From the NCBI RefSeq assembly GCF_018283675.1, contig NZ_JAGVRK010000001.1, forward strand, positions 2,604,001 to 2,668,000: DNA of 64,000 nucleotides, given 5' to 3'. Below the pieces are notes generated by a model that saw only the letters and a program-made list of their open reading frames with translations, was not told the origin of the DNA and searched no databases. Of the stretch, positions 1 through 64,000 are shown piece after piece. The number at the start of each line of letters is the position of its first letter. Within the stretch, counting starts at the first letter, position 1. The translations under genes and the position numbers were made by a program. The DNA comes from Metabacillus flavus (GTDB taxonomy: Bacteria; Bacillota; Bacilli; Bacillales; Bacillaceae).

Positions 1-1576
1 CTCCGGTATCGATTAAGTACGTTCCCTTTTTATACGGCAGTTCAATGACAATGCAATCGCCTTGTCCTACATCCAGAAACGTTATAGAACCATTAGGATC
101 TGTGAAGGGAAGAATGAGATCAATAATGAGCAGCCCCGCTATAATTGAAATAGCACCTATCGTTTTTTTTATCCCTTTTTCCATCGACCAAAAACAATAG
201 ATGACTCCTGCCGTATAACAAAGGAGGAGTAGACTTGGGGGTTTTCCAAGTTTAAGAAGAAAGGGATCCGCAGCAGAAATGAATTCGGTCATTCTGTTGG
301 TCCAATCTATCATCCAATTGGCAATCCGGATTCCGCCTTCCCAAAACGGGATTTGCATGGAGGCCATAAGAAAAGAAATCAAGGACAAAGGCATAAGAAT
401 GAATGAATACAATGGAACATAGCAAGTATTGACGAGCAAACTGAGGAGGGAAATTTCCCAAAAAGAAGATAAAATGAGAGGCATTGTGGAAAGCACCGAA
501 AGAAAGGTGAGAATCAGATTCTGTAGATGAATTCTTCCGCGGTGCTTATTAAATACTGCAGCAGACATTAAGAGACAAAAACTTATAATGAACGTGAGCT
601 GAAATCCGGCTTGAAATAAGTGCATGGGGCTTGACGCGAGCCAAATAATAAATAGGAGCGATAACAGCTTTAGCGGATGAACCGGCCATTTCATAAGAAG
701 AAATAGCAAATATAGCTCTGCTGCCAAAACCGCTCTTATCACTGAGGGAGAGCCCCCTGCTATGATCAAATAGGAAGGCAGAAGAAAGAATAGCAAGAGG
801 GCAGAAGTTTCTCTGCTCAACCCTATTCTCATCATCAGAAACCTCCCTGCTGCGGCAATCAAAGCAACCTGCATTCCCGAGATAGCCAGGAGATGAATGA
901 GGCCGATTCTTTGATACGCCTTTTCTGTATCCTGGTCAATCCATTCCCGCTCTCCAAATATAAGAGCCTGTACAATTCCTGCTGATTCAGGCGGGAAAGA
1001 CCTCAGGATGAATAACAGCCCTTCAGATCTCCATTTAAGCAGCGCAGCTTCAGGCGTGGAACCAATTAGGCAATCACTTACGCTTGATGCCGTTAAAATC
1101 CAGTGAATGGATTGCGCTTCCAAGTATTCTTTATAATTGAAGCCATTTGGAATAGTTGGATTGAGAGGATATTCGAGTGTTCCTTTCACCTTGCAGCTCA
1201 TCCCTCCCTTTATTGTCTGCAGTTTTTGTTTCACTGCTTCATTAGGAATAAACAATCGGATTGCGATTGTTTCATGGCTATCGAGCCTAAGCCTGGCGCT
1301 GAAACGATCTCCATCCGTAACGGGATGCATGGTAAGCATTCCTCTTCCCGTAAAGGCTCCTTCATTGAGTCTGCTTTGGCTATGATGGGTGTGAAATGAG
1401 GACAAGAATAAAAAGATAAAAAAAGCGGCAGCTGCCAAGACACTTGCTCTCGCCCTATTTTTCGAAGCATGAAGCAGGCATCCTCCCAAAACGAGGAGGA
1501 TGCCTGCCCATTCTAACGAGTATTGGACCGAGATGACAGCAATGACAGAGGCAGCTGCACTTAATACGTAATTCAC
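1..1576 (-). CDS. comEC: ComEC/Rec2 DNA-uptake channel protein, C-terminus cut by window edge
   Basis: Membrane channel that carries single-stranded transforming DNA across the cytoplasmic membrane. The frame is open from a GTG at 1576 to the left edge (525 codons; the family is about 750-800). The GTG follows GGAGG by about seven bases and gives MNYVLSAAASVIAVIS. Visible are an early hydrophobic segment, a soluble OB-like part, the competence domain (GLIHLLAISGMQVALIAAA) with many membrane helices, and the start of the C-terminal metallo-beta-lactamase-like domain (FLDVGQGDCIVIELPYKKG, ending at IDTG). The metal-binding HxHxDH motif lies outside the window. It is third in the comEA-comEB-comEC order, 23 bp after comEB. 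Confidence 0.95.
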   Translation of the reverse strand, partial: MNYVLSAAASVIAVISVQYSLEWAGILLVLGGCLLHASKNRARASVLAAAAFFIFLFLSSFHTHHSQSRLNEGAFTGRGMLTMHPVTDGDRFSARLRLDSHETIAIRLFIPNEAVKQKLQTIKGGMSCKVKGTLEYPLNPTIPNGFNYKEYLEAQSIHWILTASSVSDCLIGSTPEAALLKWRSEGLLFILRSFPPESAGIVQALIFGEREWIDQDTEKAYQRIGLIHLLAISGMQVALIAAAGRFLMMRIGLSRETSALLLFFLLPSYLIIAGGSPSVIRAVLAAELYLLFLLMKWPVHPLKLLSLLFIIWLASSPMHLFQAGFQLTFIISFCLLMSAAVFNKHRGRIHLQNLILTFLSVLSTMPLILSSFWEISLLSLLVNTCYVPLYSFILMPLSLISFLMASMQIPFWEGGIRIANWMIDWTNRMTEFISAADPFLLKLGKPPSLLLLCYTAGVIYCFWSMEKGIKKTIGAISIIAGLLIIDLILPFTDPNGSITFLDVGQGDCIVIELPYKKGTYLIDTG

Positions 1577-1599
1577 ACAGGCGCCTCCTAATAATATGA

Positions 1600-2166
1600 T
1601 CAGGACCCCGACATAACCCGGTCAGCCCTTCTTCTCAATTCATCCATTACAGAATCATCATCAACCAGCTCTTTTAACCGGCTGAGCAAATCTGCCAGCA
1701 GCTCGTCCTTTTCCCCGTTTTGAATACTTTCCTGCTGCCTATGCTCTACCTGCTTTACTTTTACACCAGCCTGCTGAAAAAGCTCGATGGCATACGGATG
1801 ATTCTTGTAATCTGCAGAGTAGAAAACCGATTGTATCCCCGCCTGGATAATCGCTTTGCAGCACTGCAGGCATGGAAAATGAGTCACATAAATTTCTGCA
1901 TCCTTTGTCGGCACGCCAAATTTTGCACATTGTAAAATGGCGTTCATCTCGGCATGAATGGTCCGGACACAATGGCCTTCAATGACATAGCATCCTGAAT
2001 CAATGCAATGATCTCCGCCAGCTATGGACCCATTGTAGCCTCCGGCAATCATCCTTTTTTCACGTACAATGGTCGCCCCGACCGCAAGCCTGGTGCATGT
2101 ACTTCTCAATGCCAGCAAATGGCTTTGTGCCATAAAATATTGATCCCATGAAATGCGATTCATCAT
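1600..2166 (-). CDS. comEB: ComE operon protein 2, dCMP deaminase family
   Basis: Zinc-dependent cytidine/deoxycytidylate deaminase family protein of 188 residues. The zinc site is visible as HAE (residues 71-73) with the catalytic glutamate, and PCLQC (98-102). An extra Cys/His pair (DHCIDSGC near 52-59) is typical of dCMP deaminases. In B. subtilis it sits in the comE operon although it is not needed for DNA uptake, so its competence role is by position only. Two ATGs start the frame (2166 and 2163) behind GGAGGG; the second has the better spacing. It lies 61 bp after comEA and 23 bp before comEC. Confidence 0.93.
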   Translation of the reverse strand: MMNRISWDQYFMAQSHLLALRSTCTRLAVGATIVREKRMIAGGYNGSIAGGDHCIDSGCYVIEGHCVRTIHAEMNAILQCAKFGVPTKDAEIYVTHFPCLQCCKAIIQAGIQSVFYSADYKNHPYAIELFQQAGVKVKQVEHRQQESIQNGEKDELLADLLSRLKELVDDDSVMDELRRRADRVMSGS

Positions 2167-2227
2167 TTATCCCTCCGCTTTTGTACCTTCTATTATTTTA
2201 GCGGTGAAGGAAATCCTCCGTCAAAGG

Positions 2228-2878
2228 TTAATTAACCTGTATCAAATCTTCCAGCTTTTCATAGGTTTTATCCCCGATTCCCGAAACCTCTTTTAATTCC
2301 TCTTCGGACTTAAATTTTCCCTTTTCTTCCCTGTATGCTAAAATGGCTTCCGCTTTAGAAGGGCCTATACCCGGGAGCGTCTGCAGATCTTCCAGTCCAG
2401 CCGTGTTGAGATTGACCTTCCCTGCGTCTGACGAGGCACTTCCTTGAGCAGCGATCGTTCCCTGAGAGAGCTCTGTTTCCACTGTTTCTCCTTTAACAGG
2501 GATATATATAGCTGTACCATCCTCCAAAACCGCAGCCAGGTTAACTTGCTTCCCATCGGCAGATTCCAGCAATCCTCCTGCTCGATCAACAGCATCCTTC
2601 ACCCTGCAGCCTTCCCATAATTCATAAACTCCCGGACGATGGACGGATCCTTTTACATCCACCATAAACAATTCTTTTTTCGTACTCGCTTCCTTTTCAT
2701 CTGCCGCTTCAGTGAAAGCTTCAGCTGTGCTATTATCCTGAATTTCAACACGATCAGGGATTACCTGGGTTTTTTCTGCCTTTTCCGGCAGTTCTCTAGA
2801 AAACATTAAAAATACAGCTGCTAGCAGAATGAGAGACCCTGCAATCAATAAAACTTTATACTTCTGTAAAAAATCCAT
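2228..2878 (-). CDS. comEA: ComEA competence DNA receptor
   Basis: Membrane-anchored receptor that binds double-stranded DNA at the cell surface during transformation. The 216 residues show an N-terminal membrane anchor (about 8-25), a low-complexity acidic linker, an SLBB-type domain (about 70-127) and a C-terminal tandem helix-hairpin-helix DNA-binding domain with LPGIGPSKAEAIL (168-180) and VSGIGDKTYEKL (198-209). This is the complete B. subtilis-type architecture. First gene of the comE operon; a TATAAT lies at 2894-2899 but no good -35 accompanies it. Expression presumably depends on ComK, but I found no clear pair of ComK boxes. Confidence 0.96.
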   Translation of the reverse strand: MDFLQKYKVLLIAGSLILLAAVFLMFSRELPEKAEKTQVIPDRVEIQDNSTAEAFTEAADEKEASTKKELFMVDVKGSVHRPGVYELWEGCRVKDAVDRAGGLLESADGKQVNLAAVLEDGTAIYIPVKGETVETELSQGTIAAQGSASSDAGKVNLNTAGLEDLQTLPGIGPSKAEAILAYREEKGKFKSEEELKEVSGIGDKTYEKLEDLIQVN

Positions 2879-2967
2879 GAATCACCTCAAAAGATTATAT
2901 TTGGAATAAGTAAAAAAGGAGCAGCATAATGTGTAGGAGAATAGGCAAGTGAAGGAGGGGAAAGCCA

Positions 2968-3795
2968 TTGAACATCGGTTTTATTGGAACGGGCAATATG
3001 GGAAGGATACTTATCGAGGCTTTCGTTGAGTCAAAGGCGATAAAACCCCAGGCAATTCATATAACGAATCGGACTTTAGAAAAAGCTCATCATATACAAT
3101 CGGAGTTTCCAGGAATTCATGTGAGCGAAAACAGCGAAGAGATTGCGAGAACATGCTCTTTGATTTTTCTTTGTGTGAAGCCGCTTGATCTGCATGCATT
3201 AGTGACACGTCTTTCTCCGCAGCTGACGAAAGATCATTGTCTAATTTCGATTACGAGTCCCGTTTCTGCAAATCTTCTTGAAACCATCTCTCCCTGCCAA
3301 ACGGCCAGAGTGATTCCCAGCATTACCAACCGTGCACTGAGCGGAGTGTCGCTCCTCACTTTTGGAGAATCGTGCTCGGAGGAGAACCGGGCTTATATTC
3401 TTCAATTATGTTCTCGCATATCAGAACCTGTTCTCATTGAGGAGAATGTAACCAGGGCTGCATCTGATATTGTCAGCTGCGGGCCGGCATTTTTCAGTTA
3501 CCTTCTGCAACGTTTTACTGATGCGGCCGTTCAGGAAACACAAATCAGCAGGGAAATGGCGGAGCAGCTTGCAGCAGGGATGATTACGGGAATGGGGAAG
3601 CTGATTGAAACCGGGCATTATACACTGCCTGGCCTGCAAAAAAAGGTTTGTGTTAAAGGCGGAGTTACCGGTGAAGGAATCAGTATTCTTGAAAAGGAGC
3701 TTGGGAACGTATTTGAGCACTTGTTCAGGAAGACACATGAGAAGTTTGATGAAGATCTTTCGCTGGTCGGGGATCAATTCAGGAGCCATCACTAA
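2968..3795 (+). CDS. comER: ComER, pyrroline-5-carboxylate reductase-like protein
   Basis: Protein of 275 residues from the ProC (pyrroline-5-carboxylate reductase) family, encoded divergently from comEA as in B. subtilis. It starts at TTG behind GAAGGAGGGG. The Rossmann motif GFIGTGNMG (residues 4-12) and the C-terminal dimerisation region (CVKGGVTGEGISILEKE) are visible. The role in competence is historical. Links to sporulation and biofilm formation have been reported in other Bacillus species, but its reaction is not established. A bidirectional terminator follows. Confidence 0.9.
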   Translation: MNIGFIGTGNMGRILIEAFVESKAIKPQAIHITNRTLEKAHHIQSEFPGIHVSENSEEIARTCSLIFLCVKPLDLHALVTRLSPQLTKDHCLISITSPVSANLLETISPCQTARVIPSITNRALSGVSLLTFGESCSEENRAYILQLCSRISEPVLIEENVTRAASDIVSCGPAFFSYLLQRFTDAAVQETQISREMAEQLAAGMITGMGKLIETGHYTLPGLQKKVCVKGGVTGEGISILEKELGNVFEHLFRKTHEKFDEDLSLVGDQFRSHH

Positions 3796-3850
3796 TTCAA
3801 ATTCGTCATCGTTCTGTATATTCCTTCAATAAATTTAAAAAAAGCGAAAA

Positions 3851-3877
3851 AAAAGGACGCAGCGCGCGTCCTTTTTT
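3851..3877. terminator. Bidirectional terminator between comER and yqeM
   Basis: Ten-base perfect stem AAAAGGACGC / GCGTCCTTTT (3851-3860 and 3866-3875) with a five-base loop, followed by T-runs in both directions. It separates the convergent comER and yqeM transcripts. Confidence 0.85.
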
Positions 3878-4628
3878 AGTTACTGGTTTTTCTGGCAGCA
3901 AAAAAAATCCGTTCTGCCTCTTCACTTACCGCACCCGGCTGAAAATCTCCAAAGCACTCAAGGACTTCAAATCCTGCATCCTTCAGCCAAAGAAAGATTT
4001 CCCCGGTTTCGTATGTCCGCTGCTGATGAAATTCATCAATCCGGCTGTAGCGCTCCTCATCATCTTTGACAAAAAAGGTAAGCTCATGCTCAACTGAATG
4101 TTTTTTTTCCCCTTCAAAGCACTGCCAGATCAAGCTCACATCATCGCCTGCATCAGCAAATGTTGAACCAGCAAGTATGTGCTTCATTTTATAAATGGAG
4201 TGAATATCAAAAAGGAAAAGTCCATTATCGTGCAGCATTTCAACAACGGATTTGAAGGCACTTTGCACATCTTGTTCTTCAAGCAAATAATTCAGGGAGT
4301 CGCAGTTGATGATGACAGCATCATAAGCAAGATCGTGGCCCTCCATCTCTCTCATATCCTGCTGAAAGAAAGGAATTGGCATCCTCTTCTCTTCTGCTTT
4401 TTGGATAGCGAGAGCGAGCATGTCTTCACTTAAATCTGCACCAGTCATCTCATAGCCTTTTTCATGAAGCAATACGGTGATTTCACCAGTTCCGCACGCT
4501 AAATCCATAACTTTCCTGCCTGTGTTTCCGTACTTTATTAGTAATGAATCCAGCAAGTCGGCCCAATCCTGATAAGGGACATCCTCCATCAGATGATCAT
4601 AGACACCCGCAAAGCCCTGATACATCAT
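3876..4628 (-). CDS. yqeM: Class I SAM-dependent methyltransferase YqeM
   Basis: Putative methyltransferase of 250 residues with an unknown substrate. Motif I is VMDLACGTGEI (40-50), followed by an acidic post-motif (GADLSEDML) and a motif-II-like segment (YDAVIINCDSLNYLL). It is the last gene of the yqe block, overlaps rsfS by four bases (ATGA) and is therefore likely translationally coupled. Its place next to ribosome-assembly genes suggests, but does not prove, a role in translation. Confidence 0.88.
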   Translation of the reverse strand: MMYQGFAGVYDHLMEDVPYQDWADLLDSLLIKYGNTGRKVMDLACGTGEITVLLHEKGYEMTGADLSEDMLALAIQKAEEKRMPIPFFQQDMREMEGHDLAYDAVIINCDSLNYLLEEQDVQSAFKSVVEMLHDNGLFLFDIHSIYKMKHILAGSTFADAGDDVSLIWQCFEGEKKHSVEHELTFFVKDDEERYSRIDEFHQQRTYETGEIFLWLKDAGFEVLECFGDFQPGAVSEEAERIFFAARKTSN

Positions 4629-4981
4629 ACTTCAAGCAGCTTGGCCACATCTTCAGACGGGGCGTCTCCCCAAAGTTTTTCAAGATTGTAATAAATACGC
4701 TCATCACGGTGAAAAACATGCGCTACAACATCGCCAAGGTCGACGAGAATCCAGCGTGCTTCATCGAATCCTTCCATTTTTTTAACCTGTATTCCATTTT
4801 CGTCCGCTTTATCTTTAATCTCACGGGCAATGGCCTGAACTTGTTTATCTGAATTTCCGTGGCAGATTAAAAAATAATCTGCAATAAGAGATAAACCCTT
4901 CATTCGCAATGCGACCATGTCTTCTGCTCTTTTATCATCCGCTGCAGCAGCAGCCAGCTTTAAAATATCTTTTTCATTCAT
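4625..4981 (-). CDS. rsfS: Ribosomal silencing factor RsfS
   Basis: RsfS/Iojap family protein of 118 residues. The family binds ribosomal protein uL14 on the large subunit and blocks subunit joining in starvation. The conserved core SLIADYFLICHGNSDKQVQA and the WILVDLGDVVAHVFHRD segment are both present, and the length is typical. It overlaps yqeK upstream and yqeM downstream by four bases each, so the three are co-transcribed and probably coupled in translation. Called yqeL in B. subtilis. Confidence 0.95.
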   Translation of the reverse strand: MNEKDILKLAAAAADDKRAEDMVALRMKGLSLIADYFLICHGNSDKQVQAIAREIKDKADENGIQVKKMEGFDEARWILVDLGDVVAHVFHRDERIYYNLEKLWGDAPSEDVAKLLEV

Positions 4982-5559
4982 TCTGAATTCAAATCCTCCC
5001 GTTTTGCTAAGATTAAATCGTTATAAGCTTCAATTGTCATTGGATAAACAGCCTGATTTTTCTTAAGCAAAAACATAATTGTGTTTTGCAATGATAGAAT
5101 CATCGCTTCATTCAAGTCCCTTTTAGCAGCTTCTCTTGCCTCTTCTGCACCCGGAAACCTTCTTCCGGGTTCAATATAATCCGCAACATATATGACCTTT
5201 TCAAGTACGCTCATACCAGCCTTGCCTGATGTATGGTAACGGATTGCGTCAAGTACTTCCAGATCTTCTATACCCGCTTCTTTTTGAACAAGGTAAGCGC
5301 CTGCTGGTGCGTGCCATAATTCTTCGTTATGGATAAGCAAATCTCTCCTCATGTTCTGATTGAGAATAATCTGCCTCATTTCTTCCTTTTGCCTGAACTT
5401 TGCATAGTCGTGGAAAATAGCAGCCATTTCCGCCTTCTTAACGTCCGCACCATATTTCCCCGCAAGTTCAATAGCCGTTTCCATGACCCCAAGGGTATGC
5501 TGATAGCGATGGTCTTTCAGCTGTTCCTTTACAATTGCCAAAGCTTGCTTACTTTCCAT
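4978..5559 (-). CDS. yqeK: HD-domain Ap4A hydrolase YqeK
   Basis: HD-superfamily metal-dependent phosphohydrolase of 193 residues. The HD pair is in AAIFHDYAKF (residues 50-51), with the upstream His in RYQHTLGV and a later HTSG motif. YqeK proteins hydrolyse diadenosine tetraphosphate symmetrically to two ADP. The start overlaps the 3' end of nadD by 11 bases and the stop overlaps rsfS, placing it in the middle of the operon. Confidence 0.93.
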   Translation of the reverse strand: MESKQALAIVKEQLKDHRYQHTLGVMETAIELAGKYGADVKKAEMAAIFHDYAKFRQKEEMRQIILNQNMRRDLLIHNEELWHAPAGAYLVQKEAGIEDLEVLDAIRYHTSGKAGMSVLEKVIYVADYIEPGRRFPGAEEAREAAKRDLNEAMILSLQNTIMFLLKKNQAVYPMTIEAYNDLILAKREDLNSE

Positions 5560-6118
5560 ACAGCCCCTTCTCCTTAATTAAGTCCATTATTTTATCCTGC
5601 AGCAAAAAACTTGTTGTTATGCCTTGTTCAATCCTGTGCCTGATCATAGACGATGAAACGTCAAATTGAGGAACGTCGACCATGGTCAAACTGTAGGCTG
5701 TATCCGGAGAATAACCAGGCCTGCCCACTCCCACAAAACGGACCATAGATAAAAGCTGATCGACTCGGTTCCATTTTGGCAAATATTCAATCATATCTGC
5801 TCCGATGATAAATGAAAAATGATACTCAGGATATTTTTCCCTCAGCAGCACAATCGTATCATATGTATAAGAAGGACCGGTCCGCTCAAGTTCGATTGGT
5901 TCCACCAGGAATCCCTCTTTTCCGCTGATAGCAAGCTCGAGCATTTCGCAGCGGTCCATCGGACTTGAATGCTCCTCATCCTGTTTATGAGGGGGAAGGC
6001 TGTTTGGCAGGAACCATATTTCATCCAAAGAGAGGGCAGCCTTTACTTCGCTTGCCATAAGCAGGTGACCGAAATGGGGCGGATCAAATGTACCGCCAAA
6101 AATACCAATTTCCTTCAT
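5549..6118 (-). CDS. nadD: Nicotinate-nucleotide adenylyltransferase
   Basis: Converts nicotinate mononucleotide and ATP to deamido-NAD in NAD synthesis. The ATG at 6118 follows GAAGGGG and gives 189 residues, the usual B. subtilis length. A longer frame reaching 6268 only reads through the yqeI coding region. The nucleotidyltransferase signature GGTFDPPHFGH lies at residues 8-18, and the C-terminal SSSMIRHRI corresponds to the second conserved motif. It lies between yqeI (16 bp upstream) and yqeK (overlapping). Confidence 0.96.
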   Translation of the reverse strand: MKEIGIFGGTFDPPHFGHLLMASEVKAALSLDEIWFLPNSLPPHKQDEEHSSPMDRCEMLELAISGKEGFLVEPIELERTGPSYTYDTIVLLREKYPEYHFSFIIGADMIEYLPKWNRVDQLLSMVRFVGVGRPGYSPDTAYSLTMVDVPQFDVSSSMIRHRIEQGITTSFLLQDKIMDLIKEKGLYGK

Positions 6119-6134
6119 CCATAAATCCCCTTCG

Positions 6135-6428
6135 TCAGTTCGGCAGCTTAATCTGCTTATTCTCCCGTGATTCTTTATAAAGGACAATCGTATTTCCGAT
6201 AATCTGTACAAGCTCTGCTCTTGCACCCTTTGAAAGTCTCTCTGCAACTTCATCTTTATCTTCATCACAATTTTGAAGAATGCTCACTTTAAGAAGTTCT
6301 CTTCCTTCTAGAGCTTCTTCAATTTGCTTAATCATATTGTCATTGACTCCACCCTTGCCTACTTGAAAAATAGGGTTAAGGTGGTGTGCTTCCGCACGCA
6401 AAAATCGTTTTTGTTTACCTGTTAGCAT
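6135..6428 (-). CDS. yqeI: YhbY-type RNA-binding protein YqeI
   Basis: CRS1-YhbY domain protein of 97 residues. The family associates with pre-50S ribosomal particles. LTGKQKRFLRAEAHHLNPIF at the N-terminus and the GKGGVND loop (GxxG-like RNA-binding turn) are characteristic. It starts two bases after the aroE stop, so it is tightly co-transcribed with aroE and nadD. Confidence 0.93.
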   Translation of the reverse strand: MLTGKQKRFLRAEAHHLNPIFQVGKGGVNDNMIKQIEEALEGRELLKVSILQNCDEDKDEVAERLSKGARAELVQIIGNTIVLYKESRENKQIKLPN

Positions 6429-6430
6429 AT

Positions 6431-7267
6431 TTATTTGCCTCCTAATTTTTCCAAAACTACTGATTCCATGAGCTGAATGTCCGGCATTTTCCCTGTCCAG
6501 TGCCGGAAGGAAAGCGCAGCCTGATAAATAAACATTCCAACCCCTGGAATAACGCGGCAGCCGCGCTGTTCCGCATCCTTTATAAAAGCTGTTTTTATCG
6601 GGTTGTATATGATATCGCTCACGAGCGTTCCTTCTGAAATATTTTCAAGGGAAATCGGCTGGTCATTTATATTAGGCGACATTCCAATAGAAGTCGTCTG
6701 TATGACAAGGTGATATTCAGCAAGATGACACTCCGCTTCCTCGAGACTCAATGTCCGTCCAGGAACAGCTGCATCATATTCTTGAATTATGGCCAATGCT
6801 TTTTCTTTTGTTCTGTTGGCCACGTCTATTCTGCCTGTCTGAGCATGTGCGAGTGCGGTATAGATTCCTCTTGCAGCTCCGCCTGCTCCAATAATCAGGC
6901 ATTTCATTTCAGATAGCGGGGACGTTAAGAATGGTTTAATGGACTCCAGGTACCCTGGACCATCTGTATTATATCCGGTCAACACGCCATCCAGGTTAAC
7001 GATCGTGTTGACGGCTCCCATTTCTGCAGCTGTCTTATCCACATGGTCTAAATAGGCGATTACATTCTCTTTATGGGGAATGGTTACATTGACTCCCTTT
7101 ATGCCAAGAGCCCTGATTCCGTTAACCGCTGCACCAAGCTGGTCTTTTTCAACATGAAACCTGTGGTAGACTGCATCCAATTTCTGATCCTTAAAGGAGC
7201 GGTTGTGAATGTCAGGTGACATGGAATGGCCAACGGGACATCCGATTATACCATATAAATCTGCCAT
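6431..7267 (-). CDS. aroE: Shikimate dehydrogenase (NADP)
   Basis: Reduces 3-dehydroshikimate to shikimate in aromatic amino acid synthesis; 278 residues, full length. The substrate-binding serines are in GHSMSP (about residues 15 and 17), the catalytic lysine in NVTIPHKE (about 66), the second substrate motif is GYNTDGPGY, and the NADP site is GAGGAARGI. B. subtilis calls this gene aroD. It sits between yqeH and yqeI in the same order. Confidence 0.96.
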   Translation of the reverse strand: MADLYGIIGCPVGHSMSPDIHNRSFKDQKLDAVYHRFHVEKDQLGAAVNGIRALGIKGVNVTIPHKENVIAYLDHVDKTAAEMGAVNTIVNLDGVLTGYNTDGPGYLESIKPFLTSPLSEMKCLIIGAGGAARGIYTALAHAQTGRIDVANRTKEKALAIIQEYDAAVPGRTLSLEEAECHLAEYHLVIQTTSIGMSPNINDQPISLENISEGTLVSDIIYNPIKTAFIKDAEQRGCRVIPGVGMFIYQAALSFRHWTGKMPDIQLMESVVLEKLGGK

Positions 7268-7293
7268 TTAAGCTCCCCCTTTATAGAAGTGCT

Positions 7294-8412
7294 TCAGATA
7301 AGCGAGTTTCTTAAGCCGACATAAACGCCTTTTGGAGCGTAGGCAACAATTTTCTTATTCGGTTCGTTCACTGTAATCCATCCTAAGCCTGAAAATACAA
7401 TATCCGTTTTCTCCTGCTTGATTGTAAACACATGCGGAACAAGCTCAGGAAAATCTTCGAGCTGATCAGGTCTCGGCGGGGATAAAAGCTCTCCTCGATG
7501 GGTTTCATACAGGGTATCCGCCTGCTCAAGCTTTGTCCGGTGAATATAAAGCTCATTCGGGATGTAGCAGGTGAATGTACTTCTTCCTCCATGAATAAAA
7601 TCGAACCGAGCCAGCCCTCCAAAAAACAAAGTCTGTTCTTCATTCAGCTGGAACACTTTGGGCTTGATCTCTTTTTTAGGGGAAAGGAGCTTCAAATCAT
7701 CCTGATTCACAAAATGAGCCATCTGATGATGATTAATAATTCCCGGAGTATCATAGAGTGCAGAACCGTCATCCAGTGGGATTTCAATTAAATCCAGGGT
7801 GGTGCCAGGGTAATGAGAGGTTGTAATTAAATCCTGTTCCCCTGCCACTTCTTTGATGATCCTGTTGATAAATGTAGATTTACCTACATTCGTACAGCCT
7901 ACAACATAGACGTCTTTACCTTCCCGGTAATGCTCAATCGCTTCGGCCACTTCTTTGACTCCCTGCCCTCTCGAAGAGCTCACTAAGAATATATCGATTG
8001 GTTTCAAACCGTTTTCTTTTGCTTCACGCTGCATCCATTGAATCAGCTTCTGTTCCTTTACTGATTTAGGCAGAATATCAGCTTTATTGGCTACAAGCAG
8101 GATTGGATTGTTTCCTGCAAAACGCTGTATCCCGCTGATCCAGCTCCCGTTAAAATCGAAGATATCGACAATCTTAACAATTAGTGAATCTGTTTCCCCA
8201 ACCCCGTGAAGAATTTTTAAAAAATCTGCATCGGTAAGTGCCACATCTTGAATTTCATTGTAATTTTTCAGTCTGAAGCAGCGCTGGCATATTACGGGCT
8301 CTCTGAGCAGCGCGCTTGGGGGTGTATACCCGACTTCTCCAGGGTTTTCGGTTTGAATAACGGCTCCGCAGCCAACACAGGTAATTTCTTCTCTCACTGC
8401 TTTTCCTCCCAT
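7294..8412 (-). CDS. yqeH: Circularly permuted GTPase YqeH, 30S assembly
   Basis: GTPase needed for small-subunit maturation; 372 residues. An N-terminal zinc finger (Cys12, Cys15, Cys42, Cys45) precedes the permuted GTPase, where G4 (VANKADILP) comes before G1 (GCTNVGKST) and G3 (DTPG). A C-terminal RNA-binding region follows. The start overlaps yqeG by 19 bases. Confidence 0.96.
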   Translation of the reverse strand: MGGKAVREEITCVGCGAVIQTENPGEVGYTPPSALLREPVICQRCFRLKNYNEIQDVALTDADFLKILHGVGETDSLIVKIVDIFDFNGSWISGIQRFAGNNPILLVANKADILPKSVKEQKLIQWMQREAKENGLKPIDIFLVSSSRGQGVKEVAEAIEHYREGKDVYVVGCTNVGKSTFINRIIKEVAGEQDLITTSHYPGTTLDLIEIPLDDGSALYDTPGIINHHQMAHFVNQDDLKLLSPKKEIKPKVFQLNEEQTLFFGGLARFDFIHGGRSTFTCYIPNELYIHRTKLEQADTLYETHRGELLSPPRPDQLEDFPELVPHVFTIKQEKTDIVFSGLGWITVNEPNKKIVAYAPKGVYVGLRNSLI

Positions 8413-8924
8413 TGAATCATGCCTTTTTTCTTTAGTGTGTCCATGATTCTGCGCTCAATTTTGCGGTTGAATTTTGTCATGGCACCGTCTGTTGAAGCTA
8501 CAGGCACCACAAGAATCGTATGGAATCCGTTCCGGTTCCCTCCAAGCACATCTGTCAGGAGCTGATCACCGATCACTACAACTTCTTCTTTTTTCAGCTG
8601 CATATCATGAATGGCTTTTCTGAATGCACGGCCCATTGGTTTCCTGGCTTTGTAGATGAACGGAATACGAAGAGGATCTGAAAAATCCTTCACGCGTTTT
8701 TCGACGTTGTTTGAAACAATGGTTACTTTAATTCCGCTGTCATTCATCTCTTTGAACCACTCGATTAATTTAGGCGTGGCACTGGGCCTGTCCCATTCTA
8801 CAAGAGTGTTATCCAGGTCCGTGATGATTCCTTTTATATTGCGTTCCTTAAGCTTATAAGGGTTAATCTCGAATATACTTTTAACAAATTCGCCTGGTAA
8901 AAACATTTTTAACAAGGGGCTCAC
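8394..8924 (-). CDS. yqeG: YqeG family HAD-type phosphatase
   Basis: Haloacid dehalogenase superfamily protein of 176 residues related to phosphatidylglycerophosphatase-type HADs. Motif I is ITDLDNTLVEWD (nucleophile about Asp36, acid/base Asp38), motif II is TIVSNN, and a later GDQLLTDVLGGN supplies the metal-binding aspartates. First gene of the yqe operon, so its promoter should lie between 8925 and about 9057. The substrate is not proven in Bacillus. Confidence 0.92.
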   Translation of the reverse strand: MSPLLKMFLPGEFVKSIFEINPYKLKERNIKGIITDLDNTLVEWDRPSATPKLIEWFKEMNDSGIKVTIVSNNVEKRVKDFSDPLRIPFIYKARKPMGRAFRKAIHDMQLKKEEVVVIGDQLLTDVLGGNRNGFHTILVVPVASTDGAMTKFNRKIERRIMDTLKKKGMIQWEEKQ

Positions 8925-9057
8925 ACCTCTAAGTTCATATTTAGCCAGTATCCATCTTACCCAATTTCGACAAATCTTTCAAAAAAATCTTCAAATAACA
9001 CCGATTAATGGTAATTTAAAGAAAATTTTTCGACAGATACCGGCTCTATCCTACACC

Positions 9058-9157
9058 TGTGGATAACTATATTCACATCATCCAGCCTTTTATTTCAAAA
9101 TTTTCCAGATTTATAAACAACATATTAACAGGTTATCCACTTTTACTTGTGGATAAC
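9058..9157. promoter_or_regulatory. DnaA-box array upstream of sda
   Basis: Two perfect TTATCCACA boxes on the minus strand (9058-9066 and 9148-9156) and two 8-of-9 matches on the plus strand (ATATTCACA at 9069-9077, TTATCCACT at 9133-9141). The last pair forms a perfect 9-bp inverted repeat, GTTATCCAC / GTGGATAAC, with an 8-bp spacer. In B. subtilis the sda promoter is activated by DnaA, so these sites fit DnaA control of sda. They could also affect yqeG, which diverges from here. Confidence 0.8.
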
Positions 9158-9273
9158 AGAACGATTGTTCCTGTACCATAAACATGTTAGATTTAAGACA
9201 GTCATATAGAACTTACTATCCTATGCTTAAAAACGAGCACGTAGTCCATTTTCTCCCGGGAGGTGACCCGCCA

Positions 9274-9429
9274 ATCATTTGGCCTGCCAGTATGCGAAAA
9301 TTATCGGATGAGCTGCTGATTGAATCCTATTATAAAGCAACCGAATTAAAACTCAGCCATGATTTTATTGAGTTAATCGAATCTGAAATAAAGCGCCGCT
9401 CTCTTGCCCACATGCTGAGAAATTCATAA
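9274..9429 (+). CDS. sda: Sda, checkpoint inhibitor of sporulation kinase KinA
   Basis: Small helical-hairpin protein that blocks autophosphorylation of KinA when replication is perturbed. The conserved core [18 protein letters not shown] is encoded from an ATG at 9292 (45 residues). That ATG is 25 bases from the only good ribosome binding site, GGGAGGTGA at 9258-9266. The codon ATC at 9274 sits seven bases after it and reads I-I-W-P-A-S-M-R-K, which lines up residue for residue with the MNWVPSMRK start I remember for B. subtilis Sda. I therefore place the start at 9274 as a non-AUG codon (51 residues); ATT at 9277 is the alternative. The frame also stays open upstream to an ATG at 9184, which lacks homology support. 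Confidence 0.85.
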
Positions 9430-9556
9430 GCAGGGTTTTGAGAGCTTTTCTTTTATTTAGCCATACCCTATTTAACATGCATCAAAATCATGAATGCAAG
9501 CTATTATAACACGCCTGTGCCTCTAACCTCCACCCGGCCTGCAGGATGAACTGAAG

Positions 9557-9584
9557 AAGACACCTCAAGTAAAAGAGGTGCCTC
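9557..9584 (-). terminator. Terminator after the YjcZ-type gene
   Basis: Minus-strand stem GGCACCTC / GAGGTGTC with loop TTTTACTT, followed by TTCTTC. It begins at the stop codon of the small YjcZ-like gene. The T-run is modest. Confidence 0.6.
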
Positions 9585-9756
9585 ATCTGCAAGATCCGCC
9601 ATAGTACCAATAATATCCTCCAAATACCAGGAGCAGAATAAATGCCACGATAAGAATGGCATACCAAAATCCGCAGGAAGCATTAGGCGGAATGTAAGGG
9701 TATGGATAGGGCAGCGGTCCGCAGCCGGGACTGCATGGATAATATCCAGCTGACAT
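9583..9756 (-). CDS. YjcZ family small sporulation-associated membrane protein
   Basis: Protein of 57 residues beginning MSAGYYPCSPGCGPLPYPYP, with a Pro/Tyr/Gly-rich N-terminus and one hydrophobic segment (YAILIVAFILLLVFGGYYW, about residues 33-51). This is the pattern of YjcZ-family peptides found in spores. AGGAGGTC seven bases ahead decides the start at 9756; an in-frame ATG further upstream has no such site. Function unknown; the family name is from the pattern only. Confidence 0.8.
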   Translation of the reverse strand: MSAGYYPCSPGCGPLPYPYPYIPPNASCGFWYAILIVAFILLLVFGGYYWYYGGSCR

Positions 9757-9853
9757 ATAGAAGACCTCCTTATGCACGTTCTCCTTAGCAGCATATGTAT
9801 GTACCTATGCCAAGGTATAGGCTTCTGTCCGGACCCCCTGAGCAAATCATCTA

Positions 9854-10585
9854 TTATTTTAATAGGCCGCCGTCAAGAATCGCCTGATAAAGGATTCTTG
9901 CTCCCTTTGGAGTCATATGATTCCCGGATGGATCGATTAGTCCCGATGCGATCAGAGCTGTATCTGTGTCTCCTCCAGCTGCCCTCACCATGTTCCTCCA
10001 ATGGTCAATAAGCGGGAGCTGTTCCCTCTTTGCGATTTCTCTTACGATCTCATTATAGGAATTATGCCAGTTCCGCGCGCCCTTTCCTGCATCATAATAG
10101 ATTTTTTCATATCTTGAATAGTAAAGCTTGTCTTTCCCGTTTCCTTCCACAATCGGCAGGCACGTAATCAGAATAGGATGCCCGCCGTTTTTTCTAATTT
10201 CATCTATAAAATAAAGGAGATTCGCTTCAAACCTTTTTTTTGAAACCCTTGGCTCTCCGCTTTGCAAAACCACCGCATCATTCGTACCGAACATAATAAA
10301 GACGGTTTCAGGATGGCGATTTAAAACATCCTTTTTAAATCGCTTTCTCGCATCCTCGGTTGTTTCGCCTCCTATACCCGCGTTGTATATATTAACTTTC
10401 CCCTGCTGTGATAAGTTGAGCAAGTTCACCCATTTTTCATTTTCAGGATAATCCCTAATGGGGTAATTCGCACCCCTTGTATTGCTGTCTCCAAACGCAA
10501 CCGCATTGTATTCGTTATTTCCAGCACCGCACCCGGCTGCCAGTGAGAGACATAAAATAACTAAAAGCTTTTTCAACTCCTGCAC
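9854..10585 (-). CDS. yqeF: SGNH/GDSL-family lipoprotein, YqeF-like
   Basis: Predicted exported lipoprotein of 243 residues with an N-terminal signal and lipobox LAAGC (lipidated Cys19). SGNH hydrolase blocks are visible: FGDSNTRG (Ser34 nucleophile), FMFGTNDAVV (block III), and a C-terminal DPSGNHMTPKG carrying the Asp and His. It is likely an esterase or lipase acting outside the membrane; substrate unknown. B. subtilis has a similar lipoprotein (YqeF) next to yqeG, so the name follows position and type. It is divergent from sigK. Confidence 0.8.
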   Translation of the reverse strand: MQELKKLLVILCLSLAAGCGAGNNEYNAVAFGDSNTRGANYPIRDYPENEKWVNLLNLSQQGKVNIYNAGIGGETTEDARKRFKKDVLNRHPETVFIMFGTNDAVVLQSGEPRVSKKRFEANLLYFIDEIRKNGGHPILITCLPIVEGNGKDKLYYSRYEKIYYDAGKGARNWHNSYNEIVREIAKREQLPLIDHWRNMVRAAGGDTDTALIASGLIDPSGNHMTPKGARILYQAILDGGLLK

Positions 10586-10619
10586 CTCCGTAAGCTATAC
10601 AACACTATAATATAGAACG

Positions 10620-10700
10620 GCCCGTGTTTCAACTGCGGCAAGCTGGCCATGCTTGCCGGTTTCACTATTCTTAACTTTGTGATAGTAAACAGACACGGGC
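10620..10700. other. Nested inverted repeats that fold as a three-way junction
   Basis: Three helices enclose one another in 81 bases. P1 is GCCCGTGT (10620-10627) with ACACGGGC (10693-10700). P2 is CGGCAAGC (10636-10643) with GCTTGCCG (10651-10658). P3 is GTTTcACTAT (10659-10668, one bulged C) with ATAGTAAAC (10682-10690). P2 and P3 abut directly, so they could stack. It lies between yqeF (minus) and sigK (plus). The active strand is unknown, and no known riboswitch consensus was recognised. Confidence 0.55.
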
Positions 10701-10762
10701 AGGCCCTTCCCTACATACACATAATTAATAGGCGATTGCCTACATAACGACCCTTGGAGGTG
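10685..10762 (+). promoter_or_regulatory. Candidate sigK promoter with SpoIIID-like site
   Basis: GTAAACAGAC (10685-10694) matches the SpoIIID consensus WWRRACARNY at nine of ten positions. CATACACATA (10714-10723) resembles the sigma-E/sigma-K -10 pattern. A short hairpin TAGGC-GATT-GCCTA follows at about 10729-10742, then the GGAGGTG ribosome site at 10756-10762. In B. subtilis sigK is transcribed by sigma-E then sigma-K with SpoIIID. The exact -35 is uncertain. Confidence 0.45.
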
Positions 10763-10767
10763 CTTAT

Positions 10768-11493
10768 TTGTCCGGATTATTCACAGCGCTGGCCTATGTC
10801 ATGAGGGAAATGGTTTTTCTTGTAAGCTACGTAAAGAACAATGCGTTCCCGCAGCCACTGTCATCCAGCGATGAAAAGAAATACCTTCAGCTGATGGCAG
10901 AAGGCGATGAACATGCCAGAAATCTTTTGATTGAGCATAATTTAAGGCTTGTCGCACATATTGTCAAAAAGTTCGAGAACACAGGTGAGGACGCCGAGGA
11001 CCTGATTTCGATCGGAACGATCGGACTGATCAAAGCAATTGAGAGCTATTCACAGGGAAAAGGGACGAAGCTTGCAACATATGCCGCAAGATGTATTGAA
11101 AACGAAATTTTGATGCATTTAAGAGCGTTGAAAAAGACTAAGAAAGACGTGTCCCTTCATGATCCGATTGGTCAGGATAAAGAAGGAAATGAAATATCGC
11201 TCATTGACGTTCTTAAATCCGAGAGTGAAGACGTTATTGATACCATTCAGCTGAATATGGAGCTTGAAAAGGTGAAAAAATTTATCGATGTGTTAGAGGA
11301 GCGGGAAAAAGAGGTCATTGTCGGCCGATTCGGGCTCGACTTGCAAAAAGAAAAAACGCAGAGGGAAATCGCAAAAGAGCTGGGCATATCAAGGAGCTAT
11401 GTATCTCGCATTGAGAAACGGGCGCTCATGAAAATGTTCCACGAATTTTATCGTGCTGAGAAAGAGAAAAACAACAAAAAAAAGAAAAGATAA
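10768..11493 (+). CDS. sigK: Pro-sigma-K, late mother-cell sporulation sigma factor, uninterrupted
   Basis: RNA polymerase sigma factor for late mother-cell genes (coat, cortex, maturation); 241 residues from a TTG behind GGAGGTG. The N-terminal hydrophobic pro-sequence (residues 1-20, ending VFLVS before [11 protein letters not shown]) is the part normally removed by SpoIVFB. Region 2 ([17 protein letters not shown] ... [12 protein letters not shown]) and region 4 ([13 protein letters not shown] ... [17 protein letters not shown]) are both complete. In B. subtilis 168 the gene is split by the 48-kb skin element into spoIVCB and spoIIIC; here it is one continuous frame. Its flanks, yqeF on the left and yrzI/yrhC on the right, match the two sides of skin. 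Confidence 0.97.
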
Positions 11494-11529
11494 GGAGAAA
11501 GGGTTTTCCCCTCTATCCTTATCTTTTTT
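11489..11529 (+). terminator. sigK terminator
   Basis: Stem GATAAGGAGAAAGGG / CCCTCTATCCTTATC with two mismatches and a TTTTC loop region, followed by TTTTTT. It overlaps the sigK stop codon. Confidence 0.8.
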
Positions 11530-11535
11530 CTTTAG

Positions 11536-11589
11536 CTAACCGCTATCCTTCTCCACAGTGAGGTAGTTCATCATTTCCCTTTTCATCAT
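11536..11589 (-). CDS. Tiny ORF (17 residues) downstream of yrzI
   Basis: Encodes MMKREMMNYLTVEKDSG. AAAGGAG (11599-11605) lies nine bases before the ATG, and the ORF begins 36 bp after the yrzI stop on the same strand. It could be a second peptide of the same transcript. It ends close to the convergent sigK terminator. No family recognised; the ribosome site is the only support. Confidence 0.3.
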   Translation of the reverse strand: MMKREMMNYLTVEKDSG

Positions 11590-11625
11590 TTTTACCGCTC
11601 CTTTCATGATTTTTGTTAAGCTTGC

Positions 11626-11754
11626 TTACAGCATAAGCTGACGGTTCTTAACTTTCTCCATCAGGTTCCTGACACGCTTTTCGTCATTCAATTCATCTTT
11701 TGTTTTAATGTTCCGTTTGAAAGTTACCGTTACAAACAGTAAATGGATGGTCAT
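11626..11754 (-). CDS. yrzI: YrzI family small protein
   Basis: Small protein of 42 residues starting MTIHLLFVTVTFKRNIKTKD, with a hydrophobic N-terminus and a charged C-terminal helix (VRNLMEKVKNRQLML). This is the YrzI pattern common in Bacillaceae. The start at 11754 is set by AAAGGAGGTGATATC directly ahead; the frame extends further upstream without a ribosome site. Function unknown. In B. subtilis yrzI lies near yrhC, as here. Confidence 0.75.
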   Translation of the reverse strand: MTIHLLFVTVTFKRNIKTKDELNDEKRVRNLMEKVKNRQLML

Positions 11755-11850
11755 GATATCACCTCCTTTAAAGGCGAGGCGCCAAGGGTTCTCTACGCAA
11801 AAAAACACCGCAGGAAATACCCCGGGCGTCCGTCTTGTTTTAAATAGTAA

Positions 11851-11887
11851 ACGCCGCAGAGTAAGCAAATCGCTTAGTCTGCGGCGT
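11851..11887 (-). terminator. Strong hairpin after the 25-residue ORF
   Basis: Stem ACGCCGCAGAGTAAGC (11851-11866) with GCTTAGTCTGCGGCGT (11872-11887), 15 of 16 paired, loop of five bases. On the minus strand it is followed by TTTACTATTT, a weak U-tract. It lies 33 bp after the stop of the small ORF at 11921-11998. Confidence 0.6.
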
Positions 11888-11920
11888 ATATTCCAATCGT
11901 TAATGAAAAAAGAACATACG

Positions 11921-11998
11921 TTAGCTGCAAACCGGCCAATGAGATTTGATTACTTTATTCAATTGTTTAAGCTGATACGCTTTAACAGTCATCATCAT
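11921..11998 (-). CDS. Tiny ORF (25 residues) with its own promoter and terminator
   Basis: Encodes MMMTVKAYQLKQLNKVIKSH followed by WPVCS. AAAGGAGG (12008-12015) lies nine bases before the first of three ATGs, a sigma-A-type promoter lies just upstream (12038-12066) and a strong hairpin just downstream. The peptide is basic with one cysteine near the end and has no membrane segment. No family recognised. The three ATGs make the exact start uncertain by two residues. Confidence 0.55.
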   Translation of the reverse strand: MMMTVKAYQLKQLNKVIKSHWPVCS

Positions 11999-12037
11999 TT
12001 TAACCGGCCTCCTTTGAAAAATTTTATTTACATGGTA

Positions 12038-12066
12038 ATTATATCCACAATCTTTATGAATGTAAA
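12038..12066 (-). promoter_or_regulatory. Sigma-A-type promoter for the 25-residue ORF
   Basis: Minus-strand -35 TTTACA (12061-12066) and -10 TATAAT (12038-12043) separated by exactly 17 bases. Transcription would start near 12031, about 16 bases before the ribosome binding site. Confidence 0.65.
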
Positions 12067-12154
12067 CCGATTTTTCTAACTTTTTGAAAAATAAGCCAAA
12101 TGCCCATAAAAAAAAACGAATCGATCCTACTGGTATACTTAAATAAGCAATTAA

Positions 12155-12190
12155 TTAAAAAATAACCTGCAGAATCATCTGCAGGTTATT
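12155..12190 (-). terminator. Terminator of the yrrT-mtnN-mccAB-yrhC operon
   Basis: Perfect stem AATAACCTGCAG / CTGCAGGTTATT (12161-12172 and 12179-12190), then TTTTTT on the minus strand. It overlaps the yrhC stop codon. Confidence 0.85.
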
Positions 12191-12407
12191 CGGCTTCTTT
12201 TTGAAGTTTTTTATTAAAGGAAAGAGAAATGTTAAAACAAATAATTGCGCCGGCCAGCATAAAGGCAGAGGCACCCATCATGGTAGATTGCTCTGATACC
12301 TGGCCGGATTCAACAAATACTCCTATATAGAAAAATGTCCCCAATGCTAACAGGACGAACGCATAATTTTTGAAATCAAGGACTAAATCCTGCAACTGCT
12401 TTTTCAA
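12186..12407 (-). CDS. yrhC: YrhC family small membrane protein
   Basis: Protein of 73 residues with two predicted membrane helices (YAFVLLALGTFFYIGVF and ASAFMLAGAIICFNI) and charged ends. It sits last in the methionine-to-cysteine operon, as yrhC does in B. subtilis. Its molecular function is unknown. Confidence 0.8.
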   Translation of the reverse strand: MKKQLQDLVLDFKNYAFVLLALGTFFYIGVFVESGQVSEQSTMMGASAFMLAGAIICFNISLSFNKKLQKEAE

Positions 12408-12490
12408 GCTATATCACCTGCCCGAAAATATTTTGACAATTACTAGGATAACATAGCCTGGCAGACTATCTGACTTGTAATATCAGGAAA

Positions 12491-14550
<2,060 letters not shown>

Positions 14551-14604
14551 CCAAACACCTTCTTCATAACGCAGCAGGATGGATTCATTCTGCTGTGCTT
14601 TTAA

Positions 14605-15300
14605 TTATTTCAAATTGCGGACAATACGAAGAACATGCTCCGCTGAATGAAGACCTGCTTTTTCAAGGAACTGATCAAACGATACATCTGATTCCTTGCC
14701 CGCAATATCTGAGAGTGCACGGATGATGACAAACGGCACCTGGAATTGGTGGCAGACCTGAGCAATAGCGGCTGCTTCCATTTCTACGGCATACAGGTTC
14801 TCAAATTTCGTGCGGATATAATCAACCCGCTCAGGATCGTTCATAAACGAATCACCCGTTGCAATCATCCCTGTAACCACTTGGATTCCTTCAATGTTTT
14901 TTGCCTCGGCTTCCGCAATCTCCAAAAGCTTGGGATCCGGCAGATAGGCTGAAGGAAGTCCGGGTACCTGACCGTATTCGTAGCCAAACGCTGTCACGTC
15001 CACATCGTGATGACGGACCTCGGTCGAAACCACGACGTCTCCAACATTTAAGGATTGATGAAATCCGCCGGCAGATCCCGTATTGATTACATAATCAGGC
15101 TTATAGCGGTCAAGCAGGAGTGCTGTGCTTAGAGCAGCATTCACTTTTCCGATTCCTGATTTAAGAAGGACGATTTCTTTTCCCTCGTACATTCCTTCTG
15201 TAAATTCACTGCCTGCAATCAGCTCGCTGCTTTGACCTTCCAGCTTTTCTCTTAATATATTTACTTCTTCTTCCATTGCTCCAATAATAGCTATTTTCAT
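14605..15300 (-). CDS. mtnN: 5'-Methylthioadenosine/S-adenosylhomocysteine nucleosidase
   Basis: Removes adenine from S-adenosylhomocysteine and methylthioadenosine, feeding homocysteine recovery; 231 residues. [13 protein letters not shown] gives the catalytic Glu12 region, [10 protein letters not shown] the phosphorylase-like loop, and [10 protein letters not shown] the catalytic aspartate. It lies between yrrT and mccA, 25 bp after yrrT. Confidence 0.96.
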
Positions 15301-15325
15301 TAGGACAACCCTCTTTACTCTAAAA

Positions 15326-15967
15326 TTACTGTTTTACTGCTTCCATAATCCATACGAATGGATTCATTTGTGTAAAGGTCACAATGAATCCATGCTTTTC
15401 GTATATTGACTTCATCACAACATGGGTTGTGTAATATTCTGTCTCAAGATCCAGAGCGAGGCTTAAAAACTGCCTTCTTCTCGATTCTTCAATCTTCTTT
15501 ATATACGCATCCCGGTCAGTGAAAACAGTATCAGCAAAGATTATTTTACCACCTTTGGCAAGCATGCTTCCATAAATCCCGACGGCTTTATCTTTTTCTT
15601 CATCCGTAAGGTGGTGAAAAGCATACGTGCTTACAATCGAATCAATCTGCTCTGCAGGTTTTGGGAAATCAAGAAAGTCTCCATCTGAAATCAAGATGTC
15701 TGCAGGCAGTTTTTCAATTGCCTTTTCTCTCATTGCATTTGACGGTTCAATGCCATATACCTTTTTCCCCGCAGCATGCAGCAGGGCTGTCAGGTTTCCA
15801 GTACCTAAACCAAATTCCAGAACCGCTGATCCCGATCTGTTCGTTACTTCTTCAAGTATGCTGCTATAGTTTTGAAATACTTCTTTATATTCAACGTCAT
15901 GTCCGCTGACGGTCGTATCATAATCAGAGGCCCACCCTTCAAACAACTCCAAAAATTCTCTGCCCAT
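15326..15967 (-). CDS. yrrT: SAM-dependent methyltransferase YrrT
   Basis: Putative methyltransferase of 213 residues that heads the methionine-to-cysteine operon. The SAM motif is [15 protein letters not shown], followed by VYGIEPS and a motif-IV-like VSTYAFHHL. The substrate is not known; the order methyltransferase, SAH nucleosidase, transsulfuration fits removal of its SAH product. Confidence 0.9.
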
Positions 15968-15991
15968 GATGACACTCTCCCTTAAAAACTT

Positions 15992-16038
15992 AATAATTCC
16001 TATGTGTATAGTATGAATTTAAATAAATAACTGTTCAA
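15992..16038 (-). promoter_or_regulatory. Candidate yrrT promoter with CymR-like element
   Basis: On the minus strand ATAGGAATTATTA (15992-16004) resembles the GGAATT-containing CymR operator, just downstream of a possible promoter (TTGAAC at 16033-16038; -10 near 16008-16015, spacing ambiguous). In B. subtilis the yrrT operon is repressed by CymR under good sulfur supply, and cymR is present at 37598-38014. The operator assignment is from memory of the consensus. Confidence 0.4.
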
Positions 16039-16144
16039 AGATTATCATATTCCTGTGAGAACCTCAACCTAAATGTTTTTCATATCCCGCTGCATCAAGG
16101 TTTTTGGTAAACTAAGAGAAGAGAACAGAGGAGGAAAACAGGGA

Positions 16145-16351
16145 ATGAATTTTCAGCTTGATTATCTTAAAGACAAGGTAGAATTTTTTGAAGCTGCCAG
16201 CATAAAGGAATTGGAAAAAAGAATTGCCGAGCAGATTGATCATAATAAAGCTATTCTGATGGAGGTTCATTCGGTTTCGCATCAAATGCATGTCCTTGAG
16301 GATGGGCGCAGATTTTACAGCGCGGTCGTTCATTTTAAGACGAACCTGTAA
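16145..16351 (+). CDS. yrzA: DUF2536 family protein YrzA
   Basis: Protein of 68 residues beginning MNFQLDYLKDKVEFFEAASI; it matches the DUF2536/YrzA pattern, including the C-terminal AVVHF. AGAGGAGG about 11 bases ahead sets the start at 16145. Function unknown. It is convergent with yrrS and shares its terminator. Confidence 0.85.
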   Translation: MNFQLDYLKDKVEFFEAASIKELEKRIAEQIDHNKAILMEVHSVSHQMHVLEDGRRFYSAVVHFKTNL

Positions 16352-16366
16352 ATTAGCTTCCCGCAA

Positions 16367-16402
16367 AAAAGAACGCTGCCTTGAATCGGCAGCGTCCTTT
16401 TG
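16367..16402. terminator. Bidirectional terminator between yrzA and yrrS
   Basis: Stem ACGCTGCC / GGCAGCGT (16373-16380 and 16388-16395) flanked by an A-run on one side and CCTTTTG on the other, so it can act for both genes. Confidence 0.75.
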
Positions 16403-16403
16403 T

Positions 16404-17018
16404 TTATTTCTGTTCAACTGTAAGAGGTTTCCATCCTTCATTTTCAATGAACTGAAGGGTTACTTCGTATTTCTCATCAGAGTTCTTTGCAGAAACGGTT
16501 CCTTTTGCATCGTTTGGCGAACCATTGTTTCCTATAAACCAGATGGTCATATTGTCTTCCGGAATTCCAGTTGCTACGCTCATTGCCCTGGTCATTTCCT
16601 TCCAATCCGCTGAGCCTTTATCATACACTGTGGTGTGTTCACCCTTTTGTTCAGTACCTACAGGCTCCCATTCAGAGCTTTTCGATTCCTTGTCCGCTTC
16701 TGCTGCTTTGTCTTCCTCATTCTGCTTTTTATCATCAGCAGGCTTGGATTCTTCCTTGGACGCTTCATCACCGGATGTATTTTGTGATTCTGTATCTTCT
16801 TTGTCTGTTTGCTCAGACGCAGTTTCTTCGCTTGTCTCTTCGCTTTGTGACTGCTGGTCAGAGATTTTGCTGCTGGAAGTCTGCTTCTTTTCGCCTCCAG
16901 TAATAAGCTGGTAGCCGACGGCCGCAATGAGAATGAGCACGACAGCGATCATGACATTCAATACGACATTCGTTTTTCTGCGCTTATCGCGGTTGCCATA
17001 GCGGGTTCTATTCATCAT
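16404..17018 (-). CDS. yrrS: YrrS, DUF1510 membrane-anchored protein
   Basis: About 204 residues: basic N-terminus (NRTRYGNRDKRRK), one membrane helix (VVLNVMIAVVLILIAAVGYQL), a long acidic Ser/Glu/Lys linker, and a C-terminal DUF1510 domain (about the last 90 residues) expected outside the cell. GAGGAG sets the start at the ATG at 17018 (or 17015); an upstream GTG in frame is less likely. It is 60 bp after pbpI and likely in the same transcript, suggesting a cell-envelope role. Confidence 0.85.
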   Translation of the reverse strand: MMNRTRYGNRDKRRKTNVVLNVMIAVVLILIAAVGYQLITGGEKKQTSSSKISDQQSQSEETSEETASEQTDKEDTESQNTSGDEASKEESKPADDKKQNEEDKAAEADKESKSSEWEPVGTEQKGEHTTVYDKGSADWKEMTRAMSVATGIPEDNMTIWFIGNNGSPNDAKGTVSAKNSDEKYEVTLQFIENEGWKPLTVEQK

Positions 17019-17096
17019 CTTCACTCCTCTTCCCACTTTCTTTCTGTACTATTCTATCAAAGGAGCAGGAATCTAGCCAGTTTTGATTCAATAGAA

Positions 17097-18839
17097 TCAT
17101 TCGAGGCCGGCCGCTATATCAAAAAACACTTGATTCGCAGCCGCCCTGCTTGCAATCGTATCAGCATCCACAACCACTAGAGCGTATCTTGGACTGTCAG
17201 ATGGGAAATACCCGGCAAACCATTTGTTGATCAGATTATGCCCTTCTGCGTCCTTTCTCCCGGTCTCGGCTGTACCTGATTTTCCTGACACCTCAAAAGG
17301 AAGCGTCCGAAATTTTACTCCTGTGCCTTTTTCATCGGAAACAACCAGCCTCAGAAGCTTCTGGAGCCTTTGAACGGTATAATGATCAATCGATACATTC
17401 GCAAGCTCTGAATCCGGGAAGCGGTACATGGATGTTCCGTTTTTGTATAAAATCTCTTCAGCCGTTTTTAATTCCATGCCCTTTCCTCCTCTTGCGATCG
17501 TCGCCATCATATTGGCAATTGCAAGGGGAGTGACCTGGACATCTTTTTGGCCGATGGCGGTCTGGGCAACCGCTTTTGGGGAGCTCTTATCCCTGAAATC
17601 AGACCAGACAGACCCCTGCTTTTCTTCTGGAAATTGTTTAAAGCTGCTGTAATGGAACACCGATCCCTGCCAGCCCACCGGATGAATTAAACCCATTTTC
17701 TCAGCGGTTGTTTCCATATAATCCGGCACTTTTTTTATAAGCTTATTTGAAAGAACGTTAAAGGTATAATTGCAGCTTCTTGAAAAGCTTTGCTCAAAGC
17801 TGAGTGACCCCAGCTGCCGGTCCTCCTCCACATCACCATATGGATTCAAATCGCAATTGTAGCGGGTGGACGGATGATCAAGGCCGTTCTCTATCGCTGC
17901 CGCAGCGGTCACAATTTTAAAAATAGAGCCTGGCTTCATACTCTCTAGCATATAGTTGCTTAAGCTTGAAGCGGAACCGTTCACATTCAAATCAGGCTTG
18001 CTGGCCATCGCTAAAAGGGAGTTCGACTGAATGTCAATTAGAACAGCTCCTCCTTTTTTAATGCTAGCCTGTGCAAGAGCGTTTTCGGTTAGCTGCTGCA
18101 TGTCTGAATCGAGGGTTGTTTTAATTTTCACCGGGTAATGCGGACTGGAATCGGCAATATATTTGACGTTCACTCCGAAAAGGGGGTTGTTGTTTGCATC
18201 AACATGATAAAGAAGCTTAGTCTCTGACTCAGGCAGCAGAAACGCATCAAACGCCTTCTGCAGGCCCGCTGCACCTATTTTCATATTAATAGGCAGCGTT
18301 TTATCAGGGTATCTTTTTTTGGCCGTCTCCGGCATTTCAGCTGTATATCCGATTATGTGCGAGGCTGATAATTCACCGGGCTTTTCCTGCACCATTACTC
18401 CATAGACCCCAGGAATTTTAAATTCATTGATTTTTGTCAAATCGGATTGGGTAAGCTCCGCCCCATCCTTACCAGACAAGATAACCGGTTTTTTTGCTCT
18501 GGAGACAAGAGAGTGGATAATTCCCTCTGACATTCCTGTAATGGCAGCTACTTCTTTACTTGGCCAATTTAAGCTCTTAATAAAGGGAAACAGCACGAGG
18601 GACGGCTCAACCCCGGCAGAGAGGGGTTCACCATTTCGATCCACAATGCTGCCCCTGCCATCATCGATTAAAACGGATTGCGTACGCTGTTTCACGCTCT
18701 CTTCAATCAAATTGATTCGATGGCTTCCGAACGATTCGGTCCGAAAAAGCTGGAGTTCAGCAAGTCTTGCTGTCAAAATCAGCAGAAAAATGGTGATTAC
18801 AACGCAAACAGATACGATTCTCTTTTTAATTGTACGCAT
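17097..18839 (-). CDS. pbpI: Class B penicillin-binding protein PbpI
   Basis: Peptidoglycan transpeptidase of 580 residues (yrrR in B. subtilis, associated with sporulation). One N-terminal membrane anchor (about 7-25) is followed by a dimerisation domain and the transpeptidase domain. The active site shows SIFK (SxxK serine, in MKPGSIFKIVTAA), SCN (SxN), and KSG in VSGKSGTAE in place of the commoner KTG. It lies downstream of greA beyond a terminator. Confidence 0.92.
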   Translation of the reverse strand: MRTIKKRIVSVCVVITIFLLILTARLAELQLFRTESFGSHRINLIEESVKQRTQSVLIDDGRGSIVDRNGEPLSAGVEPSLVLFPFIKSLNWPSKEVAAITGMSEGIIHSLVSRAKKPVILSGKDGAELTQSDLTKINEFKIPGVYGVMVQEKPGELSASHIIGYTAEMPETAKKRYPDKTLPINMKIGAAGLQKAFDAFLLPESETKLLYHVDANNNPLFGVNVKYIADSSPHYPVKIKTTLDSDMQQLTENALAQASIKKGGAVLIDIQSNSLLAMASKPDLNVNGSASSLSNYMLESMKPGSIFKIVTAAAAIENGLDHPSTRYNCDLNPYGDVEEDRQLGSLSFEQSFSRSCNYTFNVLSNKLIKKVPDYMETTAEKMGLIHPVGWQGSVFHYSSFKQFPEEKQGSVWSDFRDKSSPKAVAQTAIGQKDVQVTPLAIANMMATIARGGKGMELKTAEEILYKNGTSMYRFPDSELANVSIDHYTVQRLQKLLRLVVSDEKGTGVKFRTLPFEVSGKSGTAETGRKDAEGHNLINKWFAGYFPSDSPRYALVVVDADTIASRAAANQVFFDIAAGLE

Positions 18840-18876
18840 AAAAAAACCACCTCGTCACCATTGTCGACGAGGCGGT
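18840..18876 (-). terminator. greA terminator
   Basis: Minus-strand stem CCGCCTCGTC / GACGAGGTGG (18847-18856, 18866-18875; G-U pairs included), then TTTTTT. It falls between the greA stop and the pbpI start. Confidence 0.8.
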
Positions 18877-18893
18877 CATACTTTAATCGGATC

Positions 18894-19370
18894 TTATTTA
18901 ATTTTTACAATTTTAACCTGCATTTCACCGCCTGGTGTCTGTACAGTTACTTCATCGCCCACTTGTTTTCCAAGAAGACTTTTAGCGATTGGAGAGTCAT
19001 TGGAAATTTTTCCTTCAAAAGGATCTGCTTCCGCACTTCCAACAATTGCATAAGATTCTTCTTCTCCATTCGGAAGCTCTTGGAACGTAACCGTTTTTCC
19101 AAGTGCTACTGAATTAGAATTCGATGTATCCTCTACAATGATTTTCGCATTGCGGATCATGTTTTCAAGCGTTGTAATTCTTCCTTCAACAAACGCCTGC
19201 TCTTCTTTAGCGGAATCATACTCGGAGTTTTCAGAAAGATCACCGAAACTGCGCGCAATTTTAATCCGCTCGACTACTTCTTTACGACGTACAGTTTTCA
19301 TGTACTCCAATTCTTGTTCGAGCTTTTCTTTTCCTTCTTTCGTCATCGGAAATTCTTTCTCTACTGCCAT
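18894..19370 (-). CDS. greA: Transcription elongation factor GreA
   Basis: Rescues backtracked RNA polymerase by stimulating transcript cleavage; 158 residues, standard length. The N-terminal coiled coil carries the acidic tip ([20 protein letters not shown], Asp/Glu residues about 41-46), followed by the FKBP-like C-terminal domain ([20 protein letters not shown]). Confidence 0.97.
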
Positions 19371-19436
19371 CGATACTCACTCCTTCTGAATCAGCTGTCC
19401 CCCGAAATTTGGTATGTAAGACCTGTTAATAATACA

Positions 19437-19472
19437 AGAGCGAGGGCAATGATGCCCTCACACTCTTTTTTC
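19437..19472. terminator. Candidate terminator in the udk-greA gap
   Basis: Stem GAGGGC / GCCCTC (19442-19447 and 19454-19459) with flanking partial pairing. T-run TTTTTT follows on the plus strand, weaker T-rich sequence on the minus strand. Probably ends the udk transcript. Confidence 0.45.
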
Positions 19473-19576
19473 ATATCGAGAATTGGCGTTCAATCTGCCT
19501 GAGCGCGTCTTTTACATGAAACGTTTAACAATCTATACATAATATGGGCACAGTGCTCTATATCTATGCTATGTTA

Positions 19577-20212
19577 TTACAAAATAGCGTTTTGTTCAAG
19601 AATTGTTTGAATTTTTGTTACCATTAAATCGATTGCCACGTGATTTTGGCCGCCTTCAGGGATAATAATATCTGCATAGCGCTTTGTAGGCTCGATGAAC
19701 TGGTTGTGCATCGGCCTTACAACGGACACATATTGCTCAATAACCGAGTCAATGGAACGTCCCCGCTCCTTAATATCCCGGAGGATGCGGCGGATAATCC
19801 GAATGTCCGCGTCGGTATCCACATACATTTTAATATCCATAAGATCTCGAAGACGTTCATCTTCCAAAATGAGAATTCCTTCAAGAATGATGACATCCTT
19901 CGGCTCTACCTCAATAATTTCTTCAGATCTAGTATGAATTTTATAATCATACACCGGTTTTTCAATCTTTTCATAGTGAAGAAGCTTCTTCAAATGGTCA
20001 ATCAGAAGATTGTTATCAAAAGCCAGCGGATGATCGTAATTGGTATTGAGCCGCTCTTCATATGGAAGATGACTCTGATCCTTGTAATAATAATCCTGTT
20101 CAAGCATCATAATGGAATGCCCTTTAAAATGCTCGTAAATTGCTTTCGTTACACTTGTTTTTCCTGAGCCGGATCCTCCGGCAACCCCTATCACAACGGG
20201 TTTTTTTCCCAT
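19577..20212 (-). CDS. udk: Uridine kinase
   Basis: Phosphorylates uridine and cytidine in pyrimidine salvage; 211 residues. Walker A is [18 protein letters not shown] (residues 9-26), the lid and substrate segments [18 protein letters not shown] and YDYKIHTR are typical. It begins five bases after yrrO. Confidence 0.96.
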
Positions 20213-20217
20213 TTATC

Positions 20218-21486
20218 CTAGAACCCCTTTCGCATCATGTTGTAAGGATAAACCGGCCGGTCCAATTTAAATGTCACCGTTTGAAGAGGGTGCCGTGCAG
20301 CATCCAATTCTTTGCCTTCTTCATCATATACCGCTTCAATCACAGTCCGGAAGTTCTCAAGCTCAGGTCCGAAAAATTCAACTTCATCTCCCGGCTTAAA
20401 ATAATTCCGCTGCTGCAAGGTTACCGTCCTGGATTCGGGATCGTAGCCCAAAACCATTCCGACGAAATCATATGCTGTCTTTTTCCCATGTAAACCAAAC
20501 ATTTGCTCTTTGTGCCCCGGCACTCCTTCAAAAAAGGCAGGTGCTGTATCACGGTTCGCACATTTATCAAGCTCTTCCAGCCATTCCTGCTGAATGACAA
20601 AGTTGTCCGGATCCGCACAATAGGCATCTATCACTTTGCGATAAACGCTGACTACAGTTGCAATATAGTGAATGGATTTCATGCGGCCTTCAATTTTCAG
20701 GCTGTCAATCCCCATTTCAATCATTCTTGGAATGGACTCCACTAATTTAAGATCTTTTGGACTCATGGCAAATGGCGAATCGCTGTCTCCGAACAAAGGA
20801 GTTTCCTCTCCATCTTCCTGTTTATAAAGATCATAATCCCAGCGGCAGGATTGGCAGCACCCGCCTCGGTTCGAGTCGCGGGCTGTCATATGATTAGAAA
20901 GGGTACAGCGTCCGGAATAAGCAATACACATCGCCCCGTGAATAAATGTTTCGATTTCGATGTCCACTTTTTCCTTCATTTCGCGAATTTCATCTCCGCT
21001 TGTTTCACGTGCCAAAACAACCCGCTCAAGGCCTTCTTCCTTCCAAAACTGAACAGCCTTCCAGTTGGATAAGGATTGCTGGGTGCTCAGGTGAATTTCA
21101 AGCTTTGGCGCAGCTGTTTTACATGTCTCAATAATGAGCGGATCAGCAACGATAATTCCTGTAACCCCTGCTTCTTCAAGTCCTTTTAGATAATCGGCAA
21201 GTCCGTCCATATTTTCATTGTGAGCAAAAATATTCGTTGTCACATAAATTTTGGCATTGTACTGATTGGCAAACTGTACGCCTTCTGCCATTTCTTCCTG
21301 TGAGAAATTATCGGCATTTGAACGAAGTCCATATTCGCGTCCCCCGATAAAAACGGCATCTGCTCCATAACGGACAGCAATTTTTAATTTTTCCAGGTTT
21401 CCGGCCGGTGCCAGAAGTTCAGGCTTTTTAGTAATGACCCGTTTTCCGTTAACGATCTTGGAAATAGAATCTTTTACGGCGTCCAT
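20218..21486 (-). CDS. yrrO: Peptidase U32 family tRNA hydroxylation protein (TrhP2 type)
   Basis: U32 family protein of 422 residues. In B. subtilis YrrO and YrrN (TrhP2/TrhP1) are needed for prephenate-dependent 5-hydroxyuridine at tRNA position 34. The family cysteine cluster is visible (MCIAYSGRCTLSNHM, then GGCCQSCRW) with the fourth Cys later in KCANRDT. A C-terminal beta domain (FKPGDEVEFFGPE) is present. It lies directly between yrrN and udk. Confidence 0.92.
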   Translation of the reverse strand: MDAVKDSISKIVNGKRVITKKPELLAPAGNLEKLKIAVRYGADAVFIGGREYGLRSNADNFSQEEMAEGVQFANQYNAKIYVTTNIFAHNENMDGLADYLKGLEEAGVTGIIVADPLIIETCKTAAPKLEIHLSTQQSLSNWKAVQFWKEEGLERVVLARETSGDEIREMKEKVDIEIETFIHGAMCIAYSGRCTLSNHMTARDSNRGGCCQSCRWDYDLYKQEDGEETPLFGDSDSPFAMSPKDLKLVESIPRMIEMGIDSLKIEGRMKSIHYIATVVSVYRKVIDAYCADPDNFVIQQEWLEELDKCANRDTAPAFFEGVPGHKEQMFGLHGKKTAYDFVGMVLGYDPESRTVTLQQRNYFKPGDEVEFFGPELENFRTVIEAVYDEEGKELDAARHPLQTVTFKLDRPVYPYNMMRKGF

Positions 21487-21522
21487 CTGTGTGCCTCCCT
21501 ATTTATTTTCATGACTAATTCT

Positions 21523-23156
<1,634 letters not shown>

Positions 23157-23213
23157 GCCTTAATTTAAAACCAAAGTCTTGGTCTTCATATAACCTGATA
23201 TATTTTAGCATAA

Positions 23214-23245
23214 AAAAACAGGGAATGAAAATAAAATTCATTCCC
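23214..23245 (-). terminator. mltG terminator
   Basis: Minus-strand stem GGGAATGAA with TTTCATTCCC around a TTTTA loop (23221-23244), then GTTTTTTTA. It follows the mltG stop by about 10 bases. Confidence 0.85.
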
Positions 23246-23254
23246 CGTTTTCCC

Positions 23255-24391
23255 TCACGATCCTTTTCTGGGACCGGTTATATGCTTTTCCTTCAGCTGG
23301 TTATGCTCTTTCAGCGTTCTGGAATAATAAACGGTACCATCCGGTGCTGCAAGGAAGTACAGATAGTCGGTGTTATCCGGCTTCAGTGCCGCTTCCATGG
23401 ACATATTCCCGCTGTTTGAAATAGGCCCTGGCGGCAGACCTTTATTTTTATACGTATTATATGGCGAGGAAACCTTCAAATCTTTATAGGTAACCCGGTC
23501 TTTATGCTCTCCCAGTGCATACAAAACCGTTGGGTCTGTCTGCAGAGGCATGCCAGACTTTAAGCGGTTGAAGAAAACACTCGCGATCTTCTTTCTGTCT
23601 ACCTTACCTGTTGCTTCTTCTTCAATGATCGAGGACATCGTAAGGAAATAATGGACGCTCCATTTTTTCTCTTTCATTTGAGGCAAATAAGGCTTAATCC
23701 TTTCATCTGTCTCGCTGATCATCTTTTCAAGAATGGTGTCCAGAGACGTTTTTGGATCCGAGAATGGATAAGTCGCTGGATACAGGTAGCCCTCAAGCTT
23801 ATATTTAGCGGTTTTTTTATCAATTTCATTGGTCAAGGTATTCGGATATTTCTTTTTCATCGCTGCAATGAATGCTGGGTCCTGAATTTTCTTTAATACA
23901 TCTTCCTTGGAAAATTCACTGTTGTTTTCAATGATTGCCGCGATTTGCGTCATTTGATGGCCTTCCGGTATGGTAAACTGTATGGCGATGTTTTCTGACA
24001 TTTTTCCTGTTTTAAGGAGCTGAATCATGTCATCCATCGTCATGGATTTACTCATTAAATAATCTCCGGCCTGAAAATTGGTTTCATTTTTAAATTTCAC
24101 ATAATACTTAAACACCCTGGCATCTTTAATGATTCCTTCTTCTCTAAGCTCCGCAGCTATTCCAGAAACAGATGATCCTAGAGGAATCGACACTTTTACT
24201 TGGCTTTCGTCAGAAGGATCCACTGGACTCAATGCGTTCTGAATATATATGATGCCTGCAATAGCGATTGCTGCAAATGCAATCCCGACCACAAGGACAA
24301 TTCGCCACACAATTTTCCGGATTGATTTTGCTTCTTCCTGTTTTTCAAGCAGTGTATTATGTATGGATGGTTTGTTTTGTTTTTGCTTCAT
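23255..24391 (-). CDS. mltG: Endolytic murein transglycosylase MltG
   Basis: Membrane-bound glycan-strand terminase (yrrL), 378 residues. A cytoplasmic N-terminus is followed by a membrane helix (VLVVGIAFAAIAIAGIIYI), a LysM-like domain (EGIIKDARVFKYYVK) and the YceG catalytic domain with the active-site Glu in SSIIEEEATGKVD and the conserved LQTDPTVLYALG and SPYNTYKNKGLPPGPI. The start at 24391 follows GAAAGGGGG; an upstream alternative at 24448 lacks a ribosome site. Confidence 0.95.
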   Translation of the reverse strand: MKQKQNKPSIHNTLLEKQEEAKSIRKIVWRIVLVVGIAFAAIAIAGIIYIQNALSPVDPSDESQVKVSIPLGSSVSGIAAELREEGIIKDARVFKYYVKFKNETNFQAGDYLMSKSMTMDDMIQLLKTGKMSENIAIQFTIPEGHQMTQIAAIIENNSEFSKEDVLKKIQDPAFIAAMKKKYPNTLTNEIDKKTAKYKLEGYLYPATYPFSDPKTSLDTILEKMISETDERIKPYLPQMKEKKWSVHYFLTMSSIIEEEATGKVDRKKIASVFFNRLKSGMPLQTDPTVLYALGEHKDRVTYKDLKVSSPYNTYKNKGLPPGPISNSGNMSMEAALKPDNTDYLYFLAAPDGTVYYSRTLKEHNQLKEKHITGPRKGS

Positions 24392-24457
24392 CCTTTTCCC
24401 CCTTTCGCTTCCGTATATTATACTACAAAATTCTCTTCCTTTCGTCACTAGCTAAGT

Positions 24458-24492
24458 AAAAAAAGAAGCCGGGAATACAATCCCCGGCTTCT
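24458..24492 (-). terminator. yrzB terminator
   Basis: Stem AGAAGCCGGG / CCCGGCTTCT (24464-24473 and 24483-24492), followed by TTTTTTT on the minus strand. It closes the yrzL-yrrK-yrzB unit. Confidence 0.9.
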
Positions 24493-24504
24493 AATCATTT
24501 GCAT

Positions 24505-24798
24505 TTAGTTTTCTTCTTCTTCCTCATTATCGAAGAATGTGTTCATCATTTCTTCAATCATGTCCCACTCTTCTTCTGTTTCAATCGGCTGCAGTTCGCC
24601 ATCTTCGCCATTTTCGCTTGGCGTGAAGCTGGATGCATGAATTTCCACATCTTCTTCGTCTTGATCTTCACTGCTGATTGGGTAGTAAAGAACATAAGAT
24701 TTTTTGAATTCATCTGATTCAAATGTAAAAAGGATCTCGCAAAGCTGTTCGTTTCCGTTTTCGTCTACTACAGTAATCTGTTTTTCACCATGTTCCAT
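24505..24798 (-). CDS. yrzB: DUF1292 family protein YrzB
   Basis: Very acidic protein of 97 residues with the DUF1292 core ([20 protein letters not shown] ... KSYVLYYPI) and a Glu-rich C-terminal tail. It follows yrrK as in B. subtilis. Function unknown. Confidence 0.9.
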
Positions 24799-24826
24799 GT
24801 CTATTCACCTCGTTAAGTAATCTCCG

Positions 24827-25243
24827 TTATCGGAGGCTGTCAAGATATCCTTGAAGAATCATGACGGCGGCCATTTTATCAATGACTTTTTTGCGTTTTT
24901 TTCTGCTTACATCTGCTTCAATGAGCATGCGTTCTGCAGCCATTGTTGTTAATCTCTCATCCCAGAGGACTACTGGAAGAGAAAAAGTCTCTTCCAGCAG
25001 GGAAGCGAATCTTTGACACGCTTCCCCTCTGGGACCAATTGTGTTATTCATATTTTTCGGAAGACCGACGACAATCTTGTCCGCCTCTTCCGTTTTAATG
25101 ATTTCAGAAAGCCTCGTCAGACCATAGTCTCCGCCTTCTTCATTAATTTTAACCGTTTCGAGTCCCTGAGCTGTCCAGCCCATAAGATCACTGACTGCTA
25201 CTCCGATTGTTTTCGTTCCATAATCCAAACCTAATACTCGCAT
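24827..25243 (-). CDS. yrrK: Putative Holliday junction resolvase / pre-16S rRNA nuclease YqgF family
   Basis: RNase H-fold protein of 138 residues (RuvX/YqgF). The catalytic acidic residues fit [16 protein letters not shown] (Asp7), VGLPKNMN and [15 protein letters not shown]. The family has been tied to 16S rRNA 5' processing and, less firmly, to recombination. It begins three bases after yrzL. Confidence 0.93.
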
Positions 25244-25246
25244 CTA

Positions 25247-25513
25247 TTACTCCTCACGATGATTTTGCAGGTACGATTTAACAAGCTCTTCAATCAGCTC
25301 GTCTCTCTCAAGCTTGCGGATCAAGCTTCTTGCATCACGGTGACGGGGAATATAAGCCGGATCTCCTGAAAGCAAATAACCGACGATCTGATTGATCGGA
25401 TTGTATCCTTTTTCCTTGAGTGCATCATGTACCGTAAACAAAACTTCGTTCACATCTGTTTGAACGGAATCGTCCGAAACGTTGAATTTCATTGTTTTAT
25501 CGAATGAGCTCAC
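25247..25513 (-). CDS. yrzL: IreB family regulatory phosphoprotein YrzL
   Basis: Protein of 88 residues with the IreB core ([20 protein letters not shown] and [13 protein letters not shown]). IreB is a substrate of the PASTA kinase in enterococci; its role in Bacillus is unproven. The start is the GTG at 25513, giving [11 protein letters not shown], which matches the B. subtilis N-terminus. An upstream GTG overlaps the AGAGGTG ribosome site. Confidence 0.9.
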
Positions 25514-25600
25514 TGTCTGCACCTCTTTCTCAAGTTCACGCTCGAGGACTTGATCCTGCTCGTCCTGACTCTTATCACCATTCTACACTAGAAATGAGAA

Positions 25601-28237
25601 TTATAAAACGGATTTAATCCATTCCTCCGCATAGTTTAGAGCAGATTCAAGTTTTTCAGGGTCTTTTCCCCCTGCCTGAGCCATATCCGGACGGCCTCCG
25701 CCGCCTCCGCCGCAGCGCTCTGCCACTTCTTTTACGAGCTTGCCGGCATGCATGCCGCGGTCAATAAGATCCTTGGAAACGCCTGCTGCAATGTTTACTT
25801 TATCACCATTTGCAGCCCCTAACACGATAACGGCAGATCCGAGCTTTTCCTTCAGATCATCTAGAATGGCTCGGAGGCTGTTCATATCTTTCGCGTTCAC
25901 CTTGCTTGCAAGAAGTTTAACGCCATCGATTTCCGTCACCTGGTCAGTTAAAGAGGATGCTTCAAGGTTGCCAAGCTTGGACGTAAGGGATTCATTTTCA
26001 CGCTGAAGATCTTTCAGCTCCACAGTAAGAGCATCAATACGAGCCGGAACCTCTTTTACGTTCGTTTTCAGCTTAGCAGCGGCCGCTTCCAGAATGGAAA
26101 TTTGCTCATTCATCGTTTCATAAGCGGTTTTGCCTGTCACAGCTTCAATCCTCCTAGTACCTGCTCCGATACCGGATTCAGAAACAAGCTTGAACATGCC
26201 GATTGAAGATGTGTTATCCACATGGCAGCCTCCGCATAGTTCAAGACTGTAATTTCCAATTTGAACAACACGGACAATTTTGCCGTACTTTTCACCGAAT
26301 AAAGCCATTGCACCCATTGCTTTTGCTTCATCGATCGGTTTTAAGTCAATGTTTACACCGATGCCGGACCAAATTTTTCCATTCACAATCTGCTCAATTT
26401 GTTTTAGCTCGCTATTCGTAATCTGGCCAAAATGGGAAAAATCAAAACGCAGGCGGTTTTCCGTAACCAATGATCCTGCCTGATTGACGTGTCCTCCGAG
26501 AACGTCCTTCAATGCCTGATGCAAAAGGTGAGTCGCAGTATGGTTCTTCACAACACCTTCTCTTACTTTACGGTCAACGGCAGCTGTAACGGAATCATTG
26601 GCTCTTAATGTTCCTTTTTCAATAATTACACGATGCAAATTCTGGCCGTTTGGAGCTTTTTTAACGTCTTTAACGCGCGCTGTGAAGTTTGCATTGGAAA
26701 TGGATCCTTCATCTGCAATCTGTCCGCCGCTCTCAGCATAGAATGGTGTCTGAACAAGGATAAGCTGGATTTCGTCTCCTTCAAATGCTTCGGAAACAAG
26801 CTCGCCATCTTTAACAAGAGCAGCAGCTTCTGTTTCAACAGTAAGATGATCGTATCCGACAAACGTACTTTCCGTTTTCAGATCACCAAGCACACCTCCC
26901 TGAACCTGCATTGAATCGACTTCCTGGCGAGCCGATCTTGCCCGTTCACGCTGTTTTTGCATTTCAGACTCGAAGCCCTCTGCATCAATCTTCATTTCTT
27001 CTTCTTCCGCATATTCTTCTGTCAATTCAACCGGGAAGCCATATGTGTCATAAAGGCGGAAAACGTCAGCGCCTGGAATGACATCGTGTCCAGCTTCTTT
27101 TTGCTTTTTGATAACTTCAGATAAAATAGCCAGTCCATCGTTTAACGTTTCATGGAACCGCTCTTCCTCGTTTTTAATGACCTTTTGAATGAACTCGGTT
27201 TTCTGTATAACTTCAGGGTAGAAGGCTTCCATAATTTCCCCAACTACGGGTACAAGCTCATACATAAACGGGCGGTTGATATCGAGTTTTTTCGCATAGC
27301 GCACAGCCCGGCGGAGAAGACGGCGGAGAACATAGCCGCGGCCTTCGTTGGAAGGAAGAGCTCCATCCCCTACAGCAAAGGATACAGTACGGATATGATC
27401 GGCAATAACCTTGAACGCCTCATCCTTCTCTTTGCTGTCATGGTACTCCATTCCGGCAATTGCTGCAGTCGCCTCAATAATCGGCATAAATAGGTCTGTC
27501 TCATAGTTGGTCGGCACATTTTGAATAACGGAGCACATCCGTTCAAGTCCCATCCCTGTATCAATATTTTTCTTCGGAAGCGGCGTATAAGTACCATCCG
27601 AATTATGGTTGAATTCAGAGAAAACAAGGTTCCAAACTTCTAAATAGCGCTCATTTTCGCCCCCTGGGTATAGCTCAGGATCTTCCGAATCGTTACCGTA
27701 AACCTCTCCCCGGTCATAGAAAATCTCTGTGTTCGGTCCGCTCGGTCCTTCACCGATATCCCAGAAGTTCCCTTCAAGACGAATGATGCGCTCTTCCGGA
27801 ACGCCTACTTTAGCCGTCCAAATCTCAAATGCTTCATTGTCCTCAGGATGGATCGTAACAGAAAGCTTGTCAGGGTCAAAGCCAATCCACTTCTCGCTTG
27901 TAAGGAATTCCCAAGCCCATTCAATCGCTTCCACCTTGAAGTATTCTCCAATTGAGAAGTTTCCAAGCATTTCGAAGAAGGTATGATGGCGGGCCGTTTT
28001 CCCTACATTTTCAATATCGTTGGTCCGGATGGATTTCTGCGCATTGCAAATCCTAGGGTTTGCAGGAATTACGCGTCCATCAAAATACTTTTTAAGAGTA
28101 GCAACCCCGCTGTTAATCCACAGCAGAGAAGGGTCTTCATGCGGAACAAGTGATGCGCTTGGTTCTACTGAGTGCCCTTTTTCTTTAAAAAAATCAAGAA
28201 ACATTTGGCGTACTTCTGCAGACGTTAAAAATTTCAT
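25601..28237 (-). CDS. alaS: Alanyl-tRNA synthetase
   Basis: Class II synthetase of 878 residues, full length. The catalytic domain ([21 protein letters not shown] region) is followed by the editing domain with zinc ligands HTATHLLH and CGGCHVDN, a coiled-coil region, and the C-Ala domain with a glycine-rich stretch ([16 protein letters not shown]). Expression is controlled by the T-box leader directly upstream. Downstream, yrzL-yrrK-yrzB lie in the same direction. Confidence 0.98.
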
Positions 28238-28274
28238 TTGTATATCCTCCTTAGTATGTATGCCGGGCGGCTCC

Positions 28275-28540
28275 GAAAAACAAAAAACTCCCGTTCCTGT
28301 ACAAATCCTTTAGATTTGCACAGGGACGAGAGTTGCTCGCGGTACCACCCTGATTATGGATTCCAACACATCCATCAGCTTCATTGGACCTTAACGCGGT
28401 CTCAGGACGGCAGGACTTTTACCTGCACTCAGGAATAGCGTTCCGTCACCCTTCATTAAACACCCTTTCAGCCTTGGGGCATTCTCTCTGGAAATGGACT
28501 GTGACCTACTCGTTTCCATCAGCGTTTATTACCTATTATA
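28275..28540 (-). ncRNA. T-box riboswitch, alanine specifier, upstream of alaS
   Basis: Senses uncharged tRNA-Ala to allow read-through into alaS. The conserved T-box AGGGTGGTACCGCG is at 28338-28351. The specifier codon GCU (Ala) lies in GAAC-GCU-ATTCC at 28437-28439. The terminator stem (28286-28335, AACTCTCGTCCCTG... with its complement) ends in TTTTTTGTTTTT. The variable T-box base is T, which pairs with the discriminator A of tRNA-Ala. The 5' end is inferred from the promoter. Confidence 0.95.
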
Positions 28541-28546
28541 CCGTAG

Positions 28547-28575
28547 ATTATAGACAATGCCCGCCCGCCTGTCAA
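28547..28575 (-). promoter_or_regulatory. alaS promoter
   Basis: Consensus TTGACA (28570-28575), 17-base spacer and TATAAT (28547-28552) on the minus strand, a perfect sigma-A promoter. Its -35 overlaps the last codons of yrrI. The predicted start is near 28540. Confidence 0.92.
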
Positions 28576-29627
28576 TCATGCCGGACTAGCCGGACTCCAT
28601 GCTCCAAAACGACCCTCAGGACAGCGGTGACAGGTACGGCGATAATCAGTCCGAAAATTCCTGCAAGCTCACCGCCAGCAGCGAGCGCCAGCATAATAAC
28701 AATGGGATGCATATGCAGGCTTCTTCCAACAATCAGAGGACTGATTACGTTTCCTTCAAGAAATTGCAGAACCAAAATGATAATAACCACGGTAATCACC
28801 GTTTGTGTCGACATCGCTGCCGCAAGAATCAAAGCCGGAATTGCACCGATCACAGGACCAAAATAAGGAATCACATTCGTGACCGCTATAATCATCCCAA
28901 GCACAAGCGGGTACTTTACACCAAAGAACCAAAGAGAAAGAAACGCCAGCAGTCCGATAATGACACAAACAAAAAACTGGCCCCGAATGTAGCTTCCGAG
29001 AGACTCATCTGCATCCCTCAGCAGCTCCTTTCCACTTCTTCTCCATTTTTTCGGCGTCAAATACCAGGCAGTTTTTTTCAACAGCGAAAAATCCTTCAGC
29101 ATATAAAAAACCAGAAACGGAATAAGCGTCAAAATCACTGCGTTATCAAACAGCGAACGAATGGAGTAGATAATGCCATCAATCATTCCTGACAGCCACT
29201 GCTCCGCCTCTCCAAGCAAACCCTCCACCCGATGATGCAGCCCCATCGGCCAATGATCCGTCTGATCCCTGATCATCGTAAGCCAGCCCTCATAAAGCTT
29301 CACCATCCGCGGCGCATTCGCCGAAAGTTCCATCAGCTGATTAATAAGCAGCGGAATCCCCCGATAAAATCCATATCCAATCGACCCGAAAAACAGTAAA
29401 TAAATAATGAGAATCGAAAGCGTTCTTGGAAGCCCCGTTTCATGCAGCTTCTCTACAATCGGATGAAGCAAATACGTAATAAACGAAGCAATCAAAAACG
29501 GTATAATAATCGCCTGCAGCATAATCCAAAACGGATTCCACACCATTCTCAGCTTAAGAAATAAATAAAGGGATAATAAAGACAGCAAAATAATTCCCGC
29601 TCTTAGCAGGATCTTTTTTTCTTTCAC
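28572..29627 (-). CDS. yrrI: AI-2E family transporter YrrI
   Basis: Polytopic membrane protein of 351 residues from the UPF0118/AI-2E transporter family, with about seven to eight hydrophobic helices and the conserved C-terminal PYFGPVIGAIPALILA and LAAGGELAGIFGLIIAVP. Start is GTG behind GGAGGGG. Substrate unknown; the family name does not prove autoinducer transport. Confidence 0.9.
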   Translation of the reverse strand: MKEKKILLRAGIILLSLLSLYLFLKLRMVWNPFWIMLQAIIIPFLIASFITYLLHPIVEKLHETGLPRTLSILIIYLLFFGSIGYGFYRGIPLLINQLMELSANAPRMVKLYEGWLTMIRDQTDHWPMGLHHRVEGLLGEAEQWLSGMIDGIIYSIRSLFDNAVILTLIPFLVFYMLKDFSLLKKTAWYLTPKKWRRSGKELLRDADESLGSYIRGQFFVCVIIGLLAFLSLWFFGVKYPLVLGMIIAVTNVIPYFGPVIGAIPALILAAAMSTQTVITVVIIILVLQFLEGNVISPLIVGRSLHMHPIVIMLALAAGGELAGIFGLIIAVPVTAVLRVVLEHGVRLVRHD

Positions 29628-29691
29628 GGGGCATCCCCTCCGGAGATTAGTTTGGGGGGAATTGGGGGGGATTATGCAGGGGGCATTCGAT

Positions 29692-30657
29692 TTATATATT
29701 GATTTTATAAGCAGTGGATCTGTAACTGCCTGTCGTATCCAAGTTCAAGGATTTCAATAGCCTTTTTACAGTAGAGCTGGAAGACAGGTTTAAGAAGGAT
29801 TTTGCCTCACGATTTGATATCGAATTTTGAAACAAATGGGCGTAATCCTCTAATGCTTCAATATGTGCATCCTTTGAAGTGATTCCACATAAACCGCACA
29901 TCCACACTGAATTTTTAAGCCTTCTCATTGTTAACTTCGAACACTTAATACAATAAACCCCCGGCAAGATATTATGTGTGGAAATTTGATGCTTTGACAT
30001 CATGTTTTTTTCTAGATCAGAATGAGCAGCCAATAGTTTATTACTTAATTCGTCCAGCTGTTCTGATGTAAGGAATTCTTTTTGGTATACCTTTTCAAGT
30101 TCCTTTATTTTGAAAGGGATTGTATTACAATGAAGCACCTTACGAAGGATATCATGATTATTTTGAGAGGTTTCAAGCATGGTACGAGGATTTCCAATTG
30201 CAACGTATTCCTGTATAGGAAGTACAGGGAGGCTGTTTTTTCTTAACCAATTTACCAATTGCAGTCTTTGCCGTTTAACTTGCACAATTGGATCGGGAAA
30301 GGGCTCCTTTATATTGTTTTGAATTCTAATGAGCTGATTGAAATCAGAATCGAAAATTAGGGTTCCTGCTATATTCTTCACTTCAAGAATAGTAATAAAT
30401 GACCGAGATAGCAACAGTACATCTATCTGAAAAAAATGGATGCCGTCATGCAGCCTTAAATCATGGAATATTTGATAGGTCTCTGCTGGAAGAAAGCTAA
30501 GGGGATATTCCATTTCCTTTTCTCCTTTATATCCCGCTGTTTGAATAGCTAAGTCTTGGAGTACAGCTTCATAGTTAGGATGATCAGGGTCGAGTCTTCT
30601 TTTTAATGCCTGAAGTTGCTTCAGAGAACGAGGAATTTGCAGGGGTTTGTTAATCAT
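29692..30657 (-). CDS. NERD domain protein with zinc ribbon
   Basis: Protein of 321 residues. The NERD (nuclease-related) domain covers about residues 40-160, with the acidic/lysine core FFQIDVLLLSRSFITILEVKNIAG resembling restriction-nuclease-type Asp...ExK sites. A zinc ribbon (CIKC ... CGLC, about 237-260) and a C-terminal winged-helix-like part follow. It stands alone between yrrI and a repeat-rich spacer where B. subtilis, as I recall, has glnQHMP. The coding region looks more AT-rich than its neighbours, so it may be a later arrival. Cellular role unknown. Confidence 0.85.
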   Translation of the reverse strand: MINKPLQIPRSLKQLQALKRRLDPDHPNYEAVLQDLAIQTAGYKGEKEMEYPLSFLPAETYQIFHDLRLHDGIHFFQIDVLLLSRSFITILEVKNIAGTLIFDSDFNQLIRIQNNIKEPFPDPIVQVKRQRLQLVNWLRKNSLPVLPIQEYVAIGNPRTMLETSQNNHDILRKVLHCNTIPFKIKELEKVYQKEFLTSEQLDELSNKLLAAHSDLEKNMMSKHQISTHNILPGVYCIKCSKLTMRRLKNSVWMCGLCGITSKDAHIEALEDYAHLFQNSISNREAKSFLNLSSSSTVKRLLKSLNLDTTGSYRSTAYKINI

Positions 30658-30746
30658 TTAAGACTCTCCTTCCAATGTCACTCATTTTAATTCCACTTCC
30701 GCTAATAAAACTCCTTCTACATTATTATTGCCGGGCAAAATAATTT

Positions 30747-30830
30747 TACGGGCAATTTCTTGTCGATTACGGGCAACTATTTGTCGATTGCGGGCACAAA
30801 CGTGTCGATATCAGGCAGTTCTGTGTCGAT
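30747..30830. repeat. Four tandem 21-bp repeats
   Basis: Units at 30747-30767, 30768-30788, 30789-30809 and 30810-30830 share the pattern TACGGGCA, five variable bases, then GTCGAT. A degenerate half unit precedes (30731-30746) and a diverged one follows (30831 on). The unit length of seven codons produces a spurious repetitive plus-strand ORF. The repeats lie upstream of the NERD gene and beyond the terminator of the DUF3918 gene. Confidence 0.85.
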
Positions 30831-30895
30831 TACGGCCAAACCGACACAACTCTCTATTTTCCGACAAATTCCGCACCCGCATACATCCTCCAAAA

Positions 30896-30927
30896 CAATA
30901 AAAAACCCCCGCAACATGCGGAGGTTT
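30896..30927 (-). terminator. Terminator after the DUF3918 gene
   Basis: Minus-strand stem AAACCTCCGCA / TGCGGGGGTTT (with G-U pairs), then TTTTTATTG. It lies about 14 bases after the stop at 30941. Confidence 0.75.
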
Positions 30928-30940
30928 CCACCAACTGCAA

Positions 30941-31072
30941 TTAAAACATTTTCTTCATCTGGCGCTGCCAGTTTTTTTTCATTTTGCGGGTATTCATGCG
31001 TTTGCCGCTCATTGCGTAGGTTGCGGCAGCGCCGATTCCCATTGAAATTATTGAGGTCATGGTGCGGTTCAT
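30941..31072 (-). CDS. DUF3918-like small basic protein
   Basis: 43 residues, MNRTMTSIISMGIGAAATYA followed by a strongly basic Met/Lys/Arg tail ending QMKKMF. GGAGG lies eight bases before the ATG. The Ala/Gly-rich hydrophobic N-terminus and basic tail fit DUF3918 peptides of Bacillaceae. Function unknown. Confidence 0.7.
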   Translation of the reverse strand: MNRTMTSIISMGIGAAATYAMSGKRMNTRKMKKNWQRQMKKMF

Positions 31073-31098
31073 GGCGTTTTCCTCCTTTAATTTCGAAT

Positions 31099-31296
31099 TT
31101 AGATTACAGTACGGTCTTTTTCGTCAAACAAGTCATCAAGTGAGCTTAAGGTACCGTCCTCTTCAACCTGATGGGTTAAAATCATTCCTTTGGATACCGA
31201 AAGCTCGATAAAGCAGCCCCAGCAATAGTACTGGTTTACTCCTATTTTTCCAAGGTCCTTGCATTGGCAGTTCGGGCATTTTAACAAACCGGGCAC
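31099..31296 (-). CDS. Small zinc-ribbon protein, unknown function
   Basis: 65 residues with two CxxC pairs (LKCPNCQC and YYCWGCFI, about residues 7-31) that would bind one zinc, then an acidic tail (LDDLFDEKD). It begins three bases after the yrrD stop and is probably co-transcribed with it. No named family recognised. Confidence 0.75.
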   Translation of the reverse strand: MPGLLKCPNCQCKDLGKIGVNQYYCWGCFIELSVSKGMILTHQVEEDGTLSSLDDLFDEKDRTVI

Positions 31297-31299
31297 ACC

Positions 31300-31782
31300 T
31301 CACTCTTGAATCACATCCATGACGATGGCATCTTTGCTTACCATAAGTTCCTCGCTTAAGGGGTTTACTTTTTTTCGCCCTTCGGTTAGATCAGCGAAGA
31401 ATCCGTCTGTCAGTTCGTATGCTACGATTGTGCCCAGTTGTTCTGTAAAATATACGTCTTCCAAAAGCCCGAGCTGTTCTCCGGTTTTCGAATAGACGGT
31501 TTTGTTAAACAGCTGCCCATTGCCGCGGAACCGGTAGTCTTCTTTCGCAGCAGCAAGCGGCTGCAGCTGTTCCGGATCTCGCACCATCACTCCGTCTTCT
31601 CCTACTGAATCAATGCAGGCCAGCGGAACGAAGCGGTCTTTCTTGAATAGGCCTTTGCCGTCCATAATGAGTCCGGAAACACGCCCGTCTGTGCTGATGA
31701 CTAAATCCGTAATTTTGCCTATGCAGGCTGCATTTCTTGCATCAAAAACCGGAAGTCCCTTTAATGTTCCGTATGTCCGCAA
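31300..31782 (-). CDS. yrrD: PRC-barrel domain protein YrrD
   Basis: 160 residues with two PRC-barrel-like halves (LKGLPVFDARNAACIGKITD and NKTVYSKTGEQLGLLEDVYF). Such domains act in RNA processing or membrane-associated photosynthetic and sporulation proteins; no specific role is known. The TTG at 31782 gives LRTYGTLKGLPV, matching the family start, behind a GGTGGGAG site; an upstream GTG at 31809 is the alternative. Confidence 0.8.
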   Translation of the reverse strand: MRTYGTLKGLPVFDARNAACIGKITDLVISTDGRVSGLIMDGKGLFKKDRFVPLACIDSVGEDGVMVRDPEQLQPLAAAKEDYRFRGNGQLFNKTVYSKTGEQLGLLEDVYFTEQLGTIVAYELTDGFFADLTEGRKKVNPLSEELMVSKDAIVMDVIQE

Positions 31783-31940
31783 GATGATCTCCCACCTTTC
31801 CGAACACACTTAGGATTCTTCCTCAACCTTAAAGTCATACGGCGTAACGTTTTCCAACCGGTTAATCACATTAGGTTTGATATTTCCCAAATGTGGTATT
31901 TAATAACAAGCAATCATACCAACACTGAGGACGTGATTTC

Positions 31941-32090
31941 ATGAATGAACACAAAGATGTCGAGGTAAGAGAAAAGAGGAAGGATTCAAGTCTTGTTGCA
32001 TCTACCTTTATCAAGTATGCCGCTTATCTAATCATCTTTTTCGGAGTCATTTGGTTTTTAATCAGCTATATATTACCGATGTTTAATTAA
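31941..32090 (+). CDS. Small single-pass membrane protein
   Basis: 49 residues: a charged N-terminal half (MNEHKDVEVREKRKDSS) and one membrane helix (AAYLIIFFGVIWFLISYILP). A GAGGACGTGA sequence nine bases ahead is a moderate ribosome site. It is the only plus-strand gene here and has a strong terminator. No family recognised. Confidence 0.65.
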   Translation: MNEHKDVEVREKRKDSSLVASTFIKYAAYLIIFFGVIWFLISYILPMFN

Positions 32091-32126
32091 AAAAGCCGCC
32101 TGGCACTCACCAGGCGGCTTTTTTAC
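32087..32126. terminator. Bidirectional terminator after the small membrane gene and recD2
   Basis: Perfect stem AAAAGCCGCCTGG / CCAGGCGGCTTTT with a CACTCA loop, T-runs on both strands. Confidence 0.92.
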
Positions 32127-34495
32127 ATAAAATCAAATGGTGTTATATTTTCCATTCCAATATTCGCATCGCTTACATCAAACGGCAGGAGCTTCTGAAG
32201 TTCATCTTCTTCTTCTGTAAATTTATTCAGCCTCTGTTTTAATGAAGTTTGGCGCTCCAGCTGATCTCTGTTTTCAATTCCGCGTATAAAGGCTTCTTCC
32301 TCCCCGCACATGATCAGGAATTTTTTGCTTCTAGTGATCGCGGTGTAAATCAAATTCCTGCGGAGCATACGATAATAGCTCTTTACAACAGGCAAAACGA
32401 CGATTGGAAACTCGCTTCCCTGCGATTTATGGATGGAACAGCAGTAGGCATGGGTGAATTGCGAAAAATCGGACCGGGTATAGGTGACTTCGTTTCCATC
32501 AAAGGAAACGACAATCATATCTTCTTTTTCCGTATTCTCTTTCGCGTAAAAGATGGATTCAATTTCGCCCATATCACCGTTAAACACGTTGCTTTCCGGC
32601 TGATTGACAAGCTGAAGCACTTTATCGCCGATCCGGTAGATGAGGTCGCCGAATTTCATTTCCCGCTTCGTACTCGAGGCCGGATTAAAAATATCCTGCA
32701 GCAGAATATTAAGCTGGTCAATTCCCGCTGGTCCTCTGTACATAGGCGCCAGTACCTGAATATCCCGGGCCGTGAAGCCCTTTTTTTTCGCATTCTCGAC
32801 TACTTTCCGAACGACTTCTTTAACCTGGCCGGAGGCGCATTTAATAAAGGAGCGGTCCGAGGTCGGGTTTTTCAAGTCGGACGGGGTTTTCCCATCTTTT
32901 ATGTGGTGAGCGAGCTCGATGATCGATGAACCTTCCGCTTGGCGGTAAATATCAGTCAGCCTGACAGTCGGCACTTCCTTTGAGGCAAGCAAGTCCCTTA
33001 AAACCTGACCGGGGCCGACAGAAGGAAGCTGGTCTTCATCTCCTACCATGACTACCTGAATTTGCTTTGGCAGCGATTTAAAAAGCTGATTGGCGAGCCA
33101 GATATCGACCATGGACATTTCATCAATGATTAAAAGCTTTCCTTCAATCGGGTTATCCTCATTGCGGTCAAATCCCTCCGATCCGTTCCAGCCAAGAAGC
33201 CTGTGGATGGTGACGGCGGGCATTCCTGTCGATTCACTCATTCTTTTTGCAGCCCGTCCAGTGGGGGCGACGAGCAAAATCGGAAAAGGCTCATCTTTTT
33301 TATATTCGCCGGGGTCCAAAGAACAGCCGTGCAAATCAGAGTATAGTTCTACAATTCCCCGAATGACGGTCGTTTTACCGGTACCTGGTCCGCCAGTTAA
33401 AAGCAGCATGGGTGTCATCAGAGCTCTTTGAATCGCTTCCTTTTGGCTTGGTGCGTATGTAACCTTCATTCTTTCCTCAAGATTGCCGAGGGACAGCAGG
33501 AATTCAGATTCCGGGAACAAATCATCATATTCAGTTTGCTCGAGGATTTGCTGAATGTGCTCGGCTACTTTCTTTTCAGAGTAGTAAAGGATTGGAAAAT
33601 AGATCCTTCCTTCATCGGCAATCAGCTGTTTGCTCTCAGCAAGCGCTGCAATCTGTGCAGAAATGTTTTCTGTGCTTACCTGCCCTTTGTTTGAGGCAGT
33701 GAGGAGCTGCCTGGTCTTTTCAATTAGCTGGTCCTCCGTTAGGTAAACATGACCTTCCTGTGAACTCGACTGTTCAATGGTATACAGACAGGCGGCATTG
33801 ATTCGTTCAGGACTGTTGCCTGAAATTCCTAAATGATGCGCCAGTTCATCAGCTTTTCCAAAGCCTATTCCCTCAACGTCTTTAACAAGCTGGAAGGGAT
33901 TTTCCTGGATTTTTTCAAGCGTCTGATCCTGATACTGCTGGTAAATTTTCATTGAAAGCTGCGGACCGAATCCAAATTGGGACAGGGAAATCATTATTTG
34001 CTCCAGTCCCTGGTGCTGCTTTAACGTTTGGGCAAGGATGTCGGCTTTTTCTTTGTTCACCTTTGGAATTTTATGAAGGACAGACGGATCCTGCATGATT
34101 TTTGAAATTGCGGCTGTTCCAAGCTGTCCTACAATGATTTCCGCTGTTTTTTTCCCGATGCCTTTAAATAAGTCACTTGAAAGATATTGGATGATTCCTT
34201 CTTCTGTATTGGGAATATCTTTTCTGAAGTGATCGGTTTGAAATTGCATGCCGAACTTCGGATGGTGTTTGACCACTCCGTAGAACAGGTAGGTTTCTTC
34301 TTCAGCAAGGAGAGGAAAATAACCGGTTACGGTAATTTCTTTCTCATCGAATTCAAGATTGGACTCCAGCAGTTTTGCCTTCAGAACGGTATAGAGGTTC
34401 TGCTCGTTATGGAAAATCACCGCCCTTATGACCGCTTTGACAAAAGGCTTTTCCTCATGATTAGCGCTGGAAAGCTCATCCATCGATATTTGCAT
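32123..34495 (-). CDS. recD2: ATP-dependent DNA helicase RecD2
   Basis: Superfamily 1B 5'-3' helicase of 790 residues (yrrC), the long RecD2 form used without RecBC. An N-terminal extension with helix-hairpin-helix segments (FKGIGKKTAEIIVGQLG, VEGIGFGKADELAHHLG) precedes the motor domain with Walker A GGPGTGKTTVIRG (about residue 365), Walker B LLIIDEMSMVD, and C-terminal motif VI (YTAITRSKKFLI). B. subtilis RecD2 protects against DNA damage and affects replication fork progression. Confidence 0.96.
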   Translation of the reverse strand: MQISMDELSSANHEEKPFVKAVIRAVIFHNEQNLYTVLKAKLLESNLEFDEKEITVTGYFPLLAEEETYLFYGVVKHHPKFGMQFQTDHFRKDIPNTEEGIIQYLSSDLFKGIGKKTAEIIVGQLGTAAISKIMQDPSVLHKIPKVNKEKADILAQTLKQHQGLEQIMISLSQFGFGPQLSMKIYQQYQDQTLEKIQENPFQLVKDVEGIGFGKADELAHHLGISGNSPERINAACLYTIEQSSSQEGHVYLTEDQLIEKTRQLLTASNKGQVSTENISAQIAALAESKQLIADEGRIYFPILYYSEKKVAEHIQQILEQTEYDDLFPESEFLLSLGNLEERMKVTYAPSQKEAIQRALMTPMLLLTGGPGTGKTTVIRGIVELYSDLHGCSLDPGEYKKDEPFPILLVAPTGRAAKRMSESTGMPAVTIHRLLGWNGSEGFDRNEDNPIEGKLLIIDEMSMVDIWLANQLFKSLPKQIQVVMVGDEDQLPSVGPGQVLRDLLASKEVPTVRLTDIYRQAEGSSIIELAHHIKDGKTPSDLKNPTSDRSFIKCASGQVKEVVRKVVENAKKKGFTARDIQVLAPMYRGPAGIDQLNILLQDIFNPASSTKREMKFGDLIYRIGDKVLQLVNQPESNVFNGDMGEIESIFYAKENTEKEDMIVVSFDGNEVTYTRSDFSQFTHAYCCSIHKSQGSEFPIVVLPVVKSYYRMLRRNLIYTAITRSKKFLIMCGEEEAFIRGIENRDQLERQTSLKQRLNKFTEEEDELQKLLPFDVSDANIGMENITPFDFM

Positions 34496-34528
34496 TTGCT
34501 TTTCCTCCCCTCCTGTATAATTGTTTCT

Positions 34529-35194
34529 TTAAGATTTGCCCAGTGCATCTGCCATTAGCTTTTTGCCGTTTAAAGCCAATACATGATCGGGCTGAATGGA
34601 AACGGCTTTTGAAAACATTTCATATGCTTCCTGTCCTTTTTCTTCAAAGGAATAGGCTACCCCAAGGTTATAATAAGCATCTGCATGATTCGGATCCAGC
34701 TCAATCACCTGCAGGAATTCCTTTGCTGCATGCTCGATTTGTCCTTGAGATGCCAGGCACAGGCCGTATTGAAAGCGTGCATCGGCATCTTCTCCGTTCA
34801 TTTCAACCGCTCTCATAAAGTACGGAAGCGCTAATCTTTCCTTGCTGAGCTGGATGAGGGACATTCCTGTCATAAAATAAGCATCTGCTTCTTCAAGCCC
34901 TTCATTCATTGCCAATGTAAAGGATTTTGCTGCCTTTTCAAACTCGCCTTTTTCATAATAGACATTGCCTTTTCCGTATTGTGCAGTAGCTGATTTAGGA
35001 TCAAGCTCTAGGGCTTTACTGAAAAAGTTTTCCGCTTTGCTGAATTCATTTATGGAAGCAAGCAGATTGCCGAAGTTCACATACAAAACCGGGTTGGAAG
35101 GTTCTTCACTAATTGCTTCCGTAAAATATTTAGCCGCCTGCTCCAGCTCTCCCTGCTGCATGGATTGAATGCCTAATTGATTTTTATCCATCAT
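34529..35194 (-). CDS. yrrB: TPR repeat protein YrrB
   Basis: About 221 residues composed of six tetratricopeptide repeats of 34 residues (for example AQYGKGNVYYEKGEFEKAAK and ADAYYNLGVAYSFEEKGQEA). Such scaffolds mediate protein contacts. Located between mnmA and recD2 as in B. subtilis; partner unknown. ATGs at 35194 and 35191 follow GAGGAG closely. Confidence 0.88.
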   Translation of the reverse strand: MMDKNQLGIQSMQQGELEQAAKYFTEAISEEPSNPVLYVNFGNLLASINEFSKAENFFSKALELDPKSATAQYGKGNVYYEKGEFEKAAKSFTLAMNEGLEEADAYFMTGMSLIQLSKERLALPYFMRAVEMNGEDADARFQYGLCLASQGQIEHAAKEFLQVIELDPNHADAYYNLGVAYSFEEKGQEAYEMFSKAVSIQPDHVLALNGKKLMADALGKS

Positions 35195-35215
35195 CAATCT
35201 CCTCACATTATGTAA

Positions 35216-35296
35216 AGTAAAAAGGACTGCTCAAATTTCGCCAGACCCATCATACAGCTCTAGGCTGATTGGCCGAACATCCTTCGAGACAGTCCT
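35216..35296 (-). ncRNA. Structured RNA element / extended terminator between mnmA and yrrB
   Basis: On the minus strand an outer stem AGGACTG(T)CTC pairs with GAGCAGTCCT (35286-35296 with 35223-35232) and is followed by TTTTTACTTT. Inside, TTC(G)GCCA pairs with TGGCGAA and CAGC with GCTG around CTAGA. Three nested helices over 74 bases are far more elaborate than a simple terminator. It starts seven bases after the mnmA stop and ends just before the yrrB ribosome site. No known RNA family recognised. Confidence 0.55.
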
Positions 35297-35303
35297 GCTT
35301 GCA

Positions 35304-36425
<1,122 letters not shown>

Positions 36426-36436
36426 TCACCTCTATT

Positions 36437-37579
36437 CTAAGCTGTAATCCTTTTTACGATTTCGGCTATTTTTTGAGCAGCCTGCTCAACCTCTTCGACT
36501 GTATTTCCGAGTCCAAAGCTAAAGCGAATGGACGATGCAGGCCGGTTAGAATCTTTTCCATACATGGCTGTCAGCACATGTGAGGGATCGATCGAACCAG
36601 CTGTGCAAGCAGATCCGCTTGAAGCGGAGATTCCTGCTAAATCCAGGTTAACAAGAAAGGATTCAACATTTGTACCGGGAAAATATACGTTCAGGACATG
36701 AGGGAGGCCTTTTTCAAGTGACCCATTTACTTCAAATGAAACACCGTTGCTGCGAAAAACTTCGGCCATCTTATTTTTCATGGCCTTGTATTCCTGCACC
36801 TTGTCTTCTCTCATATTCTCAGCGAGTACAGCTGCCTTATGCAATCCCGCTGCTCCTGCAGCATTTTCAGTCCCTGCCCGCCTTTTCAGCTCCTGCTCGC
36901 CGCCGAATACACGGGGCTTGAGCTTTAGGCCGGTTTTAATATACAAAAAACCAATTCCTTTAGGTCCATTAAGTTTGTGGCCTGAAACAGACATCAGGTC
37001 GACATTCAGCTCCTGCACATTCAAGCTTAATACACCAAATGCCTGAACGGCATCTGTATGGAAGACCGCCTGATGATGTTTCAGCCGTTCGCCTATTTCC
37101 TTAATCGGCTGAATCGTTCCAACTTCATTGTTTCCGTACATAACGGTAACAAGAATGGTTTCTTCGGTAAGTGCCTGATCGAAATCCTGAAGTGAGATTT
37201 CTCCAGCTTCATTAACCGGAAGATACGTAACCTGGAATCCTTCCTTCTCCAGAAACTCACATGTGTGCAGAACAGCATGATGCTCAACAGCTGTCGTGAT
37301 AATGTGATTTCCTTTGGAGCGGTTTGCGTACGCGCTGCCGAGGATGGCCAGATTATCCGCTTCTGTTCCTCCGCTGGTAAAAATAATTTCGTTCGCCTTC
37401 GCACCGATTATTGAGGCAATCTCATCTCTTGCTTTATCCAAAATACGCCGGCTTTCTCTGCCATGCGCATGGATGCTGGATGGATTACCGAACGTTTCGG
37501 CCATAAATGAAGTCATCGTATCTATAACAGCTGGATGCATTGGTGATGTGGCTGCATGATCCAGATATATTCGTGACAT
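36437..37579 (-). CDS. yrvO: Cysteine desulfurase YrvO
   Basis: PLP-dependent NifS/IscS-like enzyme of 380 residues. LDHAATSPMHP opens the protein, the PLP lysine is in SVSGHKLNGPKG, and the persulfide cysteine in SSGSACTAGSIDPSHVL. Position between cymR and mnmA supports dedication to tRNA thiolation rather than general Fe-S assembly. Confidence 0.95.
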   Translation of the reverse strand: MSRIYLDHAATSPMHPAVIDTMTSFMAETFGNPSSIHAHGRESRRILDKARDEIASIIGAKANEIIFTSGGTEADNLAILGSAYANRSKGNHIITTAVEHHAVLHTCEFLEKEGFQVTYLPVNEAGEISLQDFDQALTEETILVTVMYGNNEVGTIQPIKEIGERLKHHQAVFHTDAVQAFGVLSLNVQELNVDLMSVSGHKLNGPKGIGFLYIKTGLKLKPRVFGGEQELKRRAGTENAAGAAGLHKAAVLAENMREDKVQEYKAMKNKMAEVFRSNGVSFEVNGSLEKGLPHVLNVYFPGTNVESFLVNLDLAGISASSGSACTAGSIDPSHVLTAMYGKDSNRPASSIRFSFGLGNTVEEVEQAAQKIAEIVKRITA

Positions 37580-37597
37580 GTTCTCACCTCTTACAGG

Positions 37598-38014
37598 TTA
37601 AATGTAAAACATATAGGATTCCTGCTCGCCGTCGGAATAGCTCGCAAGGTCTTCAAGAGTCGTACTGTCCAGTACATCCTTGACAGCATCCCGGATCCGG
37701 ATCCATAATTCCCGTTTAGCCGGCTCTTCATCCTCCAAAACTTCTACGGGGCTAATCGGTCCCTCAAGCACTCTGATAATGTCACCGGACGTTATGTTCT
37801 CCGGCTCATCTCCAAGTACATATCCGCCGTAGGCGCCCCTGATGCTTTTGACAAGTCCTGCATTTCTTAAAGGAGCAATCAGCTGCTCTAAATAATGCTC
37901 GGACAAATCATTTGTCTGAGCGATGCTTTTAAGCGAAGTTGGACCTTCGCCGTGTTTTTTTGCTAATTCAATCATGATTGTCAGACCGTATCTGCCTTTT
38001 GTCGATATTTTCAA
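37598..38014 (-). CDS. cymR: Rrf2 family repressor of cysteine metabolism
   Basis: 138 residues, starting at TTG (38014) behind AGGGGTG to give MKISTKGRYGLTIMIELAKK, as in B. subtilis CymR (yrzC). The winged helix includes LSEHYLEQLIAPLRNAGLV. The usual Fe-S cysteines of IscR are absent, as expected for CymR, which acts with CysK. It heads the cymR-yrvO-mnmA unit and probably controls the yrrT operon at 12-16 kb. Confidence 0.95.
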   Translation of the reverse strand: MKISTKGRYGLTIMIELAKKHGEGPTSLKSIAQTNDLSEHYLEQLIAPLRNAGLVKSIRGAYGGYVLGDEPENITSGDIIRVLEGPISPVEVLEDEEPAKRELWIRIRDAVKDVLDSTTLEDLASYSDGEQESYMFYI

Positions 38015-38340
38015 CCAAAACACCCCTAATCCGGTATCGTTCAAATTACAGTCAGACGGGATCAGACTGCTCTATATCAATTATCCTTAAAATAAAATCT
38101 ATAAAAGTTCATCCATTAAATAAGGATTTCCTGTTTCTGCTATTTGTAATTCCATGAAAACCTATGTCATTATACCATAATTAAGAGGGTGTCCGCTTGA
38201 AAACCGCAGGACCGATTGGAATATTATAATGAAATAGAACTGGTATTGCAAAGAATGTGTACCGCAAATCTCCTCCCTGCAAACAAAATGAAAACATACT
38301 ATAATAGGGAGCACACATGATATTTTTGGGAGAGATCGAA

Positions 38341-39612
38341 TTGAAGCCTCTTGCTTATAGAATGAGACCAAGAAAATTGGATGAAATAATTGGACAAGAG
38401 CATTTAGTTGGTGAAGGCCAGATCATCTCCAGGATGGTAAATGCCAGACACCTGAGTTCAATGATTCTTTACGGACCGCCAGGCATTGGGAAAACCTCCA
38501 TTGCTACAGCGATTGCCGGAAGCACAGAAACGGCATTCCGGACATTAAATGCGGTCATTCATAATAAAAAAGATATGGAAATTGTCGTTGAGGAAGCGAA
38601 GATGTCGGGCAAAGTCATTCTAATTCTTGATGAGGTTCACAGGCTGGATAAAGCGAAGCAGGATTTTCTTTTGCCTCATTTGGAGAACGGGAGAATTGTG
38701 CTGATTGGAGCGACAACGAGCAATCCCTATCATGCCATCAACCCTGCAATCCGCAGCAGATGCCAAATATTTGAACTGAAGGCTTTGACGGAGGCAGAAA
38801 TTAAGGAAGCACTGTCAAATGCAATCGTGGATAAGGAACGGGGTTTTGGAGAAAAACAAATTTCCGTTTCTCCTGAAGCTCTGGATCATCTGGCTGCCGG
38901 GAGCGGCGGGGACGTAAGGTCATCGCTCAATGCATTGGAGCTTGCCGTTCTTTCAACACCTGAGGATCAGGAAGGCGTCATCTCGATCGATTTAAAAACG
39001 GCCGAGCAGTGCCTTCAAAAGAAGGCATTTGCTCATGATAAAGATGGCGATGCCCACTATGATGTCCTTTCCGCCTTTCAAAAATCCATCCGCGGCTCAG
39101 ATGTTAATGCAGCCCTTCATTACTTAGGCAGATTAATAGAAGCCGGCGACTTGGTGAGCATTGCAAGAAGATTGCTTGTCATTTCATATGAAGATATTGG
39201 TTTAGCGAGCCCTCAAGCTGGTGCTAGAACGCTCGCAGCCATTGAATCTGCTGAACGACTTGGATTCCCAGAGGCAAGAATTCCCCTTGCGAATGCGGTC
39301 ATTGAATTGTGCCTGTCTCCAAAATCCAATTCTGCTTATAAAGCATTGGATGAGGCGATTGCAGATATCCGTTCCGGCAAATCCGGCGATGTTCCGGCAT
39401 ATTTGAAAGACGCCCATTACAAATCGGCTGGAAAACTTGGCCGCGGAATCGGCTATCAGTACCCGCATGACTATGAAAACGGCTGGGTCAAACAGCAGTA
39501 CTTGCCGGACAGCATTAAAAACAAGATCTACTACACTCCAAAAACAACTGGCAAATTCGAACAGGCGCTTGCACAGGTATATAAAAAACTAACCGGACAG
39601 CAGGACAAATAA
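38341..39612 (+). CDS. rarA: Replication-associated recombination protein RarA
   Basis: AAA+ ATPase of 423 residues (yrvN/MgsA) acting at stalled forks. Walker A is YGPPGIGKTSIATA, Walker B ILILDEVHRLDK, sensor 1 IGATTSNPYHAINPAIRSR, and the C-terminal tetramerisation region includes HYDVLSAFQKSIRGSD. TATAAT at 38300-38305 would place transcription start near 38312, so the ATG at 38317 would be nearly leaderless. The TTG at 38341 behind GGGAGAGA gives LKPLAYRMRP, which matches the family start. Confidence 0.93.
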   Translation: MKPLAYRMRPRKLDEIIGQEHLVGEGQIISRMVNARHLSSMILYGPPGIGKTSIATAIAGSTETAFRTLNAVIHNKKDMEIVVEEAKMSGKVILILDEVHRLDKAKQDFLLPHLENGRIVLIGATTSNPYHAINPAIRSRCQIFELKALTEAEIKEALSNAIVDKERGFGEKQISVSPEALDHLAAGSGGDVRSSLNALELAVLSTPEDQEGVISIDLKTAEQCLQKKAFAHDKDGDAHYDVLSAFQKSIRGSDVNAALHYLGRLIEAGDLVSIARRLLVISYEDIGLASPQAGARTLAAIESAERLGFPEARIPLANAVIELCLSPKSNSAYKALDEAIADIRSGKSGDVPAYLKDAHYKSAGKLGRGIGYQYPHDYENGWVKQQYLPDSIKNKIYYTPKTTGKFEQALAQVYKKLTGQQDK

Positions 39613-39646
39613 ACAAGGACACCCTTTGCAGGGTGTCCTTGTTTAT
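39611..39646. terminator. Bidirectional terminator between rarA and the SDR gene
   Basis: Stem ACAAGGACACCC / GGGTGTCCTTGT with loop TTTGCA (39614-39643), flanked by AAATAA and TTTATTT. Confidence 0.85.
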
Positions 39647-39651
39647 TTGAT

Positions 39652-40401
39652 TTAAGCCTGATTTACCGGACGCACAATAACTTCATTCACATTTACGTGA
39701 TCCGGCTGGGACACAGCATAAAATACCGCTTCTGCAATGTCTTTCGCTTCAAGTGGTTTCATGTCTTCAGGGACCATTTTCTTAAACATGCCTTGAACCT
39801 CTTCATCCGTAATATGGTTCGTCAATTCAGTCTGCACGGCTCCAGGAGAAATATTGGTCACCTTAATAGCGGTTTCCGCCAATTCCTTTTCCATTCCCAT
39901 GGACAGAGCGCGGACAGCGTATTTCGTTGCACTGTATACAGCTGATGTCGGGAATACTTCATGTCCTGCAACAGAGGAAACGTTAACGACATGTCCTCTT
40001 CCGGCTTCAAGCATTCCCGGCAGAACAGCATGGACCCCGAACAATACTCCTTTAATATTCACATCAACCATCTTTTCCCACTGATCTACAAGGTCGTTTT
40101 TCAGGAAGGACAGCAGCATGACTCCCGCATTGTTGACAAGGATATCAACCTGTCCGAATTTCTCTTTCGCCTGTTTTGCAAGCTGCTCTACATCTTCCTT
40201 GGAAGTTACATCTGTAGTTATAGCGAGCACTTCTGAAGAATAGGATTCTTTCAGCTCGTTTGCCAATGTGGAAATACGGTCTTCGCGGCGTGCTGCAAGA
40301 ACAATGTTAGCCCCTTCAGAAGCCAATTTTTTCGCGATTGCCTCTCCGATTCCGCTGCTTGCACCTGTAATGATAGCTGTTTTCCCTTTAATTGAATTCA
40401 T
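39652..40401 (-). CDS. Short-chain dehydrogenase/reductase
   Basis: Classical SDR oxidoreductase of 249 residues. The NAD(P) motif is TGASSGIGEA (about 13-22), then NNAGV, the catalytic Ser in VNVSSVAGHE and the YxxxK in AVYSATKYAVRAL. The basic residues AARRED after the second strand suggest NADP preference. It is a single-gene unit with its own terminator and a good ribosome site; substrate unknown. Confidence 0.85.
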   Translation of the reverse strand: MNSIKGKTAIITGASSGIGEAIAKKLASEGANIVLAARREDRISTLANELKESYSSEVLAITTDVTSKEDVEQLAKQAKEKFGQVDILVNNAGVMLLSFLKNDLVDQWEKMVDVNIKGVLFGVHAVLPGMLEAGRGHVVNVSSVAGHEVFPTSAVYSATKYAVRALSMGMEKELAETAIKVTNISPGAVQTELTNHITDEEVQGMFKKMVPEDMKPLEAKDIAEAVFYAVSQPDHVNVNEVIVRPVNQA

Positions 40402-40472
40402 GATAATCTCTCCTTTTTTACTCGACTCCCTATCTTTACCCTTTTAGAGCATGAAATAACAAAAAGGAGAGC

Positions 40473-40503
40473 ATTAAAAAAAGCAGCATCGAAGGCTGCT
40501 TTA
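40473..40503 (-). terminator. tcdA terminator
   Basis: Minus-strand stem AAAGCAGC / GCTGCTTT around CTTCGAT (40480-40502), then TTTTTAATG; overlaps the tcdA stop codon. Confidence 0.85.
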
Positions 40504-41268
40504 ATCATTTACCCGGCTTATTTTAATATCTTTGAGCAATTTCATAATGACGTGGCCGCCCATGATAAGACCTGCTACAGATGGAACCCACGCGTTGGAA
40601 GAAGGCGGCATTTTCGCTTTGCGGATCGGGGCATCATCTTTTCCGACCACCTTGCGGACATCTTCACGAATCACGATTGGGCTTTCATCTGAAAACACGA
40701 CTTCAATCCCTTTGTGGATTCTCTCTTTTCTCAATCGGGTGCGAATGACTTTGGCAATTGGATCTGTGTGGGTTTTTGAAATATCTGCTATCTTAAACCT
40801 GGTTGGATCAGTTTTGTTGGCAGCACCCATGCTGGATATAATCGGTATATTTCGTTTCAGGCATTCTTTCATTAAATGAATTTTGTATGAAATTGTGTCG
40901 GATGCATCGATCACATAGTCGAGGCCGTAGCTGAAAAATTCCTCATACGTTTCTTCGGTGTAAAACATCTTGAGTGAGATCACTTCGCAATCAGGATTGA
41001 TTTCCTTTACGCGGTCTCTCATTAAATCTGCTTTCGGCTTGCCTACTGTAGAAACAAGCGCATGAATTTGGCGGTTTACATTGGTAATATCCACATCGTC
41101 TTTGTCCACTAATATTAAACGGCCAACACCTGAACGGGCAAGTGCTTCTGCTGAAAAGGAGCCGACTCCCCCGATTCCGAGTACAGCAACCGTACTGTTC
41201 TTTAAGATTTCAATGCCTTCTTGGCCAATTGCTAATTCATTTCTGGAAAACTGGTGCAGCATATTCAT
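40501..41268 (-). CDS. tcdA: tRNA threonylcarbamoyladenosine dehydratase
   Basis: E1-like enzyme of 255 residues (yrvM) that cyclises t6A37 to ct6A in tRNAs. The ThiF/MoeB nucleotide site is VLGIGGVGSFSAEALAR, then VDKDDVDITNVNRQ and the later catalytic region SMGAANKTDPTRFKIADISK. It lies beyond the 6S RNA gene from aspS, the same order as B. subtilis. Confidence 0.95.
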   Translation of the reverse strand: MNMLHQFSRNELAIGQEGIEILKNSTVAVLGIGGVGSFSAEALARSGVGRLILVDKDDVDITNVNRQIHALVSTVGKPKADLMRDRVKEINPDCEVISLKMFYTEETYEEFFSYGLDYVIDASDTISYKIHLMKECLKRNIPIISSMGAANKTDPTRFKIADISKTHTDPIAKVIRTRLRKERIHKGIEVVFSDESPIVIREDVRKVVGKDDAPIRKAKMPPSSNAWVPSVAGLIMGGHVIMKLLKDIKISRVND

Positions 41269-41305
41269 TCACTCCATTACTGTATGTTTTATTGGATTTT
41301 AAGTC

Positions 41306-41339
41306 ATAAAAAACTGCATGAGCATCCTTGCCCATGCAG
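41306..41339 (-). terminator. Terminator after the 6S RNA
   Basis: Minus-strand stem CTGCATGgGCA / TGCtCATGCAG (41313-41338) followed by TTTTTTA. It stops both the 6S RNA and any read-through from aspS. Confidence 0.85.
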
Positions 41340-41351
41340 GTTATTGATTAT

Positions 41352-41555
41352 TTCGATGGGCTAAAGTCCCAATCGTGCCGTCGTGTTCATCCTTTGTTTT
41401 GAACCCGCTCTCAGCAGGTGGGTGCCCTGTTTTGAAAGTTCGCAAGTCCTTATAAAAGGCGTTTGCTCATTTCAAAAACGCGGGCTCCCAATCAAAAAAT
41501 TGTTCGGTCAAAATGTAAGGTATCCAACGAACACATCAGGACTCTTCCCCGTCTT
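41352..41555 (-). ncRNA. bsrA: 6S RNA (6S-1/BsrA type)
   Basis: The aspS-tcdA gap in B. subtilis encodes 6S-1 RNA (BS190). Here the minus strand begins after a strong promoter with a 5' segment GAGTCCTGATGTGTT that matches the 6S-1 5' region, and ends with GGGACTTTAGCCC, which pairs with the 5' GGGGAAGAGTCC to close the long stem. The length is about 200 bases, with the large central bubble region between. 6S RNA binds the housekeeping RNA polymerase and mimics an open promoter. Ends are approximate. Confidence 0.9.
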
Positions 41556-41562
41556 TGAAAAG

Positions 41563-41591
41563 ATTATACTATACGAAATTTCCGTTTTCAA
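41563..41591 (-). promoter_or_regulatory. 6S RNA promoter
   Basis: TTGAAA (41586-41591), 17-base spacer, TATAAT (41563-41568) on the minus strand, predicting a start near 41555. Confidence 0.85.
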
Positions 41592-41629
41592 GGGGAAACA
41601 GAAGGGTCGTTTCTCCCATTTTCTGTTAT

Positions 41630-43399
41630 CTACTTTCTTTTTCTGGCGATATGAAGATCATCCAGCTGTGCGTCGCTTGCCTGGCCCGGTGCATCTGTCA
41701 TCAGGCAGCTCGCACTTGCTGTTTTAGGGAAGGCAATGGTATCGCGCAGGTTGGTTCTTCCCGCAAGCAGCATCACAAGGCGGTCAAGTCCGAGTGCGAT
41801 TCCGCCATGCGGCGGAACGCCATACTCAAATGCTTCAAGCAGGAATCCAAACTGATCCTCTGTCTGCTCCTTGCTCATGCCAAGCAGGGCAAACATTTTC
41901 TCCTGTATTTCTTTTTCAAAAATACGGATGGATCCTCCGCCGAGCTCATATCCATTTAACACTAGATCATACGCTTGTGCTTTCATTCCGGCAGGATCAC
42001 TATCAAACTTATCCAGGTGCTCGCGCACAGGCATCGTGAACGGATGGTGGGCAGCGTAGTAACGGTTTTCTTTTTCATCGAATTCCAGAAGCGGCCAGTC
42101 CACAACCCAAAGGAAATTGAACTTGCTCTCATCAATCAGTTCAAGTTCTTTACCCAGTTTTAGACGAAGGGCGCCCAGAGAATCTGCTACCACTGATTTA
42201 CGATCTGCAACGAAAAGCAGCAAATCGCCAATTTCTGAATCAGCCGTTTGAATTAAAGCATTTTGTTCTTCCTCAGAGAAGAACTTCGCAATTGGTCCTT
42301 TTAAGCCGTCCTCTTCCTGCTTCAGCCAGGCAAGTCCTTTGGCACCGTAGGGCTTAACGTATTCAGTAAGGGCGTCGATATCTTTTCTGGAATATTTGGA
42401 AGCACCGGCTTTCACCGTAATCAGCTTAACTTCTCCGCCAGATTCCACAGCGCCGCTGAACACCTTAAAGCCGCTGTCTGCCACAAGCTCTGAAACATTC
42501 ACAAGTTCCATGCCGAACCGGGTATCTGGCTTGTCGGAACCGAAGCGGGACATGGCTTCATCAAAGCTCATTCTTGGAAGTGGAAGCGAGATCTCCAAAC
42601 CTTTCGCCGTCTTCATCACGTAAGCCATCATTTGCTCTGCCATGTCCATTATTTGATCCTGGCTCATAAAAGAAGTCTCTATATCGACTTGGGTAAATTC
42701 AGGCTGGCGGTCTGCACGCAAATCTTCATCACGGAAGCAGCGGGCGATTTGATAATACTTTTCAAAACCGGATACCATCAGCAATTGTTTGAAAAGCTGA
42801 GGGGATTGAGGAAGCGCATAAAATTCCCCTTCGTGCACACGGCTTGGCACAAGATAATCACGTGCACCCTCAGGTGTGCTCTTTGTCAAAATCGGAGTTT
42901 CCACATCCAGAAATTCCTCATTATCCAGGAATGACCGGATTGCTTTCGTTACGTCAGAGCGCATTTTGATTGTATTGTATAGTGCAGGTCTTCTTAAATC
43001 CAAGTAGCGGTATTTAAGCCGAACATCCTCTGATACTTCTTCCGATTTGTCCTCAATCATAAAAGGAGGGGTTTTAGAAGCGTTTAGAATGGAAACGGAT
43101 GATGCATGAACTTCAATACTGCCTGTTTTTAAATTCGGGTTAACGGTTCCATCTGCCCTCTTTGTAACAGTTCCTTCAATATCAAGGACATACTCGCTGC
43201 GTACATTGTTTGCCGTCTCCCAGGCTTCTTTAGCTTCTTCAGGATTTACAACAATTTGTACAATGCCCGTTCTGTCGCGCAAATCGATAAAAATCAAGCC
43301 GCCAAGATCGCGTCTTTTTTGTACCCAGCCTTTCAAAGTTACTTTTTCGCCAACGGCTTCCGGTGTAACTTCCCCGCAATAATAAGTTCTTCCAAACAT
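41630..43399 (-). CDS. aspS: Aspartyl-tRNA synthetase
   Basis: Class IIb synthetase of 589 residues: N-terminal OB-fold anticodon-binding domain (to about 105), catalytic core with motif 2 ([20 protein letters not shown]), bacterial insertion domain, and motif 3 ([24 protein letters not shown]). Downstream of hisS. A conserved repeat element separates the two, so both may still be read from the hisS T-box. Confidence 0.97.
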
Positions 43400-43441
43400 G
43401 TAAACCTCTCCTTACTTTCAGTTAAGCTCTGTTAAACTTGG

Positions 43442-43576
43442 CTGTTGATTTCCGTTGCAGGCGCTCGCTTTCCGCGGGGCGGGCGGTGAGCCTCCTCGCC
43501 GCTTTGCGCCTGCGGGGTCTCACCTGTCCCGCTGCTCTTAGCTCGGAGTCTACGCGCCTTCCACTCCAATCAACAG
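43442..43576. repeat. Bacillus-type GC-rich intergenic repeat with inverted ends
   Basis: A 135-bp GC-rich block with perfect 9-bp inverted ends CTGTTGATT (43442-43450) and AATCAACAG (43568-43576). Its interior (CGCTTTCCGCGGGGCGGGCG, GGGGTCTCACCTGTCCCGCT) matches a dispersed intergenic repeat I know from many Bacillus genomes. Outside it lie a further inverted pair CTGTTAAA (43429-43436) / TTTAACAG (43599-43606) and 9-bp direct repeats TTCAGTTAA (43417-43425 and 43611-43619). No transposase is present. Confidence 0.8.
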
Positions 43577-43648
43577 GTGTTAAAAATCAATATCAGGCTT
43601 TAACAGAACCTTCAGTTAAAATCATTTTGATCATTAAAACCTAGGGCA

Positions 43649-44926
43649 TCATTGCCCGTTAATGCGGGATAAAATAACTGTAGCAAGTTCTGTAATCGAG
43701 ACTTCCTGCTGCTCGCCTGATTCCATATCTTTTAACGTGATGGCTTCCCTTTCCAGTTCATCTTCGCCAAGAACAGCGACAAATCGAGCCTGTAAACGGT
43801 CTGCAGCTTTAAACTGGCCCTTCAGCTTTTTGTTCTCATAATCTCTTTCAGCAGATAAGCCCGCTTTTCTCAAATTATTAAGGATCGAAACGGAACGGTC
43901 TTTTGCACTGTCCCCCATATAAGCCACATAACAATCGATTGAGGACTGGATAGGCAGCTCTGCCTGTTCCGCATCAATCGCTGCAAGGAACCGCTCAAGA
44001 CTCATGGCAAAACCGATTCCCGGGATTTCCGGTCCGCCCATCTCTTTGACGAGTCCGCTGTAGCGGCCGCCGCCTGCAAGAGTCGTAATTGCACCGAATC
44101 CTTCCGCGTTGCTCATGATTTCAAATGCTGTGTGATTGTAATAATCGAGCCCGCGTACAAGGTTTTTATCAACGGTATATTCAACGTCCAGTTCAGTCAG
44201 GTAATATTTCACTTTTTCGAAATACGCTGCCGATTCTTCATTTAGAAATTCAAGAATGGATGGTGCTGATTGAACAAGCTCATGCTCCCGGTCTTTTTTG
44301 CAGTCAAGAATTCGAAGAGGATTTTGAGCAAGACGCTTTTGACAGTCTGAACAGAACTCACCTATTCTTGGCTGGAAATGCTGAACAAGTGCTTCTTTAT
44401 GTGCAGAGCGGCTATCCTGATCCCCGAGGCTGTTAACGACAAGCTTCAAGTTTTTCAAGCCTGCTTTCTGATACACGCTCATTGCCAGGGAAATAACCTC
44501 TGCATCAATTGCAGGATCATCGCTGCCAATCGCTTCAATACCAAATTGGACAAATTGGCGGTAGCGGCCAGCCTGAGGTCTTTCATAACGGAACATCGGA
44601 CCGATGTAGTAAAGCTTAACAGGCTGCTGCGCCGCTGCATGCATCTTGTTTTCTACAAAGGATCTTACAGCAGAAGCCGTTCCTTCCGGACGAAGGGTAA
44701 TGCTCCTCCCTTTGCGGTCCTCAAAGCTGTACATTTCTTTTTGGACGATGTCTGTTGATTCGCCGACACTTCTTAAAAATAATTCAGTGTGTTCAAAAAT
44801 TGGTGTGCGGATTTCTTTATATTGATAGGCGCTGCATACCTCTCTTGCAATATTTTCGATAAATTGCCACCGTTCAGATTGTCCCGGCAAAATATCCTGT
44901 GTCCCTCTTGGAACTTGAAATGCCAT
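43649..44926 (-). CDS. hisS: Histidyl-tRNA synthetase
   Basis: Class II synthetase of 425 residues. Start MAFQVPRGTQDILPGQSERW is typical; motif 2 includes GPMFRYERPQAGRYRQFVQF, the His-specific loop LVRGLDYYNHTAFEI, motif 3 GFAMSLERFL, and a C-terminal anticodon domain. Regulated by the T-box directly upstream. Confidence 0.98.
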   Translation of the reverse strand: MAFQVPRGTQDILPGQSERWQFIENIAREVCSAYQYKEIRTPIFEHTELFLRSVGESTDIVQKEMYSFEDRKGRSITLRPEGTASAVRSFVENKMHAAAQQPVKLYYIGPMFRYERPQAGRYRQFVQFGIEAIGSDDPAIDAEVISLAMSVYQKAGLKNLKLVVNSLGDQDSRSAHKEALVQHFQPRIGEFCSDCQKRLAQNPLRILDCKKDREHELVQSAPSILEFLNEESAAYFEKVKYYLTELDVEYTVDKNLVRGLDYYNHTAFEIMSNAEGFGAITTLAGGGRYSGLVKEMGGPEIPGIGFAMSLERFLAAIDAEQAELPIQSSIDCYVAYMGDSAKDRSVSILNNLRKAGLSAERDYENKKLKGQFKAADRLQARFVAVLGEDELEREAITLKDMESGEQQEVSITELATVILSRINGQ

Positions 44927-45025
44927 TTTTCATCACTCCTGCATCATTAAAAATAAAAATCCGCTTCAGAAACTCCCTTTTCCAGGCAGTCTCTTGCCTT
45001 CAAGCGCGCTCCAGTCAACAGAGCT

Positions 45026-45319
45026 AAAAATAAAAAAACTCCCATCCCTGCATAATCGCAGGGACGAGAGTTAATACCCGTGGTTCCACCCTAGTTGAAG
45101 CCCCATTATTCAGGCTTCCGCTCATAACCTTTAACGCCGGCTGCGTCCTTCTCCTACTAAGCGCAAGCTTTTCAGAAAGAAACCTAAGGAGTGTTCATTC
45201 ATTGGATCATCATGGAGAAATGCTTTCAGCCAAGGCATTTCATCTCTTTCCACGTGTAGTTCCAGCTACTTTTCTCCCTCACTGGTTGTTCATATGTATA
45301 ACCTTCATGGTTCGAATTT
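45026..45319 (-). ncRNA. T-box riboswitch, histidine specifier, upstream of hisS
   Basis: The T-box AGGGTGGAACCACGGG is at 45077-45092. The likely specifier CAC (His) lies in GAA-CAC-TCC at 45191-45193. The terminator stem AACTCTCGTCCCTGCG with its complement (45034-45072) ends in TTTTTTTATTTTT. Stem I spans roughly 45180-45310. The variable T-box base is A, which would not pair with C73 of tRNA-His. The leader should respond to uncharged tRNA-His. Confidence 0.92.
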
Positions 45320-45325
45320 TATCTT

Positions 45326-45354
45326 ATCATACGCATGCACGCTTGTCATGTCAA
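45326..45354 (-). promoter_or_regulatory. hisS promoter
   Basis: TTGACA (45349-45354), 17-base spacer and TATGAT (45326-45331) on the minus strand. The -35 overlaps the end of the upstream YrzK-like gene. Confidence 0.85.
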
Positions 45355-45527
45355 GATTGGCGCAAATATTTTTTCAAATTTCTTACCTCTCTCAATGTTA
45401 AACCAAATTCTGAAGCAAGTTCCATTGAGGATGAATCCTTTCCTGCTTTTGAGAGTGCGTGCAGGTCGGCCGAAAACAAATTTCCCGGTGACTGATGGGC
45501 CATTTCTCCTTTTTCACTGTATCTCAT
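45351..45527 (-). CDS. yrzK: YrzK-like small helical protein
   Basis: 58 residues starting MRYSEKGEMAHQSPG, with a C-terminal helix-turn-helix-like part (MELASEFGLTLREVRNLKKY). GAAAGGGG about eight bases ahead supports the ATG at 45527. B. subtilis has a small gene, yrzK, at the same place between hisS and yrvJ; the name is given on position and pattern only. Function unknown. Confidence 0.65.
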   Translation of the reverse strand: MRYSEKGEMAHQSPGNLFSADLHALSKAGKDSSSMELASEFGLTLREVRNLKKYLRQS

Positions 45528-45646
45528 TCTGTCAGCCCCTTTCGTAAGATACATTTTAGCCTGCCCAAATTGACGAAAAATTATTTCAAACGAACCACGG
45601 AATTGACGATATAATGATAGAAGTCAGGGTTAAAAAGGGGGTTCTT

Positions 45647-47362
45647 ATGTATAAAAGGATAACTAGCTCAATTTTGTGTATGATTCTGCTCTTTACAATC
45701 ATTCCCGGAGAACCGTTTTATGCAGATGCTGCTCCGAAGGAAACGGCGAAAATCTTAAACGATACTCTTAATATTCGCAAAGGGCCAGGATTAAGCTATG
45801 GAATCGAAGCAATTGCACGCAAAGACGAAAAGTATGGAGTTATTGAAAGAAACAAGGATTGGGTAAAGCTTGATTTGCCGGGAAACCGGACAGGCTGGGC
45901 TGCTACTTGGCTTGTGCAAATTCAATCAGGAGCAGAAGAAGAGACCATTTATTCGAATGCCGAGGATGTCAGGATCCGCAAAGGACCGGGAACCAGCCAT
46001 GCTGTCGTTGGCACCTTCCCGTTAGGAAAACAGGCAGTATTAGTGAAAAAGCAGGGCGACTGGTCAAACATCTCGTATAACGGGGTAAGAGGATGGATTT
46101 CGTCACGGTATGCTTCTTCCTCCGTAAAGGATTCGGAAGCTAAAAACGCTGCTCAGAGGCCATTAGGATACATAACAGCGTCTTCCCTGAATGTAAGGTC
46201 TGCCCCTTCGTCTGCAAGCTCGCTGCTTGGGTCGGTGAAAAAAGGGACTGAAGTTGCCATTTTGAAATCTGAGGGTACCTGGCTTAGAATTTCCTATAGC
46301 GGAAAGACAGGCTGGGTAAGCCGTGACTATGTAAAGAGCGGCAGTCTTGAAAGCCAGATTAAAACAGAACAAACAGGTGTAGTAACAGCGGCATCCTTAA
46401 ACGTCCGGAATGCCCCTTCCCTTACTGGGGGATTAGCTGGAAAAGTGTTAAAAAACGAACAGGTATCCATTCTTGAAGAAAAATACAGCTGGACAAAAAT
46501 CCGGTTTAACAGAAGTCAGACAGGCTGGGTTTCCTCGCTTTATATCAAAGCATCAGAAACAGGATCTCAAAAGGAGAAAACTCCCAAAAACAGTGGAGCA
46601 ATACGGCTGATTTCAGACGGGACGAATATTCGTTCCTCCGCTTCCGTAAACAGCTCGGTCATTGCAAGAGGGAAAACAGGCCAGACATACACCGTGCTAT
46701 CGCTGCAAAACGATTGGTACAAAATAAAGCTGTCCGGTGGCAGGACAGGCTATGTTGCTGGCTGGCTGGCTGAGGACGCGGAATTTGGCAAAACAGTCAA
46801 TCGCCCGGGAGAGTCAAAGTCCCTCAAGGGGAAAACGATTGTTATTGACCCGGGACATGGCGGTATAGACGGGGGGACGTCAGGATCCGGCGGAACCCTG
46901 GAAAAATCCCTGACAATGAAAACAGCCGGCTACCTGTCGGGCGAGCTGCAGTCAGAGGGTGCCAATGTTGTCATGACAAGAAGCTCAGATTTGTATATCA
47001 GCCTGAGCTCAAGAGTCACTACAGCTCAATTACGATCAGCGGATGCCTTTATCAGCCTTCATTACGACAGCAGCTCAAATAAAACAGTCAGAGGGATGAC
47101 CGTTTATTACTATCATTCCTCCGGCCAGAAATTAGCTCTGCCAATAAAAGAGGAACTGATTAAGAATACAAGATCAGCAGACCGCGGTGTCCGATTCGGA
47201 GACTACCATGTTATCAGAGAGAACAGCCGCCCATCCATCTTAATAGAACTAGGCTATTTAAGCAGCATTACAGATGAAATGACGGTTAACTCGAACTCCT
47301 TTCAGAAAAATGCAGTGCACGGCATTACGGAAGGACTTAAAGACTATTTCACCCAGCAATAG
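45647..47362 (+). CDS. yrvJ: N-acetylmuramoyl-L-alanine amidase YrvJ with five SH3b domains
   Basis: Secreted autolysin-type enzyme of 571 residues. A signal peptide (ITSSILCMILLFTIIPGEPF, cut near YADA) precedes five bacterial SH3 domains (each with NIR/NVR ... GW motifs, about 30-390) that bind wall peptides. The C-terminal Amidase_3 domain (about 395-571) has zinc ligands in IDPGHGG, LEKS and SLHYDS and the catalytic Glu in ILIELGYLS. AAAAAGGGGG sets the start at 45647. Confidence 0.93.
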   Translation: MYKRITSSILCMILLFTIIPGEPFYADAAPKETAKILNDTLNIRKGPGLSYGIEAIARKDEKYGVIERNKDWVKLDLPGNRTGWAATWLVQIQSGAEEETIYSNAEDVRIRKGPGTSHAVVGTFPLGKQAVLVKKQGDWSNISYNGVRGWISSRYASSSVKDSEAKNAAQRPLGYITASSLNVRSAPSSASSLLGSVKKGTEVAILKSEGTWLRISYSGKTGWVSRDYVKSGSLESQIKTEQTGVVTAASLNVRNAPSLTGGLAGKVLKNEQVSILEEKYSWTKIRFNRSQTGWVSSLYIKASETGSQKEKTPKNSGAIRLISDGTNIRSSASVNSSVIARGKTGQTYTVLSLQNDWYKIKLSGGRTGYVAGWLAEDAEFGKTVNRPGESKSLKGKTIVIDPGHGGIDGGTSGSGGTLEKSLTMKTAGYLSGELQSEGANVVMTRSSDLYISLSSRVTTAQLRSADAFISLHYDSSSNKTVRGMTVYYYHSSGQKLALPIKEELIKNTRSADRGVRFGDYHVIRENSRPSILIELGYLSSITDEMTVNSNSFQKNAVHGITEGLKDYFTQQ

Positions 47363-47378
47363 AAAAGCTGAAGAAACG

Positions 47379-47412
47379 AAAAAGGAAGCCGCAAATGCGG
47401 CTTCCTTTTTTC
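47379..47412. terminator. Bidirectional terminator between yrvJ and dtd
   Basis: Perfect stem AAAGGAAGCCGC / GCGGCTTCCTTT with loop AAAT (47381-47408), T-run on the plus strand and A-rich flank on the other. Confidence 0.9.
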
Positions 47413-47414
47413 AG

Positions 47415-47870
47415 CTATTTTCTCCCTCTTTCAGAGCTATCCACAATTAGGGTCACAGGCCCATCGTTAATAAGCGCAACATCCATCATTGCCCCAAATG
47501 TTCCTGTTTCAACCTTCAAACCGAGCTGCCTCAATTCATGATTAAACTGCTCATATACCGGTTCTGCTATGTCCGGTTTGGCTGCCGCCATGAAATTCGG
47601 TCTTCTCCCTTTTCGGCATTCTCCATAAAGGGTAAATTGTGATACAGAAAGGACTTCACCTTCTATGTCAAGAAGGGAGCGGTTCAGTTTTTCGGCATCA
47701 TCTTCAAAAATACGAAGGTTGGCAAGTTTATCAGCCAAATATTTCGCATCATCTGCCGTGTCATCATGTGTAACACCTACAAGAACCATGATTCCCCGTC
47801 CAATCTTTCCTGTGGAGCTGCCGCTGACTGAAACCTCTGCTTCTTTTACACGCTGAAGAATGATCTTCAT
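47415..47870 (-). CDS. dtd: D-aminoacyl-tRNA deacylase
   Basis: Removes D-amino acids (and glycine) from mischarged tRNAs; 151 residues. Conserved [10 protein letters not shown] and [11 protein letters not shown] (containing the GP cis-proline motif) are visible. It starts 16 bp after relA and is likely co-transcribed. yrvI in B. subtilis. Confidence 0.96.
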
Positions 47871-47886
47871 TAAAGGAACCCTCCCT

Positions 47887-50085
47887 TTAGTTCATCAATC
47901 TTCTTACAGAGTAGATATCTGAAATTTGTTTAATTCTTTCAACCACCTTATGAAGGTGATTAATGTTTGCAATGGAAAGAGCCATATGAATGGTCGCTAC
48001 CTTATTTCGGTCCGATCTTCCGGATACAGAAGAAATATTGGTTTTCGTTTCATTCACTGCCTGAAGCACTTCATTCAGAAGACCTCTGCGGTCATAGCCC
48101 ATGATTTCAATTTCAACATTGTATTCTTTTCTGCCGTCAAGCTGATGCTCCCATTCAACCGGTATGAGGCGGTCCTTTGCATCATCTGTCTGGATATTCG
48201 TGCAATCGTCACGATGGACGGATACGCCCCGGCCTTTCGTAATAAAACCGACGATTTCATCTCCCGGAACCGGATTGCAGCATTTGGACAGCCTGATTAA
48301 AAGATTGTCGATTCCTTTAACTCTAACACCGGCATCCCGTTTTTTCTGAGCAGGATACTGCTTCGATTCAGTCACCACTTCTTCAACGGCTTTTTCCTGC
48401 TCCTCAAGGTCACGCTTTTTGCGCCATTTTTCCGTCAGGCGATTCGCTACCTGGAGGGCTGTAATTCCGTTGTAGCCGACTGCTGCAAACATATCTTCAT
48501 CATTAGCAAAATTGAATTTCTCATAGACCCGTTTAACGTTATCGGAAGCAAGAATCTCTTTCAAATCAAAATCCATGTTTTTGATTTCTTTTTCAACCCA
48601 TTCTCTTCCTTTTTCAACGTTTTCTTCACGGCGCTGTTTCTTGAAAAACTGTCTGATTTTGTTTTTTGCCTGCGAAGTCTGGGCCAGCTTAAGCCAATCC
48701 TGACTAGGTCCGTAAGAATGCTTAGAAGTCAGAATCTCAATAATATCCCCGGTCTTTAGTTTATAATCAAGGGTTACCATCTTACCGTTTACTTTTGCAC
48801 CGATTGTTTTATTTCCAATCTCCGAGTGAATTCGGTACGAGAAATCAATCGGAACCGATCCCGATGGAAGCTCGATAACGTCTCCTTTAGGAGTAAAAAC
48901 AAAGACCATATCAGAAAACAAGTCGATTTTCAGGGATTCCATAAATTCTTCCGCATTCGTGGATTCATTCTGGAACTCAAGAATCTCTCTGAACCATGTC
49001 AGTTTCTTTTCGAGTGAAGCATGGTCATCCAATTCTTTTCCTTCTTTGTAAGCCCAATGAGCTGCAATTCCGTATTCAGCAATATGATGCATATCCATTG
49101 TACGGATTTGCACTTCCAAAGGATCGCCTTTTGGGCCGATCACTGTCGTATGGAGGGATTGATACATGTTTGGCTTCGGCATTGCAATGTAATCCTTAAA
49201 GCGGCCGGGCATCGGTTTCCAGCACGTATGAATGATTCCGAGAACGGCATAGCAATCCTTAATGCTGTTAACGACAATTCTGACAGCAAGCAAATCGTAT
49301 ATTTCATTAAATTGCTTATTCTGAAGAACCATTTTTTTATAAATGCTGTAGATGTGCTTAGGCCTGCCGGAAAATTCAGCTGCAATCTGAACTTCCTGCA
49401 CACTGTTTTTGACGTCATTAATAACCTCGTCCAAATATTCCTCGCGTTCAGCCCGTTTCTTTTTCATCAAATTCACAATTCGATAGTACTGCTGAGGGTT
49501 TAAGTATCTGAGAGCTGTATCTTCAAGCTCCCATTTAATCTTTGAAATCCCCAGTCTGTGGGCGAGCGGAGCGAAAATTTCCAGCGTTTCATTCGAAATT
49601 CTCCGTTGCTTTTCCTGCGGAAGATGCTTAAGAGTTCTCATGTTATGAAGCCGGTCAGCAAGCTTTATCAGGATTACCCTGATATCCTGGGCCATTGCAA
49701 CAAACATTTTCCGATGATTCTCTGCCTGCTGCTCTTCATGGGATTTGTATTTAATCTTTCCGAGCTTTGTCACTCCATCCACGAGCATGGCCACTTCATC
49801 GCTGAATGCCTTCCGGATATCATCAAGAGTTACATCTGTATCTTCAACCACATCATGCAAAAAACCGCCGGCTATAGTGGATGGGTCCATATCAAGATCC
49901 ACTAAAATACCCGCTACTTGAATAGGGTGGATTATATAGGGTTCACCGGATTTACGATACTGCTCACGATGTGCTTCCTCTGCAAAATCGTAAGCCCTCC
50001 GGATAAAATCAAGATTGTCATCATCCAAATACCGCTTCGCCCGTTCGATCACCTGTTCAGCGGTTAGGACTTGTTCATTCGCCAT
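47887..50085 (-). CDS. relA: Bifunctional (p)ppGpp synthetase/hydrolase
   Basis: Rel enzyme of 732 residues controlling the stringent response. The HD hydrolase domain has FLHDVVEDT (about residues 77-85), the synthetase domain includes the DLLAVRIVV and [14 protein letters not shown] segments, followed by TGS ([20 protein letters not shown]), helical and zinc-finger ([13 protein letters not shown]) and ACT ([18 protein letters not shown]) domains. All parts are intact. Confidence 0.97.
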
Positions 50086-50302
50086 GAAATCACCTTTTTT
50101 GAAGAAAACTTTATTGTACCTATTATCGTGAAAAAAAAGGGTTCTGTAAAGGGTAAGGAAAATAATTCGAATGGATATCCGGTTTAAGGGGGTAGAAGAT
50201 ATATATCGTGCACCTGATATGCAGGCTTTGTCTGCGCTTACATTGGATTTTTAAAAAAAACATTTTTCCGTAAAATAATTTACACTTCTTGTTTTCTATT
50301 CG

Positions 50303-50332
50303 AAAAAAACTGACCGCAGCCGGCCAGTTTTC
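50303..50332 (-). terminator. apt terminator
   Basis: Minus-strand stem AAAACTGgCCG / CGGtCAGTTTT around GCTG, then TTTCG. The rest of the 50086-50302 spacer holds relA leader sequence with no gene seen. Confidence 0.8.
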
Positions 50333-50344
50333 TCCAAATAATTT

Positions 50345-50857
50345 TTAATATTGCATTAATGTCATAACATCGTAGCCATCAAGCTTTTTGCGGCCATCAA
50401 GATAGGAAAGCTCGATCAGAAATGCCATTCCAGCAACTACTCCGCCAAGCTCTTCAACAAGCTTAATCGTTGCTTCAATTGTTCCGCCTGTTGCAAGCAG
50501 ATCATCTGTAATCAGCACTCTTTGTCCTGGAAGGATGGCATCTTTGTGGATGGTGAGTACATCTTTACCATATTCCAGGCCGTAATCTACTTTAATCACT
50601 TCCCGGGGAAGCTTGCCTTCTTTTCTTACAGGGGCAAATCCTACTTCCAATGCATACGCCACAGGACATCCGATAATAAATCCGCGCGCTTCAGGACCGA
50701 CAACTAAATCAATTTCCTTTTCACGGGCAAATTCAACAATCTGGTCTGTAGCATATTTATAGACTTCGCCTTTATCCATAAGTGTCGTAATGTCCTTGAA
50801 ACGGATTCCCGGTTTCGGATAGTCCTCGACGATCGTTACATATTGTTTTAAATCCAT
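50345..50857 (-). CDS. apt: Adenine phosphoribosyltransferase
   Basis: Purine salvage enzyme of 170 residues making AMP from adenine and PRPP. The PRPP-binding motif is [13 protein letters not shown]; the N-terminal [12 protein letters not shown] and VGPEARGFI are typical. Located between recJ and relA; adjacency to relA is conserved in Firmicutes. Confidence 0.97.
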
Positions 50858-50873
50858 CTTTCGTTTTTCCTCC

Positions 50874-53228
50874 TCAAACTTGAACAGGCTTAGAAAATCT
50901 GCTTATCCGTTCACCAAACAACTCGAGTAATTCACGGTAAGAGGAATACAGCAGCCTGTTTTCCAGCTCCATTTGATCTTTTTTCTTTTTATAGGCAATC
51001 GATTCACTTAAATCGCGTTTTCCACCTTGTCGATTAATCGAAATCAGACCATTAGTTATTGTAACAAAATCCAGCTCAAAAAACACCTTAGACATAAAAT
51101 CTATCGTATCTGCTGTCCAGCCTTTATGCTTCGCAAGCTCCGCACTGTGCCTTTTCAAGTCAAAACTGTCTCTTTTTGCAAGGAATCCATAAAACCATTT
51201 AAAATGCTCCCGTGTCGGAAGCGTGGAGAAAAAGTGATCCTCTGTCTGGAGGAAAAAAGCATAAATTCTTTCCGGCACGCCTTGGACAAATAAAGCTGTG
51301 AGTAAATCAAGGTCGTCAGGCACATCCATAAACACAGCATACCGGCCATTAAGATTTGTTTTTTCCGCCTCTTCAGTACTTTGAACATGAAGGCAATCAG
51401 ATGCAGCCCCATCCTTGATAAGCTGCTGCCGCGTTGCTTCTTTAAAGGCAATCAGCTGAGCTTTAGAATTTGGTATCCGTTCCAAAATCGTTTTCAGCTG
51501 GCGGGCACCGCGATGATCGAATAACTGCCATCCTTCGACTGCGGCATCCTGCAGCATAAATTGAGGCTTGCGGAAATTGTTCCATTCATTCACGGAAAGC
51601 TGGCCAACGACAGACACTTTGGACACGGGCGAAATCTCGTCATGCAAATACCCAAAACCGAATCCTACGCAGTCCACCTGGGAGGCATCCTGTTCAAGGG
51701 TAAGCTTCAGATGATTCTGATTCGAGCCGATTTTCCTCATCCCGGTTACCGTTAAATCCTCGATCATCACAACGGGCTTGGGATTGTTCATTCCGAATGG
51801 AGCGAGCAAATTCATTTCCTCAATCGTTGAAAGGCTCACCTCTTCTAATCTGCAGGACAAATCAACCTTCGTTAAAGGAATGAAATCTTCCTCTTTAAGC
51901 TGATCTTTCGCCAGCATGTTCAGTCTTTCCCGGAGCTCGTCTATATCCTCTGCAGCAAGAGTCATTCCTGCCGCCATCGGGTGCCCCCCGAAATGAGGAA
52001 GCAATTCACGGCATTCCGAAAGATTTTTAAAAAGGTCAAACCCGGCAATGCTTCTTGCTGACCCCTTTGCTTTTACTCCTTCTTCATCCAAACATAGAAT
52101 GATAGCCGGCCGGTAAAATTTCTCCACAAGCTTCGAAGCAACAATCCCTACTACACCGGGATTCCATCCTTTATTCGCAAGGACAAGAACGGGATATTCC
52201 GCAGGAGGATAGAGCGTTTCAGCCATCTCTATTGCCTCTTGAGCGATATCCTGCACAATTTTTTGCCTTTCGCGGTTGAGACTGTCAATTTCCGCGGCAA
52301 GTTCCGCAGCTTTTTGAGAATCAGCTGTGCGCAGCAATTCTACCGCAGGGTCAGCTGATTGAAGTCTTCCGACAGCGTTAATTCTCGGAGCAATCGCAAA
52401 GCCGACCGTTTCTTCGGAAAGCTGGCTGTCCTTCGAGGATGCCTTCTGAAGCAAAGCTTTAATCCCGGGACGATTCGTCTTTTTCAATAATTCAATGCCT
52501 TTAAAAGCAATCAGCCGATTTTCTCCATGCAGGGATACTAAATCAGCGATCGTCCCAATGGCCGCCAGTTCAAGAAATGAATCCTGGACGGTCCCAAGGA
52601 GGGCATTGGAGACCTTCAATGCAACCCCGACTCCCGCAAGCTCCTTGAAAGGATATCCGCTCCCAGGCAGCTTTGGATGCACAAGGGCGAGCGCATCAGG
52701 CAAAACCGGACCTGCTTCATGATGATCGGTGATAATTAAATCTACTCCAATTTCTTTTGCATACTCTGCCTCATCTACAGCCGAAATTCCGGTATCGACT
52801 GTGATAATCAGCGAAACACCTGCTTCTTTCTGTTTAAGAAATGCCTCTTTATTCGGACCATACCCCTCTGTAAACCGGTTCGGTATGTAGAAGTCTGCAT
52901 CAGCTCCTATTTGCTGAAGCGTTTCCAGCATTACAACGGTTGAGGTTACACCATCTGCGTCATAATCACCGTACACACAGATCTTTTCTTTGTTTTCAAC
53001 TGCACTTTTTATTCTTGCAGCAGCTTGTTCCATTCCATTCATTAAAAAAGGATCATGAAATTCCTGATGTTCCATATATAAAAATGCTTTTGCAGCTTCG
53101 GGTTCTTCAATTCCTCTGTTCACAAGCAGAGAAGCAACCAAATTCGAGATATTCAAGCTGTTTGCCAGCTTTTCTGCCTTAACGGCATCCGCATCTTTGA
53201 CGGACCATCGGGCTTTAGGTTTTAACAT
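50874..53228 (-). CDS. recJ: Single-stranded-DNA exonuclease RecJ
   Basis: 5'-3' exonuclease of 784 residues (yrvE). DHH motifs are [13 protein letters not shown] and [10 protein letters not shown], with the DHHA1 domain ([25 protein letters not shown]) and an OB-fold plus a Firmicutes C-terminal extension. An intact gene with its own promoter; the conserved B. subtilis gene order ends here. Confidence 0.96.
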
Positions 53229-53251
53229 TTATTTCACCCCTCAATCACTCT

Positions 53252-53280
53252 ATTATACTTTAGGCGGAAGACCGTTTCAA
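53252..53280 (-). promoter_or_regulatory. recJ-apt promoter
   Basis: TTGAAA (53275-53280), 17-base spacer, TATAAT (53252-53257) on the minus strand, about 20 bases before the recJ ribosome site. Confidence 0.85.
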
Positions 53281-53537
53281 ACAGGTTATGAGGGTCAAAC
53301 GTTTCTAAGGCTTATGGAAACTGGAAGGAAATTCATTATTTTTATAAAATAGTTTTTTATAGAATAATAGAAATATCAGTGAGTGTTACCAATGAAAAAT
53401 AAGGGTCAGACAGCAAAAAAGGATGTTACAGAAATTGGTGGTTCTTGATGGAATGCGTATTCATTGCAGGGTTTATTTCCGTCTTCGTTTTAAGATATTG
53501 ACTAGTTCATCAGCCGGCGTATTTTTCCAGACCTGTT
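53281..53537. other. Spacer at the accessory boundary, no gene seen
   Basis: AT-rich spacer between recJ and the histidine phosphatase gene. It contains a 17-codon plus-strand ORF without a ribosome site and no convincing repeat or att-like duplication. It marks the point where the conserved gene order stops. Confidence 0.6.
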
Positions 53538-54077
53538 TTAAATAAGCTCCTTCACAAAAACAATCTCCTCCCCATTTCTCAGGCGGATGGCTCTTTTTCC
53601 TGTATAACCGTGTTTAAGCAGTCTGCTTGTTAATACTGAGATGAAGAATCCGTGGGACACAACAAGTACATGCCGGCTGTTTTGGGATTCCAGCTCAGAG
53701 ATGTATTGATCTGCCCGATCAGCTGTCTGCTTCCTGGTTTCACTTTGAGAAGAATGAGAGAAAAACCAGGCGAGCCTTCCGAAGACAATCCATAGGAGAT
53801 ATGGAAGCCTGAAAGATGTCTGAACAAAAGGGGAAAGCGGAATTTCCCTCAAGCTTGGGGTTATGTGAGGCTGACCGTAGAGGGAAGCGGCGGTTTCGGA
53901 GGCTCTTGTCATATTGCTTGAGTGGCAGCTGTCCCAGGTTTCTGAACGCTTCATGTTATTCGGTTCGCAAAGAGGTGAATGATCGTAGCTGAAGCACCAT
54001 TCAGAAAACTCTTTCGATGTCATCATTTTTTTAGGGGGACAATCTACTCTATAATGTCTGATAATAGTTATTTTCAT
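53538..54077 (-). CDS. Histidine phosphatase family protein, variant RHY motif
   Basis: 179 residues in the phosphoglycerate-mutase-like fold. The N-terminal catalytic histidine lies in IIRHYRVD, where the family's RHG is RHY; the second block is MTRASETAASL and the second histidine is in VLVVSHGFF. It probably dephosphorylates a small molecule. GGGAG and the ATG at 54077 fit a short start; the longer reading adds three residues from a TTG. It may be a separate unit, since a ROK terminator lies upstream. Confidence 0.7.
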   Translation of the reverse strand: MKITIIRHYRVDCPPKKMMTSKEFSEWCFSYDHSPLCEPNNMKRSETWDSCHSSNMTRASETAASLYGQPHITPSLREIPLSPFVQTSFRLPYLLWIVFGRLAWFFSHSSQSETRKQTADRADQYISELESQNSRHVLVVSHGFFISVLTSRLLKHGYTGKRAIRLRNGEEIVFVKELI

Positions 54078-54237
54078 AACAGGCAATCTCCCAAACTCTT
54101 TTCTGGAATTTTACCATATTAAGGAAGATCAGAGACGCTTTTTAAGAGATTTTTGTTTTTAATGTAAACTTGGGCTGCTGGGTAGCTCACATGCATCCTG
54201 GAGGAAAATCAAGCAGCAACGTTTGCGAAAACCCAAA

Positions 54238-54275
54238 ATAAAAAATAATCCTTCCCTGCGGAAAGGATTATTTTT
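54238..54275 (-). terminator. Terminator of the sugar operon after the ROK gene
   Basis: Minus-strand stem AAAAATAATCCTT with AAGGATTATTTTT around TCCGCAGGG, followed by T-rich sequence; it overlaps the ROK stop codon (54268-54270). Confidence 0.85.
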
Positions 54276-55173
54276 CAAGAGAATGCAGCAGCATAAGACC
54301 CGCTCCTGTTAAGCCGGCGGTATCTTTTAAAGCACTTGCTGATATCCGCTTTGAAATCGGTTCATTCCGAAGCGATCGATAACCATCCAGAGTATGGAAA
54401 ATTTCAGCAGCAAGCCTGCGATTCCGGTTAATAACGCCGCCCCCAAGCACAATCCGGTGCGGATCAATCGTACAAATAATGGAATAAACTGATTTGGCCA
54501 AACGGGCAATTATCTTCTCCGTTTCCTTTGCCTGCTCTCCTGCAAGAAGGTAATCAAACAGCTCCATTTTCTGCTCCTCTATTTTCCCGCTGTATGCTTT
54601 CACCTTTTCGGAAATAGCTGATCCAGAAGCTACCTCTTCCAGGGTCCTATAAATAAAAGTGCCGTCTCCGTCCTCTTCCTCCACATTCATTCCAATTTCT
54701 CCGGCCATTCCTGCCCCTCTAAAAAAAGCTCCGTTATGAATAATGCTGCACGCAATGCCTGTGCTTACCGTCATAAACACAAAAGTTTCGTTTCGATTCC
54801 TGCCGATATGAACCCACTCCGCGTAAGCTGCCATGCATACATCGTTATCGAGGAGGACCGGCATCCCGAAGTCTTCCTGAAGTTTTTTTGCCAGAGGAAA
54901 GCTCCTCCAGGGAAGGTTATTGGAAAACAGAGCAAGCCCTTTTTCCCTATCAATTAATCCAGGAGAGCCAGCTCCAATTCCTGCAATACGCTCCCATTGA
55001 ATATCAGATTTGGCGATGACTTCCCCAACACAATCCTTTACCCGCTCATACATTTCTGCTTCGCTGGACGGTGCAGAAGGGCGAGTCGTTACTGAACCGC
55101 ATTTCCCTGACTCAAATACGAGTCCTGCCGCCACTTTGGATCCGCCAATATCCAGTCCAATCGCGCACTCCAT
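54268..55173 (-). CDS. ROK family sugar kinase-like protein lacking the zinc cysteines
   Basis: 301 residues with the ROK/hexokinase-actin fold: ATP motif AIGLDIGGSKVAAGLV (about 4-19), sugar-binding LLDNDVCMAAYAEW, and phosphate-2 region FMTVSTGIACSII. The usual GHTxVxxxGxxCxCGxxGCxE segment is replaced by GMNVEEEDGDGTFIYRTLEEVASG with no cysteines, so a structural zinc is unlikely. It may phosphorylate the imported sugar or act as a divergent sensor, though no DNA-binding domain is present. It begins 16 bp after the SIS gene. Confidence 0.8.
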   Translation of the reverse strand: MECAIGLDIGGSKVAAGLVFESGKCGSVTTRPSAPSSEAEMYERVKDCVGEVIAKSDIQWERIAGIGAGSPGLIDREKGLALFSNNLPWRSFPLAKKLQEDFGMPVLLDNDVCMAAYAEWVHIGRNRNETFVFMTVSTGIACSIIHNGAFFRGAGMAGEIGMNVEEEDGDGTFIYRTLEEVASGSAISEKVKAYSGKIEEQKMELFDYLLAGEQAKETEKIIARLAKSVYSIICTIDPHRIVLGGGVINRNRRLAAEIFHTLDGYRSLRNEPISKRISASALKDTAGLTGAGLMLLHSLEK

Positions 55174-55189
55174 ACCGTTTCCCCCCTGA

Positions 55190-56224
55190 TCAAATCGGAA
55201 TATGAACCACCTGTGTTAAATTTTTGGGGAGATCCGGATTAAGGCCTAGTAAGCATGCCCGGTAATAAGCTATTTTCTGTACATAAGGCATTGCAAGGAC
55301 TAAATGGTGATCCGCTGCTCCATTAGGTAAGACAAATGATTCCGTTACCTTCTCCCTGTCCTCTGAAGAAAGGACCGGTCCAAGATAATACACTTCTGCT
55401 CCAAGTTTCCTGCAATCCTCCAGGAGCGGCAGATCATATTTCAATGTTGAAGAGGAGCCAATGAGAATGACCGCTGTTTTGTTGCCGGCTATGGAAATCG
55501 GGCCGTGCCGGAATTCTAAAGAGCAATAGCTTTCGCATACAGTCTGGGTCATTTCCTTCAGTTTTAGCGTGGCTTCCTTTGCTATGCCGTTGTATATACC
55601 GCTGCCTAAATAAATCACGTTTTCCCATTCTATACTCTCAGAAAAATTTTTCACCTTTTCTGACAGATTTAAAGCTTCTTTCATTTTTCCAGGAAGAGCT
55701 TTCAATTCGTTCCATGCAGCCGGGTCATTGGCGTTATGCGCGGCATAGAGCTGCAGAGCATACAGCATGGCAGAAAAGCTTTGCGTCATCACCACACTCT
55801 TTTCATTCACATGAGACAGAACAATGGCTTCATCACAGCTTATACATAGAGGGGAATCTTCATTGCACGTTACTGCCATGACTGATACATTTTTCCTGTC
55901 CCGAACCTTGTTCACAGCTTCTACAGCCTCAGATGTCGTACCGGATCTTGAAATGACCGCAATTCTATAAACGGCATCCTTCGCCAATACTTCATCAGGA
56001 CACAAAATCAGCTCGGACGCCGGAACAGCTGCTGCAGGTCTGCCCGTTATTTTCTGATAATATTTTGCTGCACTGTGCGCTAGATAATAAGAGGTTCCGC
56101 AGCCGGTAAAAAGAAGAATCGTTCCTGGGTTCAGTGCTTCAAATGATAGATTATCCACTGCAAAAAACGTTTTTTCAATTATAGTTCCCTGATCATTGAT
56201 CTCGTTCAGCGTAAAGCTTTCCAT
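55190..56224 (-). CDS. Double SIS-domain sugar isomerase/deaminase, AgaS/GlmS-like
   Basis: 344 residues with two SIS domains. The first has FTGCGTSYYLAHSAAKYY and VISRSGTTSEAVEAV, the second YLGSGIYNGIAKEATLKLKE and SLEFRHGPISI. This is the arrangement of AgaS (amino-sugar phosphate deaminase/isomerase) and of the GlmS isomerase half, without a glutaminase domain. In context it could convert an amino-sugar 6-phosphate to a ketose 6-phosphate. Frl-type deglycases are the main alternative. Confidence 0.75.
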   Translation of the reverse strand: MESFTLNEINDQGTIIEKTFFAVDNLSFEALNPGTILLFTGCGTSYYLAHSAAKYYQKITGRPAAAVPASELILCPDEVLAKDAVYRIAVISRSGTTSEAVEAVNKVRDRKNVSVMAVTCNEDSPLCISCDEAIVLSHVNEKSVVMTQSFSAMLYALQLYAAHNANDPAAWNELKALPGKMKEALNLSEKVKNFSESIEWENVIYLGSGIYNGIAKEATLKLKEMTQTVCESYCSLEFRHGPISIAGNKTAVILIGSSSTLKYDLPLLEDCRKLGAEVYYLGPVLSSEDREKVTESFVLPNGAADHHLVLAMPYVQKIAYYRACLLGLNPDLPKNLTQVVHIPI

Positions 56225-56270
56225 GCTAATCCCTCCGCCTTTGTAATAGGAACCTTACATTGTCTGCCAG

Positions 56271-57211
56271 TTACACGCAAAAAACCTGCACCGTGTGTTT
56301 TATGTGTTCATAGTTCTCAATACGGATGGTGCCGGCTGTCCATTCCATTGCATTTGCAGCACCTGCGGCTGTCCCGCTGATCATCGCTTCTTTCCATCCA
56401 AGACCTTTGAACAGTGCAGCTGTAAATCCAGCCAGAAAGGCATCTCCGCATCCGGTTGGGTTAACGGCATGAACTTTAGGTGCCGCTGCGAAAAGAGTAA
56501 GTCCGCCGCTATAAAAAATTGAGCCTCTGCTGCCAAGTGTAAGAGCAATTGCATGTGCACCGGCATCTGCTGCTTTTTTAAGATCTTTTGCAATCTCGTT
56601 CACATCATTCAAGTCATAGTTCCTCCCAAATAAACCGGTCAGCTCTTGAAGGTTTGGTTTTATAAGAAAAGGCTTTGCTTGAAGTGCTTTTTCCAGCGCC
56701 TTCCCGCCCGTATCAAAAATAACCCTGGCTCCCTTTTCAGCCGCTCTTTCTGAAGCTTCAAGATAGGAGTCCTCATTCAGGCCCCTGGGAGACTGCCGGA
56801 AAAAAGAACGTATTGACTCTCAGCTGCAAGCTCTGCTAAATCTCTCTCCAAAAATTGCTTCCACTCGGCTGGTTTAATATCGGGACCTTTTTCAAGCAGT
56901 TCCGTTTGGATGCCGGCACATCCTGGATCTGCAATAGAGTGGCATGCCCGGCTTTCATCTTCAATTTCCGTAAACCGGCTGTTAATGGAGCGACTGGACA
57001 AAGATTCCGTGATAAACCGGCCATTTGCTCCTCCTGCAAAGCCTGCAGCTGTAACGGGAATTTGGAGAGTATGGAGTACTTTGGCTGCATTGATCCCTTT
57101 TCCGCCAGGCTCTTTAAAAACCTGCTGGATCCGGTTGATCTCATTCTTCCTGAACCTAGGGATGAGATAGGTCAGATCGGCAGCTGCATTCAGCGTAATG
57201 GTTGTAATCAT
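56271..57211 (-). pseudogene. PfkB-family ketose-phosphate kinase interrupted by a one-base frameshift
   Basis: Residues 1-144 read from the ATG at 57211 and stop just after FSGSLPGA. The next frame continues without a break as GLNEDSYLEASERAAEKGA and ends at 56271. Adding one G in the GGGG run at 56782-56785 would restore SLPGGLNEDSYL and 313 codons. N-terminal EPGGKGINAAKVL and C-terminal NPTGCGDAFLAGF are the two PfkB signatures, as in LacC/FruK (tagatose-6- or fructose-1-phosphate kinase). It could be a real inactivation or a sequencing error in a homopolymer. The ATG overlaps the aldolase stop (TAATG), so the pair would be coupled. Confidence 0.85.
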
Positions 57212-58071
57212 TACGAGACCCGCTGTTTTTCAAATAGAACCGCGATTTTTTCTTTTACCAGCATTTCGACACTTTCTCTTGCTGTCATGAAGTACTTCCT
57301 CGGATCGGATGCAGTTGGATGACTGTGTAAATAATTTCTCAGCTCAGCTGCAAATGCGAGCTTTAATTCGGTTGAGTAATTAATTTTTGCAATTCCGCAC
57401 TGGATTGCTTTCCTTACATCATCATCACTTACACCTGATGCACCATGCATGACTAATGGAATTCCAGAAGCATCCTTAATGGCCTCAAGCAGCTCGAAAT
57501 CCAAATCCGGTTCGTCCGCGTATACACCATGAACTGTGCCAAATGATGGAGCAAGGAAATCAATTCCCGTCCTCTTTGCAAACTCCCCTGCCAAATCAGG
57601 GTCTGTATAGCTTAGCCGGTCTGTTTTTTCGCCGTTCCCTTCATTCCTTGCGATGGAGCCAAGCTCGGCTTCAACCGGTATCCCCATTGCCTGGGAAGCC
57701 TCTGCTACTTTTCTTACAAGCCGGATGTTTTCTTCAAATTCAAGGGACGATCCGTCAATCATGATGGACGTATAGCCTGCCCGCAAGCACTGCATCGCGA
57801 TCTGGAAGGTATCCCCGTGGTCCAGATGAAGCGCGACAGGAATTTTCGCCTTTTCAGCTAAATCTTTAACTGCCGCAACTGTGTAATCAAGCCCCATATA
57901 ACGGACCGTATCAGGTGTTGTCTGAAGGATCACAGGTGAATTCAGACGCTCTGCCCCATTAATAACAGCCTTCATGATCTCAAGGTTATGAACAGCAAAT
58001 GCCCCAATCGCATACCCATTTTCAAAAGCATCCTTTACGATTTCTTTTGCCGTCACATAAGACACGTTCAA
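57211..58071 (-). CDS. Class II ketose-bisphosphate aldolase
   Basis: 286 residues of the FbaA/GatY/KbaY/IolJ family, cleaving a ketose 1,6-bisphosphate to DHAP and glyceraldehyde 3-phosphate. The zinc ligands and catalytic Asp are in VALHLDHGD, further ligands in GTVHGVYADEP and VMHGASGV, and the DHAP phosphate loop in IAKINYSTELK. The linked AgaS-like and PfkB proteins favour a tagatose-type bisphosphate, but fructose cannot be excluded. Confidence 0.88.
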   Translation of the reverse strand: MNVSYVTAKEIVKDAFENGYAIGAFAVHNLEIMKAVINGAERLNSPVILQTTPDTVRYMGLDYTVAAVKDLAEKAKIPVALHLDHGDTFQIAMQCLRAGYTSIMIDGSSLEFEENIRLVRKVAEASQAMGIPVEAELGSIARNEGNGEKTDRLSYTDPDLAGEFAKRTGIDFLAPSFGTVHGVYADEPDLDFELLEAIKDASGIPLVMHGASGVSDDDVRKAIQCGIAKINYSTELKLAFAAELRNYLHSHPTASDPRKYFMTARESVEMLVKEKIAVLFEKQRVS

Positions 58072-58086
58072 TCCTCCCCTTGCCCA

Positions 58087-59328
58087 TTATTTTTTAAAGT
58101 AAGCTGCTACTTTTCTAATGGCTCTTCCTGTTTCCTGGATATCCTGGTCTGTGAAAAATTCGCTAATCGGCAGCTTAATAGCCGTTTTCAGGATTTTTTC
58201 TGCCTCTGGACAGCTTCCGTCTTCATAGGTTTGCTCCGTTAAGCTGAACGGGTACTCGGTTCCTGGATAGGCAGACCGGTTTGCAAAAAGAGGCTGCTTG
58301 TAAAGGACTTCTGCTATATAACCTGCCTGATTGGGGATTCCCTCTTCCCTTAAAGCCTCAGAGAATTCTTCCCTCGAGCAGGTTAGCAAATTCAGGTCAA
58401 GCCTGAACATGTAAAACCAATAGGTCGACACGCTGTTTGCCGGAATTTCGGGAGGAAAGATCCCTTTGATTCCCTCTAGCATTCTAGTAAGCATCTCCCC
58501 GAGCTCCGTCCTTCTTGCACACAGGCCGGGAAGTTTTTTAAGCTGTGCAATCCCCACTGCACCCTGCAGCTCTGTCATTCGGTAGTTGGGAGCAAGCGAA
58601 CTGATTTTTCGGGTAACGGATGAATCAAAGCGGGAGTAGTTTTTATCGGCAAATGCGTGCGCACGCCTGTATGCTTCTTCATTCTGGTGATTAACCGTCA
58701 CCATCCCGCCGTCTCCAGTTGATATATGCTTGAAATCGTTCGTACTAAAGCATCCAAAATGGCCTATTGTGCCTGTCAGCCTGCCGTTTTGCTTTGCGAG
58801 ATAGCTTTGTGCACAGTCTTCAATCACAATCAGACCATGTTTATTTGCAATCTCCATAATTTGATCCATCCGGCATGGAGTTCCGGCGAGATGGACGGCT
58901 ATTATAGCTTTCGTTTTAGGGGTAATCACCCGCTCAATGGAAGCCGGGTCCAGATTAAAGCTATAAGGCTCTAAATCTGCGAAAACGGGGATCGCATTTT
59001 GATAAAGAATTCCAATTACCGTCCCCTGATCTGTTATAGGGCTTGTAATGACTTCATCCCCTGCGGAAATTCCAGCAGCACCCAGAGCGATATGGATGGA
59101 GGCTGTACCCGAGGAAGCTGCTACACTATGCTGTATTCCGTAAAGAGCATTAAAATGATGCAAGAAGGTTTTCACCTTCGTACCGAAGTGGTAGAAAAGG
59201 GTATCCTGTTCAAGCGCTTCCAGCAGTTCCTTTGCCTCTTCAAGGCCAAAGCGCTTCCCTGTGCCAAAGGGCGCCGTTTTTGATTTTCCCCCTCCATGAA
59301 TTGCAAGGGAATTAGTTTGAATGGCCAT
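58087..59328 (-). CDS. DegT/DnrJ/EryC1-type PLP sugar aminotransferase
   Basis: 413 residues, fold type I. VAASSGTASIHIALGAAGI binds the cofactor phosphate, VIEDCAQSYLA precedes the PLP-binding lysine in FSTNDFKHISTGDGGMV, and NYRMTELQGAVG is characteristic. Most relatives add an amino group to a keto-sugar nucleotide in antibiotic or surface-sugar synthesis. Here it sits among catabolic genes, so the reverse reaction or amination of an intermediate must be considered. It lies 12 bp after the two-domain gene. Confidence 0.85.
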   Translation of the reverse strand: MAIQTNSLAIHGGGKSKTAPFGTGKRFGLEEAKELLEALEQDTLFYHFGTKVKTFLHHFNALYGIQHSVAASSGTASIHIALGAAGISAGDEVITSPITDQGTVIGILYQNAIPVFADLEPYSFNLDPASIERVITPKTKAIIAVHLAGTPCRMDQIMEIANKHGLIVIEDCAQSYLAKQNGRLTGTIGHFGCFSTNDFKHISTGDGGMVTVNHQNEEAYRRAHAFADKNYSRFDSSVTRKISSLAPNYRMTELQGAVGIAQLKKLPGLCARRTELGEMLTRMLEGIKGIFPPEIPANSVSTYWFYMFRLDLNLLTCSREEFSEALREEGIPNQAGYIAEVLYKQPLFANRSAYPGTEYPFSLTEQTYEDGSCPEAEKILKTAIKLPISEFFTDQDIQETGRAIRKVAAYFKK

Positions 59329-59340
59329 CGCGTTCTCCTT

Positions 59341-61041
59341 TCAGGACGTTTGTGCTTGTTTATGCGAGAGGATTTTCTTTAGGCAAAGGTGACCATAACG
59401 GACCTCTGCTGCTTCTGCCGCCAAATCTGCCTTCTTTGGCACCGGTACCCAAATGACTGTATTTGCTCCGGACACCGCTCCTGATACGTTCGGTTCACCA
59501 GATGCTGAAACCCCTTCAATTTTCACCTTTCTTCTCGCCCGTTCCCAGATGCTTATCTGTTTGGATGTCCAAAATTCAAATTTATTGGCACGGGCTGCTT
59601 TCACTAATTTCCTGAAAGCCTCCGAAACCTTTGGCTGTTCAAGAAAATGAAGCTGATGAAAAAGAAAATGAGCAACACCGCCAATCCGTTTGACTTCTTC
59701 CAGAAAAGGATCAATCACGGATGTATCTGCAAGGGCATGATGATCGAGGTCCTGTGTTAAAAAGCCGAGCTCAAGTATGTCATACTGCCGGTTATTTTCG
59801 GTATGCCAGGCAATCGGGTAATAAGGCAGACACGTTCCAAATAAAAACCCGATGTTTCCCTTTTTGCTTGGTCCTCTGGACTGATCGACTTGAATGCCCT
59901 CTTTTTCACACCACTCAAACAGTTCTCCCCAGCCTTCAAAACGGGTATAGTGATTTTTATTTGTATAGACCGTTTTCAAATCTGCCTTGCTCTTCAAATC
60001 CTGCAGCTGACGTTTAAACTCTGACTCGCTCCACAGGCCACCCTCAGCCTCCAGCGCATTGTAATGAAAGGCAAGCTCATGGCCCTCCTGCTTGATCCTT
60101 TCATATAAAGGCCGCTCATATCCGGGCTCGATCATGCACCAAGTGGAATAAACTCCGCATTCTTTTAACAGCGAAAGTGTGATATCAGCCGATTCTTCCA
60201 AATTAAAATCACTATCATGCGAGATGGTGGCAATATGTTCAATCCCTTCAGGCCATCTCCCGACAAAAGGGACTGTCAGCCCTTTTTCCAAAGCCAGTTC
60301 TGCAAGCTTGTGAACGAGTACTTCCCGCCACTTATCCGCATGTGCTTCAGAGAAATATTTCATCCCTGTCTCTGTCGCTGCCCTGTCAATGCTCCAATCC
60401 AGTGTAAAGCCATCGTCAGCCTTCAGCAGTCCGTCATCAATTCCAGCCGTACCGTCCGGAGCCGGCTCCCCATCATGCAGGATTGGTTCGACTCCCTGCT
60501 GTATTCCGACAATTGAGTATGGGATGTCAGCCTGGCAGTGGACAATCTTTCCATTTCCTGCCTGAATAACCGTCCAAAGCTCTGACAGTATTTGTCCTGC
60601 AGGAGAGCCGCTCACTAAAAAGCCTGATTTCGCGTTCCACCCGGCAGGCTCCCCGTTATACCAATGATTTGTTTTCAGAAACCGGACAGGCTTTCGATGC
60701 CCAAGCTCCTTTGGCGTGTAGCCATATCCGGCACCCCCGCATACCGATTTGTATCCAGTCCAGTTTGCAAGCTTCGGAGAATCTGATAAATGAATCACAG
60801 TCCCCCCTTCCTCCACAAATGAGAGAAGCTGCGTGAGTGCCTGCTGGGATTCATTCAGCAACCCCGTAATGAGCAAATCTATCTCCTCTAATGAAGCGGT
60901 TTCCTTCGATAGATTCTGATAGGGAATTCCTAAATGGTCCAGCACTTCTCTTATATAGAAAGCGAAAACATTTTCCTGTTTTGCCCATTTATCTACTGCA
61001 GCCTGCTCATCCAGCAGCAATCCGATTTTTGCCATCCTCAT
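59341..61041 (-). CDS. Two-part protein: GATase-like N-domain and polysaccharide-deacetylase-like barrel
   Basis: 566 residues, no signal peptide. Residues 1 to about 200 resemble a class I glutamine-amidotransferase/ThuA-type fold (LLITGLLNESQQALTQLLSF, GGTVIHLSDS). Residues about 265-500 resemble a NodB-type (CE4) deacetylase barrel with HDSDFN in the metal position and GHELAFHYNALEAEGG as the second motif. It may remove an acyl group from the imported sugar. Its start overlaps the oxidoreductase stop by four bases. No characterised homologue is known to me, so the function is inferred from fold only. Confidence 0.6.
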   Translation of the reverse strand: MRMAKIGLLLDEQAAVDKWAKQENVFAFYIREVLDHLGIPYQNLSKETASLEEIDLLITGLLNESQQALTQLLSFVEEGGTVIHLSDSPKLANWTGYKSVCGGAGYGYTPKELGHRKPVRFLKTNHWYNGEPAGWNAKSGFLVSGSPAGQILSELWTVIQAGNGKIVHCQADIPYSIVGIQQGVEPILHDGEPAPDGTAGIDDGLLKADDGFTLDWSIDRAATETGMKYFSEAHADKWREVLVHKLAELALEKGLTVPFVGRWPEGIEHIATISHDSDFNLEESADITLSLLKECGVYSTWCMIEPGYERPLYERIKQEGHELAFHYNALEAEGGLWSESEFKRQLQDLKSKADLKTVYTNKNHYTRFEGWGELFEWCEKEGIQVDQSRGPSKKGNIGFLFGTCLPYYPIAWHTENNRQYDILELGFLTQDLDHHALADTSVIDPFLEEVKRIGGVAHFLFHQLHFLEQPKVSEAFRKLVKAARANKFEFWTSKQISIWERARRKVKIEGVSASGEPNVSGAVSGANTVIWVPVPKKADLAAEAAEVRYGHLCLKKILSHKQAQTS

Positions 61042-61976
61042 GTGTCACACCTGCCCATGCTATTTCTCTCGTTCTTTTTTCGGATAACGATTCTTTCGCC
61101 GCCGCGGTTCCGGCTCTGATTTACCGCTTCAATAAAGTGTATAATTTCCAGTGTCTCTTCATTCTCAGGAACAGGTCTCCCTGTTTTTGAAAAATGCACC
61201 ACTTGATCCAGAAGAGAAGCATAATAAGGTTTATGAGTCCGGCTCAAATTAAAATGCTGTTCCCCGGACTTCATAGAAACGAACGCTTCAAAATCAGCCT
61301 GTTCTGTTTTAGTGCCGATTATCGTTCCTGTTCTTGCCCCGCCCCACTCGCACATCACCATTTCCATCTCATCCCTTACGGAAGCCTGAACGCTCTCACA
61401 TCCCTTTCCCATAATGGAAAAGAGCATTTCAGCTAAGTGGATTCCATACCAGAAATAACCCGGCTGTGTTTTCTCAAAAAGCAGTGGACCGATGCATTCC
61501 GCATGATGAATACGCTCATTGCACGCAGACAAAAAGGACTTAAGGTTTTCGCCAAACCTTAGTGAAGAGCTGCTCATCAGCGGCACGTTCCATTCCTTCG
61601 CAAAATCGACCATTCTTTTGGCAGAATCTGCGGCAACTGAAAAGGGCTTATCAATAAAAACAGGAAGACCAAACGGACAAACTTGACGGAGCAGTTCCTC
61701 ATGCCTTCGTCCGTCAACAGAAGTAATCCAAACCGCGTCGCATTTTCCTGCCGCTTCTTCGGGTGTTTCTGAGATTTCAATGTGATATTTATCTCTTACT
61801 ATTGATGTATAATGCTCTACTCTATTTCTGCTTAATGGAAAATCCTCCGAACCTCCCGGATAGGCCGCCTTAATTGAAACACCTTTAATAAAGTGAGGAT
61901 TTTCCGGATTCATAACAAGATCGGTGAAAATTTCTGCATGGGACGTATCAAGTCCGATCAACGCTACATCCAGCAT
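61038..61976 (-). CDS. Gfo/Idh/MocA family oxidoreductase
   Basis: 312 residues with an N-terminal NAD(P) Rossmann domain (MLDVALIGLDTSHAEIFTDL; the usual GxGxxG is altered to GLDTSH) and the EKP-like motif as FIDKPFSV. The C-terminal substrate domain follows. These enzymes oxidise or reduce sugar hydroxyls, and pair with DegT aminotransferases in kanosamine-type pathways. It starts a new transcription block after the solute-binding gene. Confidence 0.82.
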   Translation of the reverse strand: MLDVALIGLDTSHAEIFTDLVMNPENPHFIKGVSIKAAYPGGSEDFPLSRNRVEHYTSIVRDKYHIEISETPEEAAGKCDAVWITSVDGRRHEELLRQVCPFGLPVFIDKPFSVAADSAKRMVDFAKEWNVPLMSSSSLRFGENLKSFLSACNERIHHAECIGPLLFEKTQPGYFWYGIHLAEMLFSIMGKGCESVQASVRDEMEMVMCEWGGARTGTIIGTKTEQADFEAFVSMKSGEQHFNLSRTHKPYYASLLDQVVHFSKTGRPVPENEETLEIIHFIEAVNQSRNRGGERIVIRKKNERNSMGRCDT

Positions 61977-62089
61977 CCGCTCATCCTTTCAAGCTGAAAT
62001 CAAATTTCCATATTGCTTCATGTTTCAAATCAATCGTTCCCGTGGAATTAGCCCTTATGGAATGACTTCTTTTAGCTCTCATCATGTTT

Positions 62090-62106
62090 ACATGTTAAAT
62101 ACATGT
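62090..62106. promoter_or_regulatory. Paired ACATGT palindromes upstream of the oxidoreductase gene
   Basis: ACATGT (62090-62095) and ACATGT (62101-62106) separated by TAAAT form a 17-bp near-symmetrical site in the gap between the solute-binding and oxidoreductase genes, just after the terminator. It could be an operator for the catabolic genes. No regulator gene is in the window. Confidence 0.35.
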
Positions 62107-62112
62107 ATAAGA

Positions 62113-62150
62113 ATAAAAAGGGGCATGGGATTCATAAAACCCAGCCCCCC
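62113..62150 (-). terminator. Terminator after the solute-binding protein gene
   Basis: Minus-strand stem GGGGCTGGG with CCCATGCCCC (one bulged base) around a TTTTATGAAT loop, then TTTTTATT. It likely reduces transcription from the transporter genes into the catabolic genes. Confidence 0.75.
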
Positions 62151-62158
62151 CTCCTCTC

Positions 62159-63712
62159 TTACTTCCAATGTTCCTCATCTTTAATCTGGGAATTGTACTC
62201 CTCAATCATTTTCTGGCCGCCCATATTCAAATATTCCTCGACCATCTTATCCCAGTCAGAAACCGGACGCTGCCCCGCAATCATTTTTGCCTGTTCATCG
62301 AAAAGAAACTGATCAAATTCTTCTTTTTTCTGCTGTGCCGTTTCAGATACAAGGCCATTGACAGGATTCATGTAATGCTTTGTAGACTTGTGCATTTCTT
62401 CAAGCTCTTTCGCAAGGCTTGAAACTTTTTCATTTTTATAATCCTTGTAGAACTCATTCACATCTTCATTCGGCGGCCACATTGCATTGTCTACATAGTA
62501 GGTAGAAGGCGTTTTTCCCTCTGTAGCAAAATTCGGGTCAAGTACCGCTGTTCCATCCTGCATGGTGTACCCTTTGCCTTCATTTCCCCACCACCAGTCA
62601 AACTCTTTATTATCCGGTGTCCGGTCTTCACGCGGATAGAAGGTGCGCCCGAACTCCATCATTTCAAGAATTTTTTCAATCTTGCCCGGATCTTTTGCAA
62701 GATCGGCCGAAATCGCGGTAATTCCGCCATAGCCTGAGGTTGCTGTATAACCGGTATTGCCGTCCGGATCAGCGAATGGGTAAAGCGGAGCGAATTCGGC
62801 ATTCGGCTGAAGCTCCAGTAATCCGGCATAATAAGCCTCCGACATTCCTCTCGGCGCTCCAACGAAAATTCCCGCTTTGCCTGAGAAGAACTCCTTATTC
62901 GTATCTGGCCACGTTAGTACCGCATAATCCTGCGTGATCGCTTTTTCTTTGTAAAGGTCGGCAAAAAATTGAATCGTTTCTTTGCGTGCATCGGAGATCA
63001 TTCCCGGGATATAATTGCCGTTTTCATCTTTATGCAGCCACGACTCTGCATTCCAATAAGCGCCCATGTCAAAATCCGGGTTGATTTTTTCTCCCATCGC
63101 AAATCCGTACGTGTCATTTTTTCCATTTCCATCTGGATCCTTTTTGGTGAAAGCTAACGCTACTTCTTTCAGTTCTTCATAGTTCTTTGGCATTTCAAGA
63201 CCCAGTTTGTCTAACCAGTCTTTACGGATAATCGGAGTCAGGTCAGCTTCAGGGTAATAAGTAGGGATACCATAAATTTTTCCATTTACCTTCATGGACT
63301 CCCAAATGTGATCTGGAACATTTTTTAACGTTTCATATTTGCCGATATAATCATCAAGAGGCAAAAATGCGCCTTGCCCCGCCCATTTTGCATACCGCGT
63401 GTCCACAGGTTCAAATCCAACCATGTCCGGTACATCCCCTGAAGCTACCACTGCAGAAAGCTTCTCCTGATAATCAGCCTGCGGAACGAATTGAACCTGA
63501 TAATCCACATTGAATTTTTCATTAATCATTTTCAATCCTGCGCCATCCTTTGGAGGGGGATCCCCAAAACGAAAATCAATGGCGGTTACTGTATATTTTT
63601 TATTCGGATCCTTTTCCTTTTCTGCCGGTTTAGAAGCGGTATCATTAGACGTACAGCCTCCTGCCAGAAGAATACCTGCTAATAAAAGACTTAACCCTTT
63701 CGCTCTCTTCAT
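62159..63712 (-). CDS. ABC transporter sugar-binding lipoprotein, LplA-like
   Basis: 517 residues, signal peptide with lipobox LAGGC (Cys20) and a Ser/Thr/Lys linker. The solute-binding fold of the large LplA/YtcQ type follows (VVASGDVPDMVGFEP, KIYGIPTYYPEADLTPIIRKDWLDKLG). These proteins bind oligosaccharides or glycosides, commonly from plant or bacterial polymers. A GGAGGG site precedes the ATG. It lies just after the permease gene. Confidence 0.9.
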   Translation of the reverse strand: MKRAKGLSLLLAGILLAGGCTSNDTASKPAEKEKDPNKKYTVTAIDFRFGDPPPKDGAGLKMINEKFNVDYQVQFVPQADYQEKLSAVVASGDVPDMVGFEPVDTRYAKWAGQGAFLPLDDYIGKYETLKNVPDHIWESMKVNGKIYGIPTYYPEADLTPIIRKDWLDKLGLEMPKNYEELKEVALAFTKKDPDGNGKNDTYGFAMGEKINPDFDMGAYWNAESWLHKDENGNYIPGMISDARKETIQFFADLYKEKAITQDYAVLTWPDTNKEFFSGKAGIFVGAPRGMSEAYYAGLLELQPNAEFAPLYPFADPDGNTGYTATSGYGGITAISADLAKDPGKIEKILEMMEFGRTFYPREDRTPDNKEFDWWWGNEGKGYTMQDGTAVLDPNFATEGKTPSTYYVDNAMWPPNEDVNEFYKDYKNEKVSSLAKELEEMHKSTKHYMNPVNGLVSETAQQKKEEFDQFLFDEQAKMIAGQRPVSDWDKMVEEYLNMGGQKMIEEYNSQIKDEEHWK

Positions 63713-63770
63713 CCCAATCCCTCCGTTTACAGTAATTGACCCATGAATTTAACCTGAATGCAGCGTTTCA

Positions 63771-64000
63771 TCACCCTTTAACAGATCCAAGCATCACCCC
63801 TTTAGCAAAGTGTTTTTGAAGAAATGGATACACGAGCAGGATCGGAAGCGTGGCGAGCAGGATCGCCGCCATTTGTATAGTTTCAGGCGGCGGCGGACTT
63901 TCGAGCATGGCAGCTGTACTGCCGAGTGCTGAATTGGGCTCATTGATGACGACAATCTGCCGCAAAACCACTTGAATCGGCCATAGAGACGGATCATTCA
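63771..64000 (-). CDS. Carbohydrate ABC transporter permease, LplC/YtcP-like, N-terminus beyond window
   Basis: The frame runs from the right edge to a stop at 63771 (76 codons visible). It contains NDPSLWPIQVVLRQIVV, a hydrophobic helix MAAILLATLPILLVYPFL and the C-terminal QKHFAKGVMLGSVKG, the typical end of the CUT1 inner permease subunit paired with LplA-type binding proteins. Apparent internal GTG/ATG starts are not real. Confidence 0.85.
   Translation of the reverse strand, partial: NDPSLWPIQVVLRQIVVINEPNSALGSTAAMLESPPPPETIQMAAILLATLPILLVYPFLQKHFAKGVMLGSVKG

What the first reader, a model, noticed from the sequence alone, without database searches (positions are those of the whole stretch)
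54268..64000. Candidate undescribed amino-sugar degradation pathway
Co-directional genes encode an oligosaccharide-type transporter, Gfo/Idh oxidoreductase, deacetylase-like protein, DegT aminotransferase, AgaS-like SIS protein, PfkB kinase, class II aldolase and ROK protein. AgaS, a tagatose-6-phosphate-type kinase and a bisphosphate aldolase are the ending of the N-acetylgalactosamine route. The oxidoreductase and PLP transaminase pair resembles kanosamine enzymes, perhaps run in reverse. The whole set is not a pathway I can name.
Basis: inference. Interest (0 to 1): 0.72.

Follow-up and report, generated by a model that had tools for sequence, protein, structure and literature searches.

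The report
Undescribed amino-sugar-removing glycan operon
A Bacillus relative carries a 22-kb set of sugar-eating genes whose core, a deacetylase-like protein usually found next to one particular aminotransferase, looks like an undescribed way of stripping an amino group off an unusual sugar so that the cell can eat it.

Summary
The gene set is real, but larger and arranged differently from the description. Window 54268-64000 is the 3' half of a 16-gene, about 21.8-kb, one-strand island. Outside the window lie two LplB/C-type permeases, a heparinase II/III-like protein, two propeller-like proteins, an esterase-like hydrolase and a GntR-SBP regulator. The island sits between recJ and secDF: that gap is about 24.6 kb here, 24.3 kb in G001 and 0.7-2.5 kb in three relatives. 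PfkB is frameshifted here but whole in four relatives.

Neighbourhoods split the proposed pathway in two. The conserved core is the NodB-like protein plus one DegT subfamily: of 398 genomes of the class, all 15 with this DegT also have the NodB-like gene, adjacent. SIS, PfkB and aldolase are in 5, 4 and 4 of 80 related loci. Best reading: deacylate, transaminate and, where the Gfo/Idh protein is present, reduce, so removing an N-acylamino group from a glycan sugar. GenS2/GenD2 do the last two steps in vitro (PMC4340712). Direction and substrate are inferred. AgaS/tagatose labels are not supported over glucosamine/fructose ones. Nine searches of the held library found no match.

The parts
62159..63712 (-). 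Solute-binding protein (SBP) of an LplABC-type importer; the two permeases (LplC, LplB) lie upstream at genome C1:2667771-2669646, outside the window
   Evidence: PF01547 E=1.9e-18; lipobox-like N-terminus seen by eye; permeases L006:1772-2662 and 2670-3647, PF00528
61038..61976 (-). GFO: Gfo/Idh/MocA-fold protein with a GLDTSH loop and the DKP and YGIH motifs
   Evidence: PF01408 E=1.2e-7; 28-row alignment; AF2 pLDDT 92.4; the 50 Foldseek hits listed are Gfo/Idh-type dehydrogenases, oxidoreductases or NAD-dependent glycoside hydrolases, among them GenD2, KanD2, WlbA and GnnA
59341..61041 (-). DEAC: protein without a signal peptide, with a C-terminal NodB/CE4-like deacetylase domain and an N-terminal domain that probably resembles the GH42 trimerisation/GATase type
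   Evidence: 37 of 62 family members match PF01522; AF2 pLDDT 90.3; Foldseek hits to polysaccharide/chitin deacetylases and to GH42 enzymes, query ranges not given; N-terminal placing from weak profile matches; invariant D276, D278, H321, H326; overlaps GFO by 4 bases
58087..59328 (-). DEGT1: DegT/DnrJ/EryC1/StrS aminotransferase of an unnamed, highly conserved subfamily
   Evidence: PF01041 E=2.6e-83; no NCBIfam model reaches its cut-off; K200 and D171 invariant in 52 rows, 62-92% identity to the 51 others
57211..58071 (-). ALDO: class II ketose-bisphosphate aldolase
   Evidence: PF01116 E=2.7e-98; cbbA subfamily 289.3 vs cut-off 215.6; GatY 334.3 vs 383 and TIGR01859 320.2 vs 343.05, both below
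56271..57211 (-). PfkB-family kinase gene, broken by a frameshift (halves 56777-57211 and 56271-56612)
   Evidence: PF00294 matches positions 17-140 and 204-289 in two frames; in one frame in G001, G002, G004, L011
55190..56224 (-). SIS: phosphosugar isomerase/deaminase of the GlmD/GlmS/AgaS type
   Evidence: PF01380 E=1.7e-25; NCBIfam GlmD 163.6, GlmS 132-140, AgaS 119.1 bits, all below cut-off; nearest PDB sequence PH0510
54268..55173 (-). ROK-family protein, kinase-type (the ROK domain fills the protein, no room for a DNA-binding domain)
   Evidence: PF00480 E=9.6e-45 over residues 5-294 of 301
54239..54277 (-). Terminator-like hairpin after ROK (18 pairs, 4 G-C, T-rich tail)
   Evidence: the scan as a whole is at chance level: 13 found, mean 11.5 in shuffles; this stem is the longest listed

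Best explanation
The island is a horizontally mobile glycan-use operon. An LplABC-type importer brings oligosaccharides into the cell, where a heparinase II/III-like protein and an esterase-like hydrolase (both without a signal peptide) trim them. The core module then removes an N-acylamino group from one sugar: DEAC takes off the acyl group, DEGT1 moves the freed amine to an alpha-keto acid and leaves a keto sugar, and GFO (where present) reduces the ketone with NAD(P)H to an ordinary hydroxyl. ROK would phosphorylate the resulting hexose or hexosamine; SIS would isomerise or deaminate it to a ketose-6-phosphate; PfkB and aldolase would cut it to trioses. Shown here: gene content, predicted folds, conserved residues and the tight DEAC-DEGT1 linkage. 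Inferred: direction, order, the C-3 position and the identity of the sugar. A 2,3-diacylamido hexose would explain why both such a module and a hexosamine-phosphate deaminase-like SIS are there.
For: DEAC-DEGT1 linkage: in 398 genomes of the class, DEAC in 18, DEGT1 in 15, both in 15, match ends within about 330 bases in each (hypergeometric 1.4e-24, not corrected for kinship); in 398 of the phylum 2 and 2, the same two genomes (there on one contig for the window genome only). In 80 loci fetched by DEGT1: DEAC in 64, adjacent in 53. Catabolic setting: LplC-type permease in 60 of 80 loci, heparinase-like in 17, GH20 in 8, Amidohydro_1 (labelled NagA-like by me) in 5, GH123 in 4. All 16 island genes were put to Pfam (KEL1 as 548 of about 571 aa): no nucleotidyltransferase or glycosyltransferase family. 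DEGT1 keeps K200 and D171 in all 52 aligned rows. DEAC has NodB-type fold matches. GFO is a Gfo/Idh fold. Precedent: GenS2+GenD2 convert kanamycin B and tobramycin to their 3''-hydroxy forms (PMC4340712, passages); KanD2 is in the PDB with NADH and 3''-deamino-3''-hydroxykanamycin A (title). DEAC is in 5 of 6 members of the genus, and the recJ-secDF gap that holds the island is short in G003, G006 and G007.
Against: GFO is in only 30 of 80 loci and in 0 of the 21 loci with KEL1, so the reduction step is often not encoded nearby; the island itself has both. 16 of 80 loci show no same-strand DEAC in the held flanks (at least L074, L086 and L087 are short or cut), and five loci carry an Amidohydro_2 protein and several an AraC regulator by DEGT1 instead. 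The three class-sample genomes with DEAC but no DEGT1 are one genus with lower-scoring DEAC; in the two that I looked at, DEAC sits near SIS, ROK and the ceramidase-like gene, which fits a plain hexosamine role. Laceyella loci carry a GNAT acetyltransferase beside DEAC, which fits acylation as well. An NAD-dependent epimerase-family gene is in 11 of 80 loci. Position C-3 rests on analogy only. DEAC was defined as a DEGT1 neighbour and the profiles include relatives of the sampled genomes, so DEAC genes without DEGT1 may be undercounted. Of ten unlabelled neighbours checked in nine loci, one is a glycosyltransferase match (L087, 28.4 bits, cut-off 25), three look glycan-related (DUF4838, SGL, GDSL) and most others are unrelated.
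Confidence: 0.5

Rival explanations
1. Plain hexosamine catabolism: the operon feeds on a GalNAc/GlcNAc glycan. DEAC does the N-deacetylation that NagA/AgaA does elsewhere, ROK-SIS-PfkB-ALDO do the rest, and DEGT1/GFO are side activities.
For: SIS, ROK, PfkB and aldolase form a normal hexosamine-phosphate route; no amidohydrolase of the NagA type passes among the 16 island genes. Diverged DEAC genes sit near SIS and ROK without DEGT1 in L131 and L132. Laceyella loci add GH123, Amidohydro_1 and glucosamine-isomerase-type genes.
Against: 59 of the 64 loci with DEAC show no SIS, and in Laceyella the pair coexists with the NagA- and NagB-like genes, so it seems to do something extra. DEGT1 is the most conserved of the three aligned proteins (mean column identity 69% vs 49% DEAC and 56% GFO, different row sets).
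Confidence: 0.2
2. Biosynthesis: GFO oxidises a sugar and DEGT1 aminates it, making a kanosamine-like or 2,3-diamino sugar, as in ntdABC or GnnA/GnnB; DEAC trims the product.
For: Both enzyme families are best known from biosynthesis (recalled); a GNAT acetyltransferase sits beside DEAC in Laceyella; GnnA and WlbA are among the fold matches of GFO; an epimerase-family gene in 11 of 80 loci.
Against: No nucleotidyltransferase, glycosyltransferase or HAD phosphatase family among the 16 island genes; import and glycan-cleaving genes around it; DEGT1 is nearer other aminotransferases (203 bits) than NtdA (95 bits).
Confidence: 0.12
3. Amino-cyclitol (inosamine/rhizopine-like) catabolism: DEGT1 acts as an inosamine transaminase, GFO as an inositol dehydrogenase.
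For: DEGT1 matches L-glutamine:2-deoxy-scyllo-inosose aminotransferases at 153 bits. Some loci carry a xylose-isomerase-like TIM barrel, a second Gfo/Idh and a second DegT.
Against: The TIM-barrel gene is in 8 of 80 loci and not in the island. Oligosaccharide-type importers, glycosidases and the heparinase-like genes point to glycans. PfkB, aldolase and SIS are not those of inositol breakdown (recalled).
Confidence: 0.08
4. DEGT1 is a PLP enzyme with another reaction (elimination, epimerisation) on an amino-uronic product of the lyase-like enzymes.
For: Heparinase II/III-like and KEL1 propeller genes in 17 and 21 of 80 loci suggest uronic acids; no GFO in the 21 KEL1 loci.
Against: Invariant lysine K200 is typical of transaminases (recalled); the 12 loci with GH20 or GH123 show no heparinase-like gene.
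Confidence: 0.1

Closest known systems
GenD2/GenS2 and KanD2/KanS2 (aminoglycoside 3''-amination)
   Same: A dehydrogenase of the GFO fold plus a PLP aminotransferase acting on a sugar residue of an intact glycoside; GenS2+GenD2 shown to run towards deamination (PMC4340712, passages); GenD2 and KanD2 are among GFO's fold matches
   Different: Biosynthetic, antibiotic producers, no deacetylase or importer in the pair; GFO is 13-17% identical to the GenD2 and KanD2 chains
WbpB/WbpE/WbpD (WlbA) and GnnA/GnnB for 2,3-diamino sugars
   Same: Dehydrogenase, aminotransferase and N-acyl step; run backwards this is DEAC, DEGT1, GFO (the order of the Wbp steps is recalled)
   Different: They act on UDP-sugars in biosynthesis (recalled; PDB titles name UDP-GlcNAc(A)); DEGT1 gives 108-111 bits with WbpE, 203 with its best PDB hit
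ntdABC kanosamine operon of Bacillus subtilis
   Same: A DegT aminotransferase with a Gfo/Idh dehydrogenase (operon content recalled)
   Different: No HAD phosphatase family found in the island; DEGT1 vs NtdA 95 bits only; importer and glycan enzymes instead
Aga (N-acetylgalactosamine) and archaeal GlmD hexosamine routes
   Same: SIS deaminase/isomerase, PfkB kinase, class II aldolase
   Different: No protein passes its AgaS, LacC, GatY/KbaY or GlmD cut-off; ABC importer, no AgaA/NagA-type match above cut-off in the island
Lpl/Yte-type ABC glycan operons of Paenibacillus and Bacillus (type recalled)
   Same: LplB/LplC-type permeases, DUF624, SBP, intracellular trimming enzymes
   Different: I found no description of one with the DEAC-DEGT1 core (searches named in Tried and rejected)

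Membership tests
DegT/DnrJ/EryC1/StrS aminotransferases (PF01041) | Pfam match over the whole fold | tested here: met
   280.6 bits vs cut-off 19.8, profile 6-359 of 360
DegT/DnrJ/EryC1/StrS aminotransferases (PF01041) | PLP lysine (transaminase type, not dehydratase type) | tested here: met
   K200 invariant in 52 of 52 rows; its role is recalled, not computed
Named NCBIfam sugar aminotransferases (PseC, LegC, ArnB, WecE and others) | Score above curated cut-off | tested here: not met
   Best PseC 192.6 vs 423.5; same for a Laceyella member
NodB/CE4 polysaccharide deacetylases | Pfam PF01522 cut-off | tested here: inconclusive
   Window protein E=0.11, below cut-off; 37 of 62 relatives match at E<=0.05; L088 member 23.8 bits vs cut-off 23.1
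NodB/CE4 polysaccharide deacetylases | NodB fold with conserved Asp/His | tested here: met
   Foldseek hits to deacetylases, E from 1.5e-6; D276, D278, H321, H326 invariant in 62 rows; metal binding not tested, residue roles recalled
NodB/CE4 polysaccharide deacetylases | Deacetylase activity | not testable with these tools
   Needs protein
Gfo/Idh/MocA dehydrogenases | Gfo/Idh fold with conserved Lys and His | tested here: met
   Foldseek TMq 0.62-0.76 in the 50 listed hits; K110 and H180 invariant in 28 rows; residue roles recalled
Gfo/Idh/MocA dehydrogenases | Canonical GxGxxG/A cofactor loop | tested here: not met
   Loop reads GLDTSH in 27 of 28 rows, GLDTTH in L073
N-acetylgalactosamine (Aga) pathway | AgaS model TIGR02815 | tested here: not met
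   119.1 vs 529.2 bits
N-acetylgalactosamine (Aga) pathway | Tagatose-6-phosphate kinase and tagatose-bisphosphate aldolase models | tested here: not met
   Intact kinase orthologue 193.3 and 204.6 vs 409.55 and 469; aldolase GatY 334.3 vs 383, KbaY 219.8 vs 542
N-acetylgalactosamine (Aga) pathway | Works on tagatose rather than fructose phosphates | not testable with these tools
   Needs assays
Archaeal-type GlmD glucosamine-6-phosphate deaminase | NF041128 cut-off | tested here: not met
   163.6 vs 580 bits, though the best of the nine models that match
ntdABC kanosamine operon | HAD phosphatase NtdB beside the pair (recalled) | tested here: not met
   No HAD family among the 16 island genes put to Pfam
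UDP-2,3-diamino sugar biosynthesis (Wbp/Wlb/Gnn) | NDP-sugar substrate | not testable with these tools
   No nucleotidyltransferase family in the island, which speaks against it

The most novel reading that the evidence does not exclude
DEAC-DEGT1(-GFO) is a portable catabolic cassette that reverses sugar C-3 (or similar) amination: it strips N-acylamino groups from rare glycan sugars such as 3-acylamido or 2,3-diacylamido hexoses in the cytosol, so that many different glycan operons of Bacilli can feed those residues into ordinary hexose or hexosamine metabolism. As far as I know it would be the first transaminase-based degradation route for amino sugars of this kind.
Probability: 0.33. Interest if true: 0.75.

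Novelty: new variant of a known kind. Interest (0 to 1): 0.56.

Why it matters
Rare amino sugars (3-amino, 2,3-diamino) are known mainly from how they are made; how bacteria break them down is, as far as I recall, poorly described. A tightly linked deacetylase-like/transaminase pair that occurs in many different glycan operons gives a concrete, testable entry point. If the chemistry is right, the enzymes would be tools for removing amino groups from glycans and would explain a subfamily of DegT proteins that no NCBIfam model names.

Tried and rejected
Considered and set aside. A single operon-wide pathway ending in tagatose phosphates: cut-offs not met and the SIS/PfkB/aldolase set is separable. 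An NTD-like biosynthetic operon: no NtdB-like gene, no sugar-nucleotide family in the island. KduI as a mark of uronate use: the one PF04962 match lies about 1 Mb away and could as well be IolB (my judgement); a KDPG-type aldolase exists elsewhere; inconclusive. KEL1 as a known lyase: no Pfam family and no meaningful PDB sequence match. An RNA element: none at Rfam gathering scores in 50000-64000. Promoter scan: 9 found, mean 15.3 in shuffles, of no use.

Literature: nine full-text searches of the held library gave no paper on this module; I saw listings and starts of abstracts only, and not every paper found was listed (12 of 39, 8 of 20). A tenth looked for the GenD2/KanD2 precedent; of PMC4340712 I read passages. 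Papers outside the library (most subscription journals, preprints) are not covered.

Rows dropped: the 80 loci are the best of 274. DEGT rows matching under about 250 profile positions. DEAC proteins outside 545-620 aa and GFO outside 290-345 aa. For A3, DEGT1 proteins outside 395-440 aa (86 rows to 61 references), then nine more by hand, seven near-duplicates plus L049 and L074. My ORF picker misplaces genes in GC-rich loci; counts use the profile-based. Held flanks are at most 10 kb, so absences are absences there only.

The DEAC-near-SIS/ROK loci without DEGT1 were added.

Full report
What is there. The window is C1:2604001-2668000 of a 4.03-Mb, two-contig genome. In transcription order on the minus strand, 63712-54268 encodes SBP, GFO, DEAC, DEGT1, ALDO, a broken PfkB, SIS and ROK. 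GFO and DEAC overlap by 4 bases; from there to ROK the gaps are about 50 bases or less. A long terminator-like hairpin follows ROK. Beyond the window, going upstream, come LplC, LplB, DUF624, a heparinase II/III-like protein (PF07940, 56.2 bits), a 981-aa protein with a Big_2 domain and a hydrophobic N-terminus (propeller-like by eye), a GntR-SBP fusion, an alpha/beta hydrolase (DLH/AXE1-like) and KEL1, another protein with propeller-like repeats by eye. That makes 16 genes over about 21.8 kb. In a crude hydropathy check over relatives, 18 of 25 SBPs and 11 of 17 Big_2-type proteins have a hydrophobic N-terminal stretch, against 0 of 67 DEAC, 0 of 27 esterase-like, 0 of 18 heparinase-like and 3 of 20 KEL1 proteins.

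An island. The distance between the recJ and secDF matches is about 24.6 kb here and 24.3 kb in G001, but 2.5 kb in G003 (same genus), 1.5 kb in G006 and 0.7 kb in G007. DEAC is found in 5 of 6 members of the genus, this genome included, and in no other of the 80 genomes of the family searched. I infer that the genus includes Metabacillus kandeliae and Bacillus sp. SJS from identical DEGT1 rows.

Two separable modules. I fetched the best 80 of 274 loci that encode a DEGT1 relative and labelled genes with profiles built from the loci themselves. Of 80 loci, DEAC is in 64 (53 within 400 bases on the same strand; 11 at 1.2-8.5 kb), an LplC-type permease in 60, a GntR-SBP regulator in 43, GFO in 30, KEL1 in 21, the heparinase-like gene in 17, ROK in 11, SIS in 5, aldolase in 4 and PfkB in 4. 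In 16 of 80 no same-strand DEAC is seen; at least three of these contigs are short or cut.

A second test. In 398 genomes drawn from the class, DEAC occurs in 18 and DEGT1 in 15; all 15 have both, and the match ends lie within about 330 bases in each. The three DEAC genomes without DEGT1 are one genus with lower-scoring DEAC (470-475 bits); in the two examined (L131, L132), DEAC sits near SIS, ROK and a ceramidase-like gene. In 398 genomes of the phylum the same two genomes carry both genes. The chance figure of 1.4e-24 ignores kinship; the 15 genomes span 12 genera in 7 families as labelled by the tool. A caution: the profiles include relatives of some of these genomes, and DEAC was defined as a DEGT1 neighbour.

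What the proteins are. DEGT1 is a PLP aminotransferase by family, with K200 and D171 invariant in 52 rows. It reaches no NCBIfam cut-off. Its best PDB sequence match is a 'sugar aminotransferase' (203 bits), with perosamine synthetases, inosose aminotransferases, WbpE and NtdA below it. A second DegT clade of 17 rows sits in some of the same loci with GH20, TIM-barrel or ceramidase-like genes. DEAC was folded with a 62-row alignment (pLDDT 90.3): Foldseek finds polysaccharide and chitin deacetylases, human NDST1 and GH42 enzymes, without query ranges. Profile matches place the deacetylase part C-terminal (chitin deacetylase at 269-347, PF01522 at 284-348) and a GH-associated domain N-terminal (GH167 chain at 6-88, E=0.015; GH42M in 2 of 62 and DUF4350 in 9 of 62 members). 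GFO folds as a Gfo/Idh enzyme (pLDDT 92.4). Its fold matches include GenD2, KanD2, WlbA and GnnA, but many other Gfo/Idh enzymes score alike, so this does not fix the substrate. Its cofactor loop is an unusual GLDTSH in 27 of 28 rows.

What it probably does. Import plus trimming enzymes, without nucleotidyltransferase or glycosyltransferase families in the island, point to breakdown. DEAC then DEGT1 then GFO is the reverse of making an N-acylated amino sugar. The chemistry has a direct precedent: PMC4340712 reports that GenS2 with GenD2 turns kanamycin B and tobramycin into their 3''-hydroxy forms, while GenS2 alone does not (passages read). That the position is C-3, and that the sugar might be a 2,3-diacylamido hexose whose second amine is removed by SIS, are inferences. 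Weak points: GFO is missing from many loci (and from all 21 KEL1 loci fetched), some loci lack DEAC, a diverged DEAC occurs without DEGT1, Laceyella loci carry a GNAT acetyltransferase, an epimerase-family gene is in 11 of 80 loci, and of ten unlabelled neighbours checked one matches a glycosyltransferase and most are unrelated to sugars.

SIS scores GlmD 163.6, GlmS 132-140 and AgaS 119.1 bits, all far below cut-off. The intact PfkB orthologue in L011 passes the 1-PFK hexose-kinase subfamily (285.5 vs 216.4) and is nearer 1-phosphofructokinase (264.6 vs 292) than tagatose-6-phosphate kinase (193.3 and 204.6 vs 409.55 and 469). The aldolase is undecided between GatY and FBA models. In the window strain PfkB is frameshifted, so that step, if needed, would come from another kinase, or the break may be a sequencing error.

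Known or new. All enzyme families are known; the DEAC-DEGT1 cassette in catabolic operons was not found in nine full-text searches of the held open library. I rate it a new variant of a known kind: an amino-sugar catabolic operon with an undescribed core.

Noticed in passing
window 56271-57211: The PfkB kinase gene is frameshifted in this strain, while four relatives keep it in one frame; natural pseudogene or assembly error cannot be told apart here.
   Followed up: partly
L058, L061, L063, L073, L089 (17-row clade): A second DegT clade travels with GH20, MR_MLE enolase-type, ceramidase-like and TIM-barrel genes in the same loci as DEAC-DEGT1: possibly a second deamination step.
   Followed up: partly
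L065:14670-15959 (family CERAM12, in 14 of 80 loci): A protein matching only the N-terminal half of neutral ceramidase (PF04734) recurs in these sugar loci; perhaps an amidase on N-acyl sugars.
   Followed up: no
L015, L021, L031, L035, L049, L067, L068: DEGT1 next to a divergent AraC regulator (in some with an Amidohydro_2 protein) without DEAC: another context of the same aminotransferase.
   Followed up: partly
L131 and L132: A diverged DEAC without DEGT1, near SIS, ROK, a ceramidase-like gene and a GntR-SBP regulator; may show an older or different use of DEAC.
   Followed up: partly
L006:9921-11357: GntR DNA-binding domain fused to a whole solute-binding protein, probably a cytosolic one-component sugar sensor; found in 43 of 80 loci.
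   Followed up: no
L091:7559-8975: A short, tandemly repeated peptide-like frame open in three frames between housekeeping genes; by eye a DNA repeat array rather than a protein.
   Followed up: no
L091:14987-16501: LysM-type protein with many NVMGA repeats (safA-like spore coat protein, judged by eye).
   Followed up: no
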